Shown one piece after another: positions 1 to 55,232 of a stretch of 55,232 bases of DNA. A program made the position numbers and the translations under genes. Numbering within the stretch: position 1 is the first letter of the stretch; each line of letters opens with the position of its first letter. Under the pieces are notes generated by a model. The model was not told the origin of the DNA, did not search any database, and saw only the letters and a list, made by a program, of their open reading frames with translations. Origin of the DNA: an uncultured Thermomicrobiaceae bacterium (lineage in GTDB: Bacteria > Chloroflexota > Chloroflexia > Thermomicrobiales > Thermomicrobiaceae); assembly GCA_938082375.1 (NCBI GenBank), contig CALKCJ010000040.1, positions 1 through 55,232 of the forward strand, read 5' to 3'.

Positions 1-632
1 CCGTTGGTCGCCGGTGTGAAGTCGAGGCCGCTGCAGCCAGGCGTTGAGATGAGCGCGCGCAGCCGCCGCAGCTCTTCGAGCGCACTCGCCGGATCGCGTC
101 CCGGCCAGGCGACGAGCGTGCTGATCAGCCACCAGCCGTTACCCTCGCCGAGGAGCAGGAGCCGCGGCAGGGAAAGCCGGGCAAGCGGGAAGCGCTGCCA
201 GGCCGGCTCGGCCGGTCGGAGCGGGTCGAAGGCGAAGCCGCCGAGCAGCAGGGGCCCAGCCACAGCCGGACTATCGGAGGGGGCGTCGACCAGCGCCTCA
301 GTGGCCAGCCGGCGCCAATCCTCCGCGATCTCTTTGGGTAAGGCATCCCTGCGGTGCCCCTGGTGGACGCCTTCCGCGCCGGGAGCTGGGCCGAAGGCCA
401 GCGCCTCGCCCAGGCCGACCAGCACCAGGCCGTCCGAACCGCGCCAGAGGGCACGGGCCAGGCCCGCCGGTGCTCGGGCGAACAGGGCGATAGGGTCGAG
501 CGGCGGGGCCGGCTCGACGAGGCTGGCCATGACCGGGCGAGCGCTGGAGGCAGCCCGGCGCTGCGCCTCGCGGGCCAGCGCCTGCAGCCGGGCATCCAGC
601 CCGAGATCAAGCGTGCGCGCTTGGATCGTCAT
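1..632 (-). CDS. isochorismate synthase, N-terminal part (runs off the window)
   Basis: The frame is open on the minus strand from an ATG at 632 to the window edge, giving at least 210 residues. The product begins MTIQARTLDLGLDARLQALA. Around residues 127-155 it carries GPLLLGGFAFDP and a following LARLSLPRLLLL segment, the N-terminal signature of chorismate-binding isochorismate synthases (MenF/EntC/DhbC). The catalytic C-terminal half lies outside the window. The family converts chorismate to isochorismate, the first step towards menaquinone or catechol siderophores; menaquinone is likelier here but nothing seen decides it. The ATG overlaps the tetR stop codon as ATGA, so the two are probably translationally coupled. 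The plus-strand frame over the same bases is an Arg/Ser-rich shadow. Confidence 0.8.
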   Translation of the reverse strand, partial: MTIQARTLDLGLDARLQALAREAQRRAASSARPVMASLVEPAPPLDPIALFARAPAGLARALWRGSDGLVLVGLGEALAFGPAPGAEGVHQGHRRDALPKEIAEDWRRLATEALVDAPSDSPAVAGPLLLGGFAFDPLRPAEPAWQRFPLARLSLPRLLLLGEGNGWWLISTLVAWPGRDPASALEELRRLRALISTPGCSGLDFTPATN

Positions 633-1240
633 GGGCCCTCCGGTGGCTCAGGCAGGCCGACGCTCCGCCGCAGGAAGGCACGGAGCTGGGGATAGGCATC
701 CTCCAGCCGCTCCGGCTCGCTGGCCAGCACCCAGTTGGTCACGACCTCGTTGATCGCCCCGAACCAGGCCATGCCGCCGAGCCGGGTATCGAGCGGCGGG
801 ATCGCCCCGGCCGCGATCGCCTCCTCCAGGTGGCGGGCGATCAGGTCGGCGAAGCGCCGGTGGATCTCCATCAGCTTCAGGTGTGCCTCCGGCCCGGCAC
901 CGAGCGCGTCGACCAGGAAGAGCCGGGCCAGCGCGCGGTGCGACGCGAACGTGCGCAGCACGACCGCGAGCGCGGCATCGATCTGCCGGGCCGGGTCACG
1001 CTCGGCGGCGACGGCCTGCTCGGCCCGGCTCATCAGGAGGTCGGCCATCCGGTCGAGCAGGGTGAAGAAGAGCGCCTGCTTGTTGGGGAAGTGGAAGTAG
1101 AGCCCGCCCTTGGAGGTCTCGGCCTCGGTGGCGATCTCGTCCATGGCGGCGTCGCGGTAGCCGCGCCGGGTGAAGACGGCAAGCGCCGCCTCCAGGATGC
1201 GCTCGCGGCGGGCGATCGCGCGGAGCTGCTCGCGGACCAT
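629..1240 (-). CDS. TetR/AcrR family transcriptional regulator
   Basis: The 203-aa product has an N-terminal TetR helix-turn-helix at about residues 9-55 (RERILEAALAVFTRRGYRDA, then SKGGLYFHFPNKQALF), the canonical YxHFxNK turn. The rest is a helical ligand-binding domain ending with an FGAINEVVTNWV helix. This layout resembles fatty-acid or multidrug-responsive TetR proteins; the ligand cannot be read from sequence. The start is the ATG at 1240, with a GGAGGAG ribosome-binding site about 10 bases upstream. The gene lies directly behind a perfect palindrome (1264-1289), so autorepression is likely. Its stop overlaps the isochorismate synthase start, which probably puts that gene under the same control. 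Confidence 0.93.
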   Translation of the reverse strand: MVREQLRAIARRERILEAALAVFTRRGYRDAAMDEIATEAETSKGGLYFHFPNKQALFFTLLDRMADLLMSRAEQAVAAERDPARQIDAALAVVLRTFASHRALARLFLVDALGAGPEAHLKLMEIHRRFADLIARHLEEAIAAGAIPPLDTRLGGMAWFGAINEVVTNWVLASEPERLEDAYPQLRAFLRRSVGLPEPPEGP

Positions 1241-1263
1241 CGGGCCGGCTCTCCTCCGGTCAA

Positions 1264-1289
1264 AATCCGACCGACGCGTCGGTCGGATT
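1264..1289. promoter_or_regulatory. 26-bp perfect palindrome, probable TetR operator
   Basis: The half-site AATCCGACCGACG is followed without a spacer by its exact reverse complement. It sits 24 bases upstream of the tetR start and just downstream of a possible minus-strand -10 (TATCCT, 1298-1293), where a bound repressor would block transcription. CCGACCG-type inverted repeats are typical TetR-family operators. That it is bound by the adjacent TetR protein is inference. Confidence 0.8.
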
Positions 1290-1343
1290 ACGAGGATAGC
1301 ACGCCCTGACCCGCCGAGCCAGCAGCGGGTCGACTTAGCCTGG

Positions 1344-2201
1344 CTAGCTCGCGCTCCTCCACGAGCTCCGCGCTCGGTGGCGCAGCCTGTCCAGCGCGAG
1401 CGCCTCGATGGCGCGGTCGGGGTAGTCGGTGATGATCCCGTCCACGCCCAGCGCCGCCAGCTCGGCCATCCGCTCCGGGCTGTTCACCGTCCAGACGTTG
1501 ACCGCGATCCCCAGCCGATGGGCTTGCTCGATGAGGCTCGCCGCATCGGTGCCGAGCGCGGCGTCCGCAGGGTGCAGCGCCGTCAAGCCGGCCTCTCGCA
1601 CGCGCTCGAGCTGGCGCAACAGGGGATCGAACGGCAGCGTGCACAGCCCGGTTCGCAGCTCCGGGACCATCTGGCGCAGCTCGCGCAGCACCGCCATGTC
1701 GAACGATGAGACGAGCAGCCGCTCGACGAGTGCCGGCTCTCGGCGACAGCGCGCGGCGAGACACGCTGCTATCCGGTGTCCCTCTGCCGTTCGTCCATCG
1801 CCGGGAGGCAACTTCACCTCGAGGTTGAGCTCGATATGGGGCGGCAGGCTGGCCAGCACTTCGTCCAGTGTGGGGATGCGTAACCCGAGACCGCGAAAGA
1901 GGTACTGCCGGCCATCGAGCGTGTACCGGTACCCGGCATCGAGGCGACGCAACTCGTCGAGGTCGAGCTCGTGCACCTGGCCGGAACCGTTGGTTGTGCG
2001 AGCGACATCGGGATCGTGACACACCACGAGGTGGCCGTCCCGAGAGCAGCGCACATCCAGCTCGATCATGTCGGCGCCCATTTCCACCGCGAGCTGGAAG
2101 GCGAGCAGCGTGTTCTCCGGCGCGACGCCCGAGGCCCCACGGTGAGCGATGACCAGTGGACGCCTTCTCTGGCCCGATCCCCGTTCCGACTCGCCGTTCA
2201 T
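1344..2201 (-). CDS. ugpQ: glycerophosphodiester phosphodiesterase
   Basis: The 285-aa product belongs to the GDPD family, which hydrolyses glycerophosphodiesters to sn-glycerol-3-phosphate and an alcohol. From the ATG at 2201, LVIAHRGASGVAPENT gives the catalytic HR pair (H20, R21) and E29. The metal ligands IELDV (E47, D49) and CHDP (H62) follow. ELNLEVK and, near the end, VNVWTVN and GIITDYPD are standard later motifs. The longer open frame to 2258 lacks a convincing ribosome-binding site, whereas AGGAAGAGCGGCGGAG precedes the chosen ATG. Length and the lack of a signal peptide fit a cytoplasmic UgpQ. The divergent neighbour is a decayed Ugp-like importer, so the gene has probably outlived its transporter. 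Confidence 0.9.
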   Translation of the reverse strand: MNGESERGSGQRRRPLVIAHRGASGVAPENTLLAFQLAVEMGADMIELDVRCSRDGHLVVCHDPDVARTTNGSGQVHELDLDELRRLDAGYRYTLDGRQYLFRGLGLRIPTLDEVLASLPPHIELNLEVKLPPGDGRTAEGHRIAACLAARCRREPALVERLLVSSFDMAVLRELRQMVPELRTGLCTLPFDPLLRQLERVREAGLTALHPADAALGTDAASLIEQAHRLGIAVNVWTVNSPERMAELAALGVDGIITDYPDRAIEALALDRLRHRARSSWRSAS

Positions 2202-2449
2202 ACTCCGCCGCTCTTCCTTGCTGAGAGAGCTCGCTGGCTTCCAGGTCGAGTCTCGCACTCATGCCCCACTGTTCGTGGACATCCGATGAACTTCTCTTCA
2301 GTGGGCCCTGAGTTTCAATCTTCGCAAAAGATCGACCACCCTCTCTCAGTAGAGTGCGCGCCGGGAAGTGATCGGATAGCGCAGAGCCAACGCGAAACGG
2401 TGAGCGGGTGGGCACTGGCCACCTCCGCCGGGCGACGACTAGCACTGCG

Positions 2450-2714
2450 CCGGCCTGTGCTGGGCGATTGGGGCCTCTTCCTCCTGGTCGTCTCGATGAT
2501 CAGCTCATTCCAGGCGTTCGACATCATCAAAGTCATGACCGATGGCGGCCCGGTGAACGCGACCACGATGCTCCTCTTCTACATCTACGAGCAGGGGTTC
2601 GTCGCGTTCAACGCCGGCCGGGCCGCCGCCGCCTCGGTCTTCCTCTTCCTCGCGATGCTGGTGGTCACGGTGATCCAGCTCCGGCTGGGAGAGCGGAGGG
2701 TGCACTATGGCTGA
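2450..2714 (+). pseudogene. sugar/glycerol-3-phosphate ABC permease (UgpA-like), C-terminal fragment
   Basis: Only about the last 85 residues of a MalF/UgpA-type permease remain. Recognisable segments are SMISSFQAFDIIKVMTDGGP, then NATTMLLFYIYEQGF, and a terminal membrane helix ending LRLGERRVHY. This matches the C-terminus of UgpA-like proteins, which are normally about 290-310 aa; some 200 N-terminal residues are missing and the upstream part of the frame is not protein-like. The stop overlaps the start of the following UgpE-like fragment, as in an intact operon, so the deletion came after the operon formed. No function is expected. Confidence 0.8.
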
Positions 2715-3021
2715 GCGGCTGCGCCAGCGGCTGGCTCAGGTGCCACTGCACCTGCTGCTTGCGCTCGCCGTCGTCGTGATGGGCGTTCCTTTCTATTGGG
2801 TCGTCACCGGCGCGCTCAAGACGAACCAGGAGATCTACAGGTTCCCACCGGGCTGGATTCCACGGGAGCCGCATTGGGAGAACTTCGTTGAGGCCTGGGA
2901 TACTGCACCGTTCGGTCGCTTCTATCTCAACAGCATCGTGACCACGCTCGCTGGCTCCGGCCTGGAACTGCTGTTCGCTCTCACCTCCGCCTATGCGCTC
3001 GTCTTCCTGCGCGTGCGAGTC
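2707..3021 (+). pseudogene. sugar/glycerol-3-phosphate ABC permease (UgpE-like), N-terminal fragment
   Basis: Residues 1-105 from the ATG at 2707 match the start of UgpE/MalG-type permeases: a first membrane helix (LHLLLALAVVVMGVPFYWVV), ALKTNQEIYRFPPGWIP, then FGRFYLNSIVTTL and the following helix. At about residue 105 the frame continues without a stop into the signal sequence and lipobox of a solute-binding protein. The remaining 165 or so permease residues, including the EAA loop that contacts the ATPase, are gone. The simplest reading is one in-frame deletion spanning the permease 3' end and the lipoprotein 5' end. It cannot work as a transporter. Confidence 0.8.
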
Positions 3022-4385
3022 GCTGGAGCCGCCTTCCTTCTCATCCTGGCGGCGCTGCTCAGCTCTTGTAGCTCGGGGGGTGAGCTACCTGGCAACCAGG
3101 GGCCAGCGAGCAGCCCGAGTTCTTCGCCAACTCTCCCGACAACCACCGGCACGCCAGCGGTCGTCTCCTCGACCGGCTCCCGGGTCAGGATGGTCTACTG
3201 GGGCTCGTTCGGCGGCGACCTCGGCAAGGCTGAGCAGGCCGTGGTCCAGCGGTTCAACGAATCGCAGGATGACGTCGAGCTCGTATACCAGTACCAGGGT
3301 AGCTACGAGGAAACGGCTCAGACGCTGGCACAAGCCGTCGCCGCTCGCCAGACGTCGTGCTGGTCTCCGATGTCTGGTGGTTCAAGTTCTACCTCAATGG
3401 CGTCATTGCGCCTGCTCGACGACTTCTTCCAGGCCAGGCAGATCGACCCCGTGCAGACTATGTCGACCCGCTGATCAACGAGGGGATCCGTAAGGGGTCT
3501 GTCTACGGGGTACCGTTCGCTCGCTCGACGCCGTTGTTTGACTACAGCAAGGAAGCCTGGAGCGAGGCCGGCCTCCCCGACCGCGGCCCGCGGACGTGGG
3601 ACGAGTTCCGGCAGTGGGTGCCGGAACTCGTTCGGAGTGATGGCGGCACCACGAGCCGTTACGCCTTTGCACACCCGAATGCCGCCTCCTATTGTCGCCT
3701 GGCTGTTCCAGGGCGTCATCTGGCAGTTCGGAGGCCGCTACTCCGATCCCGACTTCACGATTCGGCTCGCCGAGCCGGCCGGCGTGCAAGCGGGCCGGTT
3801 CTACCAGAGCACGGTCGCCGAGGGCTGGGCTGTCGCCTCTCAGGATCTCAACGCCGACTTTGTGAACGGACTCACGGCCGCGATGATGGCCTCCACCGCC
3901 TCGCTTGGCGGCTTGAGTAGATCCGCACGTTCGAGCTCGGGACGGCTTTCCTGCCCGAAGGCCCGGCAGGATTCGGCTGCTGTACCGGTGGTTCCGGACT
4001 AGCAATCCTCGCCGACAAGCCGCGTGAGATCCAGGAGGCAGCGTTCGACTATCTCGCCTTCGCGACCTCGACTGAGACAACTATCTTTTGGTCGCAGAGC
4101 ACCGGATACATGCCGGTCCGGAAGTCGGCCGTGGAGAGCGAGGAGATGAAGCGGTTCTACGAGGAGAACCCCAACTTCCGCACCGCAGTCGAGCAATTGC
4201 CCAAGACCCGGCCACAGGATGCGGCTCGAGTGTTTATCCCGAACGGCGACCAGATCATCGGCAAGGGTTTGGAGTGCGTCACGATCAACCAGGAAGAGCC
4301 GCAGGTCGTCTTCACGGAGGTCGCTCAGACGCTGGAAGATGAAGCCAAGCCGGTACTGGCCCAGCTCGCACAGCGCGAGCGGTAA
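3022..4385 (+). pseudogene. glycerol-3-phosphate/sugar-binding lipoprotein (UgpB-like), multiply frameshifted
   Basis: The remnant starts as a lipoprotein signal (AAFLLILAALLSSC, Cys at codon 3067-3069) and continues VRMVYWGSFGGDLGKAEQAV, typical of family 1 solute-binding proteins. The frame then changes repeatedly. VSDVWWFKFYLNGVIAP lies in one frame from 3360, RLLDDFFQARQIDP in another near 3410-3451, ADYVDPLINEGIRKGSVYGV back in the first from 3455, and WLFQGVIWQFGGRYSDPDF in a further shift after about 3693. The tail from 4110 (PVRKSAVESEEMKRFYEENP) ends at 4385. At least four shifts are needed, so this is real decay rather than one sequencing error. The order permease-permease-binding protein next to ugpQ suggests an old glycerol-3-phosphate importer; the substrate is inferred. 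Confidence 0.82.
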
Positions 4386-4440
4386 CCGGGCCGAGAAGGC
4401 ACCGGCTGCCGCGCCGTGGTAGCACAGCCTAGCAGCCGGT

Positions 4441-4974
4441 TCAGGCCCAGACAATCGATTCGATCAAGCCCTCAAGAGAGTAGCGGAGGGCGCCGAGCTT
4501 GACCGGCTCGCGCCCTTCTGGATCGCGGTGGGCGTCCTCGAGCAGCAGCGGCAGCACGAGCCGGGCATTGTCCACGAGATCGAGCCGCTCCAGCTCGTCA
4601 GGGCCAACCCAGAAGAGTTCCCCCTCCGGCGACACCTGCCGGAGATTCTCGGGCACTTCGGCACCGGCCAGCTCGCCGGTGAAGTAGAGCAGGAGGGTGA
4701 GCGGCCCGCCTGGCCGGGCGTGGAGCAGCGCCCGGCGCAACACTAGGTTGCGCACCTGTTCCGGGCGGAGAGCCGCCTCCTCCACGAGCTCACGCAGCGC
4801 CGCCGCCCGCAGGTGCTCCAGCTCGTCCGGCTCGACGCGCCCGCCGAGCCCCGTCCACCGGCCGGGGAAGCGGGCCCGCTGCTCGGCCCGGCGCAGGAGC
4901 AGGCAGTGTCCTCCCCGCACGAGGAGAACGAGCGTGTAGGCGACCAGGCTATCCGGGCGCTCGGCTTCGCTCAT
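4441..4974 (-). CDS. NUDIX hydrolase
   Basis: The 177-aa product has a NUDIX fold: YTLVLLVRGGHCLLLRRAEQ, then the loop GRWTGLGGRVEPDE and RELVEEAAL. The NUDIX box is slightly divergent: nine residues rather than seven separate the first Glu from REL, and the usual Gly after EE is Ala. The metal-binding EE pair is kept. Such enzymes cleave nucleoside diphosphates linked to another moiety; the substrate is not predictable, although the 8-oxo-dGTPase-like layout fits a house-cleaning role. The ATG at 4974 is preferred over the GTG one codon upstream. The gene lies 12 bases after the preceding minus-strand gene and is probably cotranscribed with it. Confidence 0.85.
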   Translation of the reverse strand: MSEAERPDSLVAYTLVLLVRGGHCLLLRRAEQRARFPGRWTGLGGRVEPDELEHLRAAALRELVEEAALRPEQVRNLVLRRALLHARPGGPLTLLLYFTGELAGAEVPENLRQVSPEGELFWVGPDELERLDLVDNARLVLPLLLEDAHRDPEGREPVKLGALRYSLEGLIESIVWA

Positions 4975-4986
4975 CACACGCGAGAT

Positions 4987-5400
4987 TCAGGCATGAGGAG
5001 CAAGCACGATATCAGGATCCCCAAAGGGATTCCAGCTCAGCGCCTCATCGATACTCTCGAACCAGTTGATCTCCGAGCGGTTCAGCACCGCGATCACCGT
5101 CGGGGGCCGGAAAAAGTAGCGCAGGTAACCCGGCTCTATCGAGCAGACACCAGGCACCTCACGCAGCAGCTCGATCAGGCTCGGCTGCTCCGGCGTCGCG
5201 ACCAACGTCTCGTCGAAGGGCGAGTCAACGAACCGGTTGGTGGCGAGGTAGCTGAGCCCGTGGATCGGTGGCAGTGAGGCCCCCTGGTGGCGGACGATCC
5301 AGTAGAGGGGTGGCTCAACCATCCAACGCAAGTCATCACCGGACAGCTCTTCCGGCTCGCCGGCACTCTCCCAGAACGACTTCGCGTCCCCGACCGCCAC
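4987..5400 (-). CDS. hypothetical protein
   Basis: I do not recognise a family. The likely start is GTG at 5400, with GAGAGGGCGGGT just upstream, giving 137 residues. The frame stays open to 5646, but that upstream part is Arg/Pro-rich and not protein-like. The product is acidic and soluble with no membrane segment or signal peptide. It is rich in aromatic and hydrophobic stretches such as WMVEPPLYWIVRHQG, SYLATNRFVDSPFDETLV and EPGYLRYFFRPPTVIAVLN. It ends 12 bases before the NUDIX gene on the same strand, suggesting a two-gene operon. The residue mix supports a real gene. Confidence 0.55.
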   Translation of the reverse strand: MAVGDAKSFWESAGEPEELSGDDLRWMVEPPLYWIVRHQGASLPPIHGLSYLATNRFVDSPFDETLVATPEQPSLIELLREVPGVCSIEPGYLRYFFRPPTVIAVLNRSEINWFESIDEALSWNPFGDPDIVLAPHA

Positions 5401-5652
5401 ACCCGCCCTCTCACTCTGCGAGCCCACTGCCGGATCTCGTGCGCCCGGCAGGGCCGGAGCATAGCACGCCGGCAAGCCGAGCGGCAACGGGCCAGTCTCC
5501 TGAGGGTTGACTGATCGGGCGTCCCTGCGGCACCTCAGGTACCAGGCTCGCCTCTCGCTCCGCTTCAGCCCTCGCTTTTTGGGTACACTGCCGGGCACGT
5601 CCTGGCCTCGTGAGGCCGCAGCGTTCGTGGTCAGAGGATCGAGCACGCGGAA

Positions 5653-6252
5653 ATGAGCACGGCACGGATCCAGCGCATCTGCGTCTTCACTGGCTCCCAG
5701 ATCGGGGGCCGCCCGGTCTATGCCGAGCAGGCCCGGCGGTTAGGCCGGCTGCTGGCCGAACACGGCATCGGGCTCGTCTACGGCGGTGGCAGCGTTGGTC
5801 TGATGGGGATTATCGCCGATGCCGCGCTGGAAGCTGGAGCGGAGGTGATCGGCGTTATCCCTGAGGTGCTGATGATTCGAGAGGTCACCCACCCCGGGTT
5901 GACCGAGTTGCGGGTCGTCGGCACGATGCACGAGCGCAAGGCGCTGATGAACGAACTCTCCGACGCCTTCATTGCCATGCCCGGCGGTTTCGGCACGCTC
6001 GATGAGCTCTTCGAAGCAATCACCTGGGCCCAGCTCGGCCTCCACCGCAAGCCGATCGGGCTACTCAACGTCGCGGGCTACTACGACGCGCTGCTGGCCT
6101 TCATCGCGCATGCGATCGCAGAGGAGTTCATTCTCCCTGAGTATGCCCAACTCTTGACTGTTGCCCCCGACGCCGAACGCCTTCTCCAGCAGGTGCTCGA
6201 GTTCCAGCCTCCGCTGATCGTCCCCCGTTGGATCACGAAGGAGCAGATCTGA
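5653..6252 (+). CDS. LOG family protein (cytokinin riboside 5'-monophosphate phosphoribohydrolase-like)
   Basis: The 199-aa product is a clear TIGR00730/LOG protein. It opens RICVFTGSQIGGRPVYAEQA, has GLVYGGGSVGLMG, and carries the paired catalytic signature HERKALM followed by PGGFGTLDE at residues 110-118, then WAQLGLHRKPIGLLN. Characterised members hydrolyse nucleoside 5'-monophosphates to base and ribose-5-phosphate, including cytokinin nucleotides. In bacteria the role is usually nucleotide salvage or clean-up. Length is normal for the family. The gene is transcribed convergently with the VOC-family gene that ends at 6270, leaving only 17 bases between the stops. Confidence 0.93.
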   Translation: MSTARIQRICVFTGSQIGGRPVYAEQARRLGRLLAEHGIGLVYGGGSVGLMGIIADAALEAGAEVIGVIPEVLMIREVTHPGLTELRVVGTMHERKALMNELSDAFIAMPGGFGTLDELFEAITWAQLGLHRKPIGLLNVAGYYDALLAFIAHAIAEEFILPEYAQLLTVAPDAERLLQQVLEFQPPLIVPRWITKEQI

Positions 6253-6269
6253 GGCAAAACCGGCACACC

Positions 6270-7061
6270 TCACCAGGCGGCCGGTACCAGGACGAAGTGT
6301 GCACCGTCGATCTCCAGGTGGCGCGGCTCGGCCAGGCCCTCGGCCAGCAAGGTCACCTGGAACGGTCCCTCGCCGCGCAGCCGGATCCGGCGCGCCGCCG
6401 GGCTCTCAGGGCCGGTAGGCTGCGCGAGGACGATCCGATGGGGCCCGAGCGCGAAGGTCGCTGTCGTGGCCTGGCGTTCCAGATCCTCGCCGCGCTCAAG
6501 TTCCCGCGCGCCGAGGAGCGCCCGGTACTCTGCCACCGCCGTCTCCAGAGCGCTGACGGCGACTGTAACTGCCGCGAGCCCGACCACCCCGAGCGGGTGC
6601 CGCGCCTCGGTTCCGCCGGGCACGCGCAGCTCGCGCGGTGTCACGTCCTGGATCAGGAAGGGGAGCGCGCCTGTCCGCTCGTCAGCTGGCGTCGCGCCGT
6701 GCCACTCGACGAGCTGCCCGTCCAGCCGGCGGCGGCTGCCTTGGCTCGGGCCTTGATACGACAGGCCGTGGCGCTGCAACCGCTCAACGTCACCGGCCAG
6801 GTCGTCGCTGGCCAGGCAGAAGTCGATAATGCCAGAACCAGCGGCCAGGAAGCGGTACCAGCGGTGGCTGTGCGGGCGCTCTGGCTCGCGAAACGCGAGC
6901 AGCTCCAGGTACGCGCCGTCGGAGAAGCCGATCAGCGCGTTGTGCGTCCCACCGGGGTGCTCGCCACCGACGACGACGTGGAACCCCCGCTCCTGGTACG
7001 ACGTGATTGCCTCGTCGAGGCGAGGCACCAGCACGACGACGTGGTCAACCTGCGTCAGCAT
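6270..7061 (-). CDS. VOC/glyoxalase-like domain protein
   Basis: The 263-aa product starts MLTQVDHVVVLVPRLDEA at the ATG at 7061, the start of a glyoxalase-like domain, followed by TSYQERGFHVVVGGEHPGGT, NALIGFSDGAYLELLAF and IDFCLASDDLAGDVERL. A second, degenerate half begins near LGVVGLAAVTVAVSALETAV. This two-module layout matches the Glyoxalase_3-like proteins, whose substrates are mostly unknown. The conserved H at the first strand (QVDHVV) and the E in AYLELLAF could be metal ligands. The longer frame to 7262 is GC-rich and not protein-like. The gene is divergent from the FAD monooxygenase gene across 260 bases in which I see no clear promoter. Confidence 0.8.
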   Translation of the reverse strand: MLTQVDHVVVLVPRLDEAITSYQERGFHVVVGGEHPGGTHNALIGFSDGAYLELLAFREPERPHSHRWYRFLAAGSGIIDFCLASDDLAGDVERLQRHGLSYQGPSQGSRRRLDGQLVEWHGATPADERTGALPFLIQDVTPRELRVPGGTEARHPLGVVGLAAVTVAVSALETAVAEYRALLGARELERGEDLERQATTATFALGPHRIVLAQPTGPESPAARRIRLRGEGPFQVTLLAEGLAEPRHLEIDGAHFVLVPAAW

Positions 7062-7321
7062 TGCCCGCTGCCCTTCCGGCTCCACACCGATAGCGCCGGC
7101 CCAATCATGCGGCCGACCGGCTAGCCAGGCAAGGCCGGTGTCCGCCAGTGCGGTCGAGCGTCCTGGACAGGGGGCACAGGAGTTACCGGCTCGTGGTAGA
7201 CTGCCGCAACCGTGCCCGATGCACCTTGGTGCGATCGCCTGAGCGCTCCGGCGGAGCGGCACCGGAACCGGCGAGAGACTATCCTGACATGGCCACCACG
7301 GCGACGCGCGGAGGGAGCTGC

Positions 7322-8512
7322 ATGAGCGATGAGCGGACGGCGATTGTGATCGGTGCCGGCATCGGTGGGCTGACCGCCGCGCTGGCGCTGCGGCGGATCG
7401 GGATGACCGTGTGCGTCTACGAGCGCGCGCCCGACCTCCGCCGTGCCGGAGCCGGGCTATCGCTAGCGCCCAACGCGATCCAGGCGCTGCGCGCCCTCGA
7501 CCTGGACATGGAGGTGCGAAGGCTGGGGACCGAGGTCGAGTTCGCCGAGATCCGCTCCTGGCGCGGTGCCTGCTTGCAGCGCCTGCCGGTCGGCGAGCTG
7601 GGCCGGCGTTACGGCGGGCCGATGCTCTGCGTCGCCCGCCCGGAGCTGCTGGGACTCCTGGCGAACACGCTCGGCCAGGAGCACATCCGGTTCGACTACG
7701 AGTGCACCGGCTTCACGCAGGACGACTCCGGCGTGACGGCGCGCTTTGCCGGCAGCGCGGTCGAGCGAGCCGATCTCTTGATCGGCGCCGACGGTATCCA
7801 CTCGGTGATCCGATGCCACCTCCTCGATGATGGCCGCCCTCGCTACGCCGGCTATACCGCCTGGCGCGGCATGGCCGAGGTGGGGCCGGAACTCGCTCCA
7901 CCTGGGCTCGCGTTCGAGGCGTGGGGGCACGGCGCTCGCTTCGGTCTCTGGCGGATCGACTCAGCGCGCGTCTACTGGTGGGCCACCAGCAACGCGCCGG
8001 AGGGGGCGCTCGGCGAACCGGGAGACCATCTCCAGCGGCTCCGGGAGCTCTTCCACGACTGGTCTGCCCCGATCCCGGCCGTTGTCGAGGCCACGCCGTC
8101 GGCCGCGATCCTGCAGAACGACATCTACGACCGCGAGCCGGCCAGTCGCTGGGGCGAGGGACGGGTCACGCTGCTCGGCGATGCCGCCCACCCGATGACA
8201 CCCGACCTCGGCCAGGGCGCCTGCCAGGCGATCGAGGATGCTGTAATCCTGGCCGCCAGCCTGGCACGCTCCACTGATCTCCCGGCAGCACTGCGGGCCT
8301 ACGAGACCGCACGGCGAGCCCGTACCGACCGAATTGTCAAGCGTGCTCGGCATTTCGGTCGCATCGCCCAGTGGGAGAACCCGCTCGCCTGTGTGATCCG
8401 CGGACTGACAGTGCGAATGACGCCCCGGCGCGTCGCCGAGCGGCAGTTCGCCTGGCTGGCCCGCTTCGAGGTGCCCGTAGCGGAGAACTGGTTGGCGTGC
8501 CGTGAGCTGTGA
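7322..8512 (+). CDS. FAD-dependent monooxygenase (aromatic-ring hydroxylase type)
   Basis: The 396-aa product has the full group A flavoprotein hydroxylase signature: the dinucleotide motif AIVIGAGIGGLTAALAL at the N-terminus, the DG motif LLIGADGIHSVIR near residue 155-170, and the FAD ribityl motif LLGDAAHPMTPDLGQGACQA followed by IEDA. Relatives are salicylate or 3-hydroxybenzoate hydroxylases and zeaxanthin-epoxidase-like enzymes, which insert one oxygen using NAD(P)H. The substrate is not predictable. The ATG at 7322 follows GGAGGGAGCTGC; the frame upstream of it is not protein-like. The dipeptidase-like gene begins 22 bases downstream on the same strand, so the two probably act in one catabolic step series. 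Confidence 0.9.
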   Translation: MSDERTAIVIGAGIGGLTAALALRRIGMTVCVYERAPDLRRAGAGLSLAPNAIQALRALDLDMEVRRLGTEVEFAEIRSWRGACLQRLPVGELGRRYGGPMLCVARPELLGLLANTLGQEHIRFDYECTGFTQDDSGVTARFAGSAVERADLLIGADGIHSVIRCHLLDDGRPRYAGYTAWRGMAEVGPELAPPGLAFEAWGHGARFGLWRIDSARVYWWATSNAPEGALGEPGDHLQRLRELFHDWSAPIPAVVEATPSAAILQNDIYDREPASRWGEGRVTLLGDAAHPMTPDLGQGACQAIEDAVILAASLARSTDLPAALRAYETARRARTDRIVKRARHFGRIAQWENPLACVIRGLTVRMTPRRVAERQFAWLARFEVPVAENWLACREL

Positions 8513-8534
8513 CCGGTGAGAGGAGGCAGGTCAG

Positions 8535-9578
8535 ATGAACAGCACCCCGCTGCACAAGGGTATCCACCCCGTCCTGGAGCAGGATCACCCATACATTTTC
8601 ATCGATGCCTGCATGCAGGCCTGGCCAGATGCCGACTACGCCCGCGCCCACCGGCATGGGGTGACCGCCTACACGGTCACCGCCTTCCACCCCTGGGCAA
8701 GGCTGGACGAGGCGCTTGAAGGCTTGATGTTCTGGCACCTGGTTGCTCGACAGTATCCCAACCTCGGCATTGCCTGGTCGGCTGACGACATCGTGCAGGC
8801 CAAGCGAGAGGGCCGGGCCGTCTTCGTCCTCGCCTCGCAGGGTGGCGACTTCATCGGCAACGCGCTGCACCGCATCGAGGCGTTCTACCGGCTCGGCCTG
8901 CGCATACTGATCCCAGCCTATAGCCGGACGAACGCCATCTGCGGCGGCTGCCTTGACCGGGCCGACGGCGGGCTAACCAGCTTCGGGGAACTCGTGGTCG
9001 AAGAGTGCAACCGCGTCGGGCTCCTGCTCGACTGCTCACACGTCGGCAAGCGCTCGAGCCTGGAGATCATCGAGCGGAGCGCGGTGCCGGTCGTCTTCAG
9101 CCACTCGAACCCCAAGCGGCTCGTCGACAACCCGCGTAACATCGACGACGAGCAGATCCTCGCCTGCACTGCCCGCGGCGGTGTCATCGGCCTCGCTCCC
9201 TGGGGGCCGCTGGTGATGAAGCCGGGCAGCCGAACCCGACCGACGCTCGACGATTTCGTCCAGCACATCGACTACGTGGCCCAGCTCACCGGCTCGGTCG
9301 ACCACATCGGGATCGGCACGGATATGAGCCTGGGTACCTACCCCGACCACGAGCACGACCCGTGGGGCGAGCCGGTCTACGCGGCAGTGACACGCGAATA
9401 CGACCAGTACGTCACCGCCGACGTGCGCTCGCCGCTGCGGGCTGTCGACGGCTTTAGCAGCTATCCCGAGGTGCTGAACCTGGTCGAGCGCCTCCGCCAG
9501 CGCGGCTACCGTGAAGAGGACGTGCGCAAGATCCTGGGCGAGAACCTGTTGCGGGTCTTCAGGCAGGTCTGGAGATAA
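8535..9578 (+). CDS. M19-family (renal dipeptidase-like) protein lacking canonical metal ligands
   Basis: The 347-aa product has the M19 membrane-dipeptidase layout: GLRILIPAYSRTNAICGGC at 121-139, LLLDCSHVGKRSSLEII, VVFSHSNPKRLVDNPRNI, DHIGIGTDMSLGTYPDHEHD and a C-terminal ILGENLLRVFRQVW. H169 and H190 match the two metal-binding histidines. However, the usual HxD near the N-terminus (DGHNDLP type) is DACMQAW here, so His becomes C26 and Asp becomes Q28, and the bridging Glu (xEGG) is Q102 in ASQGGDF. A classical binuclear zinc dipeptidase is therefore doubtful; it may bind one metal or act on another substrate. AGGAGG precedes the ATG. It follows the monooxygenase by 22 bases. Confidence 0.82.
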   Translation: MNSTPLHKGIHPVLEQDHPYIFIDACMQAWPDADYARAHRHGVTAYTVTAFHPWARLDEALEGLMFWHLVARQYPNLGIAWSADDIVQAKREGRAVFVLASQGGDFIGNALHRIEAFYRLGLRILIPAYSRTNAICGGCLDRADGGLTSFGELVVEECNRVGLLLDCSHVGKRSSLEIIERSAVPVVFSHSNPKRLVDNPRNIDDEQILACTARGGVIGLAPWGPLVMKPGSRTRPTLDDFVQHIDYVAQLTGSVDHIGIGTDMSLGTYPDHEHDPWGEPVYAAVTREYDQYVTADVRSPLRAVDGFSSYPEVLNLVERLRQRGYREEDVRKILGENLLRVFRQVWR

Positions 9579-9580
9579 GC

Positions 9581-9606
9581 GCGAGGTAGTCTCCCAGAGA
9601 CCTCGC
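9581..9606. terminator. hairpin between convergent genes
   Basis: A 10-bp stem is formed by GCGAGG and TCTC with GAGA and CCTCGC, with a three-base bulge (TAG) and a CCA loop. It lies three bases after the dipeptidase stop and before the 3' end of the small basic-protein gene on the other strand. There is no T-tract on either side, so terminator function is inferred from position only. Confidence 0.45.
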
Positions 9607-9620
9607 ACATGGCGGTCAAG

Positions 9621-9845
9621 TCACCCCTTCTTCGCTTTCTCGGCCTGGCGCTTGCGCCGCTCGGCGCGGCTACGCAGCATCGGCAACAGGTCTTCCTGCC
9701 GAGCCGGAAGCCTGCCGCGCTTCGTCTGGCGAAAGCGATACGGGTAGGTACGCGGCGTGGGGTGATCCTTGATGCGGTTCGCACGGCGCTGGGCGCGCCG
9801 GTGAGCACGGCTGCGCAGCTTGGCGATGACGGACGCGATCGACAC
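9621..9845 (-). CDS. small, very basic hypothetical protein
   Basis: This 74-aa frame is probably real. The GTG at 9845 is preceded by GGGGAGG with a 5-base spacer, a strong ribosome-binding site. The product reads VSIASVIAKLRSRAHRRAQR and later YPYRFRQTKRGRLPARQEDL and RKRQAEKAKKG; about a third of its residues are Lys or Arg. I do not recognise a family. The charge and size would suit a nucleic-acid or ribosome-associated protein, but that is only a guess. A longer version to 9965 is possible, but that extension has no good start. It is convergent with the dipeptidase gene. Confidence 0.5.
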   Translation of the reverse strand: MSIASVIAKLRSRAHRRAQRRANRIKDHPTPRTYPYRFRQTKRGRLPARQEDLLPMLRSRAERRKRQAEKAKKG

Positions 9846-10008
9846 CTCGACCTCCCCTTTGCTCGCTCGCCGATCCGTAGCCTGTGCCGGCCGGGCACAG
9901 GCGAGCTCCCGCTCTGTTGTAGCCAGAGGAAGTCTCGCTGGCAAGCGACTCGCTGGCGCGTTCAACCGGCCTCACGGCAGCCCTACCCTAGGGCTGGTGC
10001 TTGGAGGG

Positions 10009-10503
10009 TCAGCCCGGTACCCAGTCGGGCACTTCATCGGTTCCGGCCACCACATCCACTGGTTCGAGCTCCAGCAGCTCGGCGACGCGCCGGCTCAGTT
10101 CGGCCATCGCCGGCTTCTGAAACCCAACTGCCTGCCAGAGTACGGTGCCATCCCGGTCGATCAGGACGATCGTCGGGGTCGCAGGGATATCGAAGGCGCG
10201 CGAGACCGCGTAGTCGTCCTGGTCGATCAGCACAGGAAACGTGACGCCCGAACGGCGGATGAACGACCTGGTCACGTTCGCCGAGTCCTGGGCCACGCCC
10301 CAGACGGTGAGCCGTGCTCGTGGATACGCCTGGAAGAGGCGCTCCAGAAACGGCATCGCCGTCTTACTCGCCTGGCAGGAGGACTTGTAGATCGCGAGCA
10401 CCACCGGCCCGCGCTGGAGCGCCTCCTCCAGGCTATGGCGCTCGCCCTCGACTGCATCGAGGAGGGCGAACGGTGGCGTCTTCATCCCGACCTCGAGCGG
10501 CAT
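10009..10503 (-). CDS. peroxiredoxin/AhpC-TSA-like thioredoxin-fold protein
   Basis: The 164-aa product has a thioredoxin fold of the redoxin/TlpA kind: VGMKTPPFALLDAVEGERHS, then VVLAIYKSSCQASKTAMPFL, VWGVAQDSANVTRSFIRRSG, VTFPVLIDQDD, and the cis-Pro motif FDIPATPTIVLIDRDG. The active site keeps one cysteine (C43 in SSCQASK) with Ser in place of a second CxxC cysteine, as in single-Cys peroxidatic or glutathione-type enzymes. It has no signal peptide, so it is cytoplasmic. GAGGAG precedes the ATG. Likely role: reduction of peroxides or protein thiols, the partner being unknown. It lies upstream of nothing on its strand and downstream of trpS after 186 bases. Confidence 0.85.
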   Translation of the reverse strand: MPLEVGMKTPPFALLDAVEGERHSLEEALQRGPVVLAIYKSSCQASKTAMPFLERLFQAYPRARLTVWGVAQDSANVTRSFIRRSGVTFPVLIDQDDYAVSRAFDIPATPTIVLIDRDGTVLWQAVGFQKPAMAELSRRVAELLELEPVDVVAGTDEVPDWVPG

Positions 10504-10689
10504 CGATCTCGCTCCTCACTTCCCGTTCGACGAAACAGTCACTACCCAGAACCGAGCAGAGCGTTCCCGCCCCGCTCCATTACCGGAAAACGGGGGAGGG
10601 GTTCGCTCTATTCCACAGGCTGCATGTCAGTCTGAACTACGCCTGCCACAAAGGAGAGCCAGCAGGTTGAGGGTGAGCCGGCGAGCAGC

Positions 10690-11694
10690 TCAGTCGAGCG
10701 GCGGCAGACCCAGCCCACACCGCTCGCGCACCACCGCCATCTTGGCAGAGGCGAGCGCTCGCGCCCTGGCGGCTCCCGCCTGCAGCGTCCGGATAACGAT
10801 GCCAGGGTTGGCCGCCAGCTCGTCGAGCCGCTGCTGGATCGGCTGCAGGCCAGTGATGATCACTTCGGCCAGATCTCGCTTGAACTCGCTGTATCCCTTG
10901 CCGGCATAGCGCCGCTCCAGCTCCGGGATCGAGACGTCTGCAAAGAGCGAGTAGATCGTCAGCAGGTTGGAGATGGCCGGCTTGCGCTCCTCGTCGAAGC
11001 GCACCTCCGCCCCGGAGTCGGTCACGGCGCGGCGAACCTTGCGCCGGATCTCGTCGGGCGGGTCGCGCAGCTCGATCCGACTGTCGGGATCGGGGTCACT
11101 CTTGCTCATCTTCTTCGTCGGGTCGGCCAGCGACATGATACGCGCGCCAGCCGGCTTGATGTCCGGTTCTGGCACGACGAAGGTCTCGCCGAAGGTGTTG
11201 TTGAACCGGAGGGCCAGGTCGCGGGTCAGCTCGATGTGCTGCTTCTGATCCTCGCCGACTGGCACGACCGCGGCATCGTAGAGGATGATGTCGGCAGCCT
11301 GGAGCACCGGGTAGAAGAACAGTCCAGCGCCCACCCGCTCGCTGCCCTTCGACTTCTCTTTGAACTGGGTCATCCGCCGCAGCTCGCCGAAGGTCGCCAG
11401 CGTTCCCAGGATCCAGCACAGCTCGGTGTGCTCACGTACGTCCGATTGGACGAAGAGGATTGAGCGCTGGGGGTCGATCCCAGCGGCGAGCAGCGCGCTC
11501 GCGACCTCGATCGTGCGCGAGCGGAGTTCGCTCGCGTCGTACGGGAGCGTCATCGCGTGCAGGTCGACGATGCTGAAGATGTTGTCGTACTGATCCTGCT
11601 GCAGCACCCAGTTGCGGATCGCGCCAAGGTAGTTGCCGATATGGATACCGCCGGTCGGCTGGATACCCGAGAACGCTCGTGGTTTACCAGTCAT
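10690..11694 (-). CDS. trpS: tryptophanyl-tRNA synthetase
   Basis: The 334-aa product is a standard bacterial class I TrpRS, charging tRNA-Trp. The HIGH-type motif is GGIHIGNYLGA (residues 15-25) and the KMSKS motif is at 195-199 in DPTKKMSKSDPDPDSRIELR. Tryptophan-pocket and connecting motifs FVQSDVREHTELCWIL, GLFFYPVLQAADIILYDA and VPVGEDQKQHIELTRDLA are all present. Length is normal for the family. AGGAGG precedes the ATG at 11694. The gene is followed at 74 bases upstream (on +) by the LysM/SLT gene on the same strand, but the gap and different roles argue against a tight operon. No Trp-leader or T-box was recognised. Confidence 0.97.
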   Translation of the reverse strand: MTGKPRAFSGIQPTGGIHIGNYLGAIRNWVLQQDQYDNIFSIVDLHAMTLPYDASELRSRTIEVASALLAAGIDPQRSILFVQSDVREHTELCWILGTLATFGELRRMTQFKEKSKGSERVGAGLFFYPVLQAADIILYDAAVVPVGEDQKQHIELTRDLALRFNNTFGETFVVPEPDIKPAGARIMSLADPTKKMSKSDPDPDSRIELRDPPDEIRRKVRRAVTDSGAEVRFDEERKPAISNLLTIYSLFADVSIPELERRYAGKGYSEFKRDLAEVIITGLQPIQQRLDELAANPGIVIRTLQAGAARARALASAKMAVVRERCGLGLPPLD

Positions 11695-11768
11695 CGCGCA
11701 CGCCTCCTACCCGCCATCTCGGTGGGAGAGGATACCACGAGCGCTTTCACCGGAGCCGCCCTGGCAGC

Positions 11769-12611
11769 TCAGGACGGCGGCGGGGTGCCGTTCCTGAGGA
11801 TGTAGTCGCGGATCGCCAGCACGTTGGCGACGAACTGCCGGGTCTCCGGCAGCACCCCATCGCGCGCGACGCTACCCGGGCCCTGGTTGTAGCCGGCAAG
11901 CGCCAGCTCAAGGCTGCCGCTCCGCTTGATCAGCCAGTCGAGAAACGCGACGCCAGCCAGGATGTTATCGGAGACGCTGCCGCGGATATCGAGCGGCCGG
12001 CCGACTAGGTAGTCGGCAACCCAAGAGCCGGTCGCGGGTGTCACCTGCATCACACCCACCGCGCCGGCCAGGCTGACGACCGACGGCTGCCACCCACTCT
12101 CCTGCCAGGCCAGTGCCTGCACGAGCGCGGGTTCGAGCCCATAGGTGATCGCGTGCTCCTCGAGCAACTCAGCGACACCGGTCGAACCCATCTCCCGTGC
12201 CGGGAGACGGATCTGCTGGCCGACAACGAGCTGATTCGGGTCGACGATCACATTCGCCGCCACGAGTGCATCCAGGCTCACGCCGAAGCGCTGCGCGATG
12301 CCCCACAGCGTGTCTCCAGGCTGCACCGTGTAAACAGCAGGCCTTGACCCCGCCCTCGCGGGCACCCCCTCTCCGGTTGGCGGGAGGAAAAGTTGCTCGC
12401 CAGTGTAGATGAGGTCGGGATCGGCGATTCCGTTGTACCGGGCGAGTAGTTCGGCCGGGATCCCATATCGCTCGGCGATCCCACTCAGCGTCTCGCCCGG
12501 CTGTACCTGATGCGCATCCTCGGCAGCGGCCGGCACCGCGCAGAGGAGGGCAGCGGCCAGTGCCGCGCAGCAGCCTCTCGCCACTCGACGCCACTGCTCG
12601 CAGCCAGCCAT
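11769..12611 (-). CDS. secreted LysM / lytic transglycosylase (SLT) protein
   Basis: The 280-aa protein has a signal peptide (residues 1-30, ending AVPAAAEDA), two LysM peptidoglycan-binding modules (HQVQPGETLSGIAERYGIPA and YTVQPGDTLWGIAQRFGVSL) joined by a short linker, and a C-terminal SLT/Slt70-like domain. The SLT signature LVQALAWQESGWQP supplies the catalytic Glu, followed by VSLAGAVGVMQVTPATG and LALAGYNQGPG. Such enzymes cleave the MurNAc-GlcNAc bond with 1,6-anhydro product and remodel the cell wall. GGAAGGGAAG precedes the ATG. A promoter with an embedded palindrome is seen upstream at 12666-12694. Confidence 0.93.
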   Translation of the reverse strand: MAGCEQWRRVARGCCAALAAALLCAVPAAAEDAHQVQPGETLSGIAERYGIPAELLARYNGIADPDLIYTGEQLFLPPTGEGVPARAGSRPAVYTVQPGDTLWGIAQRFGVSLDALVAANVIVDPNQLVVGQQIRLPAREMGSTGVAELLEEHAITYGLEPALVQALAWQESGWQPSVVSLAGAVGVMQVTPATGSWVADYLVGRPLDIRGSVSDNILAGVAFLDWLIKRSGSLELALAGYNQGPGSVARDGVLPETRQFVANVLAIRDYILRNGTPPPS

Positions 12612-12973
12612 CGGCTTCCCTTCCTCTCCACGCTGCCGGGCTCAACCCCGTCTCTGCACGTACACAGTGTACAGACAGCTTGTGGGACAATCAAACATTG
12701 CCTCGTTGTCATAGCGCGGGGTATCCGCCCGCGTCGGAGGCTGGACACCGCGGGCGCGGCCGTGCCGCGCGTCCACAATACTGGGGGCCAGGATCGAGAC
12801 GACGCCGGCAGTACACCTGCCACTGTCCGGATAATCCCGCGTCACCGGGCCAAGTGAACCCCAGCGTACTTACCTACAGAGGAGGAGCGCGGCCAGCTAC
12901 GACCACAGGCGCCAGCGTCTCCTTAGCTCCAGCCAGGATCGGAGCGCACCGAGACACGGACACTATGACGTCA
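12612..12973. other. 362-base intergenic region with no gene found
   Basis: It lies between the transglycosylase start and the MFS 3' end, both on the minus strand. It holds the transglycosylase promoter and a 10-bp palindrome ATGACGTCAT at 12965-12974 that overlaps the MFS stop. The rest is GC-rich and codes for nothing convincing on either strand. Confidence 0.6.
12660..12694 (-). promoter_or_regulatory. sigma-70-type promoter with overlapping palindrome (transglycosylase gene)
   Basis: On the minus strand TTGATT (12694-12689) is followed after exactly 17 bases by TACACT (12671-12666). The -10 is embedded in the odd-centred palindrome GTACAC-A-GTGTAC (12660-12672). It lies about 50 bases upstream of the transglycosylase ATG. 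The palindrome could be an operator. Both calls rest on sequence resemblance only. Confidence 0.55.
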
Positions 12974-14245
12974 TTATTCGGACTGGTGTGGCCCTACCGC
13001 TTCCCTGTCAGTGCTCGGGCCGGCCGGATCGGCCGCCACAGCTCCGGCCGGCGCCGCCTGGCGCAGCATGGGGCCACCAGCCCGCTCGACGCCTCGGATC
13101 ATGCCGATCGCCACCGTCGTCAGGACGAGGAGAGCAGTGCCGGCAGCGAGAAACGGGACCGGTCTCCCCGCCTCGTAGAGCACCGAGCTGAACAGCGCGC
13201 CGGTGGCAGCACCGGCCATGCCTGCTGTCGTGTAGGCGCCCTGTACGCGCCCCTGCACGCGCGGGTCGGAGACCGCAGCGAGATAGGCATCGACCGAGGG
13301 AGAGAGCAGCGCGATGACTATCCCCTCCAGCGCGCCGAGTACCAAGATGGCAGCCACTGAGGGAATCGCATAGCAGACCACGACCGCCCCGAGTGCCAGG
13401 CTGAGGACGAGCAGCCGCCGCCAGCGCGGCGTCCGGTCGGCCAGCCGACCGCCGAGCGGCAGGAAGAGCAGGTTCGCGAGCGAGAAGGCCGTGAAGGAGA
13501 TCCCCAGCTCGAACTCGCTGGCGCCCAGGTCAGCCAGATAGACACTCCAGATGCCGGTGAAGATGCCGACCGGCACCTCGAAGCCGATGGCGAGGATGAA
13601 GGCAGCCACCAGCGGCGCGGCCAACAGCGCCCGGTAGGGTACTCGCTCGCCTGCCGGGTGTGGTCGTGGACGAGCAACCTTGAGCCGGCCGAGCGTGAGC
13701 ACCACCCCTGTACCGAGCGCGACCTCGCCGAGCCCGCCGATCACGAAGAGCGGCGCTTTCCCGATCAACCCGGCCAGCAAGCCACCAAGGGCCGGCCCCA
13801 GTAACCACCCGCCGTTGAGGGCAGCCCACCAGGCAGCAAACGCCTGCCCCCGCCGCTCCGGAGGAGTGAGGTCGACGATCAGCGCTCTGGCCGAAGGATA
13901 GATCAGCGCCAGCCCAATCCCCTGCGCCAGCCGGAGCAGCACGAAGAATTCAGGCGTGGTCGTGAACGCGAAAGCGGCCGTCGCCAGGCCCTCGACCACC
14001 AGGCCAGCCGCGATCGGAAGGGCGCGACCGATGCGGTCGGAGAGAGCACCGGCCGGGAACTGGAGCACGGCCTGGGAGATGAGGAAACCAGAGGCCATCA
14101 AGCCGATCAGCGCGTAGGACGCGCCGCGGTCACGCGCGATCAACGAGACGAAGGGCACCACCAGGCCGGAGATCAGCCCGGCGAGAGCCGAGAGGGAGAG
14201 GACGACGCGGAGTGACGGGTCACGCAGTACCCAGGGGAGACGCAC
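12974..14245 (-). CDS. MFS transporter
   Basis: The 423-aa product has about twelve hydrophobic segments. It shows the MFS motif between TM2 and TM3 (FPAGALSDRIGRALPIAAGL), a conserved RLAQGIGLALIYPSARALIV in TM4, LTPPERRGQAFAAWWAALNG, and GGRLADRTPRWRRLLVLSLA for the second half. It resembles drug or metabolite exporters of the DHA1 type; the substrate is unknown. The frame begins at TTG 14254, but that codon abuts the AAGGAG ribosome-binding site. GTG at 14245, nine bases from it, is the better start. Another MFS gene ends 32 bases upstream on the same strand, so the two exporters may be cotranscribed. Confidence 0.9.
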   Translation of the reverse strand: MRLPWVLRDPSLRVVLSLSALAGLISGLVVPFVSLIARDRGASYALIGLMASGFLISQAVLQFPAGALSDRIGRALPIAAGLVVEGLATAAFAFTTTPEFFVLLRLAQGIGLALIYPSARALIVDLTPPERRGQAFAAWWAALNGGWLLGPALGGLLAGLIGKAPLFVIGGLGEVALGTGVVLTLGRLKVARPRPHPAGERVPYRALLAAPLVAAFILAIGFEVPVGIFTGIWSVYLADLGASEFELGISFTAFSLANLLFLPLGGRLADRTPRWRRLLVLSLALGAVVVCYAIPSVAAILVLGALEGIVIALLSPSVDAYLAAVSDPRVQGRVQGAYTTAGMAGAATGALFSSVLYEAGRPVPFLAAGTALLVLTTVAIGMIRGVERAGGPMLRQAAPAGAVAADPAGPSTDREAVGPHQSE

Positions 14246-14277
14246 GGCCGGCAACTCCTTTTGGCGATCGAGGCTTG

Positions 14278-15576
14278 CTAGTCATCGAGCCGAGCGCCCG
14301 GCCGCTCTCGAGCGAGCACGCCTCTTGGGCGCCGCGAAGAGGGAGACCGCACACGCAGGATCGGGAACCGGAGCGCGGTCAGACCCACAGCGGCCAGGGC
14401 GAGCAGAGTCAGGATCGTCACTGCGACGGGGGCGCCCCAGGCATCAGCGATCGCCCCAGCCGGCAACGTACCGAGTGGCAGCAGGCCCCACGTCAGCAGG
14501 TAGACGCTCAGTACCCGGCCGCGCACTTCATCGTCGACGTGGAGCTGGAGCAGCGTGTTATTGGCCGACATGTACACCGAGCTGACGAACCCGGCCAGGA
14601 AGAGGAAGAGCGCGGCCAGCCAGGTGGCCGGAGCGTGTGCGAACGCCAGCACGGCCAGCCCAAACCCGAGCAGGCTGACGAGCAGCATCCGCGGCGACTC
14701 GGCCAGCAACCTCCAACTTGCCACGGCCAGCGCCCCGCACAGTCCACCGAGCCCGCCGAGCGCCATCAGCATTCCCAGTCCGCCAGAACCCATCCCCAGC
14801 TCATGGCGCGCGAAGACGGGGAGAAGGTTGACGTACGGCATAATCAGCATCGTCGGCAGCGCAGCCAAGGTCAGCAACGCCAGCAGGTAGTCGCTCCGCC
14901 AGATCACCGTAAGCCCCTCGGTGAACGAGCCCAGCAATGACCGTGAGTGCCGTGGCGCTGGCCGCGACGGCAGGCGCCAGGAGATGGCCACCGAGACGAG
15001 CTGCAACAGTACACAGAGCGCCAGTGTCGCGGTCACGCCGATGCCGCCGACCAGCGGGCCCGCCAGCGCTGGACCGATGACGCGCGGCGCGTTCTGTCCT
15101 GCCGAGTTCAACGCGACCGCGTTCGCCAGGTCACTCCGCTCCACGAGGTCGGCGACCATCGCGTTACGGGTGGGGAAGACAAACGACATTGCCGTGCCAG
15201 TCAGGAAGACCGCGATCAGCAGGTGCCAGTCGGCGAGCCAGCCTCGCCAGAGCATGAGCGTCACCAGCGCCCCCACCAGAGTGACGCAGAGCTGCGCCAG
15301 GATCAAGACGAGCCGACGGTCGACCCGGTCGATGACCACCCCCGCCGGCAAGCTGGCCAGCAGCATCGGGATACCGCCGAGGAAGCCGACCAGACCGACG
15401 AAGAAGGCCGAGTCGGTCAGCAGCAGCGCGAGCCAGCCGGTCACGAGCTGCCACATCCAGAAGGAAGCGTTCGTCGCCACGGTCGTGGAGAAGAGGATAC
15501 GGAACCCTGCATAGACTCGCAGCGAGTGGAGCATACCTCGGGATTTCTCACTCGCCATAGGGCGCTGGGTGGTCAT
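14278..15576 (-). CDS. MFS transporter (MFS_3 / EntS-like)
   Basis: The 432-aa product is a 12-TM major facilitator of the MFS_3 type: YAGFRILFSTTVATNASFWM, GFLGGIPMLLASLPAGVVID followed by RVDRRL (the TM2-3 motif), MSFVFPTRNAMVADLVERSD and LANAVALNSAGQNAPRVIGP. These segments are characteristic of enterobactin-exporter-like and macrolide-efflux-like proteins. The C-terminus is Arg-rich and cytoplasmic. ATG 15576 is chosen because the frame further upstream is not protein-like; the ribosome-binding site is weak, and MASEKSRG (15555) is an alternative. It diverges from the aminotransferase gene and probably runs with the MFS gene downstream. Confidence 0.88.
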   Translation of the reverse strand: MTTQRPMASEKSRGMLHSLRVYAGFRILFSTTVATNASFWMWQLVTGWLALLLTDSAFFVGLVGFLGGIPMLLASLPAGVVIDRVDRRLVLILAQLCVTLVGALVTLMLWRGWLADWHLLIAVFLTGTAMSFVFPTRNAMVADLVERSDLANAVALNSAGQNAPRVIGPALAGPLVGGIGVTATLALCVLLQLVSVAISWRLPSRPAPRHSRSLLGSFTEGLTVIWRSDYLLALLTLAALPTMLIMPYVNLLPVFARHELGMGSGGLGMLMALGGLGGLCGALAVASWRLLAESPRMLLVSLLGFGLAVLAFAHAPATWLAALFLFLAGFVSSVYMSANNTLLQLHVDDEVRGRVLSVYLLTWGLLPLGTLPAGAIADAWGAPVAVTILTLLALAAVGLTALRFPILRVRSPSSRRPRGVLARERPGARLDD

Positions 15577-15671
15577 ACCGGACGCCGATCCTGACCGTGC
15601 CTGTACTCCCTCTGGCCCGGCATCGTAACACAGGCCGCCAGGCCGGTAGCCTCTACACCCGAGGATCAGGG

Positions 15672-15699
15672 TTGGAGATGCCCAATCCTGTCGTACAAT
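15672..15699 (+). promoter_or_regulatory. probable sigma-70 promoter for the aminotransferase gene
   Basis: TTGGAG (15672-15677) and TACAAT (15694-15699) are separated by 16 bases, 78 bases upstream of the aminotransferase ATG. The -10 is good and the -35 moderate. Confidence 0.5.
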
Positions 15700-15776
15700 G
15701 CCCCTGGCTAGCACTCTCGATCGTCCACGAGTGGTGGGCATGGTTTGGCGAGTCGCACGGAGGGAACGCGCGGGCA

Positions 15777-17072
15777 ATGGACACGATCCGCAAGTACCAG
15801 GAGTACGTCTGTACCAGCTTCGTCGCCGCGATCGAGCCGGTTGTCGTCGAGCGTGCCCGCGGCGCTACAGTCGTCGATGCCAGCGGCCGCGAGTACATCG
15901 ACTGCTTTGCCGGTATCGCGGTGACCAACGCCGGCCATTGTCACCCGAAGGTGGCAGCCGCGGCCAAAGCCCAGATCGACAAGCTGATCCACGCCGCCAG
16001 CTATGTCTACCATGTGCCGCCAGTGGCCGACCTGGCTGAGCGGCTCGCCCAGGTGACACCCGGCGCGCTGAAGAAGACCTTCTTCGGCAACAGCGGCGCC
16101 GAAGGGATCGAGACCGCCCTACGCATGGCCAAGGCATATACTGGGCGCTCGGAGTTCATCGCCCTCACCCACTCCTTCCACGGCCGTACCGTGGGCACGC
16201 TCTCCGTCACCGGCAACATGCAGCGCAAGAAGCGCGGCGGGCCGTACCTGCCCGGGGTCGCCTTCGCCCCGGCGCCCTACGTTTACCGCAACCCGTTCGG
16301 GAGCGACGACCCGGAAGTGGTCGCCGAGCGGTGCGCCGAGATGGTCGAGTGGGCCATCAAGTACCAGACCTCGGGCAACGTGGCCGCCTTCATCGCCGAA
16401 CCGGTTCTAGGCGAGGGGGGCATCATCGTGCCGCCGGCCAGCTACTTCCGCCGGGTCAAGGAGGTGCTCGACCGCTACGGCATCCTCTTCATCGTCGACG
16501 AGGTGCAGAGCGGCTTCGGACGCACCGGCAAGCTGTTCGCCATCGAGCACTATGGCGTGGAGCCGGACATCATGGTGATGGCTAAAGGAATCGCCGATGG
16601 CTTCCCGCTCTCGGCCTGCACTGCCCGTGCCGAGATTGCCGATGCCTTCCAGCCCGGTGAGCACCTTTCCACCTTCGGCGGCAACCCGGTCTCCTGTGCT
16701 GCCGCGTTGGCCAACCTGGACGTGCTGCTGGAGGAAGACTTGCCCGGCCAGGCAGCAGCCAAGGGGGCGCAGGTGCTGGCTCAACTGCGCGAGATGGCGC
16801 AGGAGCACGAGCTAATCGGCGACGTCCGCGGGCTGGGGCTGATGATCGGCGTCGAACTGGTCACCGACCGGAAGACGAAGCAGCCCGCGGCCAAGCAGGC
16901 CGCGGCGATCCGGGCCTACGCCCGCGAGCATGGCCTGCTGATCGGCGTCGGCGGGCAGGAAGGAAACGTGCTCCGGCTGCAGCCGCCGCTCACGATCACC
17001 GAGGGCGAGCTCGAGCGCGCGCTCGAGGTGATCGGCAAGGGGCTGGAGGTGACCCGCTCGGTCGGTTCGTGA
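15777..17072 (+). CDS. class III aminotransferase (GabT / acetylornithine-type)
   Basis: The 431-aa PLP enzyme shows all class III landmarks: VDASGREYIDCFAGIAVTNA, NAGHCHPKV, FFGNSGAEGIETALRMAKAY (phosphate-binding loop), SFHGRTVGTLSVTG, AAFIAEPVLGEGGI, the cofactor aspartate in FIVDEVQSGFGRTG, and the Schiff-base lysine K270 in MVMAKGIADGFPLSA. STFGGNPVSCAAALANLDVL follows. It transfers an amino group to a keto acid such as 2-oxoglutarate or glyoxylate. Candidate donors are 4-aminobutyrate, beta-alanine or alanine, and sequence alone does not decide. The ATG at 15777 is the first protein-like start; the upstream open frame is not coding. A promoter lies at 15672-15699. Confidence 0.92.
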   Translation: MDTIRKYQEYVCTSFVAAIEPVVVERARGATVVDASGREYIDCFAGIAVTNAGHCHPKVAAAAKAQIDKLIHAASYVYHVPPVADLAERLAQVTPGALKKTFFGNSGAEGIETALRMAKAYTGRSEFIALTHSFHGRTVGTLSVTGNMQRKKRGGPYLPGVAFAPAPYVYRNPFGSDDPEVVAERCAEMVEWAIKYQTSGNVAAFIAEPVLGEGGIIVPPASYFRRVKEVLDRYGILFIVDEVQSGFGRTGKLFAIEHYGVEPDIMVMAKGIADGFPLSACTARAEIADAFQPGEHLSTFGGNPVSCAAALANLDVLLEEDLPGQAAAKGAQVLAQLREMAQEHELIGDVRGLGLMIGVELVTDRKTKQPAAKQAAAIRAYAREHGLLIGVGGQEGNVLRLQPPLTITEGELERALEVIGKGLEVTRSVGS

Positions 17073-17235
17073 CCGCCCGGGTACCAGTCGTCCGGCAGGC
17101 ATGGCAGAGGGGCTGGAGCGGGTGTCCCCGGTCGGGGCGTGGATCGCCCTCTCGCTGCTACCAGTCCCGAGATCATCACCGGCGCCCTGTAGGCCTCAAC
17201 CAGCGGGTTCTGACCGGAATGGAACTCTCCAGGTG
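17073..17235. other. intergenic stretch, no gene found
   Basis: Between the aminotransferase stop and the structured-RNA promoter there is only a weak CCCC-GGTC-GGGG hairpin. It has no T-tract and no convincing frame. Confidence 0.5.
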
Positions 17236-17264
17236 TTGACATCGAGGCATGGGGTTGGTATGAT
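17236..17264 (+). promoter_or_regulatory. near-consensus sigma-70 promoter
   Basis: TTGACA (17236-17241, perfect -35) is followed by a 17-base spacer and TATGAT (17259-17264, one mismatch to TATAAT). It is the best promoter in the window. Transcription would start near 17271 and run rightwards, where no plus-strand gene begins before 19161. Confidence 0.8.
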
Positions 17265-17270
17265 GACAGT

Positions 17271-17391
17271 GGATCCCGACGGTTCGCGGGAGAGAAATCG
17301 AAAGCCGAAAGGCGAGTAGAAAGTACCAACCAAGGATCGTCGGGGTCTGTCTTCTTCCGGCCTACCTCTCCGGCACATCGTGAGGAGACGA
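17271..17391 (+). ncRNA. candidate structured non-coding RNA
   Basis: The stretch behind the strong promoter folds into two adjacent hairpin domains. In the first, GATCCCGACG (17272-17281) pairs over 10 bp with CGTCGGGGTC (17338-17347) with one G-U pair; it encloses a GCC-GAAA-GGC tetraloop hairpin and an A-rich segment. In the second, GTCTTCTT (17349-17356) pairs with GAGGAGAC (17382-17389) through two G-U pairs, capped by CCGG/CCGG around a 9-base loop. No protein-like frame is present. It does not match RNase P, tmRNA, SRP or 6S features that I know, nor a riboswitch class I can name. It would run antisense into the MmgE/PrpD 3' end unless stopped by the hairpin at 17446-17464. Confidence 0.45.
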
Positions 17392-17445
17392 CAACACCCG
17401 CTTGCTCCCTGCTGACGCGATCCCTAGGGCCACCCACCGAGACGA

Positions 17446-17464
17446 GCGGGCCAGGTTGGCCCGC
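17446..17464. terminator. 8-bp perfect hairpin between the RNA candidate and the MmgE/PrpD gene
   Basis: GCGGGCCA (17446-17453), loop GGT, then TGGCCCGC (17457-17464). There is no T-tract, so intrinsic termination is uncertain. By position it could end the rightward RNA or the leftward mmgE/prpD transcript. Confidence 0.4.
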
Positions 17465-17545
17465 CAGGAAGATCCCCGCCGATCCAGAACTCATCGCTGA
17501 ATCCGGCGAGCAGCAGCGCCGGGAGCGGCCGCCCCGACGAGCTGG

Positions 17546-18970
17546 TCACGAGCGGTGGCATGCTTCTAGGAGTGCCGCCACACTCGGTGCCCCGGGGAGC
17601 CGCTCGGCCTCCGCTAGCACCGGCTCGGCCGCGCCGGGGCCGAGCCGCGGTTCGACCAGCGCCCGCAGCTTGGCCAGCAGCTCCTCCCGGCTGAGCGCGT
17701 TGTCCGGATGACCAGGCGGCTGGCGGATGGTCGCTTCGAGTCGACGCCCGTCGAGCAACTCGACCACGACCCGGCAACCGAGCACCCCTTGCTGGTGGAA
17801 CGCGCGCTCGAACTCGGGGTCGATCACCAGGTCAATTCGGCGCATCAGGTCGAGCAGCGCCGGGTCGCGCCAGGGCTCGCCCTGGTAGCTGGAAGGTGTA
17901 AGGTCACCGTCGCGCAGCGCCACCGCCACCACGAAGGGCGTGCTGTGGTCGGCCGCTGCCCGTGTCTGGGGCATGTAGGCGCCAGGCGAGCCCTGTACCC
18001 CAGCCGTCACCCCGCGGTGGCCGTAGACCGTTACGACGGCGATGTCGTCGACCGATCCGATCTGGCGGTGAAGGGAAGCGGCGGCCGCGACCGCCGCCTG
18101 GGTATAGATCTGTGCCGGGTAGCGCTTGAGGATCGTGCGGAGTACCGCCCACTGCGCACCGCCATCCAGCCGATCGAAGGCAGCGGGGTCGAAGTCCGAC
18201 GGCAGCCGTTCGAAGAGTGTCTCCAGCGCGTCAGGCGGCGCGGTGAGCCCGCGGGCCGCGAGCTGGACTGCCTCCAGCGCTCGCTGGCAGGCAAAACCGG
18301 GAGCTGCGCCCTTGAGGAGCGGGAGTTCCGGCCCCGGCTTGAGCCAGGACTGGAGCACCAGTCCGCCGGTCGTCCCCGCCAGGCCGATCGCCGAGACGAT
18401 CTGCTCTCGGCTCAGCCCCAGCAGTCGGCCAGCCGCGGCCGGAACCGCCCAGGCGACCTGGCTGACCGAGTGCAGCCCGCGCCGCGTCCAGTGGTAGGCC
18501 TCGTCGAGCGCCGCCTGCAGTTCGTAGACTGCCACTACCGCTGTCAGAAACTCTCGCCCGCTCGTCCCCACCAGCTCTGCGGCGGCCAGTAGTGCCGGGA
18601 TCGCGTCGGAGAAGTGCGCGGTATCTTTTCCAGGCGGGGCCGCATAGATGTCGTTGGCGTCGAGGTCGCGCACCAGCGCCGCGTTGACCAGAGCGGCCAG
18701 TGGCACATCGACGCGCTCGTCGCCTCCAAGCAACGTGGCTTCCGGCCTGCTGGCGTGCTCCAGCGCATACTGGCGCAGGAGCGCCGGGCCCGGTTCCTCC
18801 AGTGCTGCGACGCCGCAGGCCAGCGTATCGGCGATGATCCAGGTCGTCGCTTCCACTACTGACGTCGGCAGCTCGCTGAAGTCGAGCCCAAGCGCGAACT
18901 CGGCCATCCGCTCCGCAAGGTACACGGCACCCCTCTCGCGTCGAGAATCAGGCTGCAACCGCAGCGCCAC
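17546..18970 (-). CDS. MmgE/PrpD family protein
   Basis: The product (474 aa from GTG 18970) is a full-length MmgE/PrpD protein. The N-terminal helical domain reads MAEFALGLDFSELPTSVVEA and IADTLACGVAALEEPGPALL. The family loop NAALVRDLDANDIYAAPPGK contains the conserved D-x-N-D, and CQRALEAVQLAARGLTAPPD precedes the C-terminal half with VTVYGHRGVTAG and DHSTPFVVAVALRDG. Characterised members are 2-methylcitrate dehydratase (PrpD) and cis-aconitate decarboxylase; no other methylcitrate-cycle gene is in the window, so the substrate is open. A second GTG at 18925 with GAGAGGGG upstream is an equally good start (459 aa). It is divergent from the ABC exporter genes. Confidence 0.85.
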   Translation of the reverse strand: MALRLQPDSRRERGAVYLAERMAEFALGLDFSELPTSVVEATTWIIADTLACGVAALEEPGPALLRQYALEHASRPEATLLGGDERVDVPLAALVNAALVRDLDANDIYAAPPGKDTAHFSDAIPALLAAAELVGTSGREFLTAVVAVYELQAALDEAYHWTRRGLHSVSQVAWAVPAAAGRLLGLSREQIVSAIGLAGTTGGLVLQSWLKPGPELPLLKGAAPGFACQRALEAVQLAARGLTAPPDALETLFERLPSDFDPAAFDRLDGGAQWAVLRTILKRYPAQIYTQAAVAAAASLHRQIGSVDDIAVVTVYGHRGVTAGVQGSPGAYMPQTRAAADHSTPFVVAVALRDGDLTPSSYQGEPWRDPALLDLMRRIDLVIDPEFERAFHQQGVLGCRVVVELLDGRRLEATIRQPPGHPDNALSREELLAKLRALVEPRLGPGAAEPVLAEAERLPGAPSVAALLEACHRS

Positions 18971-19160
18971 AGTAATACCTCATTGGACGGGTCGCTTGGC
19001 GCTGGGATGGCACAGACTGACGTCAGGGCGGCGGTATGCGACCAGGCCTGGTTCCGGGTATGCTTCCGCCGATGAACCGTTCTGAGAAGTTCTTCGAAGG
19101 CCTGACTGTTCCGGGGCGTGAAGCGCTCGGTAAGCGCACGGAGCACCGGCGGAGAGGGAT

Positions 19161-19904
19161 ATGGACGCCACTGTCGTTGCCGACGAGGTCAGCCGCACTT
19201 TCGGACCGGTCCGCGCGATCGATCGGCTTACACTGGAGATCCCACAGGGCGTGATCTACGGCTTACTCGGCCCGAGCGGCTCCGGCAAGACCACCTTCCT
19301 CCGAATGGTCGTCGGTGCGCTCCGCCCGTCCGAGGGCCAGCTCCTAGTGTTGGGCCGGACGATGCCCGACCGCGCGGTGGCGGCGCGGATCGGCTACATG
19401 CCCCAGACGGCCGCCCTCTACCCCGACTTGACGCTGCGTGAGAACCTCGCGTTCTTCGGCCGGATCTACGGCCTGCGCGGCCGGAGAAAGCTTGAGGAGC
19501 GAGTCGAACAGCTCGCGAGCGATCTCGGGCTGCTTGGATGGGTCGACCAGCAGCTCTACCGTTTCAGCGTGGGCATGCTCCAGCGCGCCTCGCTCGCTTG
19601 CGCCCTGTTGCACCAGCCTGAACTTCTTGTCCTCGACGAGCCGACTGTAGGCCTTGACCCGGTGCTGCGCCGGTCACTCTGGGCACACTTCCGCCAGCTT
19701 GCCGAGCAAGGCAAGACGCTGCTGATTTCCACCCACACCATGGACGAGGCCGGCCGCTGCGACTTGCTCGGCTTTCTGCGCGGCGGCCGCCTGCTGGCGA
19801 GCGACACCCCGGCAGCACTCCGGCGGCAGACCGGCCAGGCGGATCTGGAAGACGCCTTCCTCGCGCTAGCCGGGCAACCTGGCATACCGGTCGGAGAGCT
19901 GTGA
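19161..19904 (+). CDS. ABC transporter ATP-binding protein (ABC-2 exporter)
   Basis: The 247-aa ATPase has Walker A LLGPSGSGKTTFLRM (about 35-49), a Q-loop in GYMPQTAALYPDLTLRENLA, Walker B LLVLDEPTVGLDPVLRR and switch His in LLISTHTMDEAGRCD. The ABC signature is FSVGMLQRAS instead of LSGGQ, with the first Gly replaced by Val. This occurs in some ABC-2 ATPases and may change activity. It pairs with the permease gene starting four bases before its stop (19901), so coupling is tight. By family it exports drugs, lipids or polysaccharide parts; the substrate is unknown. Confidence 0.92.
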   Translation: MDATVVADEVSRTFGPVRAIDRLTLEIPQGVIYGLLGPSGSGKTTFLRMVVGALRPSEGQLLVLGRTMPDRAVAARIGYMPQTAALYPDLTLRENLAFFGRIYGLRGRRKLEERVEQLASDLGLLGWVDQQLYRFSVGMLQRASLACALLHQPELLVLDEPTVGLDPVLRRSLWAHFRQLAEQGKTLLISTHTMDEAGRCDLLGFLRGGRLLASDTPAALRRQTGQADLEDAFLALAGQPGIPVGEL

Positions 19905-20992
19905 TGAGCTGGCAGCGGGTGCTGGCGCTCATGCTCCGCATCGTCCGGCAGTTCCGGCGTGACCGGCGCACGTTGGCGCTAATCCTGGTGGTGCCGGTGC
20001 TCGTCCTCTCGCTCATCGGCTACATCTACCGCGGTTCCGGCGAGTCGACCCGCCTTGCGGTCGTCGAGGGTAACAGCCCGCTCGCCCGGCAGGTCATTGC
20101 GCTCCTGGAGCAAACCTCGTCGCTCCACGTCACCGTGATGGAGCGGGAACAGGCGCTTCAGGCGGTGGGCCGCCGGGAAGTCGATGGCGTGCTGGTGCTC
20201 CCCACTCTGCCGGTTCAGCCAGGGACACCGCTCAAAGTCGAGCTGATCCTCGAGGGCTCCCAGCCGAGCGCTGCCGGAGCCATCATCAGCGCCGTCAGTC
20301 GTGCGTTGCCCCTGGCCATCATCCAGACGGTCAGCCCGGACGGGCAGGCACTTCAGATCGAGCCGCGGTTCCTGCACGGGGGGCCGCAGTTCGACCAGCT
20401 CGACTACTTCGCGCCGACCTTCATCGGTTTCTTCGCCTTCTTCTTCGTCTTCCTGCTCACCTCGGTCTCGTTCCTGCGCGAGCGGCTGCAGGGAAGTATC
20501 GAGCGGCTGATCGTCTCACCGCTCGACCGGAAAGAGATCGTGCTCGGTTACATGTTGGGCTTCACCCTCTTCGCCACCGTCCAGTCTATCGTAATGGTGA
20601 TCTTCACCGTCGCGGTGCTACGCATCCACTACGTGGGCGAGCTCTGGCTCGTGGCCTTCTTGACCTTCCTGTTGACCGTCGGGGCGGTCAACCTCGGGAT
20701 CTTCCTCTCGGCCTTCGCTCGCACCGAGCTGCAAGTGGTGCAGTTCATCCCGATCGTCATCACCCCACAGGGCCTGCTCTCCGGCATCATCTGGCCGGTC
20801 GACTCGCTGCCTCGCCCGCTCCAGTGGCTGGCCCAGGCCCTACCGCTCACCTGGGCCAACGAGGCGCTGCGCGCGGTGATGATCCGCGGCGAGGGGCTGG
20901 ATGCGCTCGGCCTGCACCTCGCCGTCCTCGTCGGCTTTGCGGTTGCGATGGCCGCCCTCGCGATGGTGACGCTGCGGCGAGAGGTCGCCTGA
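19901..20992 (+). CDS. ABC-2 type transporter permease
   Basis: The 363-aa permease has one N-terminal membrane helix (TLALILVVPVLVLSLIGYIY), a 150-residue extracytoplasmic domain starting STRLAVVEGNSPLARQVIAL, and five to six C-terminal helices. FFVFLLTSVSFLRERLQGSI, ERLIVSPLDRKEIVLGYMLG and GLLSGIIWPVDSLPRPLQWL are standard ABC2_membrane motifs (YhhJ/DrrB-like). It overlaps the ATPase gene by four bases and ends three bases before the NTPase gene, so the three are probably one transcript. It forms the membrane pore of an exporter with the ATPase at 19161; the cargo is unknown. Confidence 0.92.
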   Translation: MMSWQRVLALMLRIVRQFRRDRRTLALILVVPVLVLSLIGYIYRGSGESTRLAVVEGNSPLARQVIALLEQTSSLHVTVMEREQALQAVGRREVDGVLVLPTLPVQPGTPLKVELILEGSQPSAAGAIISAVSRALPLAIIQTVSPDGQALQIEPRFLHGGPQFDQLDYFAPTFIGFFAFFFVFLLTSVSFLRERLQGSIERLIVSPLDRKEIVLGYMLGFTLFATVQSIVMVIFTVAVLRIHYVGELWLVAFLTFLLTVGAVNLGIFLSAFARTELQVVQFIPIVITPQGLLSGIIWPVDSLPRPLQWLAQALPLTWANEALRAVMIRGEGLDALGLHLAVLVGFAVAMAALAMVTLRREVA

Positions 20993-20995
20993 CGT

Positions 20996-21523
20996 ATGGG
21001 CACGCCAGTGCGGCTCGCGCTCGGGTCGACGAGCCCGGCCAAGCGAGCGGCGGTCGAGCGAGTCGCGGCCGGGCTCTTCACAGAGTGGCGACTGGAGACG
21101 CTGGAGGTGCCCAGTGGGGTAGCACCCCAGCCCTGGGGCGACGAGGAGACGGCCCGCGGCGCCTGGGAGCGGGCCAGGCGTGCTCGGGAACGCACGGGGG
21201 CCGACTACGGCGTGGGGATCGAGTCGGGGGTGGTTGAAGGGCCCTTCGGCCGTGTCTACGCAGTGAGCTGGGCGGTGGTCGTCGACCGCGAGGGGCGACG
21301 AGGCATTGGTGGCGCGGAGCGTTTTCCTCTTCCGGATGCGATCGTCGAGCGGCTGCGAGGCGGAGAAGAACTGGGAAGCCTCACCGAGTCGCTCGCCGGT
21401 GGCGAGGACGCCTGGCCCGAGTTAGGGGCAGTGGGAGTCGTCACCTGCCGGCGTCGAAACCGGGTCGACCTCCTGGCAGTCGCTGTGCTCCACGCCTTCG
21501 CTGATCTCTTGGGGCCAGGGTAA
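20996..21523 (+). CDS. YjjX-type inosine/xanthosine triphosphatase (NTPase)
   Basis: The 175-aa product matches the YjjX/NTPase_I-T fold: LALGSTSPAKRAAVERVA, LEVPSGVAPQPWGDEETARG, GADYGVGIESGVVEGPFGRV and AVVVDREGRRGIGGAERFPL, ending DLLAVAVLHAFADLL. Characterised proteins of this family hydrolyse non-canonical purine NTPs such as ITP and XTP, keeping them out of nucleic acids. The acidic residues in DEETARG and GIESGV probably bind Mg. The gene starts three bases after the ABC permease stop and is probably cotranscribed with it, although the link in function is not obvious. It is convergent with the HisK-type gene, nine bases away. Confidence 0.88.
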   Translation: MGTPVRLALGSTSPAKRAAVERVAAGLFTEWRLETLEVPSGVAPQPWGDEETARGAWERARRARERTGADYGVGIESGVVEGPFGRVYAVSWAVVVDREGRRGIGGAERFPLPDAIVERLRGGEELGSLTESLAGGEDAWPELGAVGVVTCRRRNRVDLLAVAVLHAFADLLGPG

Positions 21524-21532
21524 GAGCGCTGG

Positions 21533-22411
21533 CTACGGCAGTGGGCACCAGGCCCAGCCGTTGTCCCCCAGGGTGACGATCTCCCGGTAGCCGAGCTCGC
21601 GCAGCAGCGCTGCTGCCTCCTCGAACCCGGCGAGCAGGTCTTCCGGCCGGTGCGCGTCGGACGAGATCGTGAGTGGAATACCCAATGCCTTGCACCGGTG
21701 CAGTGCACGCGACCCGGGGTACGGCTCACCGACGCCCCGGCGCAGCCCGGCGGTGTTCACCTCCACCACCAGCCCCGCCGCCCTGATCGCGCGCAGTGCT
21801 TCCTCGAGCGCCGCGAGGTACCAGGGGGCATCCTCCGCGAAGTAGCGCCCTCCCGCGTTCCACATCTTGATCTTGTCGATGTGCCCGGCGATGACTGGCA
21901 CGCCCCACGTTGGTGCAGCGCTCGCCATCTCGACGACCAGCTGGTAGTACTCCTCCACCAGCCGGCGCACATCGCCGCGATAGACCTCGTCAAGCTGACG
22001 AGCGAACGACTCGGCCGACTCGTCCATCGTCCAGGGGAGGCCGTTGGGATCCCGTCCGACGAAATGCACGCTCATGACCAGGTACTCAGGCCGGCAGAAG
22101 CGGATCTGCTGGCGCTGGAACGTGGCTCCTTCAAGGATCAGCGCCGGGGAGAGGTAGTCCAGCTCCAGTCCCAGCCACAGGCGCAGCCGATCCCGGTAGG
22201 CTGCCTGTGCCACCCGCACATCGGCACAGTAGGACGGCAGGCGCTGTGGTGGCATCGTCCAGGAGCAGGCGAACGGCACCGGAGCGTGCGACGAGAGCCC
22301 GAGGCTCTGCAGGCCAGCCGCCAGGGCCGCTTCCGCGTACGCTTCGATCGAGCCTGAGCCGTCGCAATAGCCAGGATGGTTATGGAAGCTGCCGACCGCT
22401 ATCGCGTTCAC
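21533..22411 (-). CDS. PHP-family histidinol-phosphatase (HisK-type)
   Basis: The 292-aa product is a PHP-superfamily metal phosphatase resembling HisK/HisJ-type histidinol-phosphatase. Metal-binding motifs are VGSFHNHPGYCDGSGSIEAY at the N-terminus, LGLSSHAPVPF, GLELDYLSP, VMSVHFVGRDPNGLPWTMDE, PVIAGHIDKIKMWN, VVEVNTAGLRRG and ISSDAHRPEDLLAGFEEA. Such enzymes remove phosphate from L-histidinol phosphate in histidine biosynthesis; no other his gene lies here, so it could act on another phosphomonoester. The start is GTG 22411, with GGGGAGCGGGC just upstream; the open frame continues to 22462 without a better start. Confidence 0.88.
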   Translation of the reverse strand: MNAIAVGSFHNHPGYCDGSGSIEAYAEAALAAGLQSLGLSSHAPVPFACSWTMPPQRLPSYCADVRVAQAAYRDRLRLWLGLELDYLSPALILEGATFQRQQIRFCRPEYLVMSVHFVGRDPNGLPWTMDESAESFARQLDEVYRGDVRRLVEEYYQLVVEMASAAPTWGVPVIAGHIDKIKMWNAGGRYFAEDAPWYLAALEEALRAIRAAGLVVEVNTAGLRRGVGEPYPGSRALHRCKALGIPLTISSDAHRPEDLLAGFEEAAALLRELGYREIVTLGDNGWAWCPLP

Positions 22412-22422
22412 GCCCGCTCCCC

Positions 22423-22599
22423 TCAGCCGGTACCCTGTGCCGCTCCGTCTGCACGGACGCACTGCCAGATCTTACCGCTCGTGTGGGTTTCGAGCACGCT
22501 CCCTTTCGGCCGGCGTCTGCCCAGCAGCGCCCTTGCCCGCTGCATCACGACGCCACGCGTGCCGAGCGCGGCGGGGCGAGGAAAGCCGAAAGCGACCAT
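22423..22599 (-). CDS. possible small ORF (58 aa) upstream of the HisK-type gene
   Basis: A frame from ATG 22599 to TGA 22423 would encode MVAFGFPRPAALGTRGVVMQ, a basic middle, and GSVLETHTSGKIWQCVRADG near the end. Its stop lies directly before the HisK ribosome-binding site, an operon-like arrangement. No ribosome-binding site is seen for the ATG and no family is recognised, so this could be chance in a GC-rich region. Confidence 0.22.
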   Translation of the reverse strand: MVAFGFPRPAALGTRGVVMQRARALLGRRRPKGSVLETHTSGKIWQCVRADGAAQGTG

Positions 22600-23076
22600 C
22601 CCAGTAGAGGATCACCCGGCTCGTACCACCAGGGGTCACGGAGCGACGCGGTACTGAGCAGCGTTTGGATACCTGATGAACAAGAGGTGGCCACAGATTG
22701 GCTACCTCTGTGACTGGTCGTCATCCCAGCGGCCTCTTACATTATGTTGCAAACATGTGAACGGCACCGAGGGAACCAGGAAGCAAGCGGCCTACTCACG
22801 CGAGAGGCCTGTGGTCTGGCTCTGAGCACGCGTCGTGGGGGAACAGTGATCTTCTCCCGTTGGCACTCACCGCTGAACGGCAGTCCCCGCGTCATAACCG
22901 TCGTCGGGAGGTGGCACAGCACCAGGGCTTTGAGCCGGTAGATGCGAGGTGATGTCGAGCGAACGCATGGCGAGAAGCTCCAATACAGGCAACTGACGAT
23001 CATATACCTGATGTTTCGGCAGCGAAGAGACGCGGGTCGTGAGATGGGCGCCTGGCCCGCGCGGAGCGAGTGGCGC
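22600..23076. other. about 480 bases without a recognised gene, upstream of the GT/GtrA/HprK-like gene
   Basis: Less GC-rich than its surroundings, with stretches such as ATTATGTTGCAAACATG (22740-22756) and GATCATATACCTGATG near 23000. No convincing frame was found on either strand. It lies upstream of an intrinsic-terminator-like hairpin (23077-23119), so it may carry the promoter and long leader of the glycan locus. I could not assign a riboswitch class. Confidence 0.5.
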
Positions 23077-23119
23077 AACCGGCCGATCGAGAGAACCTGT
23101 GATCGGCCGGTTCCCTTTT
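23077..23119 (+). terminator. intrinsic-terminator-like hairpin in the leader of the glycan locus
   Basis: AACCGGCCGATC (23077-23088) and its exact complement GATCGGCCGGTT (23101-23112) form a 12-bp stem around a 12-base loop, followed by CCCTTTT. It stands 51 bases before the ATG of the first gene of the glycan locus. It could stop a transcript from upstream or act as an attenuator for the locus. Confidence 0.6.
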
Positions 23120-23120
23120 C

Positions 23121-23134
23121 GAGACGGCCGTCTC
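23121..23134. promoter_or_regulatory. 14-bp perfect palindrome before the glycan locus
   Basis: GAGACGGCCGTCTC is exactly self-complementary and lies between the leader hairpin and the start of the glycosyltransferase gene. It may be an operator; no binding protein can be named. Confidence 0.35.
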
Positions 23135-23169
23135 ACCAGTCCAGTACAGGGTATGGAGGGGAGAGCCTC

Positions 23170-25506
23170 ATGGACCTTCGTCCTGCATTCGAGCACCCGG
23201 GCACTCGCAGCCCGATCGATCCGCCAGAGGATTCGGTCTCCGGGAATGGTCACAACGCGGAGCCGGCAGGCCTCGCCCCCCTCTCGGTCATCGCGCCGAC
23301 GCGCAACGAGGCGGAGAATATTGCGCCGCTCGTCGCCAGGCTGGAGCGTGTGCTTCCCGACGGTGCCGAGATCGTCTTCGTCGACGACAGCGACGACGAG
23401 ACACCGGCGATGATCAAGGCGGTGGCCTTGCGCTCGCGCTGTCCGATCCGGTTGATCCATCGCCCTCCTGGCCAGCGGGCTGGCGGCCTGGGTGGGGCAG
23501 TCGTCGCCGGGCTGCGCGCCGCCCGTTCGACCTGGGCCTGCGTCATGGACGCGGACTTGCAGCACCCGCCGGAGTTGATCCCGCGCCTGCTGGCTCAAGC
23601 CAGGTTGACGCAAGCTGACTTGGTGATCGCCAGCCGGTACTGCGACGAGGGGAAGGCCGAAGGGCTCGACCGGTTCCGCACGGCGATTTCCCGTACCTCC
23701 ACCACGGCTGCACGGCTGGCCTTCCGGCGCCGCCTGCGGCGGGTAAGCGACCCGATGAGCGGGTTCTTCCTCCTGCGGAAAGACCTTGTCGATTTGGATA
23801 CCCTTCGGCCGCGTGGCTTCAAGATCTTGCTTGAGATCCTGGTGCGGAACCCACGCCTCAAGGTGAGCGAGGTCGGTTTCGCGTTCGGCAAGCGGCATGC
23901 TGGAGAGAGCAAGGCCTCACTGCGCGAGGGGTTCCGCTACCTGGCCCACCTCGGCACCTTGCGGCTCGGAGAGGACGCGCTGCGCTTCGCCGCCTTCGCC
24001 GCGATCGGCCTCTCGGGCCTAGTGGTGAACACGCTCGCCCTGCTCGCCGGAACCGAGGTGTTCGGTTTCCATTACCTGCTCTCCGTCGTTTTTGCCACCT
24101 GGGCGTCGACGCTCTGGAACTTCAGCCTGACTGATACCTGGGTGTTCGGCGACCGCCGGCAGGCCAACCGCTGGGGTGAGCGGCTCACGATGTTCGCGTT
24201 CGTCAATACACTGGCCCTGCTGGTGCGCGGCCCGATGATCTATGTCCTGACCTCGCTGGTGGGCGTCTACTATGTCCTCTCGAACATCATCTCACTCGTG
24301 GCTCTCTCGCTCCTCCGCTACGGGATGTCGGACGCCTGGATTTGGAAGGCCACGCGTCGCCCGCGTGCGAAGGGCCCGTACGGCTACGACATCCACGGGA
24401 TCGTTACCGTGTGGTCGGAGGCCTGGCTACCCGAGCTCGAGTACTTCCTCACGACCGAAACGATCGACCGGCCAACGATCCGGGTGCGGATCGGCGGGCT
24501 GCGCTCGCCGGGCCCGCTCGGCCGAGCGGGAAGTGTCACCGCCACCCCGGACGGCCAGCGGTTCTCCTATGACGACGGCCTCGGCCCACTGGGGTTCTGG
24601 ATCGACGTCACCGTGGGCGAGACGGTCGGAGTGATTGCCTCGCCCTTCCTGCGCCGGTCGCCGCACGTGCTGTACACCAACGTGGTGGAGCCGATCCTGC
24701 GCTGGACGTTCGTGCGCCAGGGGTATGCCCTCGTCCACGGTGCCTGCATCGCCTTCGGCCAGCAGGCCTACCTGGTAACCGCGCGCACCGACACTGGCAA
24801 GACGACGACGATCCTGCGCGTGCTCGACCGCCAGCGCCGGGCTACCGACACTGGCGCCTTCCTCTCCGACGACCTGACGCTGCTCAGCCCCGACGGCCGG
24901 GTGTTGTGTTATCCGAAGCCGATGACGATCAGCCGGCACACGGTGGCCGCCGTCAACACCCCGGTTCTCTCGCGCCGGCAACGGCTCGGACTCTGGGTAC
25001 AGAGCCGGCTCCATTCGCGCGAAGGGCGGCGGTTCGCCCTCCTGCTCGCCCGCACACGCTTGCCGGTTGCCACCATCAATGCTGTGGTGCAGTGGATCGT
25101 GCCGCCCCCCAAGTACCACATCCAGCAGCTGGTACCCCGCGCCAAGTGGGCGCGTGAGGCGAGATTGGCCGGCATGTTCGTCATTGAGCGTGGCGGCGAG
25201 GGGGAGATTCCGCTCGATGATCGCGCGGCGCTGGATACCCTGCTGAGCAACAGTGACGACGCGTACGGGTTCCCGCCCTACCCCGCCATCCGCCACCACC
25301 TGTACCGGCTTCACGGGCACGATCTGCGCCCGATCGAGGAGCAGATCGTCGCCCAGGCGCTCAGCGGCGTGCCGGCTCGCTTACTCCAGAGCAGCGCCAT
25401 GGATTGGTGGCAGCGCATCCCGACTCTGGTCAATCGGTGCGACGCACGGCCCGCGGTCGAGCAGCCGGCATCTCCGGTCGTCCCGACCGGCGCGAGCGCG
25501 ACCTAG
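23170..25506 (+). CDS. fusion: polyprenyl-phosphate glycosyltransferase (DPM1-like GT2) + GtrA domain + HPr-kinase-like P-loop domain
   Basis: The 778-aa product has three parts. Residues 38-240 are a GT2 dolichol-phosphate-mannose-synthase-like domain: LSVIAPTRNEAENIAPLV, VFVDDSDDETP, the DxD in MDADLQHPPELI (127-129), and SDPMSGFFLLRKDL. Residues 268-395 are a four-helix GtrA/DPMS_TM domain with FAAIGLSGLVVNTLALL and WNFSLTDTWVFGDRR. Residues 405-735 resemble HprK-like P-loop proteins: a Walker A-like ARTDTGKTTT (539-547, first Gly replaced), FLSDDLTLLSPDGRVLCYPK with the SDD element, and PPPKYHIQQLVP. The first two parts would make and present polyprenyl-phosphate sugar; the third may be a kinase or nucleotide sensor. 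GGAGGGGAG precedes the ATG. It heads the glycan locus. Confidence 0.85.
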   Translation: MDLRPAFEHPGTRSPIDPPEDSVSGNGHNAEPAGLAPLSVIAPTRNEAENIAPLVARLERVLPDGAEIVFVDDSDDETPAMIKAVALRSRCPIRLIHRPPGQRAGGLGGAVVAGLRAARSTWACVMDADLQHPPELIPRLLAQARLTQADLVIASRYCDEGKAEGLDRFRTAISRTSTTAARLAFRRRLRRVSDPMSGFFLLRKDLVDLDTLRPRGFKILLEILVRNPRLKVSEVGFAFGKRHAGESKASLREGFRYLAHLGTLRLGEDALRFAAFAAIGLSGLVVNTLALLAGTEVFGFHYLLSVVFATWASTLWNFSLTDTWVFGDRRQANRWGERLTMFAFVNTLALLVRGPMIYVLTSLVGVYYVLSNIISLVALSLLRYGMSDAWIWKATRRPRAKGPYGYDIHGIVTVWSEAWLPELEYFLTTETIDRPTIRVRIGGLRSPGPLGRAGSVTATPDGQRFSYDDGLGPLGFWIDVTVGETVGVIASPFLRRSPHVLYTNVVEPILRWTFVRQGYALVHGACIAFGQQAYLVTARTDTGKTTTILRVLDRQRRATDTGAFLSDDLTLLSPDGRVLCYPKPMTISRHTVAAVNTPVLSRRQRLGLWVQSRLHSREGRRFALLLARTRLPVATINAVVQWIVPPPKYHIQQLVPRAKWAREARLAGMFVIERGGEGEIPLDDRAALDTLLSNSDDAYGFPPYPAIRHHLYRLHGHDLRPIEEQIVAQALSGVPARLLQSSAMDWWQRIPTLVNRCDARPAVEQPASPVVPTGASAT

Positions 25507-25586
25507 CGTGGGGACGGCTGGCGCCGGAGTCGAGGCCAGCCGCTAGGCAGTGCATCCGGTGCATCGGGTTACAAGCGGGAGCAAAA

Positions 25587-27218
25587 GTGGCAACGAAGCT
25601 GGATACCGATAAGCGACAACGCGCAACGAGCAGCAGATCACTCAGCACCTCGCTTCCCTGGATCGCAGTTCACCCCTGGCCCCGACGTGCACTTGTGGCA
25701 GCCGGCAGTGCAGCCGCGGTTGACCGACTGGTGCTGGCGGTGGCGCTGGTGGCAGGCACGGCGCTTCGGCTCTGGCAGATCAACCGCTTCGGCCTCAACA
25801 GTGACGAGGCAGTCTACCTGGGGCAGGCAGCGGCCATCGCTGGAGACCCGATCCTCAGCCAGTTCTTCCCGATCTTCCGCGCCCATCCGCTTCTCTTCCA
25901 GTTCATCCTGGCCCTCGCGTATCCGATCGGCGGCACGGACGGATCCGATCTCGTCGGACGGCTTGTCTCTGTCGTCGTCGGACTGGCGACGGTATACCTG
26001 GTCTACCGTGCCGGCGCGCGGCTCTACGGGCGACGTGCTGGAGCCATCGCCGCGCTGTTCCTGGCGCTCATGCCGTACCACGTCGTCGTGACACGCCAGA
26101 TCCTGCTCGATGGCCCGATGACGCTCGGCGCCACGCTCAGCCTCTACATGGTGGCCCGCTTCGCGGCGACCGAGCGCCCGGTGTGGCTCTACGCCGCTGG
26201 GGCCGGCATGGGGCTGACCTTCCTGGCCAAGGAGACGGGGATCATCCTCTTGGGCAGCATCTACACCTTCCTCGCCCTGGCACCGGACATCCGGTTTCGT
26301 CTGCGTGACCTCGCGCTCTCCACCGCCATCATGGCGCTGGTCATCGCCCCCTTCCCCCTCTCGATCATGCTGGCCGGCGGCGGCGGCTCGCAGCGCGCTC
26401 ACCAGTACCTCGTCTGGCAACTATTCCGTCGTCCCAACCACGAGTGGACGTTCTATCCCTCGACCGTGCCGCTCGCCATCGGCCCGCTCCTTATCCTGAC
26501 CGCGGTCCTCGGATTCTGGCTGGCTCGTCGCCAGTGGAGCTGGCGCGAGAAGCTGCTCGTCGCCTGGATCGCAGTACCAGTGCTCTTCTTCCAGTCCTGG
26601 CCGACGAAAGGGTTCCAGTATCTCCTCCCGATCGCGCCACCGCTCGCGATCCTCGCCGCGCAGGCGGTGATCCAATTGGGACACCGAGCTGCCGCCAGCA
26701 AGATTCGGCGCGCCGGGTGGTTTGTACCGCTCGCAGCCGGCGCGATCGCGCTGACGCTGCTGATCCCGAGCTGGGAACGAATCCAGACCTCGGCATCCGA
26801 GCGGTTTCTCGCCGGCTCGGGCGGCGTTCCGGGCGGGCGCGAAGCGGGCGAGTGGATCCGCGAGAACACCCCGGAGGGAGCGCGCTTCATGACCGTCGGG
26901 CCGTCGATGGCCAACATCATCCAGTTCTACGGCCACCGCGAGGGAAGGGGGCTCTCAGTCAGCCCCAACCCGCTGCACCGTAACCCAACGTATGAACCGA
27001 TTCTCAACCCCGATCTCCAGCTCCGCAGCGGCGAGCTCCAGTACGTCGTCTGGGACTCGTTCTCGGCAGGCCGTTCGGCGTTCTTCTCCGAGAAGCTGCT
27101 CAACTACGCCCGGCGGTACCACGGTCGGGTCGTGCACACCGAGGCGATCACGGTGGTTGCGCCCGAGGGTTCGGTCGTGCAGAAGCCCGTCATCGTCATC
27201 TACGAGGTACGCCCATGA
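25587..27218 (+). CDS. GT-C glycosyltransferase, GT39/ArnT-like
   Basis: The 543-aa integral membrane protein has about ten to twelve hydrophobic segments. The first periplasmic loop has GLNSDEAVYLGQAAAIAGDP, the acidic DE pair typical of PMT/ArnT (PMT_2) enzymes that use polyprenyl-phosphate sugars. Further motifs are LVGRLVSVVVGLATVYLVYR, PYHVVVTRQILLDGPMTLGA and LTFLAKETGIILLGSIYTFL. A soluble C-terminal domain follows EWIRENTPEGARFMTVGP. The start is GTG 25587 (GCGGGAGCAAAA upstream); the open frame further upstream overlaps the previous gene and is not protein-like. It would use the lipid-linked sugar made by the upstream fusion protein and is followed by the phosphoesterase gene with an ATGA overlap. 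Confidence 0.85.
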   Translation: MATKLDTDKRQRATSSRSLSTSLPWIAVHPWPRRALVAAGSAAAVDRLVLAVALVAGTALRLWQINRFGLNSDEAVYLGQAAAIAGDPILSQFFPIFRAHPLLFQFILALAYPIGGTDGSDLVGRLVSVVVGLATVYLVYRAGARLYGRRAGAIAALFLALMPYHVVVTRQILLDGPMTLGATLSLYMVARFAATERPVWLYAAGAGMGLTFLAKETGIILLGSIYTFLALAPDIRFRLRDLALSTAIMALVIAPFPLSIMLAGGGGSQRAHQYLVWQLFRRPNHEWTFYPSTVPLAIGPLLILTAVLGFWLARRQWSWREKLLVAWIAVPVLFFQSWPTKGFQYLLPIAPPLAILAAQAVIQLGHRAAASKIRRAGWFVPLAAGAIALTLLIPSWERIQTSASERFLAGSGGVPGGREAGEWIRENTPEGARFMTVGPSMANIIQFYGHREGRGLSVSPNPLHRNPTYEPILNPDLQLRSGELQYVVWDSFSAGRSAFFSEKLLNYARRYHGRVVHTEAITVVAPEGSVVQKPVIVIYEVRP

Positions 27219-28642
27219 TCCGCTGGCAAGTCTTTCTCACCAGTTTGACGCTCCTGGCCTGCCTAGCCCTGTTCACCGGGCTCCTGCCACAGCGCTCGGC
27301 GCGGGCTGCCGAGCCGCAGCCGAAAACACCGATCAAGCACTTCATCGTGCTCATGCAGGAAAACCATACCTTCGACAACTACTTCGGCACCTACCCCGGC
27401 GCCGACGGGATCCCGGAGGGAGTCTGCATGCCAATCGATCCCGCCGACCCGGCTGGCGAATGCGTCGAGCCGTTCCATATCGGCAACCGGCCCATCGAAG
27501 ATCTCGACCACAGCACCGCGACCGCCCTGAACCAGTACAACGGCGGGAAGATGAACGGCTTCGTCTGGGCCTTGCGACTGCGCAACCAGGAGGGCTCGCT
27601 CGCCATGGGCTACTACGACGGCCGGGAGCTGCCCTACCACTGGAACCTCGTCGACCAGTACGTGCTGTTCGATCGCTTCTTCAGCTCGGCGATGGGCGGC
27701 AGCGTCTGGAACCACATGTACTGGGTCGCGGCCCAGCCCGGGAGCGAGAAGAACCAGATCCCTCCTGAGGGATACGGCGACGACGTGATCACCATCTTCG
27801 ACCGGCTGGAGGAGCGCGGGATCTCCTGGAAGTTCTACATCCAGAACTACGACCCCACCATTACCTTCCGCACCATGGATCAGGGAGGCCAGCGCGCCGC
27901 TCAGGTAGTGTGGTGTCCGCTGCTCAACTTCCCGCGCTTCATTGATAACCCCGAGCTGTTCAACCACATCGTGCCGCTGGACGAGTACTTCACGGACCTC
28001 CAGAACGGCACGCTGCCCTCGGTGGCCTACATCGTGCCTTCGGGCGCCAGCGAGCACCCGCCCGGGAGCATCCGGGCAGGGCAGCGGTTCGTGAAGTCGC
28101 TGCTCCAGGCCCTAATGCGCAGCGACGCCTGGTACAGCTCGGCCTTCATGGTCACGTACGACGACTGGGGAGGCTGGTATGACCACGTTCCCCCGCCGAA
28201 GGTCGACGACTACGGCTATGGCTTCCGCGTCCCCGCCTTCCTGGTCAGCCCGTACGCCAAGCAGGGCTATATCGATCACACCGAGCTCGACTTCACCTCG
28301 ATCCTCAAGTTCATCGAGGAGAACTGGGGGCTGGAGCCACTCGCCGAGCGCGACGCCCGGGCCAACAGCATCAGCAACGCCTTCGACTTCTCCCAGCCGC
28401 CCCGTCCGCCGAGCTTCATCCCAGAGGAGCGAGCCAGCGACGAGGAGCGCCCCAGCCCGCGGCGGGGCGTGATCTACACCGCCTACGGGTTGGGGCTCTT
28501 TCTGGCTGGGTCGGTCATCGGCTGGGCAGCGCTCGATTCCCGCCGCAGACGAAGCGCCGACCCCGTTTATCCCCTGAGGAAACTTACCCGGCGCCGGAGA
28601 CGCATGATGCCGAAGAGATCGAGGGGAGCACCAGGCTCATGA
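27215..28642 (+). CDS. membrane-anchored phosphoesterase (phospholipase C / acid phosphatase family)
   Basis: The 475-aa product has a signal peptide (1-32, ending ARAAEP) and a phosphoesterase-family (PF04185-type) domain. HFIVLMQENHTFDNYFGTYP at 41-61 has the catalytic ENHTFDxYFG motif; FDRFFSSAMGGSVWNHMYWV, VAYIVPSGASEHPPG and MVTYDDWGGWYDHVPPPKVD supply further ligands. After FDFSQPPRPP there is a charged spacer, a membrane helix (YTAYGLGLFLAGSVIGWAAL) and an Arg-rich tail, so the enzyme is anchored outside with a cytoplasmic C-tail. The family includes phosphatidylcholine-type phospholipase C and acid phosphatases. ATGA overlaps join it to genes on both sides, placing it in the glycan operon. 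Confidence 0.88.
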   Translation: MIRWQVFLTSLTLLACLALFTGLLPQRSARAAEPQPKTPIKHFIVLMQENHTFDNYFGTYPGADGIPEGVCMPIDPADPAGECVEPFHIGNRPIEDLDHSTATALNQYNGGKMNGFVWALRLRNQEGSLAMGYYDGRELPYHWNLVDQYVLFDRFFSSAMGGSVWNHMYWVAAQPGSEKNQIPPEGYGDDVITIFDRLEERGISWKFYIQNYDPTITFRTMDQGGQRAAQVVWCPLLNFPRFIDNPELFNHIVPLDEYFTDLQNGTLPSVAYIVPSGASEHPPGSIRAGQRFVKSLLQALMRSDAWYSSAFMVTYDDWGGWYDHVPPPKVDDYGYGFRVPAFLVSPYAKQGYIDHTELDFTSILKFIEENWGLEPLAERDARANSISNAFDFSQPPRPPSFIPEERASDEERPSPRRGVIYTAYGLGLFLAGSVIGWAALDSRRRRSADPVYPLRKLTRRRRRMMPKRSRGAPGS

Positions 28643-30717
28643 GATCATCAAGAGGTTATCTCGCGAGTATGATCCTCGCCCTGGCGCTCATCTCCCTCAG
28701 CACGCTGCCTGAGGCGCCGGCCCGAGCCGCCGAAGAGTCGCCGCTTCCGACCGCGCTAACGATCCGGCCGCTCGATCCGGTGACGGTGGGCGAGAGCTTT
28801 ACCATCGTCGCCCAGCTCACCAGCGCCACCGGCGATATCCCCGGCGCCGTCAACAACGAGGCGCTCGAGCTGTTCATCAATGGCGTGCGCGAGCGGCGAA
28901 CCCGAACCAACTTCGCTGGCGCCGCTTCGTTCCCGATCCGGCGTTTCCTCCCGGTGGGGCAGTACACCGTCACGGCGGTCTACGCGGGCAGCCGCTCGTT
29001 GCAGCCGGCGAGCACCACGGCAACGCTAGCCATCGTGCCGGCGGTGCTCGAGATCAAGACGGTCCCGGCCCTCGCCGGGGTCACCTTCTCGTTCGATGGG
29101 CAGATGCTCCGCTCCGGCGAGGACGGGAGAGCGCGCATCGAGATCGCCACCCCTGGCATCTACCCGCTCGCGGTGCTTCCCGTCGAGCGTGACGACATCC
29201 ACGCCGAGTTCAGCCGCTGGGGCGACGAGATCTTCACTACCACGCGAGAGGTCGTGATGCCAGAGATGAAGACGATCGAAGTCGGATTCGACGTCAGCTA
29301 CCAGGCGAGCTTCTCGTTCGTCGACCTCGCTGGCCTACCGGTCGATCCGAGGCGGATCACCTCGATCACGCTCAAGAGCAGCCTGGGCGAGACGCGCACG
29401 CTCACAAGCTCCGGGCCGGAGTGGTTCAAGGCCGGGCGGGTCGTCCGCCGCTTTCAGGGACTGGAGGAGACGCCTGTCCAGTGGTCGGTCGAGAGCGTCA
29501 TCATGGGCGGCACGAACGTCGTCAACCAGTTCCAACAGCGGTTCTACCTCGAACCCGGCTCGCACCTCCAGATCGAACTGTTACTCTATGCGGCCCGGTT
29601 CACGGCACGGGACGCGCTGTTCGGCTTCCCTATCGGCAAAGGCATCACGCTCCAATACCCGGACGGATCGGTCGAGGTGATCCCCTTCGGGGCTGACCAC
29701 CAGGCATTTGTCACCTCGCTGCCGCGTGGGGAATACCTCGTCAGCGTCGCTGGCGCTCCCGGCCTCTCGCCTGCCTCGCCCATCGCTCTCTCCAAGAATC
29801 AAGAAGCGGAACTGCTGGTCATGAGCTACCTCGACCTAGCCGTGGCCGGCGCACTCGTCGCGCTGCTGGCGACTGGGCTCTTACTCGTGGGCCGGCCACA
29901 CCTGCTGACCTGGCTCAAGCTCCCTGCCCCGTCTCATGGCTACCGCACGGCAGCACTCGCGGTCACCGGCGCGACACTGGTGCTCGGATTGACCGTCTTC
30001 ACGCTCGGATCCGGCCGGGAGCCGTCAGAGTCGACCGCTACACCGCTCTCCGGTCAGAGCCAGCCGAGCCCACCAGCAAAGAGCACGACCGAGACCGGAA
30101 CTCGCAACGAGGTCGAGGCCGTAGTACTACAATCGACCGCTTCCACCCCTGTCGTCCTGCCAGACGAGGCGATCGCCAGTGTGTTCCGAGCATTCTGGGA
30201 ACGCAACGGGGCCCTGGCCACGTTCGGTCACCCGATTCGCGCGGCAGAAGAGCGGCGAGACCCGCAGACCGGCCAGGTGCTGATCATGCAGGAGTTCGAG
30301 CGTGCACGGCTCGAGCACCACCCGGAACTCAGCGGCACGCCGTACGAGATCCAGCTCGGGCTCCTCGGATACGAGGATGCAGTCCAGCGGGGCATCCGCG
30401 ACACCGAGCCCTTCCAACCGCAAGAGCCTGCGCCGGAGGAGCGCCAGGATTGCACCTATTTCTGGCAAACCGGGCACTGGGTCTGCTCGTACTTCCGGGC
30501 CTACTGGCGCAGCCGTGGGCTGGAGTTCGGCGATCCAGGCGTGTCGCTGCGCGAGTCGCTGGCGCTCTTCGGTTATCCGATCAGCGAGGAGTTCGGCGAC
30601 CCACAGACAGGCATGAGGGTGCAGTACTTCGAGCGCGCGCGGCTCGAGTACCACCCGGAGCACGCCGGGACACCGCACGAGGTACTCCCCAGCCACCTGG
30701 AGAGGGAGGAACCGTGA
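28639..30717 (+). CDS. secreted membrane protein with Ig-like domains and two C-terminal FGYPIS/YFERARLEYHPE repeats
   Basis: The 692-aa protein starts with a signal peptide (1-30) and an Ig-like domain (LTIRPLDPVTVGESFTIVAQ ... GQYTVTAVYAGSRSLQPAST). More beta-rich modules follow, then two membrane segments (YLDLAVAGALVALLATGLLL and TAALAVTGATLVLGLTVFTL), a Ser/Thr/Pro linker, and two copies of a motif. The first (about 512-577) reads FRAFWERNGALATFGHPI ... MQEFERARLEHHPELSGTPY. The second (about 617-688) reads FRAYWRSRG ... FGYPISEEFGDPQTG ... YFERARLEYHPEHAGTP. I know this motif from secreted Chloroflexota proteins; its function is unknown to me, possibly wall or glycan binding. It overlaps its neighbours by four bases on both sides. 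Confidence 0.82.
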   Translation: MRSSRGYLASMILALALISLSTLPEAPARAAEESPLPTALTIRPLDPVTVGESFTIVAQLTSATGDIPGAVNNEALELFINGVRERRTRTNFAGAASFPIRRFLPVGQYTVTAVYAGSRSLQPASTTATLAIVPAVLEIKTVPALAGVTFSFDGQMLRSGEDGRARIEIATPGIYPLAVLPVERDDIHAEFSRWGDEIFTTTREVVMPEMKTIEVGFDVSYQASFSFVDLAGLPVDPRRITSITLKSSLGETRTLTSSGPEWFKAGRVVRRFQGLEETPVQWSVESVIMGGTNVVNQFQQRFYLEPGSHLQIELLLYAARFTARDALFGFPIGKGITLQYPDGSVEVIPFGADHQAFVTSLPRGEYLVSVAGAPGLSPASPIALSKNQEAELLVMSYLDLAVAGALVALLATGLLLVGRPHLLTWLKLPAPSHGYRTAALAVTGATLVLGLTVFTLGSGREPSESTATPLSGQSQPSPPAKSTTETGTRNEVEAVVLQSTASTPVVLPDEAIASVFRAFWERNGALATFGHPIRAAEERRDPQTGQVLIMQEFERARLEHHPELSGTPYEIQLGLLGYEDAVQRGIRDTEPFQPQEPAPEERQDCTYFWQTGHWVCSYFRAYWRSRGLEFGDPGVSLRESLALFGYPISEEFGDPQTGMRVQYFERARLEYHPEHAGTPHEVLPSHLEREEP
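30172..30705 (+). repeat. two coding copies of a FW..G..FG.PI / EFERARLE.HPE module
   Basis: The copies lie at about 30172-30369 and 30489-30705. They share F-R-x-x-W, F-G-x-P-I, a DPQTG element, E/Y-F-E-R-A-R-L-E-x-H-P-E, G-T-P and an aliphatic end. They are similar at protein level rather than identical DNA, so the duplication is old. Confidence 0.75.
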
Positions 30718-31907
30718 AATCGAGATCGTACCGTACCGCGACCGTCATCGCCAGGGGCGGGATCAGGACGTGGTCATTCACCATTGTCCTCCTCCTGGCA
30801 GCGCTCACCGCGCTCGCGTCCCCCGTCTCGGCCCTGGCAGCCACCGAGTCGATCAAGACCGACCCGATCCTGGTGCTCGCGTACTACTACATCTGGTTCG
30901 ACCCGACCTCCTGGGACCGGGCCAAGACCGACTACCCGCTGCTCGGTCGCTACTCGAGTGACGACCGGGCTGTCATGCAGCAGCACATCCGCTGGGCCAA
31001 GCAGGCGGGGATCGACGGGTTCATCGTGAGCTGGAAGAGCACGCCAACGCTGAACCGTCGGCTGGAGCAGCTCGTCGAGTTGGCTGAGACCGAGCACTTC
31101 AAGCTCCTGATCATCTACCAGGGGCTAGACTTCGAGCGAAAGCCGGTCCCGGTCGAGAAGGTCGCCAGCGACCTGAACTACTTCGTCTACCGGTGGGCGA
31201 ACCACCCGGCCTTCGACCTCTTCGGCCGCCCGGTGGTGATCTGGTCGGGAACCTGGAAGTTCTCGACCGAGGAGATCGCAAGCGTCAGCGAGCGCTTCCG
31301 CGATCGCCTCTACATTCTCGCGTCTGAGCGCAATCTCGAGGGCTACCAGCGGGTAAGCCACCTGGTCGACGGCAACGCCTACTACTGGTCCTCGGTCGAT
31401 CCCGAGACCTATCCTGGCTACGAGGAGAAGCTGCAAGAGATGGGGGATGCGGTCCATGCGGACGGCGGCCTCTGGATTGCTCCGGCAGCGCCGGGCTTCG
31501 ACGCTCGCCTGATCGGCGGCACGAGAGTCGTCGAGCGCAAGGACGGCGAGACGTTGAAACGCGAGCTCGCCGCGGCGTTGAGCTCCTCTCCCGACGCGAT
31601 CGGCCTCATCAGTTGGAACGAGTTCAGCGAGAACAGCCACATCGAGCCGAGCGAGAGGTACGGCGCGCGCTACCTGGAGGTGCTGGCGCAGATCCGTGGG
31701 CTACCCGTCCCGAAAATCGGCATCTTCGACTCGGATGCCCCCGCGGCCACCGGCGCTGGCTATGGGCTCCCGATGATCGGGGCGATGGTTCTCCTCGTGA
31801 TCGCGAGCCTCGCCGCCATCGTCTGGAGGGAGGCATCCCGGCGCAAGCAGCCGGCTGACCCAGGGAAGCGAGACGCGACGGACGAGACCGCCGCGGACAT
31901 GCTCTAG
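30714..31907 (+). CDS. secreted, membrane-anchored GH99-like glycosidase
   Basis: The 397-aa product starts at GTG 30714, which overlaps the preceding TGA as GTGA. A signal segment (WSFTIVLLLAALTALASPVS ending ALAATE) precedes a GH99-like (WbsX/endo-mannosidase-type) domain: PILVLAYYYIWFDPTSWDRA, HIRWAKQAGIDGFIVSWKS, KLLIIYQGLD, RPVVIWSGTWKF, YILASERN, GLWIAPAAPGFD, and the catalytic-region motif SWNEFSENSHIEPSERYGARY. A C-terminal helix (LPMIGAMVLLVIASLAAIVW) anchors it in the membrane. Characterised GH99 enzymes are endo-acting alpha-mannosidases or mannanases; that fits a locus with a Dol-P-Man-synthase-like enzyme, although the substrate is inferred. Confidence 0.83.
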   Translation: MKSRSYRTATVIARGGIRTWSFTIVLLLAALTALASPVSALAATESIKTDPILVLAYYYIWFDPTSWDRAKTDYPLLGRYSSDDRAVMQQHIRWAKQAGIDGFIVSWKSTPTLNRRLEQLVELAETEHFKLLIIYQGLDFERKPVPVEKVASDLNYFVYRWANHPAFDLFGRPVVIWSGTWKFSTEEIASVSERFRDRLYILASERNLEGYQRVSHLVDGNAYYWSSVDPETYPGYEEKLQEMGDAVHADGGLWIAPAAPGFDARLIGGTRVVERKDGETLKRELAAALSSSPDAIGLISWNEFSENSHIEPSERYGARYLEVLAQIRGLPVPKIGIFDSDAPAATGAGYGLPMIGAMVLLVIASLAAIVWREASRRKQPADPGKRDATDETAADML

Positions 31908-31929
31908 AGCGAAGAGGAGAGTAGCACCG

Positions 31930-32637
31930 ATGAGACAACCAGCTCGCCAAGGCTATCTCGTCATTCTCGCCGTCGCGCTTCTGGCGTTCAACGGCTTCGT
32001 CGCCTACACCGCCGCTGGCCCGCGACTGGCGCCTGCTAGTGACGATTCGGTCGCCCGGCTTCAAGCCGAGCGGCGGTTTGTCGTCCCCCAAGAGATCGCC
32101 GACCGGGTACGCCGGGCAGCGGCGAGCAGAGCGCAACCCTACAGGAGCTATGTGACGCTCGGCCACGACTCCGACAAGATTACCGTGGAGGTGCCGGCAG
32201 CCTGGAACGAGATCGACTACCAGTCCTGGGTCTACCAAGGGCAAGAAGTTGGCCTCGCGCTGCTAGCCTCGACCGACCTCGTCGCCTTCAATCAGCGGTC
32301 AGCCCCTGGCGTCTTCGTCGGCGTGTCCCATTTCCTCGCCGAGAGCTCAGACCCACAGACCGTCCTCCAGACCGAGGAGCAAGGCTTTTCCAGTGGCTGT
32401 GCCCGGAGCCGGCGCCTCGACTACGACGATGCCATCTACAAGGGATGGTTCGACCATTTCACCTGTGACGGAGCGAGCAGTGTGATTATGGCCGTTACGA
32501 CGACGCCGGACGGCGGTTTCATCGTGCTCATCCGTGTGGTGCTTCGCACTCCGGCCGACCTCGAGGCTGCGAAGCGGATTTTCGATACCTTCCAAGTCGT
32601 GGGCGATCCCGAGCAGGACGAGCACCACGATCATTAG
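31930..32637 (+). CDS. secreted or membrane-anchored hypothetical protein
   Basis: The 235-aa product has an N-terminal membrane/signal helix (YLVILAVALLAFNGFVAYTA) and an extracytoplasmic domain of unknown family. VEVPAAWNEIDYQSWVYQGQ, VGLALLASTDLVAFN and APGVFVGVSHFLAESSDP resemble the PsbP-like fold found at the C-terminus of some secreted Chloroflexota and actinobacterial proteins. GFSSGCARSRRLDY and WFDHFTCDG provide two cysteines that could form a disulphide. The C-terminus ends EHHDH. GAGGAGAG precedes the ATG. It lies 22 bases after the GH99-like gene and 10 bases before the PHP gene, so it belongs to the same transcript. Confidence 0.7.
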   Translation: MRQPARQGYLVILAVALLAFNGFVAYTAAGPRLAPASDDSVARLQAERRFVVPQEIADRVRRAAASRAQPYRSYVTLGHDSDKITVEVPAAWNEIDYQSWVYQGQEVGLALLASTDLVAFNQRSAPGVFVGVSHFLAESSDPQTVLQTEEQGFSSGCARSRRLDYDDAIYKGWFDHFTCDGASSVIMAVTTTPDGGFIVLIRVVLRTPADLEAAKRIFDTFQVVGDPEQDEHHDH

Positions 32638-32647
32638 GAGGAGGATC

Positions 32648-35617
32648 ATGAACGTGCACCACCACCCGAGGACACCGCGCACCCCACACTGTCACCTCGC
32701 CTTGCTCGGCACCCGCGCTCTCGGTCGATTGGCACGCCGCTGCCCGGCAGGTACGCGTGCAGCCTTGCTGGCGCTCGCTGTCGCTCTTCTGCTCGCGCCA
32801 GCCTCGGATCTGTTGCCCAGACAGACGCAGGCCCAGACTGGCTGGCAGTGGTACATGGTCGACACCCACGTTCACTCCACGGTGAGTTCAGACGCGTTCA
32901 CCGATGTCGGTATTCACGCGGCCGCAGCGAAGGCTTTGGGCTACAATGCTCTCTTCCTCACCGATCATAACGGCGGCAGCAGCTTTCACATCAACAACCT
33001 GACCGCCAACCACATGGTCTTCGAGGACAGCTATGTCCGCTGGGAGAAAGGAGCGTTCGGCACCGTCAGTAGCAGCCGCAACGAGCTGGCGAGCTCGCCG
33101 GTCAACACCGGAACCAGATCGCTGTATCTCCGGGCCAGCTCGAGCGGCTACGGCGAGACCTATGTCTGGACCAAGCGGGGGCCGAACTTCCGCTCCGGTG
33201 ACATCATCTTGAAGGTCTCGATCTACCCGACGCGGATCGATACCGGATCCGGCATCTACGTGTCGGCCTCAATTGGCGGCGACCCGACCGTGGTCAAGGA
33301 TCCGTATGGCTACACGACCCAGGGTGGCAACCCCTCGCCCGGCAAATCGACCGTCCTCGTCTGGCAGCTTGGCTCGGCGCGCGCCCCGTCCTCAGACCCA
33401 AACCAGCGCGTGCTGGTCTACTCGCTCGGTACTCCGACGCTCAACGCCTGGAATCACTACACCATCAACGTCACCCAGGCGCTGAACGATATCCCGGCCG
33501 CGGATCGCCCGCTCGACTACAACGGCCTGACCTTCCTGAAAATGGCTGTGGCGGGCAACGGTGGGACAGCCGAAGCTTACTTCGATACCTACTCAATCGA
33601 CGCCTCGAACCCGGTGGCCCCAGCAGACGAGTTCGTCTCACGTACCCCCTGGGTCGACGACTTCGACACCGCTACCTTCAACGTCTTCGCCTCGTACGAG
33701 ATGGGGCAACAAAAGCACTCCAACCGGTTCAACTTCGCCATCACCGATCCGACGCAGTACGTCTCCTACCTCTATGGTTCCGACGGCATCAGGGAGACAC
33801 AGCAGACCGGCTACCCGGCTCAGCTCAACCACCCTGGGACAACGATCACCGTCCAGGAAGCCATCGACACCCAGGGGAAGGGAGCGGACTTTCTCGAGGT
33901 CCGTGAGCCGGAATGGGTGACAGCCTGGGACGCGATCCTCACGCAAGGGGTGCAGATCATCGGGACCTGGTCGAGCGACACCCACACCGGTGAGACTGCC
34001 GGCAAGGCAGCCACATTCATCTACGCTCCCGCGCTCGAGTTCAATGAGCTGATCCACTCCTACTTCGAGGGGCGCGTCTATAACGCGCGCAACGACTTCG
34101 GCGGCCAGGTCATCTTCAACCTCGACGCCGCGTCGCAGGAGCCGTACCCCGCTCGCTATCCGGTCTACGTCTCCAGCTCCCAGGCGACCGCCAATGTCCA
34201 CCTGGCAGTCACGGACGGCCTGCGCAGCAGCTATACCGTCCGCTGGATCCGCAACGGCCAGGTGTTCGCGAGCGAGAACCCATCGGGCTCCTCCTACGAG
34301 GCAACGAAGGCGATCCCGCTTGATGGGCCGTTCACCTACGTCCGAGCGGAGATCCTCAGCTCGAGCGGCTCGCTCCGTGCTATGACCCAGCCTATCTTCT
34401 TCATCGATGTCTCGGGGCTCCCAACCGACAAGGGCCTCCACATCGAGCGGACGACCACCGCCGACGACATCTGGTACAACACGCTCTACACAAAGGGCAT
34501 CACCGCGACGAGCTGGTCCGGAGACATCCAGGCGCTGTCGTTCACGCTCAGCAATCCAGCCGAGGCCGTCGTCCGCCTGCGGATGCAGACCGACGTGGCG
34601 CCGAACCGGGTCAAGGTTGACGGCACACTGGTTTCGGCAGCCGGATCCCTGCCGGACTTCGAAGCCGCGACCGGCTCGAGCTGGTACTACGATAGCGGAG
34701 CCAAGTTGCTCCACCTTCAGGTCCGGCATGCCAGCAGGACCGCCGATGTCCTGGTCGCCTTCTCAGCCCAGACCGACACAGCACCTCCGACTGCACCAGT
34801 GAATCTAAGCGCGAACGCGATCAACAGCAATCGGGTTGACCTGCGCTGGGATCCCTCGACCGACAACGTCGGCGTCTCCGGCTACGATCTCTACCGCGAC
34901 GGCGCTCTCCTGGCCTCGATCGGGACCGAGACCAGCTACTCGGACACCACGGTCGTCGCCGAGACCACGTACTCGTACGAAGTGAAGGCGCGCGACGCGG
35001 CCGGCAACGTGTCTGGCCCCAGCAACACCGTGACCGCGACGACGCCGGCCGCCGCGCTCTTCAGCGATGGTTTCGAGACCGGCGATCTCTCACAGTGGAC
35101 CAGTTCGACCGGGCTCGTCGTCCAGCAGCAGGAGGTCTTCAGCGGCAGCTATGCCGCCCGCGGCACCTCCACCGGCAGCGCCACCTATGCCACCAAGCAG
35201 CTCTCCAGCAGCCAGACCGACCTCTACTATCGCCTGCGCTTCAAGCAGATCAGCCAGGGCTCTAACACGGTCTACCTGCTCCGCTTCCGCACCGGCACCG
35301 GCGGCTCGCTGCTCGGGCTCTACGTGAGCAGCACCGGCAAGCTTGGCTTCCGCAACGACGTAGCCGGCCAGAGCACGACTAGCTCGATCACCGTGACCAC
35401 CGGCGAGTGGCACGAGGTCCAGGTCCACCTCGTCATCAACGGCTCCTCCAGCCTGGTGGAGGTCTGGTACGACGGCACCAAGGTCGACGCCCTGAGCAAG
35501 ACCCAGTCGCTCGGCACTAGCGCCATCGGCCGCATCCAGCTCGGCGAGAACTCGACCGGCCGCACCTACGACATCATCTTTGATGACGTGGCGGTCAATA
35601 CCAGCTTCATCCAGTGA
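32648..35617 (+). CDS. large secreted PHP-domain metallo-phosphoesterase with fibronectin III and C-terminal lectin-like module
   Basis: The 989-aa product has a long N-region and a signal helix (RAALLALAVALLLAPASDLL). The PHP domain follows: WYMVDTHVHSTVSSDAFTDV (HxH pair), NALFLTDHNGG, and, after a 330-residue insertion, TGYPAQLNHPGT and IIGTWSSDTHTGE. The insertion includes a lectin-like part around SGDIILKVSIYPTRIDTGSG. Next come a beta domain with SGLPTDKGLHIERTTTADD, a fibronectin type III domain (APVNLSANAINSNRVDLRWD ... YSYEVKARDAAGNVSG) and a LamG/concanavalin-like C-terminus (DGFETGDLSQWTSSTG ... EVWYDGTKVDA). The PHP part probably hydrolyses a phosphoester outside the cell. AGGAGGATC precedes the ATG. 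No anchor is seen, so it may be released. Confidence 0.8.
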   Translation: MNVHHHPRTPRTPHCHLALLGTRALGRLARRCPAGTRAALLALAVALLLAPASDLLPRQTQAQTGWQWYMVDTHVHSTVSSDAFTDVGIHAAAAKALGYNALFLTDHNGGSSFHINNLTANHMVFEDSYVRWEKGAFGTVSSSRNELASSPVNTGTRSLYLRASSSGYGETYVWTKRGPNFRSGDIILKVSIYPTRIDTGSGIYVSASIGGDPTVVKDPYGYTTQGGNPSPGKSTVLVWQLGSARAPSSDPNQRVLVYSLGTPTLNAWNHYTINVTQALNDIPAADRPLDYNGLTFLKMAVAGNGGTAEAYFDTYSIDASNPVAPADEFVSRTPWVDDFDTATFNVFASYEMGQQKHSNRFNFAITDPTQYVSYLYGSDGIRETQQTGYPAQLNHPGTTITVQEAIDTQGKGADFLEVREPEWVTAWDAILTQGVQIIGTWSSDTHTGETAGKAATFIYAPALEFNELIHSYFEGRVYNARNDFGGQVIFNLDAASQEPYPARYPVYVSSSQATANVHLAVTDGLRSSYTVRWIRNGQVFASENPSGSSYEATKAIPLDGPFTYVRAEILSSSGSLRAMTQPIFFIDVSGLPTDKGLHIERTTTADDIWYNTLYTKGITATSWSGDIQALSFTLSNPAEAVVRLRMQTDVAPNRVKVDGTLVSAAGSLPDFEAATGSSWYYDSGAKLLHLQVRHASRTADVLVAFSAQTDTAPPTAPVNLSANAINSNRVDLRWDPSTDNVGVSGYDLYRDGALLASIGTETSYSDTTVVAETTYSYEVKARDAAGNVSGPSNTVTATTPAAALFSDGFETGDLSQWTSSTGLVVQQQEVFSGSYAARGTSTGSATYATKQLSSSQTDLYYRLRFKQISQGSNTVYLLRFRTGTGGSLLGLYVSSTGKLGFRNDVAGQSTTSSITVTTGEWHEVQVHLVINGSSSLVEVWYDGTKVDALSKTQSLGTSAIGRIQLGENSTGRTYDIIFDDVAVNTSFIQ

Positions 35618-35698
35618 GCGAGGAGGTGGGCTACGCATATCGGCGGGCGCTAGCCGCCGGCGACGGCGGCCGGCTGACGGGAGGGGGAAGGACGACGC

Positions 35699-36691
35699 GT
35701 GGAGCGCCGAGCATGCCGAGCACGTCGTGGACTGTGGTTCGCAGCCCTCGGGATCTGCCTGGCGCTGCCACTCATGGCTTGCAGCAGCGCGGTACAGCGG
35801 CCGTTCTTCGTGGCCGAGGCGGGAACCATCACCAAGAATCTCTGCTTCGGCCCCGAGAGCCTGCCCGGCGGGTTCGAGGTGATCGGCAAGGAGATCTACG
35901 ACCACGCGGCCGCCGCCAGAGGCACGCCTGATCCGAGGCAACGGGAGCGCGACTACGTGGCCTGGGGACGGGTGACCGGGTCATTCTTGCAGTGGGCATT
36001 CGAGCCGCCGAGCGTCCCGGCGGAGGACGCCGACGGCACCATGTCGGAAGCGGAGATCGAGGCCGCTCTCGAGCAAGCGCGCCAGGAGACGCTCGCTGCC
36101 CCCTTCACCGGAGCGACCTGCCGCGTCGATCTCTACGAGACGATCGAAGGGGCGAGCCAGGCATTCGTGGCCGAGGCTGGAGACCTCTTGGCGCAGCCGT
36201 CTACGGCGGAGATCGAGCGAGACCTGCTGGGAGATGAGAGCTTGCTCCTGGTCCGTCGCTACGATGCTCCGCCGATCAGCCGGTTCATCCTCATCGTCCG
36301 CCTGCAGAACGTGATCGGGCAGGTCACGGTGAGCGCTCCCTGCGACACGCCTGGAGGACAGCCCTGTGCCGTTGCCGAGGACCGGACCCGCTCGCTCGGC
36401 ACGCTGCTCATCCGCCGCCTGGCCGCGAGCGCCCCCCTATCTACTCCGGTTCAGCAGAGCGAACGCGCGGAGACAGGAGCGACGGTACGCCAGGAGGCCG
36501 AGCGGCTCTGCCCCGAGCGCGACTACACCGGCTGCGTCACCGCCTACCTCGAGCACGCCCAGCAGCCCGAGCCGGCCGCGCTGTGCCAGACCGAGTACGG
36601 CGAGTGGTTCTTCGAGCCGCCGGCCGGCCGTGTGGACGAGCTCTGCGCCGACGGCGAGGCGAGTATCATCGCAATCGTGGGCGGCCAGTGA
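35699..36691 (+). CDS. lipoprotein, hypothetical
   Basis: The 330-aa product starts at GTG 35699 (GGGAGGGGGAAGG upstream). Its lipoprotein signal is GLWFAALGICLALPLMACSS, with lipobox LMAC and Cys at residue 28. The mature part is rich in Glu, Ala and Cys, for example ETLAAPFTGATCRVDLYETI, SLLLVRRYDAPPISRFILIV and GQVTVSAPCDTPGGQPCAVA. The last part, LCPERDYTGCVTAYLEHAQQ, has further cysteines. I do not recognise a family; several Cys residues suggest disulphides. It follows the PHP gene by 81 bases on the same strand and is the last gene of the rightward locus. It ends against a cluster of hairpins. Confidence 0.72.
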   Translation: MERRACRARRGLWFAALGICLALPLMACSSAVQRPFFVAEAGTITKNLCFGPESLPGGFEVIGKEIYDHAAAARGTPDPRQRERDYVAWGRVTGSFLQWAFEPPSVPAEDADGTMSEAEIEAALEQARQETLAAPFTGATCRVDLYETIEGASQAFVAEAGDLLAQPSTAEIERDLLGDESLLLVRRYDAPPISRFILIVRLQNVIGQVTVSAPCDTPGGQPCAVAEDRTRSLGTLLIRRLAASAPLSTPVQQSERAETGATVRQEAERLCPERDYTGCVTAYLEHAQQPEPAALCQTEYGEWFFEPPAGRVDELCADGEASIIAIVGGQ

Positions 36692-36696
36692 GCGTA

Positions 36697-36786
36697 GTGC
36701 AGGCGCAGAGGCTTTCCCCCTGCGCCTGCACACCCCCTTCCCGCGCTCGGAGCGCGGGCAGCCAGGATTGCTCGCTAACCCTGGCT
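36697..36786. terminator. three tandem hairpins between convergent genes
   Basis: Hairpin 1: GTGCAGGCGCAG (36697-36708) with CTGCGCCTGCAC (36720-36731), 12 perfect pairs. Hairpin 2: CCCGCGCT with AGCGCGGG (36740-36758), 8 pairs around CGG. Hairpin 3: AGCCAGG (36760-36766) with CCTGGCT (36780-36786), 7 pairs. They fill the 108 bases between the lipoprotein stop and the stop of the facing gene, and probably end both transcripts. No long T-tract is present. Confidence 0.65.
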
Positions 36787-36799
36787 TGCCCGCGTACAC

Positions 36800-39265
36800 C
36801 TAGTACTGTACTTGGTACGACCCGCTGTCGAGTACCACCCCGCTGTCGCTCACGAAGGCCCACTCGTAGTGGTCGGGATACAACTTGAGCACCAGCACGC
36901 CGAAGTGCGTCTCGTCGGCGTACTCCCAGTTGTTCGCCGACTTGTTGGCGTCGACGTCCTGGACGTTCTTGCCACCGGCGCCGTTCACGAAGTGCCGGAT
37001 CCCGTTCGGGTCCTTCGTCCCGTCCCAGCGCTGTGGCGCGTGTCGCTGGTAATTGTGGTCATGGCCGGCTAGTGAGAGCTCCACATCGTACTGGGTGAAC
37101 AGCTTGTAGAGGTCGGTCAGGTTGCTGTCGCAGCAGTTGTGGTACTTGCCGGTCGACCAGTACGGGTGGTGCATGAAGACGATGACGTTCTTGCTGGCGT
37201 TGGCCTCCAGCACGCTCTTGACGAAGTTGTACTGCGGCGAGCCCGCGGTGCAGCCACCCACCTGGGAGCAGTTGGAGTTCACTGCGATCGCCATCCAGCC
37301 GTTGCCCAGATCGACCGCGTAGTACCCCTTGGAGCGGTCACCGGCCAACGCGCCGAAGTAGTCGTAGTAGCCGGCCGCGCCGCTGGTCAGGTACTCGTGG
37401 TTGCCGGGCACCGGCCTGGTGACGCTCTTGAGCTGGCCCCAGGTGGGGTCGTAGCTCTGCTGGTACTTGGAGAGGGTCCCGTCCTCGTACTGGGTGTCGC
37501 CGAGGACGAAGACGTAGTGGGGGCCCTGGGCCGCGGCCACCTGGGCGGTGTACTTGTGGCGGCAGGCCGAGCTGGTGCCGTTGTTGTTGTTCCAGCTACT
37601 CGAGGCCGGGTCGCAGGCGATGTCGCCGGCCGCGACGACGACCACCGGGTTGCCGCTTGTGGGCGGCGGGGTCGGTGTGGGGGTTGGCGTGGGGGTGACA
37701 CCCGGCGTCGGAGTTGGAGTCGGTGTCGGGGTGGGCGTCGGGCTGGTGCCGCCGGACGCCTGGCCGTCGGAATGCAGGGCGTCCAGGTAGGCGCCGTAGC
37801 CGGAGCTGGTGGCCCACTCCTGGGCAGATTCGACTGCGGTTCCCTCACCCCACTCGTTGAAGGTGGTGATCAATTGCCAGGGTTCGCCAGAGGCCACCAT
37901 GTCGCGGATGTTCTGCTGCCAGCGCGCGAGGTCGCGCGGAAGGCGCGGCTGGCTCTCCTCAACGTGCCAGAAGCCTGGGGAGATGGCGTAGGAGTAGCCC
38001 TTCTGATGGTCAGCGGCGACGGCCGGGCTGTACTGGTGCCAGGAGTCAGGCTGATTGGCACAGGTCCGGTAGCCGGAGAAGACCTTGAGCACCAGGTAAG
38101 CACCGAGCTCACGCGCCACCGGTACCCAGCGATCCGCCACCTCGCAGGAGCTATCGTCGGCGTTGTAGACGAAGACGACGAACTTGCCGTTGACCCGCAG
38201 GTAATCCGGGTCGCTGGCGTACTTGTCGCGGATGTAGGTGAGGTCGGAGCGGATCTCGCTGGTTGAGAGGTCGCGCTGCCCCTCCTGCTCGTGGTAGATC
38301 GCCCACTTGAAGCCGGTGCCGTCGGTCGCCTGCATGATGGCGGCGAAGTCGTTGTCGGTGTGATGCCCCTGCCCCCACCAGGAGGCGATGCCAGCCTGGA
38401 TCTTCCCGTGCTGCATGGCGGCGATGTGCTGCTTGATCACCGTCGGATCGGCCGTGTCGTAGTAGCCGAGAGACGGGTGGTAGCGGGTATACGGGAAGAT
38501 GCCGGACTGCTTCCAGGCCTCGGGGAACCATGGGTAGTAGAAGACAGCCCGGATCGGAAAACTCAGGCTGCCGCCGGTCCCTGGCTGCGGCGTCGGCGTG
38601 GGGGTCGGCGTTGGGCTCGGGGTGGGCGTCGGCGTCGAGCCTGATCCTGGCGCCGCTGTCGAGGTGGGAGTAGCCGTAGGTGTGGAGCCGGAAGTGGAGC
38701 CGTCCGTCTCCACCACGAGCTGGGGCGGGTTCGTGCCTTTCTCGCGGCTGGTCAGCTTCATCTGCGTGGAGCTGGTTGTGGTCAGCGCTAGGCTGACCAC
38801 TCCGTTGCCTTTGACCAGCGGTGTGACATCGACGACTGTCCACTGGCCCGTTGCGAACCCACCCGAGCGAGCGATCACGCTGGAGCCGACTGGCGGAGCT
38901 GTGTTGTAGGTGATCTTGAGCTCGTCCCAGGTGGTATCCGCCACCGGGCGCACCTCGTATCCAACGCTATGGGAACTCTCGGCGTAGACCCAGAGCGTCG
39001 CCTTAGTCACCGAGCCGCTCAGCCCCTGCACGTTGAAGCGCAGGTAACTCCGCATCACCGGCGAGCCGTCGGCTCGGAGCGCGGTCGAGCGCCCGTAGTT
39101 TTGGTCGGGCTTGTTCTCATAGACATAGGCGTCAGCTTGAGCCACGAAGCCGAGCCGCTGGGTCGCGCCCGAGCTCTCGCCGCTCCAGGCGACCGAGAGC
39201 GCAGCCACGAGGATGCCCAGCACGCTGGCAAAGGCCAGCCAGCGCAGCAGTGTGTGCCGTGTCAT
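36800..39265 (-). CDS. multidomain secreted enzyme: DNRLRE + GH99-like + metallophosphatase
   Basis: The product (821 aa from ATG 39265; a TTG at 39271 closer to AGGAGG is an alternative start) has a signal peptide (HTLLRWLAFASVLGILVAAL). A DNRLRE/CBM96-like domain follows (43-190: ADAYVYENKPDQNYGRST, RSYLRFNVQGLSGSVTKATL, YNTAPPVGSSVIARSG), then a Thr/Pro linker and a GH99-like domain (about 235-505: FPIRAVFYYPWFPEAW, GIASWWGQGHHTDND, LITTFNEWGEGTAVESAQEW). After a second Thr/Pro linker comes a calcineurin-like/purple-acid-phosphatase-type domain with all metal motifs: VAAGDIAC, VLGDTQYEDG, VPGNHEY, VFMHHPYWSTG, LAGHDHNYQRHAP. It may cleave a glycan and remove phosphate from the same polymer. 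It faces the glycan operon. Confidence 0.88.
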   Translation of the reverse strand: MTRHTLLRWLAFASVLGILVAALSVAWSGESSGATQRLGFVAQADAYVYENKPDQNYGRSTALRADGSPVMRSYLRFNVQGLSGSVTKATLWVYAESSHSVGYEVRPVADTTWDELKITYNTAPPVGSSVIARSGGFATGQWTVVDVTPLVKGNGVVSLALTTTSSTQMKLTSREKGTNPPQLVVETDGSTSGSTPTATPTSTAAPGSGSTPTPTPSPTPTPTPTPQPGTGGSLSFPIRAVFYYPWFPEAWKQSGIFPYTRYHPSLGYYDTADPTVIKQHIAAMQHGKIQAGIASWWGQGHHTDNDFAAIMQATDGTGFKWAIYHEQEGQRDLSTSEIRSDLTYIRDKYASDPDYLRVNGKFVVFVYNADDSSCEVADRWVPVARELGAYLVLKVFSGYRTCANQPDSWHQYSPAVAADHQKGYSYAISPGFWHVEESQPRLPRDLARWQQNIRDMVASGEPWQLITTFNEWGEGTAVESAQEWATSSGYGAYLDALHSDGQASGGTSPTPTPTPTPTPTPGVTPTPTPTPTPPPTSGNPVVVVAAGDIACDPASSSWNNNNGTSSACRHKYTAQVAAAQGPHYVFVLGDTQYEDGTLSKYQQSYDPTWGQLKSVTRPVPGNHEYLTSGAAGYYDYFGALAGDRSKGYYAVDLGNGWMAIAVNSNCSQVGGCTAGSPQYNFVKSVLEANASKNVIVFMHHPYWSTGKYHNCCDSNLTDLYKLFTQYDVELSLAGHDHNYQRHAPQRWDGTKDPNGIRHFVNGAGGKNVQDVDANKSANNWEYADETHFGVLVLKLYPDHYEWAFVSDSGVVLDSGSYQVQY
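37660..38645 (-). repeat. two low-complexity Thr/Pro linker stretches in DNA
   Basis: At about 37665-37745 and 38583-38645 the coding DNA is a short degenerate hexamer repeat encoding PTPTPTP-type linkers between folded domains. The opposite strand therefore shows an artificial Val/Gly-rich open frame. Confidence 0.8.
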
Positions 39266-39605
39266 GTCCAACCGTCCTCCTTCACGCTCGCACCCCTTCC
39301 CGGCAAGCCGCCCGCCCAGGCCCTTCGGTCACGAGGCTTGACTGTGGGCGGAGCTGGCGCAACGCCCCATTGCGCCAGGGCCTGCCTGGCCCTTCCTGGC
39401 GGAGTGAAATGGGTACGAATTTCTTAGGGAATGGAATATTCGGCAGGGTATGCCCCAGAGTGCTGGCTGCCGGGGCACGAAATGAGGGACCCGATAGAGC
39501 GTGCTTTGACCACTCGGCAAAACCACCTGTTACCGTGACAGCGGCCGGCTACGTCCCTTCCCCGTACGCAGCGCGGGCACGCGTGTCCGTGCCTCAGGGA
39601 TCTGC

Positions 39606-39786
39606 TCAGTTGGTCGGTGAGTCGTCGGGCTGGCGGACCGCGAGCCCCGCGGGCGACCGCCACGTCTGCCCGCCGCCGGAGAGCACAGCCGGCCGCGCCT
39701 GGTCTTGCGGGGCCTGGCAGGAGGCCGGTAGCGAGGGCGGCCAGCCCACTCAGCCAGCGCCGCACCTGTTGTCTCCGAGCCGCCAT
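39606..39786 (-). pseudogene. possible frameshifted small secreted protein
   Basis: From ATG 39786 the frame reads MAARRQQVRRWLSGLAALAT, a twin-arginine-like signal. One base shift near codon 24 then continues as QAPQDQARPAVLSGGG and QTWRSPAGLAVRQPDDSPTN to a stop at 39606. Both parts look more protein-like than their alternatives, and a promoter lies upstream. No family is recognised; a chance frame or a sequencing error is also possible. Confidence 0.28.
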
Positions 39787-39993
39787 CGCCCCCTCACCAC
39801 GGGGCCAGAGAGCGGCAGTGGAGCCGAGAGGAGACCACAGCGAAGACCGGAACCGATTCCTCCCATGCTTCCCTTCCCAGATCGTCACTTCCCTGACCGC
39901 CTCGGCCACCCTGGCCGTACAATCGCGGCCGAACCCAGTCTGGACGGGAAGAGGAATGTCAAGTTGTGAACTCCCTCACAGACTGCCGTGCCT

Positions 39994-40022
39994 AGACTAG
40001 CAGCCGCCGGCGAATGTGTCAA
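39994..40022 (-). promoter_or_regulatory. probable minus-strand sigma-70 promoter
   Basis: On the minus strand TTGACA (40022-40017) and TAGTCT (39999-39994) are separated by 17 bases. It would transcribe leftwards through the possible remnant at 39606-39786 towards the multidomain enzyme gene, some 720 bases away. Confidence 0.5.
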
Positions 40023-40095
40023 GATGTCACAATGGTTGGTCACCAAATGCATGTCTTTGCATTTTTCTCTCGCTAAATGGACTATTCTCAGACAG

Positions 40096-40124
40096 TTGCA
40101 ACAGCCCTAGTACTAGAGTACTAT
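40096..40124 (+). promoter_or_regulatory. probable sigma-70 promoter of the STAND ATPase gene
   Basis: TTGCAA (40096-40101), a 17-base spacer and TACTAT (40119-40124), 51 bases before the GTG start. The spacer contains the palindrome CTAGTACTAG, and ACGTAACGTTTCACCC follows; either could be bound by a regulator. Confidence 0.5.
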
Positions 40125-40174
40125 AAACGTAACGTTTCACCCAACGGTTCACGACTGGGAGAGGGAGGGGGAAT

Positions 40175-42265
40175 GTGACCCGCCGTCTCGTTGACCAACT
40201 CGACGACCTGCACCACCAGCTCTTCGTCGGCCGAACTGCAGAAATCGAACTGTTGCGCACCGCACTCGTCGCCGGTCATCGGCCGTTCTGCATCCTCTAC
40301 GTCTACGGCCCGAGTGGCGTGGGCAAGACAGCGCTGCTCCACGAGTTCGCCCGGCTCTGTCGCCAGCTCGCTATCTCCACTCGCTGGTTGGATGCGCGCG
40401 CGATCGAGCCAACCCCGGCGGCCTTCACCCGGGCCCTGCGCCAGGCAGCCGGCTTGCCGCCGGACGGGCCCCTCGACGACGCGCTGGCTACCTCGGAGGC
40501 GCGCGTGGTGCTGTTGCTCGACACCTACGAGCTGTTGCAGCCGTTGGAGCCCTGGCTGCGCAGCCAGTTCCTCGGCCACGCTCCTGAACATCTGCTCCTC
40601 GTCGTCGCAAGCCGCCAGCCACCGGCGCCCCATTGGCACATCGCCCCCGACTGGCATGCCTCCATGCGCGTGCTTCCGCTGCGCAACCTGGCACCTGAGG
40701 AGGCGCGGGAATACCTCGCCCGCCGCGGTGTCCCCGGCGATGAGCACCCGGCCGTGGTCTCCTTTACCCATGGACACCCACTGGCACTCTCGCTGGTGGC
40801 CGACCTCTTCGACCAGCGCCCAGGGTTCCACTTCGAACCCGACAGCGCATTCGATGTGATCCGCGTGCTGCTGCAGCAGTTCCTCCATCAGGTACCGGGG
40901 CCAGCCCACCGAGCTGCCCTGGAAGCGTGCGGACTCGTCCGATCCCTCAACGAGGCGCTGCTCGGCGCGATGCTCCATCTGTCCGACGTCGACGAGCTCT
41001 TCACCTGGCTCCGAGACCTCTCGTTCATGGAGTCGGCACCAGGCGGTCTCTGTCTGCACGAGCTGGCCCGCGAGATACTGGTCGCCGACCTGCGCTGGCG
41101 CAACCCCGACTGGTACGCCGAGCTGCACCGGCGGGCTCGCGAGTACTACATCGCCCGCCTGCGGCAGAGCAGCGGGCCAGCACAGCAGCAGCTCCTGTTG
41201 GATTACGTCTACTTGCACCGCTACAGCCCGGCTGTGCGCCCCTTCTTCGAGTGGCGAACCGGCAGCCTGCGGGCCAACAGCATGCACCCGAGCGATAGGC
41301 CGGCGCTCATCGCCATGGTCGAAGCGCACGAAGGGCCCGAGTCGGCCAGGCTGGCCGAGTACTGGCTGGCCCACCAGCCGCACGGCGTGGTGGTGCTGCG
41401 CGACGCCTCAGGCGAGCCGGTTGGCTTCCTGTCAAAGGTCGCCCTGCACGAGCTGGCTTCGGACGAGGCCGAGCACGACCCGGCCGTCGCGGCAGCCTGG
41501 CGCTACCTGAAGGCACATGCCCCACTGCGTGCCGGCGAGGCGGCGACGCTCTTCCGCTTCTGGCTCGCGCGTGACACCTACCAGTCCGTCTCGGCGGCCC
41601 AGAGCCTGCTCTTCATCAACATGGTGTGCCACTACCTGCTGACTCCGCATCTGGCGTTTACCTTCCTCCCCTGCGCCGAGCCCGACTTCTGGGCACCAAT
41701 GCTCGGCTACATCGCCTTCCACCGCCTGCCCGAGGCCGACTTCACGGTCGGTGAGCGTCCCTACGGCGTCTACGGGCACGACTGGCGGGTGATGCCGCCG
41801 GTGGCGTGGCTGGCGGTACTCGACGAGCGCGAGATCAGCGGCGACCCGTACGCGCTACCCCCACAGCCCCCCACGCCGGTGCTGGTGCTGAGCCAGCAGG
41901 ACTTCTGCGAGGCCGTCCACCACGCGCTGCGCGACTACACGAACTCGATCAGGCTGCGCAGCAACCCGCTGGTGCAGTCGCGCCTGGTGCTCCAGCGCGC
42001 TGGACTCCGATCCGAGGTCCACGAGCGCGTCGCCGCGCTCCGCTGCTTGATCGAGGAGGCAGCCGCTAAGCTCGGCCAGACACCCCGGCTGCAGCGATGG
42101 CAGCAGGTGCTGGAGACGGCATACCTGCACCCAACCGAGCCACAGGAGCAGGCAGCGGAGCGGCTGGGACTCCCCTTCAGTACCTACCGGCGCTACCTGA
42201 AAGCGGGCATGACCTGGACCGCGGAGAACCTCTGGTCGCAGGAACTCGGTGAGACGGTGAGCTGA
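40175..42265 (+). CDS. STAND-type ATPase with GNAT-like region and C-terminal HTH
   Basis: The 696-aa product has an N-terminal NTPase: VGRTAEIELLRTALVAG, Walker A YVYGPSGVGKTALLHEF (about 43-59), Walker B EARVVLLLDTYELLQPLE, and LLLVVASRQPP as sensor. After a helical middle, residues 400-560 look like a degenerate GNAT acetyltransferase (VVVLRDASGEPVGFLSKVAL ... ADFTVGERPYGVYGHDW). The C-terminus EQAAERLGLPFSTYRRYLKA resembles a sigma-region-4-type helix-turn-helix. The arrangement is that of a signal-transducing ATPase or transcription regulator, a kind I associate with Chloroflexota. The GTG start follows GAGAGGGAGGGGG; the overlapping ATG is out of frame. The signal it senses is unknown. 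Confidence 0.78.
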   Translation: MTRRLVDQLDDLHHQLFVGRTAEIELLRTALVAGHRPFCILYVYGPSGVGKTALLHEFARLCRQLAISTRWLDARAIEPTPAAFTRALRQAAGLPPDGPLDDALATSEARVVLLLDTYELLQPLEPWLRSQFLGHAPEHLLLVVASRQPPAPHWHIAPDWHASMRVLPLRNLAPEEAREYLARRGVPGDEHPAVVSFTHGHPLALSLVADLFDQRPGFHFEPDSAFDVIRVLLQQFLHQVPGPAHRAALEACGLVRSLNEALLGAMLHLSDVDELFTWLRDLSFMESAPGGLCLHELAREILVADLRWRNPDWYAELHRRAREYYIARLRQSSGPAQQQLLLDYVYLHRYSPAVRPFFEWRTGSLRANSMHPSDRPALIAMVEAHEGPESARLAEYWLAHQPHGVVVLRDASGEPVGFLSKVALHELASDEAEHDPAVAAAWRYLKAHAPLRAGEAATLFRFWLARDTYQSVSAAQSLLFINMVCHYLLTPHLAFTFLPCAEPDFWAPMLGYIAFHRLPEADFTVGERPYGVYGHDWRVMPPVAWLAVLDEREISGDPYALPPQPPTPVLVLSQQDFCEAVHHALRDYTNSIRLRSNPLVQSRLVLQRAGLRSEVHERVAALRCLIEEAAAKLGQTPRLQRWQQVLETAYLHPTEPQEQAAERLGLPFSTYRRYLKAGMTWTAENLWSQELGETVS

Positions 42266-42331
42266 GCAGAGAATGACCACTTTTTGACCACCAGGCGAGC
42301 TAGTAACAAAGCGGCCGCTCCGCTAGAGTAG

Positions 42332-42350
42332 ACCCGAGCGTCGCTCGGGT
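42332..42350. terminator. 8-bp hairpin after the STAND ATPase gene
   Basis: ACCCGAGC, loop GTC, GCTCGGGT form a perfect stem 66 bases after the ATPase stop and 41 bases before the next start. No T-tract follows. It may be a terminator or simply leader structure of the next gene. Confidence 0.4.
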
Positions 42351-42390
42351 GAGCGCTACCAGCGGTCGTGCTGGGCAAAGCGGAGCAGCC

Positions 42391-42816
42391 ATGAGCAAGG
42401 GGATACCTGAGGTGGTCAGCGATCTCATCGAAGCCTGGAACGCCCACGACCCGGACAGAGTAGCGGGATTCCACGCGCCGGAGTACGAGGGGCGAGATAT
42501 CGCGCAGGTGCGCGCCGAGATCGGCCCGGACGGCGCGCGCCAGGCCTTCTGTCGCTTTCTCCGGGCATTCCCCGACCTCGAGCTGATCCCAGACGAGCTG
42601 CTCACTGAGGGAGACCGTGCAGCGCTACGGTGGCGCATCCGTGGCACGCATCAGGGCCCGCTCCTCCGGATCCCTCCGAGTGGCCAGCGGCTCGAGTTCA
42701 CTGGCGTCTCGATGGTCGAGATACGCGGCGATCGCGTGGTGCGACGCTTCACGCTTTGGGATCTCGCCGGGGTTCTGCGCGAGATCGGGCTGCTTCCCAC
42801 CCTGCCGGAGGAGTAG
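42391..42816 (+). CDS. SnoaL-like (polyketide cyclase fold) protein
   Basis: The 141-aa product has the NTF2/SnoaL fold: VVSDLIEAWNAHDPDRVAGF, APEYEGRDIAQVRAEIGPDG, FCRFLRAFPDLELIPDELLT, EGDRAALRWRIRGTHQG, LEFTGVSMVEIRGDRVVRRF and TLWDLAGVLREIGLLP. This matches the ester cyclase/SnoaL-like family, found widely as small enzymes or binding proteins whose substrates are mostly unknown. ATG 42391 with CGGAG upstream is preferred; the frame is open from 42349 without a better site. It is convergent with the acetyltransferase gene. Confidence 0.85.
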   Translation: MSKGIPEVVSDLIEAWNAHDPDRVAGFHAPEYEGRDIAQVRAEIGPDGARQAFCRFLRAFPDLELIPDELLTEGDRAALRWRIRGTHQGPLLRIPPSGQRLEFTGVSMVEIRGDRVVRRFTLWDLAGVLREIGLLPTLPEE

Positions 42817-42854
42817 CCTCCCGCTGGATCGAGCGTTCGACTCACTGATGATAA

Positions 42855-43376
42855 TTATGTCAAATTCTCCGTGATCAGCCGCTCGACGATGACCACGTCG
42901 AGCCACCGGCCATCGAGCTTAGCGTGCTTCTCGTAGACCCCGACTTCCCGGAAGCCGAGCGCGGCGCAGAGGCGTCGGCTGGCGGTATTGAAGGGGAAGA
43001 CGCGCGAGAGCAGCTTCCAGTAGCCCAGGCGTCGCGCCTCGTCGATCAGCGCGTCGAGCAAGACTTTGCCAATCCCCTGCCCTCTCGCGTCGCGGTGCAG
43101 GTAGATCGAGAACTCGCCCACCCCGGCGTAGCAGGCCCGTGGCCGGTACGGACTGATCGACGCCCAGCCCAGCACCTGGCCATCCCGCTCGGCCACCAGC
43201 ACCGGGTGACGCTCATCGTGCTCGGCCAGCCAGGCCAGCATCGTCTCCGGCGTGCGCGGCTCCGACTCGAAGGTCGCGATCCGCTCGAGGATGCCCTGGG
43301 TATAGATCTCGGCGATCACCGCCGCGTCCTCCGGGCGAGCCCGCCGGACGACGAGTTGATCCGGTGCGACCTGCAT
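42855..43376 (-). CDS. GNAT N-acetyltransferase, phosphinothricin-acetyltransferase-like
   Basis: The 173-aa protein is a full PAT/Bar-type GNAT: VVRRARPEDAAVIAEIYTQG, ILERIATFESEPRTPETMLA, HPVLVAERDGQVLGWASISP, YRPRACYAGVGEFSIYLHRD, the acetyl-CoA loop ARGQGIGKVLLDALI, and FPFNTASRRLCAALGFREVG followed by a terminal WLDVVIVERL. Family members acetylate phosphinothricin, methionine sulfoximine or methionine sulfone. In environmental bacteria this is usually a general detoxifying activity. Length is normal. GAGGGAGA directly precedes the ATG. Confidence 0.9.
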   Translation of the reverse strand: MQVAPDQLVVRRARPEDAAVIAEIYTQGILERIATFESEPRTPETMLAWLAEHDERHPVLVAERDGQVLGWASISPYRPRACYAGVGEFSIYLHRDARGQGIGKVLLDALIDEARRLGYWKLLSRVFPFNTASRRLCAALGFREVGVYEKHAKLDGRWLDVVIVERLITENLT

Positions 43377-43568
43377 TCTCCCTCGCTCTCGAACGCCCCG
43401 GGGCGAGCTGCACTCCCCGACGGCCCGACGGTCTCACCGACCAGCGTCGATCTGGCAAGAAGCGTACAGGAGCCTCGTCCACAGCGCATCCCTTGGCGGG
43501 CCACCTACGCCGGAGTATGCTTGGCGACCGGTCGAAGCGGCATCGGGCCGCTGGATCGGACGGAGTCG

Positions 43569-43865
43569 ATGCGCCTCATCCCGAGCACCCGGCGTAGCCC
43601 GGCGACCCCAGTCTGGCTGCCGCCGCTCGCCAGCGTTGTGGTGCTGTTCGTCTTCTTCGTGGTCGCCACGCTGGTACGCCGGAGCAGCCTGGCCGAGGCC
43701 GGGCGTCCGGTGATGATCGTGCTCTCGGCAGCGGCCGCCGTGATCATCACGCTGCACGGCGCCCGGATGATGGCCGCGGCGCGTGCTCGCGGCTGGCCCA
43801 GCGCGCTGGCCGGAGCGGTGATGGTCGTGCTCGGCCTCTACACGCTGCTGCATGTCCTGCGCTGA
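43569..43865 (+). CDS. small membrane protein, hypothetical
   Basis: The 98-aa product has three hydrophobic helices: PPLASVVVLFVFFVVATLVR, VMIVLSAAAAVIITLHGARM and SALAGAVMVVLGLYTLLHVL, with a basic N-terminus (MRLIPSTRRS). No family is recognised. The ATG at 43569 is preceded by GGACGGAG. The open frame extends upstream to 42924 but there it is antisense to the acetyltransferase gene and not real. It may be cotranscribed with the ABC exporter that starts 168 bases later. Confidence 0.65.
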   Translation: MRLIPSTRRSPATPVWLPPLASVVVLFVFFVVATLVRRSSLAEAGRPVMIVLSAAAAVIITLHGARMMAAARARGWPSALAGAVMVVLGLYTLLHVLR

Positions 43866-44033
43866 ATCCCGACGACTGCCCGGTATTGCACTGCCACGCT
43901 GGCACAGGATGGGCAAGACCGGATCAGGGTCGGTGGAAGATGAACAAAAATAAAGGCATACTGAGGCGCCACCGGTTGAACTCGTGCGGTGACCGGGGAA
44001 GTGGCGTTCTGCCGAGCACAAGGAGCGGGGGGC

Positions 44034-45005
44034 ATGCAGCCAGTTGCGGCCAAACAATCTCAGACCGAACTGACCGCTGAGCCGATCATCCGGGTACGAG
44101 GGCTGGTCAAACGCTACGGCGCGGTCGCGGCGGTCGATGGCGTGGATCTAGCGGTCGATCCCGGAGAGGTCTTCGGGATCCTCGGCCCCAACGGCGCCGG
44201 CAAGACGACTACGATCGAGATGATCGAGGGGCTTCGGCCGCCCGATGCTGGGAGCATCGAGGTCGCCGGCGTCGACGTCGTGCGTCATCCGGAGCGGATC
44301 AAGCGCCGGATCGGGGTGCAGCTTCAGAAGACAGCCCTCTTCGAGGAGTTGACGGTGTGCGAGCTACTCGGTCTGTTCGCCACGCTCTACCTAACCGACG
44401 CCAGCCGCTCGCGTATCGACAGCCTGCTCGAGCGTGTCTCGCTCACCGAGAAGGCGACGGCGAGGGTGTCCACGCTCTCGGGCGGACAGCAACAGCGGCT
44501 CTCGCTCGCCATCGCGCTCGTCAATGACCCCGAGATCGTTTTCCTGGACGAGCCGACAACCGGCCTCGATCCGGCCGCTCGCCGCAACCTGTGGGATATC
44601 ATCAGCTCTCTCAAAGCCGAGAAGCGTACCGTTGTGCTCACGACGCATTACATGGAAGAGGCGGAGGCGCTCTGCGACCGGGTGGCGATCATGGACTACG
44701 GGCGGGTACTCGCCTGCGACACTCCCCGCCGGCTGATTGCCCAGCTCGGCCCGGCCGTGACCATTCGAGCGACGCTGGACGGGCATGCGCCCGACGTGAA
44801 CGCTCTTCGCTCGCTCCCCGGCGTGACCGGCGCCCAGTTCGTCGATGGCGAGGTGGAGCTACAGACCGAAGACCCGGAGACGGCGCTGACGGCGCTGCTC
44901 CAGCACGCGCGCCAGGCCGGTAGCCAGGTGGAGCGGCTGACGGTGACCTCGGCGACGCTGGAGGATGTGTTCCTGCACTACACCGGCCGGAGGTTGCGCG
45001 AATGA
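44034..45005 (+). CDS. ABC transporter ATP-binding protein (DrrA-like)
   Basis: The 323-aa ATPase has Walker A ILGPNGAGKTTTIEMIEGL, Q-loop RIGVQLQKTALFEELTV, an intact signature STLSGGQQQRLSLAIALV, Walker B EIVFLDEPTTGLDPAARR and switch VVLTTHYMEEAEALCD, plus the C-terminal extension typical of DrrA/CcmA-like exporters (LEDVFLHYTGRRLRE). ATG 44034 with AAGGAGCGGGGGGC upstream is preferred to the earlier ATG at 43989. It overlaps the permease gene as ATGA. Substrate unknown; relatives export antibiotics or lipids. It is a second, independent ABC-2 system, not a copy of the one at 19161. Confidence 0.93.
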   Translation: MQPVAAKQSQTELTAEPIIRVRGLVKRYGAVAAVDGVDLAVDPGEVFGILGPNGAGKTTTIEMIEGLRPPDAGSIEVAGVDVVRHPERIKRRIGVQLQKTALFEELTVCELLGLFATLYLTDASRSRIDSLLERVSLTEKATARVSTLSGGQQQRLSLAIALVNDPEIVFLDEPTTGLDPAARRNLWDIISSLKAEKRTVVLTTHYMEEAEALCDRVAIMDYGRVLACDTPRRLIAQLGPAVTIRATLDGHAPDVNALRSLPGVTGAQFVDGEVELQTEDPETALTALLQHARQAGSQVERLTVTSATLEDVFLHYTGRRLRE

Positions 45006-46081
45006 GCGGGCTCGGCAGTATGACACTCGGGTTCATCCGGATGACGCTGCGGAATCGCATGGCGCTCTTCTGGCTCCTCGCGTTCCCTGCTCTCTTCATT
45101 GTTCTGTTCGGTTTCATTATCGGCAACGACGAGGGACCTGACTTCGAGGTCGGTGTGGTCGGCGCGGTGCAGTCGCCGGTGGCCCAGGAGATCCTGGAGC
45201 AGATGCGGCAAACCGCCAGCTTCACGATCACGCTGGGGACGGAAACAGACGAGCGGCATGCGCTGGAGAAAGGGGATCGCGATGCCGTGCTTATCTTCCG
45301 GCAGGCGGATAACCGCCGGCTGAGCGCGCAGATCCTCTACGACCAGACAGATTTCCAGCGCTCCCAGGTAGCGATGCTCGCCATCCAGCAGTTCCTCGAG
45401 CGAGCCAACGCCGAGATGACGGCCGCGCAGCCGGCGATCGAGATCGCCGTGGAGGGCGTCCAGAGCAACGCGCTCCGCTTCATCGACTTCCTCACTCCTG
45501 GTATCCTCGGCATGGCCATCATGCAGAACGGGCTGATCGGGATGTCGTCAGGGCTGGTGGGCTACCGCGAGCGAGGGATCCTGCGCCGCATCAAGGCCAC
45601 GCCCTTCCCGCTCTGGAAGTTCCTGGTCGCCCATGTGCTCAGCCAGCTCGGGATCGCCGTGTTGCAGGCCATCATCTTCATCGCGCTCGCCGTGATCCTG
45701 TTCGATCTCCGGGTCGCCGGCGACGTGCTCTCGATGCTGGTGATGGTCATCTCCGGGTGCCTGGCCTTCATCTCGCTCGGCTTCATCGTGAGCGGGATGA
45801 CCCGCAATGTGGAGACCGCGGCGGCCGTCGCCAACATTGTCACCTTCCCGATGATGATCCTGAGCGGCGTCTTCTTCCCAGTGGACAGCACGCCACCCTG
45901 GATGCAGCCGCTCACAAAGATCATGCCCCTCACCTACCTGGTCGAGGCGCTGAGGGAGATCATGATCCGCGGCCAGAGCATCCTGACTACCTGGCCGAAC
46001 CTGCTGGTGATGGTGGCAACCGCGGCTGTCGGACTGGCGATCGGCCTCCGCTTCTTCCGCTGGGAGCCGCGAGCGGTGTGA
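45002..46081 (+). CDS. ABC-2 type transporter permease
   Basis: The 359-aa permease has an N-terminal membrane helix (MALFWLLAFPALFIVLFGFI), an extracytoplasmic domain (FEVGVVGAVQSPVAQEILEQ ... TIEIAV-type strands), and five or six C-terminal helices. FLTPGILGMAIMQNGLIGMS, GYRERGILRRIKATPFPLWK and MILSGVFFPVDSTPPWMQPL are typical ABC2_membrane motifs (YadH/YhhJ-like). It works with the ATPase at 44034, whose stop it overlaps by four bases. Its stop lies within the 12-bp palindrome GACGCCGGCGTC (46080-46091), which separates it from the facing DsrE-like remnant. Confidence 0.92.
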   Translation: MSGLGSMTLGFIRMTLRNRMALFWLLAFPALFIVLFGFIIGNDEGPDFEVGVVGAVQSPVAQEILEQMRQTASFTITLGTETDERHALEKGDRDAVLIFRQADNRRLSAQILYDQTDFQRSQVAMLAIQQFLERANAEMTAAQPAIEIAVEGVQSNALRFIDFLTPGILGMAIMQNGLIGMSSGLVGYRERGILRRIKATPFPLWKFLVAHVLSQLGIAVLQAIIFIALAVILFDLRVAGDVLSMLVMVISGCLAFISLGFIVSGMTRNVETAAAVANIVTFPMMILSGVFFPVDSTPPWMQPLTKIMPLTYLVEALREIMIRGQSILTTWPNLLVMVATAAVGLAIGLRFFRWEPRAV

Positions 46082-46096
46082 CGCCGGCGTCCCAGC

Positions 46097-46342
46097 CTAG
46101 AACACCAGTACGTTGGTCGCCTCAGCGCAGCGCTGGGCGAACTCCGGCGGCGTGGTGAAGCGGGCGTTCTTCCCCTGGAGATCAGCGCCGCTGACTCCAC
46201 GGGCCTGCGCGCAGCCGCCTCAGACGTAGATCGGCACGCCGCGCTCCACCGCGAGCTGCATCTGCTCCTTCAGCGGCGGAAAGCCGATCGGCACCACCAC
46301 CTCGATCACGTGGTCGAGGATCAGGAGCGGAGCAGCGAAGCA
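46097..46342 (-). pseudogene. DsrE-like protein, 5'-truncated, with in-frame UGA at the first Cys of CxxC (possible selenocysteine)
   Basis: On the minus strand a frame after an in-frame TAG reads CFAAPLLILDHVIEVVVPIG, FPPLKEQMQLAVERGVPIYV, then UGA (46222-46220), then GGCAQARGVSGADLQGKNAR and a tail ending CAEATNVLVF and TAG (46097). This is the C-terminal two thirds of a DsrE/DsrF-like sulphur-carrier fold protein; homologues I know have Cys where the UGA stands (YVCGxCxxARG). About 50 N-terminal residues are missing and no start is evident, favouring a pseudogene. But all 80 codons apart from the UGA are well kept, and 31 bases after the UGA begins the GGC loop of a 9-bp hairpin (46198-46177). 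See findings. Confidence 0.6.
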
Positions 46343-46414
46343 CTAGCAGGCCGGAGACTCCAGCCGCGGGCTCCTCGGTTCAGCAATTTCGGCCGGAGCC
46401 TGCAGCCAGGCGAC

Positions 46415-46849
46415 TCAGCCGGGGAGCGCGCCCCAGCTCACCACCCGCTCCGGCATCAGCGCGATCACCGGCAGGCGCTCCAGCCCCATCGTTTGGTACT
46501 GGGGATAACGCTCGCGCAGCAGCGCGAGTGCCCAGGAGTGGTCAGGATGAGCGGGCTCCAGGATCTCGGCCCGGCCGCGCACCATGACCCAGGCCAGGCG
46601 CGACCAGTCCTCGTCGTAGCGGTCGATCACTAGCGCCGCCCGGCCGGTTTCCTGCACGTTGCGCACGCGCTTGAGCGGGCGATCTCCCCGCTTGGGCTTC
46701 TCGTCGATCGGGCTGTAGAAGCGCGCGCCGTCGTAGGCATAGCAGACCGGCACGACGTGCGGCTCGCCGCGGGCGTCGACGGTCGCCAGGTGCCCCACAC
46801 GCTGCGCGTCGACAAAGGCGCGCTCCGCCGGGCTGAGTGTCACAGCCAT
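46415..46849 (-). CDS. PPOX-class flavin/F420-dependent oxidoreductase
   Basis: The 144-aa product starts MAVTLSPAERAFVDAQRVGH (ATG 46849, GAGGAGG upstream) and continues LATVDARGEPHVVPVCYAYD, FYSPIDEKPKRGDRPLKRVR and ALVIDRYDEDWSRLAWVMVR, ending LPVIALMPERVVSWGA. This is the split-barrel fold of pyridoxamine-phosphate-oxidase-like proteins, closest to the PPOX class F420-dependent group (TIGR03668/Rv2061 type). Such proteins reduce various substrates with F420H2 or FMN; the substrate is unknown. The F420 assignment is by family resemblance. It is upstream of the DsrE-like remnant on the same strand and divergent from the cupin gene. Confidence 0.87.
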   Translation of the reverse strand: MAVTLSPAERAFVDAQRVGHLATVDARGEPHVVPVCYAYDGARFYSPIDEKPKRGDRPLKRVRNVQETGRAALVIDRYDEDWSRLAWVMVRGRAEILEPAHPDHSWALALLRERYPQYQTMGLERLPVIALMPERVVSWGALPG

Positions 46850-47106
46850 CGCCAGCGCCTCCTCGCTTGCTGCCCGGTCACCGGCCTGCATCCACCCTAG
46901 CGTAGCCGGCGCCGGCAGCTTCGTCACCAGCTGCAGAAGGTTGACGGGCTGGCCGGATGCCGCTTGATCGAGGGCTGGAGCGAGCAGATGATTAGGTGAA
47001 TACCGACGAAGCCGTGAGGCGTGCTGAGGAGGTAGCTGAGCAGGCTCGACCGGCCTGGTTCGGCAACCACGAAGGCGGGTACGAGGCGGAGCGAGAGGAG
47101 CGAGCG

Positions 47107-47547
47107 ATGGACGAGCGAGTAGTGGTCTACCCCGAGGAGGTGCTCGAGGGTGCGCCGATGCAGCGACCGGACCGGGCGGTGCGCGACTTGAAGCTGATCT
47201 ATCCGGAGACCGGCTTCGAGGCGATGACCCTGTGCCTGGGCGTGGTCGAGATCGAGCCTGGCCATCATAGCCCGCTCCACCGGCACAACTGCGAGGAGGT
47301 CTACTACGTCGTCCAGGGCAGCGGCGAGCTGGAGTCGGGCGATCGGCGCTACCCGATCCGGGCAGGCTGCGCCGTCCTCAACCGGCCGAAGGTGCCTCAC
47401 CGGGTACACAACACCGGAGACGAGACGCTGCGGCTCATCGTCGTCGCGGGGATCATGCTGGTGCCGCTGCTGCCCCGGTGGCCCACTCCCTCACCCTACG
47501 AGATCTTGGAGGGGAGCAGCGCCGACACCGGCTCGGCGGCGAGCTGA
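47107..47547 (+). CDS. cupin domain protein
   Basis: The 146-aa product is a single-domain cupin: GVVEIEPGHHSPLHRHNCEE carries the first motif (G-x5-HxH-x3-4-E), VYYVVQGSGELESGDRRYPI follows, and GCAVLNRPKVPHRVHNTGDE carries the second motif with the fourth ligand His. These residues would bind one divalent metal. Small cupins of this form act as isomerases, dioxygenases or sugar-acid binding proteins; the reaction is unknown. ATG 47107 follows GAGAGGAGCGAGCG. The upstream open frame from 46996 is Glu/Arg-rich and probably not translated. Confidence 0.85.
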   Translation: MDERVVVYPEEVLEGAPMQRPDRAVRDLKLIYPETGFEAMTLCLGVVEIEPGHHSPLHRHNCEEVYYVVQGSGELESGDRRYPIRAGCAVLNRPKVPHRVHNTGDETLRLIVVAGIMLVPLLPRWPTPSPYEILEGSSADTGSAAS

Positions 47548-47650
47548 GGCAGCGAGAGCGCGGCGGAGCCGCGCGCGCATCGCCCTACCCCGGCGAGCGG
47601 GATCGCCCACACAGCGTGAGGCGCGGAGCGCCGGAGCACGGTGAGACGAA

Positions 47651-47674
47651 GGGGACGGCCACCAGACTGTCCCC
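47651..47674. terminator. hairpin after the cupin gene
   Basis: GGGGACGG (47651-47658) pairs with CTGTCCCC (47667-47674) over 8 positions including one G-T. It lies between the 3' ends of the cupin gene and the possible 39-aa frame on the other strand. No T-tract. Confidence 0.35.
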
Positions 47675-47694
47675 CGATACCGTCGGGTGGTCGG

Positions 47695-47814
47695 CTACAT
47701 CAGCTTGCCCATCTGCGCCGAGACGTCGTTGGAGCTGTTGTACGTCGTCTCGGGCAAGCGGTCGACGGTGTGCAGCACGTTCTCGTCGAGCAGCCACCTG
47801 CACAGTTCTGTCAT
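47695..47814 (-). CDS. possible small protein or gene fragment (39 aa)
   Basis: ATG 47814 to TAG 47695 encodes a peptide starting MTELCRWLLDENVLHTVDRL and ending SSNDVSAQMGKLM. The composition is that of a normal soluble protein, unlike the Arg/Ala/Pro shadows nearby. No ribosome-binding site is visible and I recognise no family. It may be a fragment of a lost gene or a true small protein. Confidence 0.35.
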   Translation of the reverse strand: MTELCRWLLDENVLHTVDRLPETTYNSSNDVSAQMGKLM

Positions 47815-47843
47815 GTTAGGTCACGGATCCGGTGAGGGGCGTG

Positions 47844-48173
47844 TCACCCAGAGCGCGTGGACGCCGCATAGTCTCCGATCCCCTTGATCCGGCGCAGACC
47901 CCGCCGGATCTCCGTCTCCTCCTCGCCGACCAGCGCTCCTCCCGCAGTCTCGACCACGACGCGCACGGATGAGCCGCCCCGTGAGCCCTCGCGCATCCGT
48001 AGACGCGCGACTTGGCCGCTGGCCAGCCGGTGAACCCACCGGAGCTCGCCGGCAGCCTCGTCCCACTCGAACGGCTTCAGGTAGGCCCAGCCGTGCTCGC
48101 TCGCTGTCGAGACGAAGTCGAACAGCTGTGGCGCCCGCGCCTCCAGGTACGCCGACACGACCTGCGCACCCAT
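47844..48173 (-). CDS. hypothetical protein (109 aa)
   Basis: The product starts MGAQVVSAYLEARAPQLFDF and contains SEHGWAYLKPFEWDEAAGEL, RWVHRLASGQVARLRMREG and SVRVVVETAGGALVGEEETE, which suggests an alpha/beta fold with several antiparallel strands, perhaps START/SRPBCC-like. No family assignment is made. CAGGGGGGAAGCGC precedes the ATG, a good ribosome-binding site. It lies 77 bases downstream of the TauE/SafE gene on the same strand and could be the last gene of the molybdenum-linked cluster. Confidence 0.6.
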   Translation of the reverse strand: MGAQVVSAYLEARAPQLFDFVSTASEHGWAYLKPFEWDEAAGELRWVHRLASGQVARLRMREGSRGGSSVRVVVETAGGALVGEEETEIRRGLRRIKGIGDYAASTRSG

Positions 48174-48250
48174 GCGCTTCCCCCCTGCCCCGGCGCGTCG
48201 CGCACCACCAGGTCTCGGCCGCTCTTTCCGGTCACCACGCAGGGGATCGA

Positions 48251-49099
48251 TCAGTGCTCCGCAACCGGTCGAGCAACACGGCCGATCCGCGCGTGAGAGC
48301 CAAAGCCTCGCAGCGCCGAGACGATCAGGATGACGCCGAGCAGGACTTTGAGGAGAGCGCCTGGGGCGACCGCCGCGATCAGCCCTCCGAGCACCGCGCC
48401 GAGCACCGAACCGAAGGCCATCGGGGCGATCGTCGCCGGGAGCTCCGCGAGTACACCGACCTTGCCGGTGCGCAGCCAGCGGACGATTCCGAGCAGCACC
48501 ATCGGCAGGCTGATCAAGACCGAGGCGGTTCCGGCCGTCTTGATCGATACTCCGTAGACGAAGGTGAGCGTCGGGATAATCAGCTCGCCTCCGGCGACGC
48601 CGAGCAGGCTACTCACCAGCCCGATGCCGACCCCGAAAATGAGGGCGCTCACGACGTGCGCCGCCGCGCTGTGGACGAGGCCGCCGTCGCGCGCCGGCAG
48701 GAACGCCTCGACGATCAGCAGCAGCCCGATCGCCAGCAGGAGGGCCAGGATCACGCGGGCGAAGTGGATCGCATGTAAGCGCCGGGCCAGTGTCGGTCCG
48801 GCGTAAGCACCCACCAGCGCCCCGCTGAGCAGGCCGACGACGATCCAGACGTAGGGGACGACCGGCGCCAGCGAGAGCGTCCGCGCGCGGATGGCGAGGG
48901 CGGCGGCGAGCGTGAACGCACTGACGACGAGGTTCAGGGGCACGGCACGGTGAGGCGCGTATCCCAGCGCCACGAGCACCGGTAGCCGGAACTCGGCCCC
49001 ACCAAGCCCGATCAGCCCCCCGAGGACACCGATGGCCCCACCCGCGCCGAACGAGACACCAACATGGCGACGGAGCGCCCGCGGCTCATCAGGTGCCAT
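48251..49099 (-). CDS. TauE/SafE family membrane transporter
   Basis: The 282-aa product has about eight hydrophobic helices in two repeats, each opening with the TauE/SafE glycine signature: GVLGGLIGLGGAEFRLPVLV and, in the second half, VGIGLVSSLLGVAGGELIIP. Family members export or import sulphite, sulphoacetate or other small organic anions. Its ATG (49099) lies inside the 3' end of the yqeB-like gene (11-base overlap), so the two are translationally coupled. That suggests a role in the same molybdenum/selenium process, for example moving an oxyanion, but this is inference. Confidence 0.88.
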   Translation of the reverse strand: MAPDEPRALRRHVGVSFGAGGAIGVLGGLIGLGGAEFRLPVLVALGYAPHRAVPLNLVVSAFTLAAALAIRARTLSLAPVVPYVWIVVGLLSGALVGAYAGPTLARRLHAIHFARVILALLLAIGLLLIVEAFLPARDGGLVHSAAAHVVSALIFGVGIGLVSSLLGVAGGELIIPTLTFVYGVSIKTAGTASVLISLPMVLLGIVRWLRTGKVGVLAELPATIAPMAFGSVLGAVLGGLIAAVAPGALLKVLLGVILIVSALRGFGSHARIGRVARPVAEH

Positions 49100-49949
49100 A
49101 CCCCCTACCCTTCACCTCGACCCACTCACGGATCGCGGCCAGCACACCCTCGGCGATCCGGGCCGGTCGCTCACCGATGCCGTACACCTGCCCGGCTTCG
49201 CCGCGCGGGTCGATCTCGATCACCTTAGTGCCAGCGCTCACCGGCACCCCGCTCCGTGTCAGCCCCCGCACAGCGCCGCTGAGCGGAGCACGCAGCACGA
49301 CCTCACCGATGTGGGCCAGCGGCTCGCCGGCCTCGACCAGCTCGCCGATCCGCCGCGCCGTCTCGAACACACCGGCGATAGGAGCGTAGACGTAGCGGTC
49401 GCGCGTGTGCCCGGCGATCTCCCGCGGCTCCCCCTCGAGCTGCCGAGTCGCGCCGCGCGCGATCACCCGGCCGAGATCCTCGCCCCAGGCCGTCTCAACG
49501 GCCAGGTCCACCTGCTCGCCAGCGACGAAGCCCGGCCCCAGGCCGATGGTGAGTGGTGCCAGCCCGCGCAGGACCTCCGGCTGCGCCCGCTTGCGCATCC
49601 GGGCATCGACCAAGATGTCCGGCCGCAGAGCTCCCGCGAGGTTGCGCGGGCGCCAGCCGACGAGCACCGGGATGGCGGCCCGGCTGGCGAGCAGCGCTCT
49701 CACCTCGGCCACTGACTCCACCCGTCGCGCCCGCAGCCCGGCCAGCTCCGCCTGGCCGTCGAAGACGGCGTCGGCAAAGGCCATGCCGCGCCGCGTGACC
49801 GCCGGCGCTGGCCCCTCCGCCAGCACCACGGCGTGGCCGGCGGTGAAGAGGCGGTGGGCGACCGCCGAGGCGACGTCGTTGGCGCCGAACACCACCACGA
49901 CGAGCGCGCGGCCAGGAAGATGCGCACCGGTGGGGCGCCCTTCGCTCAT
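49089..49949 (-). CDS. yqeB: YqeB-like selenium-dependent molybdenum hydroxylase system protein
   Basis: The 286-aa product matches the YqeB (EF2563/TIGR03309) type: a nucleotide-binding start VVVVFGANDVASAVAHRLFT, VVLAEGPAPAVTRRGMAFAD and AVFDGQAELAG. The core APLTIGLGPGFVAGEQVDLA, VETAWGEDLGRVIARGATRQ and AGHTRDRYVYAPIAGVF is characteristic. So is the tail GVPVSAGTKVIEIDPRGEAG. The family accompanies molybdenum hydroxylases thought to carry a labile selenium; the biochemical role is not established. ATG 49949 follows GGGGAGCAGGGAG. It lies between modB and the TauE/SafE gene on the same strand. Confidence rests on remembered family motifs. Confidence 0.82.
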   Translation of the reverse strand: MSEGRPTGAHLPGRALVVVVFGANDVASAVAHRLFTAGHAVVLAEGPAPAVTRRGMAFADAVFDGQAELAGLRARRVESVAEVRALLASRAAIPVLVGWRPRNLAGALRPDILVDARMRKRAQPEVLRGLAPLTIGLGPGFVAGEQVDLAVETAWGEDLGRVIARGATRQLEGEPREIAGHTRDRYVYAPIAGVFETARRIGELVEAGEPLAHIGEVVLRAPLSGAVRGLTRSGVPVSAGTKVIEIDPRGEAGQVYGIGERPARIAEGVLAAIREWVEVKGRGYGT

Positions 49950-49995
49950 CCGTGCTCCCTGCTCCCCATCACCGTGTGACCGCTTGAACAGTCGC

Positions 49996-50856
49996 TCACT
50001 CCCCAACCGTACGCACCGCGCCACTACTCAGCCACTCGCTCACCAGGAGCACGAGCACGCTTAGCCCGAGGAGCAGCGCTGCCATCGTCACCGCTTCGTA
50101 CAGATTGATTTCCATCGCCGTCCAGATCGCGAGGGAGAGGGTCTGGGTACGCCCTTGGAAGTTACCAGCGAACAGGAGCGTCGCGCCGAATTCGGAGACC
50201 GCCTTGGCCCAGCAGAGCATCGAACCGGTAACGATGCTCGGCAGCGCCAAGCGAAGCGTCACGTGTTGGAACGTCTGCCAGGGCGAGCAGCCGTCGACCC
50301 GCGCCGCCTCCTCGATCTCCCGCGCCACGTTGGAAAACCCCAGGAACACGCTCCGGATATAGAAGGGCGACGAGGTAAAGAGCTGCGCGAGCACGACAGC
50401 GAGCGTGGTGAAGGGGATCTGAATCCCGAAGGCATCGAGGTAGTGACCGAGCAACCCCGCTCGGCCGAAGAGCATGAGGAGCGCCACGCCGCCGATGATC
50501 GGCGGAAGCACGACCGGCAGGAGTACGACCAGCTCGACCAAACGGCGCCCTGGAAATCGCCGCCGGGCAAGGAGATAGGCAAGCGGCGTACCCAACAGAA
50601 TCGCCGTCGTGACGGTAACGAAGCTGGTGACCATGGTCAACCGCAGCGCGTCGAGGAAGAACCGATCGCCAGCGTACGACAACGCGTTCGGGATCCCCAG
50701 CGCTCGCCAGGCCAGCGCCACCGGTGGAAGCAGGAGGAACAGGAAGCAGAGGACACTGGGCACCAGCAGGAAAACCCACGACCGTCCACGTCGCCTGGCT
50801 GCACGAGCCGACCGCACGACGGCTGAACCTGCGACAGCGCTCCCAGTCATTCGCAT
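49996..50856 (-). CDS. modB: molybdate ABC transporter permease
   Basis: The 286-aa permease has six membrane helices and the ModB/CysT motifs: DALRLTMVTSFVTVTTAILL, GTPLAYLLARRRFPGRRLVE, LLPVVLPPIIGGVALLMLFG, the EAA loop EIEEAARVDGCSPWQTFQHV, and SMLCWAKAVSEFGATLLFAG, which is typical of molybdate/tungstate permeases. It overlaps the modA 3' end by 10 bases, so it is coupled to modA. No modC ATPase gene follows; the next gene is yqeB, so the ATPase must be encoded elsewhere or shared. Confidence 0.93.
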   Translation of the reverse strand: MRMTGSAVAGSAVVRSARAARRRGRSWVFLLVPSVLCFLFLLLPPVALAWRALGIPNALSYAGDRFFLDALRLTMVTSFVTVTTAILLGTPLAYLLARRRFPGRRLVELVVLLPVVLPPIIGGVALLMLFGRAGLLGHYLDAFGIQIPFTTLAVVLAQLFTSSPFYIRSVFLGFSNVAREIEEAARVDGCSPWQTFQHVTLRLALPSIVTGSMLCWAKAVSEFGATLLFAGNFQGRTQTLSLAIWTAMEINLYEAVTMAALLLGLSVLVLLVSEWLSSGAVRTVGE

Positions 50857-51767
50857 GCCTCCAACGACACCGCCTCCTGGCCAAGGGGGCGGAACCCATA
50901 CCGCTCCAAGACCGCTTGCCCCTCAGGCGAGCGCACTTGGTCGATGAACGCACGCGCCAGCGCCTGATCCGGAGCACCGACCACGACCGCGATCGGGTAA
51001 CACGTGACCACGTTGACCTGTTCTGGCAGCTCGATTACCGTGACCTGCTGGCGCACCGCTGGCGTGACATCCGTGGCGTAGACGAGCGCGGCGTCAGCCT
51101 CCCCGAGCTGGATCTTGGCCACCACCTGCTTGACGTTGACCTCCTCTGAGACCAGGTTGGCGAGCACCCGCTGCGCGAAGTCCGATCCATAGGCAGGATC
51201 CTGTGAGGCTCGCTCGAGCACCTGGCGCGCGTAGTGGCCAATCGGCACGTTGTCGTGAGCCAGCACCACCTTGACATCAGGGCGCGCCAGGTCGGCCAGC
51301 GTGTGGATACCAGCCGGGTTGCTCGCCGGGACGATCAACACCAGCCGGTTGCGAGCGAAGATGATCGGCTCCCCAGCAATGAGGCCTTGCTGCTGGGCCT
51401 GCCGCATATTGCGTGTATCGGCCAAGGCAGCGACCGACGCACTCGCCCCCTGGCTAAGCTGGGCCACGAGCTGCGCGGAGCCAGCGAAGTTGAACCGCAC
51501 CTTGGTTCCCGGGTGCTGCTGCTCGAACTGCGCCCCGATCTCCTGGAAGACCTCGAGGAGCGATGAGGCCGCGAAAACGACCAGCTCCGCTTGCCCGCGC
51601 GGGGCCGGCGAGCTAGGCTCGACTGGCCCGCCACCCGCCGTAGGCGATCTCCCCGAACTGCCTCCACACCCCGCCGCGAGCAGCAACGCGAGCACAGCAG
51701 TGAGCACCGGTACGCTACCAGCGCGGGCCGAACAGTAGGCCTTCGGAGGACACGCTCCTTCCGGCAT
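50847..51767 (-). CDS. modA: molybdate-binding lipoprotein
   Basis: The 306-aa product has a lipoprotein signal ending LALLLAAGC (lipidated Cys 34) and a ModA domain: LVVFAASSLLEVFQEIGAQF, GTKVRFNFAGSAQLVAQLSQ, GASASVAALADTRNMRQAQQ, PIIFARNRLVLIVPASNPAG, LVSEEVNVKQVVAKIQLGEA and DAALVYATDVTPA. The serines in FAASSL and FAGSAQ would bind the oxyanion; molybdate or tungstate cannot be told apart here. ATG 51767 has a very strong site (GGGAGGGGAAGGAG) and is preferred to the GTG/ATG of the longer frame at 51800. It starts the mod operon, 49 bases after the regulator gene. Confidence 0.92.
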   Translation of the reverse strand: MPEGACPPKAYCSARAGSVPVLTAVLALLLAAGCGGSSGRSPTAGGGPVEPSSPAPRGQAELVVFAASSLLEVFQEIGAQFEQQHPGTKVRFNFAGSAQLVAQLSQGASASVAALADTRNMRQAQQQGLIAGEPIIFARNRLVLIVPASNPAGIHTLADLARPDVKVVLAHDNVPIGHYARQVLERASQDPAYGSDFAQRVLANLVSEEVNVKQVVAKIQLGEADAALVYATDVTPAVRQQVTVIELPEQVNVVTCYPIAVVVGAPDQALARAFIDQVRSPEGQAVLERYGFRPLGQEAVSLEACE

Positions 51768-51816
51768 CTCCTTCCCCTCCCTGCACGCTCGCCCGCTCAC
51801 TCTTGATCGAGCGAGC

Positions 51817-52956
51817 CTACCAAGACTCGATCCGTGCCACGACCGTCCCCGCGCTCGCCACGTCGTAGCCGCCCGCCTCCAGCTCCCGTCGGAACGGCAG
51901 CGAGGTAGCCAGCTCCAGTAGGTCGCGCACTGCCGGCAGGTCGAGCAGCTCGACCGGAATGACCAGGTCGTAGCGCTCCTCCATCAGCGGCAGAAAGTCG
52001 AGCCCATAGCTACGGGCGACCGGCCAGACGCCCGGCCCGGCGTCGGCCAGGCCGCTGGCGATGACCTCGGCCAGCGCGCGGTGCCCGCGCACCTCGCGGT
52101 CGTAGCCACGCAGCGCGGCCGGCTCCACCCCGGCGCGGCGCAGCAGCTCGTCGAAGACCAGCCGGCTGCCGGAGCCGGCCTCCCGGTTGACGATGCGTAT
52201 ATCTGGCCGGGCCAGATCGCCGAGCTCGCGGATCCCCTTCGGGTTGCCCGGGACGAGCAACAGCCCCTCGGCCCAGCGGGAGAGCGTGACGACGGCGACG
52301 GGCCGCCCGGTCAGCTCGCGGCGCACGGCTGGCAGGTTGTACTCCGAGGTGGCTGGATCCCAGAGATGCGTGCCGGCGATGTGGACTTCGCCACGGGCCA
52401 ACGCTCGGAGCGCCTGGAGGCTGCTCTGCGGCAGCCAGACGGTTCGGACGGCCCGGCTGGCGCGACGGAGATGCGAGCCGAGCACGGCGAGCGCCGGGTC
52501 GCAGCCGGCGATCACCAGCGAGCGCTCGGGCTCGACGAGGTCGCTCACCAGCTCGACGGCGAGGCGACGCTCACCCCGGCGCTCGCGCGCGATGCCGTCG
52601 GCCTGCTCGTCGCTGACCGCGCCGGCCAGTGGCCAGGCGAGCAGGCGCGGCCCAACGCGCGCCAACCAGACGCGGAAGGGGGGATCGAGCGAACCTGGCG
52701 CCCCACTGCCCAGCTCGGCCTCGACCGTGGGGTGGACATCGGGCAGCACGAAGAGGTCGTCGACGCGGCAGCGCAGCACCCGGGCGAGGCGGAGCGCAAC
52801 CGCGACGCTGGGGACGAGCCGACCGGCCTCGATGGCAATGAGCGCCTGGCGGCTCAGCCCGGCGCGCCCGGCCAGCTCCTGCTGGCTGAGGCCAAGGGCG
52901 AGCCGGCGCTCGCGCACGCGCACCCGGAGCGGTGAAGGATCAGCCTGGCGGCCCAT
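51817..52956 (-). CDS. HTH (XRE-type) regulator with periplasmic-binding-like (PBP_like) domain
   Basis: The 379-aa product has an N-terminal Cro/CI-type HTH at about 10-70: VRERRLALGLSQQELAGRAG, LSRQALIAIEAGRLVPSVAV. A solute-binding-like domain follows, with SLVIAGCDPALAVLGSHLRR, IAGTHLWDPATSEYNLPAVR and LGDLARPDIRIVNREAGSGS, then RLVFDELLRRAGVEPAALRG and AEVIASGLADAGPGVWPVAR. This HTH/PBP_like_2 arrangement is known for putative molybdate- or molybdopterin-linked one-component regulators. Next to modAB it probably senses an oxyanion and controls the operon. GGAGGAG precedes the ATG; a near-consensus promoter lies at 52995-53023. Confidence 0.85.
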   Translation of the reverse strand: MGRQADPSPLRVRVRERRLALGLSQQELAGRAGLSRQALIAIEAGRLVPSVAVALRLARVLRCRVDDLFVLPDVHPTVEAELGSGAPGSLDPPFRVWLARVGPRLLAWPLAGAVSDEQADGIARERRGERRLAVELVSDLVEPERSLVIAGCDPALAVLGSHLRRASRAVRTVWLPQSSLQALRALARGEVHIAGTHLWDPATSEYNLPAVRRELTGRPVAVVTLSRWAEGLLLVPGNPKGIRELGDLARPDIRIVNREAGSGSRLVFDELLRRAGVEPAALRGYDREVRGHRALAEVIASGLADAGPGVWPVARSYGLDFLPLMEERYDLVIPVELLDLPAVRDLLELATSLPFRRELEAGGYDVASAGTVVARIESW

Positions 52957-53294
52957 CGCTCCTCCGATCGAGCGATCGCTTTCCTCTGGATAGCATCGTA
53001 ATCGATCGACGACTCAATGTCAACGATATGCGACATCTCGCCACCGGTTCCGGAGCGCTCACGCTCGGCAGCCCGGCTGGCCGGAGTGACCAGCCGCAAT
53101 CTCGCGCTGGCAGGCTGGTCGCGGTAGGATGGCAGCGGGCGCCGATGCACCGATGAGTGGCCACCTATGCAGCGGTCGTGGCGAGGGCCCAGTGCAACAC
53201 TGGGGCCGCCTGACCGACAGCGCGTGCGGGCTGCTATAGGCCGGCGGTGAACACCGGATGTGGTGATCTTGGCTGTGAGGGAGCGGAGGGTCAT
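52957..53294. other. 338-base divergent regulatory region
   Basis: It holds the regulator promoter and, near its start codon, several CGATCG elements: CGATCGAGCGATCG (52966-52979) includes the palindrome AGCGATCGCT, and ATCGATCGAC lies in the promoter spacer (53001-53010). I saw no gene and no clear plus-strand promoter for the nitrilase gene. Confidence 0.55.
52995..53023 (-). promoter_or_regulatory. near-consensus sigma-70 promoter of the Mo-locus regulator
   Basis: On the minus strand TTGACA (53023-53018, perfect -35), a 17-base spacer and TACGAT (53000-52995). The spacer contains CGATCGAT, so binding there would block polymerase. It lies 39 bases before the regulator ATG and may drive regulator, modA, modB, yqeB and tauE together. 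Confidence 0.7.
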
Positions 53295-55073
53295 ATGCCT
53301 GGGCGAGTCGAGCCGCTCGAGCGATACGCCGTCGCTGCTGTCCAGTTCGAGCCGGTGCTCGGTGAAAAGGAGGCGAACCTACGACGCCTGCTGGCGCTGG
53401 TCGAGGAGGCAGCCCGCCACGGCGCCCGGCTGATCGTGACGCCGGAGATGGCGACCACCGGCTACTGCTGGTACGACCGCGAGGAGATCCGGCCGCACGT
53501 CGAGCCGATCCCTGGCCCGACGACCGAGCGCTTCGCGCAGATAGCCCGCGAGCGCGGCTGCTACGTCGTGGTCGGCATGCCGGAGGTAGCGCCGGAGACC
53601 GGCATCTTCTACAACAGTGCGGCGCTGGTTGGCCCTGAGGGGTTGGTCGGCGTCTACCGCAAGACGCACAGCTACATCAGCGAGCCGAAGTGGGCCAAGG
53701 ACGGCGACCTCGGCCTGCCGGTCTGGGACACCCCGCTCGGCCGGCTCGGGATCCTGATCTGCATGGACGCCGACTACTTCGAGCCGGCCCGGCTGCTGGC
53801 GCTCCAGGGAGCCGACGTACTCTGCTTCCCCACAAACTGGCTCGAGGAGAAGAGCCCTTCGGCCGCCTGGATCGCGCGCGCCTTCGAGAACGGCTGTTAC
53901 CTGGTCGCCGCCAACCGCTACGGCTGCGAGCGCGGCGTCCAGTTCTCCGGCGGCTCGGCGGTGCTCGATCCCGACGGCGCGATCCAGGCCATGCTCGACA
54001 CCGGCGACGGCGTCGTCCTGGGCGAGGTCTCGCTAGCCCGGGCGCGCGAGAAGGCGTTCTCGCCCGGCGGCCCGCCGGAGAAGCTGCGCGCCCGCCGCCC
54101 TGATCTCTACGACACCCTGACGCTCAACGCCTACCTGTGGAATCCGCTCCAGTTCCACGGCCTCTACGGCCACCGCCCGCTGCCGCCGGGCCGCCGCTCG
54201 ACGGTCGCGGCCGTCCAGCTCGCGCCGGTGCTCGGCGACCCGAGCGCTAACCTGCGAGCCATCGCCGGAGCCATCGAGGAGCTGCCGGCGGAGGTAGAGC
54301 TGGTCGTCTTCCCGGAGTACGCACTGACGGGCCTCCCGCGCGGGCGCGAGGAAGCCCGGCGCTGGGCGCTGCTCGGCTCCGCCGGGCCGGTCGCCGAGCT
54401 GGCTAGCCTGGCGGCTCGACGAGGGATCTACCTCGTCGCCGGGCTGCTGGAGCGAGTGGGCGACGAGATCTATTCCTCGGCTGTGCTGCTCGGCCCCGAG
54501 GGGGAGCTGACCCGCTCCCGCAAGGCGCACCCGATCGGGCCGGAGCGCGAGTGGTGCGCTGCTGGTCGGAGCCGGCCGCCGGTGGTCGACCTGTCGCTCG
54601 GGCGCGTCGGGCTGCTGCTCGGGAGCGACCTCTGCTTCCCGGAGATCGCCCGCGCGCTGGCACTTGAGGGCTGCGACCTGCTGACCGTGCCGGCCGGCCC
54701 TAACCTGCCGCCGGTACTCGGGCTGGGCCCCACTGCCGTGCCGCTGGAGCCGCCGGCGGTGACCGGCGAGGATCCGGTTCATTTCCACCTGGCACGCGTG
54801 CGGGCGATCGAGAACAACTGCTATCTGGCCTTTGCCAGCCTGCCGGCGCCTGCAGGTATCGGGCACAGCGCGGTCTTCGGCCCCACCGCGGCCTTCCGGA
54901 CCGGCGAGATGGTGCTCGGTGCGGACGACAGCGGCGTAGCTGTGCGAGAGATCGACACGACCAACCTGGGGAGCGAGTACCCGACCTGCGCGGTTCGCGC
55001 CAAGGACTACCTGCGGATGCGCCAGCCCCACCTCTACGACCTGTTGCAGGCGGCCGAGCCGCCCGCGGTCTGA
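53295..55073 (+). CDS. tandem nitrilase/carbon-nitrogen hydrolase, second domain without catalytic Cys
   Basis: The 592-aa product is two nitrilase-fold domains in one chain. Domain 1 (about 10-255) has the full triad: E51 in VTPEMATTGY, K123 in VYRKTHSY, C156 in LICMDADYFEPARL. Domain 2 (about 303-585) keeps E341 (VFPEYALTG) and K410 (RSRKAHP), but the Cys site reads LLLGSDLCFPEIARAL. The residue aligned with C156 is G443; a Cys occurs only four places later. So one active and one probably inactive site share a chain. Family members hydrolyse amides or nitriles. ATG 53295 follows GGAGCGGAGGG. It diverges from the molybdenum regulator and faces a peptide-transporter gene. Confidence 0.9.
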   Translation: MPGRVEPLERYAVAAVQFEPVLGEKEANLRRLLALVEEAARHGARLIVTPEMATTGYCWYDREEIRPHVEPIPGPTTERFAQIARERGCYVVVGMPEVAPETGIFYNSAALVGPEGLVGVYRKTHSYISEPKWAKDGDLGLPVWDTPLGRLGILICMDADYFEPARLLALQGADVLCFPTNWLEEKSPSAAWIARAFENGCYLVAANRYGCERGVQFSGGSAVLDPDGAIQAMLDTGDGVVLGEVSLARAREKAFSPGGPPEKLRARRPDLYDTLTLNAYLWNPLQFHGLYGHRPLPPGRRSTVAAVQLAPVLGDPSANLRAIAGAIEELPAEVELVVFPEYALTGLPRGREEARRWALLGSAGPVAELASLAARRGIYLVAGLLERVGDEIYSSAVLLGPEGELTRSRKAHPIGPEREWCAAGRSRPPVVDLSLGRVGLLLGSDLCFPEIARALALEGCDLLTVPAGPNLPPVLGLGPTAVPLEPPAVTGEDPVHFHLARVRAIENNCYLAFASLPAPAGIGHSAVFGPTAAFRTGEMVLGADDSGVAVREIDTTNLGSEYPTCAVRAKDYLRMRQPHLYDLLQAAEPPAV

Positions 55074-55130
55074 CCCGGCCGCCTGGCCGTTGCCACATCC
55101 GCTGCTGGAGTCACCGGGACGCGGCAGGGG

Positions 55131-55232
55131 TCACTCCGCCTCGCTCACTGTGCGCACGTCGAGCACGTCGCGCAGGCCGTCGCCGAACAGGTTGAGGCTG
55201 AGGACGGTCAGCATGATGGCGAGACCGGGGAA
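55131..55232 (-). CDS. peptide/nickel ABC transporter permease (DppC-type), C-terminal end
   Basis: The last 33 codons of a minus-strand gene that enters from beyond the window edge: FPGLAIMLTVLSLNLFGDGL then RDVLDVRTVSEAE and a TGA at 55131. This is the characteristic C-terminus of DppC/OppC-type permeases (LNLxGDGLRDxLDPR). Only the end is visible, so substrate and operon are unknown. Confidence 0.8.
   Translation of the reverse strand, partial: FPGLAIMLTVLSLNLFGDGLRDVLDVRTVSEAE

Follow-up and report, generated by a model that had tools for sequence, protein, structure and literature searches.

A recurrent five-gene cassette combining a predicted transmembrane glycosylation system with an HprK/PEPCK-type kinase domain in Thermomicrobiaceae and other bacteria

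Three-component and multi-component transmembrane glycosylation systems consist of a GT2 synthase, a GtrA-type or Wzx-type flippase and a GT-C glycosyltransferase that passes the sugar to a surface polymer outside the cytoplasm, and examples include GtrABC of Shigella and Salmonella, CsbB-GtcA-YfhO of Bacillus and GtlA-GtcA-GtlB of Listeria (PMC8035078). Phosphorylated intermediates are found in the polyprenyl-phospho-pentofuranose systems of Citrobacter O1/O2 and of mycobacteria (DPPR/DPA), in which a phosphorylated sugar is placed on polyprenyl phosphate, dephosphorylated and then used as a GT-C substrate, with the phosphate originating from PRPP and being removed inside the cell by a HAD phosphatase or the Rv3807c phosphatase (PMC11127046).

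Here we describe a locus in a window of 55,232 nucleotides, the whole stretch of DNA that was analysed, from an uncultured Thermomicrobiaceae bacterium. Its first two genes, A and B, resemble the three-component systems (PMC8035078) in supplying between them a GT-A-type lipid-sugar synthase, a GtrA-type flippase and a GT-C enzyme. The cassette differs from those systems in that GT2, GtrA and HprK/PEPCK-type kinase domains are fused in one protein, and in the fixed presence of further genes, which encode a phosphoesterase, an Ig stalk protein and a hydrolase of the GH99-like type. Unlike the pentofuranose systems (PMC11127046), it has a kinase, and its phosphoesterases are located outside.

A first-pass annotation of this DNA had reported eight rightward open reading frames and a convergent multidomain gene, and we found the same coordinates; the gene overlaps that it listed (ATGA at 27215, ATGA at 28639 and GTGA at 30714) are all exact, these three overlaps joining four genes. 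Pfam and NCBIfam searches also bore out the families it had named, namely GT2/GtrA, PMT-type, PF04185, Ig-type, both GH99-like proteins and the CBM96/DNRLRE-GH99-metallophosphatase. The view of all nine genes as one system was rejected, since comparison with the loci of relatives revealed a recurrent five-gene core, A to E (23170-31907), with the remaining genes F to I as accessories. A search for plasmid carriage returned no PLSDB match. Just upstream of the cassette, in the opposite orientation, lies a cytosolic PHP (histidinol-phosphatase-like) gene (21533-22462) that is conserved in the window's genus.

Gene A (23170-25506, plus strand) was delimited by Pfam matches and a full-length alignment of relatives, with which its start at 23170 is consistent. 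It encodes a GT2 domain (PF00535, 5e-25) with the DAD motif expected of a GT-A-type polyprenyl-phosphate-sugar synthase, a GtrA/DPMS membrane domain (PF04138, 8e-17) of the flippase type, with no second GtrA domain anywhere in the window's genome, and a C-terminal HprK/PEPCK-type kinase domain of 345 aa (24376-25410, plus strand). This last domain, which is more diagnostic than any other part of the locus and lends a phosphate step its strongest support, was overlooked in the first-pass annotation. It contains a Walker A motif (TDTGKTTT, about 24787-24810) and a DD pair (24868-24873). The P-loop lysine and the DD pair are nearly or fully invariant among relatives, and the motifs PKP..T and PPPKY are invariant. 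Among 69 relatives of the kinase, 58 match TIGR04352 (HprK_rel_A, HprK-related kinase A; best 1e-7), 57 match ScmC, 53 match TIGR04355 and 28 match HPr kinase, with weak matches to Pfam Hpr_kinase_C in 25. The window copy itself gave no confident Pfam or NCBIfam match (none to TIGR04352 at E<=1), and a search of its sequence against the PDB returned no significant match; matches came from fold comparison alone. An AlphaFold2 model built from the 69-sequence alignment (pLDDT 89.5, pTM 0.90) matched ATP-dependent PEP carboxykinases with Z scores of 13-14 (best 14.2, with about 262 of 345 residues aligned) and HprK/P 1ko7 with a Z score of 11.4 (2.6 A over 120 residues). Judged by this predicted structure, the C-terminal domain of A is of the HprK/PEPCK fold, complete with P-loop and DD pair.

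The domain shares its Walker A motif, DD pair and fold (Z 11-14) with the HprK family (TIGR00679, TIGR04352, TIGR04355, ScmC) and PEPCK, but it is only about 10-14% identical to HPr kinase/phosphorylase and PEPCK and is fused to GT2/GtrA. It further differs from HPr kinase/phosphorylase in having motifs of its own (YPKP.TIS.HT, PPPKY and NxxDAYGFPPY) and no HPr partner nearby. In A the kinase comes after the membrane helices of GtrA, and in variants lacking GtrA it sits immediately behind GT2; both arrangements would place it in the cytoplasm, assuming that the helix count of GtrA is even, as is usual.

Gene B (25587-27218, plus strand) encodes an ArnT/PMT-type GT-C transferase, the sole B-family protein in the window's genome. 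It matches PMT_2 of the PMT/ArnT clan (Pfam, 5e-22), and a profile search ranked ArnT 5ezm (1.6e-11) before the PMTs. An invariant D-E pair (D74 E75) lies in the first predicted outer loop, as expected for the acidic motif of GT-C enzymes. Comparison with the starts of relatives suggests that B probably begins at 25587 rather than at the first TTG, 25404. Gene C (27215-28642, plus strand) encodes a secreted PF04185 phosphoesterase (Pfam, 3e-77) with a signal peptide; it matches AcpA 2d1g and phospholipases C of bacteria, retains the D-D motif and carries the PF04185 active-site motifs QEN..FD and DD..G..DHV.

For gene D (28639-30717, plus strand), the alignment, an AlphaFold2 model (pLDDT 89.3), the Ig-like Pfam match Big_3_5 (5e-10) and matches to pilin/adhesin-type Ig and CnaB domains predict a membrane-anchored string of Ig/CnaB-like beta-sandwich domains that ends in a membrane helix, forming a stalk in the style of pilins and adhesins. 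A function for D based on its top Z matches, such as Nir2, was rejected because these matches span single Ig domains only. The C-terminus of D (30127-30690) holds two copies of the repeat FWE..GGLATFGHPI..FERARLEHHPE..GTPYE (FGYPI..YFERARLEYHP), which resembles LGFP-type cell-wall repeats and is present only in Thermomicrobia copies of D. Elsewhere in the window's own genome (L182:8041-10308; G000:C38, about 146-148 kb), a purple-acid-phosphatase (PAP)-like metallophosphatase is fused to D's membrane-proximal module (256 bits for the metallophosphatase and 152 bits for D), and this fusion adjoins Fe-S cluster (Suf) genes.

Gene E (30714-31907, plus strand) encodes a GH99/GH71-like hydrolase with a signal sequence and a C-terminal TM segment. 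It matches PF16317 (1.8e-14, 54 bits against a cut-off of 33) and GH99 4acy (2.6e-21), with NEWHE aligned to NEFSE, including both catalytic glutamates. W301, N302, E303 and E306 are invariant in 39 sequences, with the catalytic-type E303..E306 falling within WNEFSE, and related GH71/WbsX models match E as well. E is therefore like the GH99 endo-alpha-1,2-mannosidases/mannanases (4acy, 4ad1 and human MANEA) in profile and in keeping the catalytic NE..E region, but it differs from them in being membrane-tethered and in forming its own subfamily, whose scores stand well apart from those of the remaining GH99-like proteins of Chloroflexota, and a mannosidase role for E is best regarded as putative.

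With A's kinase domain as bait, a search of genome contigs identified 78 relatives, distributed among Chloroflexota/Thermomicrobiota, Deinococcota (Trueperaceae), Dormibacterota and Actinomycetota, the last of which is rich in the system (Thermoleophilia, Acidimicrobiia, Frankiales, Pseudonocardiales and Dermacoccaceae). Less secure are one Verrucomicrobiota locus, a weak case in which no B was found, and one Acidobacteriota locus, which is nested in Acidimicrobiales and may be a binning error. All-vs-all clustering of every ORF in the kinase loci, performed blind to the window's genes, recovered B at 63 loci, C at 52, the group containing E at 47 and D at 38; the other clusters of similar size were antisense frames of the B-E genes. 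As read from domain HMMs, the usual architecture of a locus is GT2-GtrA-kinase, GT-C, PF04185, Ig stalk and GH99; the genes share a strand in almost every case and mostly follow this order. At the 44 loci whose sequence extends 7.5 kb or more downstream of the kinase, B was present at 39, C at 35, D at 35 and E at 33, with all four present at 31. The 13 of these 44 loci that are without one or more of B-E, including two with the parts of A only (L138 and L091), imply that some loci can dispense with C and E. Sphaerobacter, also among the 13, carries A-D-B with neither C nor E, and in Sphaerobacter-type genomes A-D-B is followed by other secreted CBM96-metallophosphatase proteins.

A phyletic profile across 301 Chloroflexota genomes detected a strong kinase match in 14, cassette-type E (>300 bits) in 12 and D (E-value below 1e-60) in 12, with every E and D falling within the 14. 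A naive hypergeometric test of this co-occurrence gives 1e-19; because the genomes come from five families only, the true weight is less, if still strong. As for the two exceptions, the locus runs off the contig end in one (G179), and the other (G333) has a GtrA-kinase gene alone. Natural fusions (GT2-kinase, GtrA-B, GtrA-kinase-B, C-D and D-E, together with a single polypeptide joining E to a metallophosphatase) indicate that parts A-E are tied together, and the pairwise distance matrices of the five genes correlate with r of 0.62-0.88 (0 of 300 permutations as high), as expected if A-E mostly travel together. The cassette is dispensable, since the kinase is absent from a 99% complete genome of genus g6 (G016). 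The neighbourhood search that the first-pass annotation had recommended, with homologues never occurring together elsewhere as the outcome that would speak against a system, thus returned an ordered cassette that recurs across phyla.

At the loci examined, genes F, G and H occurred only in Thermomicrobiaceae, the single exception being a Thermoleophilaceae locus with a partial and weak match to PHP. Both the window's genus and genus g6 (about 60% identity) have A-B-C-D-E-G-H in collinear order. Gene F (31930-32637, plus strand) encodes a secreted protein seen only in the window's genus; a homologue is present in L046 and absent from L045 and L048, and g6 has no copy of F, nor does one genome belonging to the window's genus. 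An earlier description of F as PsbP-like was not confirmed, as F gave no Pfam or NCBIfam match. Gene G (32648-35617, plus strand), which has homologues in g6, encodes a secreted protein with PHP (CehA/McbA-type), fn3 (2e-5) and lectin-like domains, and its earlier assignment as a PHP protein gains support from the CehA/McbA NCBIfam model (NF038032, 4e-20, under its cut-off), but the Pfam match is weak. Gene H (35699-36691, plus strand) encodes a lipoprotein with an LPLMAC lipobox and has homologues in g1 and g6.

The convergent gene I (36800-39271, minus strand) joins CBM96, GH99-like and PAP-like domains through PT-rich linkers, and its GH99 domain (5e-16), like that of E, was matched by Pfam. 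I is beside the cassette in the window's genus (an 87% copy in L046) and about 10 kb off, next to a STAND gene, in g6, indicating that it is separable. The STAND/AAA ATPase and another protein (40175-42265 and 42924-43865 in the window) stay beside I in g6 despite the distance of ~10 kb to cassette genes A-H. The window's genome also contains a 64%-identical relative of I's metallophosphatase (G000:C27:23053-23973; L187:8841-9755), which is likely a decaying copy, as the match reads through one TAG stop. Across the 78 kinase loci, a secreted PAP-like metallophosphatase is found within 10 kb of the kinase at 35, sometimes between A and B, and these proteins often carry CBM96, fn3 or lectin-like modules; PAP-like metallophosphatases are a frequent but variable partner of the cassette. 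In one Chloroflexi clade, a small PHP-domain protein is encoded between the kinase and GT-C genes (L117:11148-11849), implying that PHP phosphoesterases joined the cassette more than once.

Sequence, fold and neighbourhood establish the domain identities, catalytic-type motifs, recurrence and fusions of A-E, and we interpret these genes, with a probability of roughly 0.6, as a GtrA-dependent three- or multi-component transmembrane glycosylation system that has gained a kinase and a set of processing components on the outer side. By analogy with the known three-component systems, the GT2 domain of A would load a sugar onto polyprenyl phosphate on the cytoplasmic side, the GtrA domain would flip the lipid-sugar to the outer face, and B would transfer the sugar outside to an acceptor made elsewhere. 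With low confidence in the substrate, we suggest that the kinase phosphorylates the lipid-linked sugar, or its polyprenol or sugar precursor, in the cytoplasm, ahead of the flipping step. C at the surface and the GH99-like E might, again with low confidence, trim or remodel the product, and the D stalk may hold these activities together or bind the product. The ORF clustering of the kinase loci revealed no recurrent neighbour of the polymerase, Wzx/Wzy or nucleotide-sugar type, and it is therefore more likely that the cassette decorates or processes an acceptor than that it builds a glycan. Of the earlier proposal that the locus builds and trims a phosphate-bearing, possibly mannose-based surface glycan or glycolipid, a recurrent extracytoplasmic glycan/phosphoester system is what stands; the building is not supported by the neighbouring genes, and mannose lacks support, as neither GT2 nor GT-C scores above the cut-off of any curated sugar-specific model.

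How the kinase participates is a more tentative matter. Conceivably, though we consider it doubtful, it makes a phosphorylated sugar on polyprenyl phosphate as the donor for B, with C and the PAP-like enzymes dephosphorylating outside and E editing the glycan. Were this so, the phosphate would be a removable cap or would be retained as phosphoglycan, and a kinase acting on a lipid-linked hexose together with outer phosphoesterases would represent, hypothetically, a different route to a phosphorylated lipid-sugar than that of the pentofuranose systems. Just as well, the role of the kinase might be to provide polyprenyl phosphate, to phosphorylate the sugar in its free form or to modify a protein, the last of which it could do by analogy with HprK.

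Several other explanations were weighed. A and B may glycosylate secreted proteins, including the nearby PT-rich modular hydrolases, with C and E acting in quality control or as unrelated surface enzymes. Such protein O-glycosylation is consistent with the place of B in the PMT/ArnT clan, with the long PT-repeat linkers of I, which are typical O-glycosylation sites, and with the recurrence of large secreted modular phosphatases near the cassette. We consider it unlikely given that the best solved relative of B is ArnT, a lipid A modifier and no protein transferase, that Pfam detected no PMT-type MIR domain, and that we know of no part played by GH99-like and PF04185 enzymes in this process. 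Also improbable is the processing of a lipoglycan, whereby B would add mannose from polyprenyl-P-mannose to a phosphoinositol-mannoside-like acceptor in the manner of PimE, C would cleave the phospholipid anchor and E would cut alpha-1,2-mannan. This would leave the kinase unexplained, neither GT2 nor GT-C gives a sugar-specific signal, and the Trueperaceae and Anaerolineae hosts are not known for such lipids; in its favor, C groups with bacterial phospholipases C, E has endo-alpha-1,2-mannosidases as its closest relatives, the system is abundant in Actinomycetota, and Thermomicrobia are said to have mannosylated phosphoinositol diol lipids, on which the literature searched yielded nothing. 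The three extracellular phosphoesterase types in one locus, along with the PAP-like enzymes at 35 of 78 loci, would also suit a role in phosphate scavenging and lipid remodelling, in which phosphate is freed outside under starvation and the glycosyltransferases make replacement glycolipids, but neither phosphate transporters nor Pho regulators are recurrent neighbours of the cassette, and an ATP-using kinase fused to a synthase is a poor fit, making this very unlikely. That the genes are chance neighbours of unrelated functions, as the lineage-specific F, G, H and I might suggest, is hardly credible and is ruled out for A-E by their order, fusions, congruent distances and common phyletic profile in several phyla.

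If the interpretation of A-E as a transmembrane glycosylation system with an added kinase is right, the cassette represents a widespread machine for surface glycosylation, so far undescribed, in phyla that are monoderm and poorly understood, here from a hot-spring bacterium. A kinase wired into the polyprenyl-phosphate-sugar step is absent from the described three-component systems, and its conserved domain provides a marker for finding the system in any genome. To our knowledge, no system of this composition has been described, as the first-pass annotation had also stated. The literature searched contained no published description of the cassette, an absence that is not proof of novelty, and nothing relevant on a GT2-GtrA-kinase fusion or on GH99 in such loci. 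Cultured hosts, namely Thermalbibacter longus, Thermomicrobium sp. CFH 73360, Flexivirga endophytica and Leekyejoonella antrihumi, make the system directly testable.

A second arrangement, in which GT2 genes accompany a more distant HprK-like kinase (44-55 bits) and CBM96-metallophosphatases, was also observed at two loci from family f3 of the same taxonomic order (L060:8358-11394 and L062:4931-13780), the latter of which comes after a histidine kinase and response regulators. The combination of an HprK-like kinase, a GT2 enzyme and a secreted phosphatase may thus be a wider theme.
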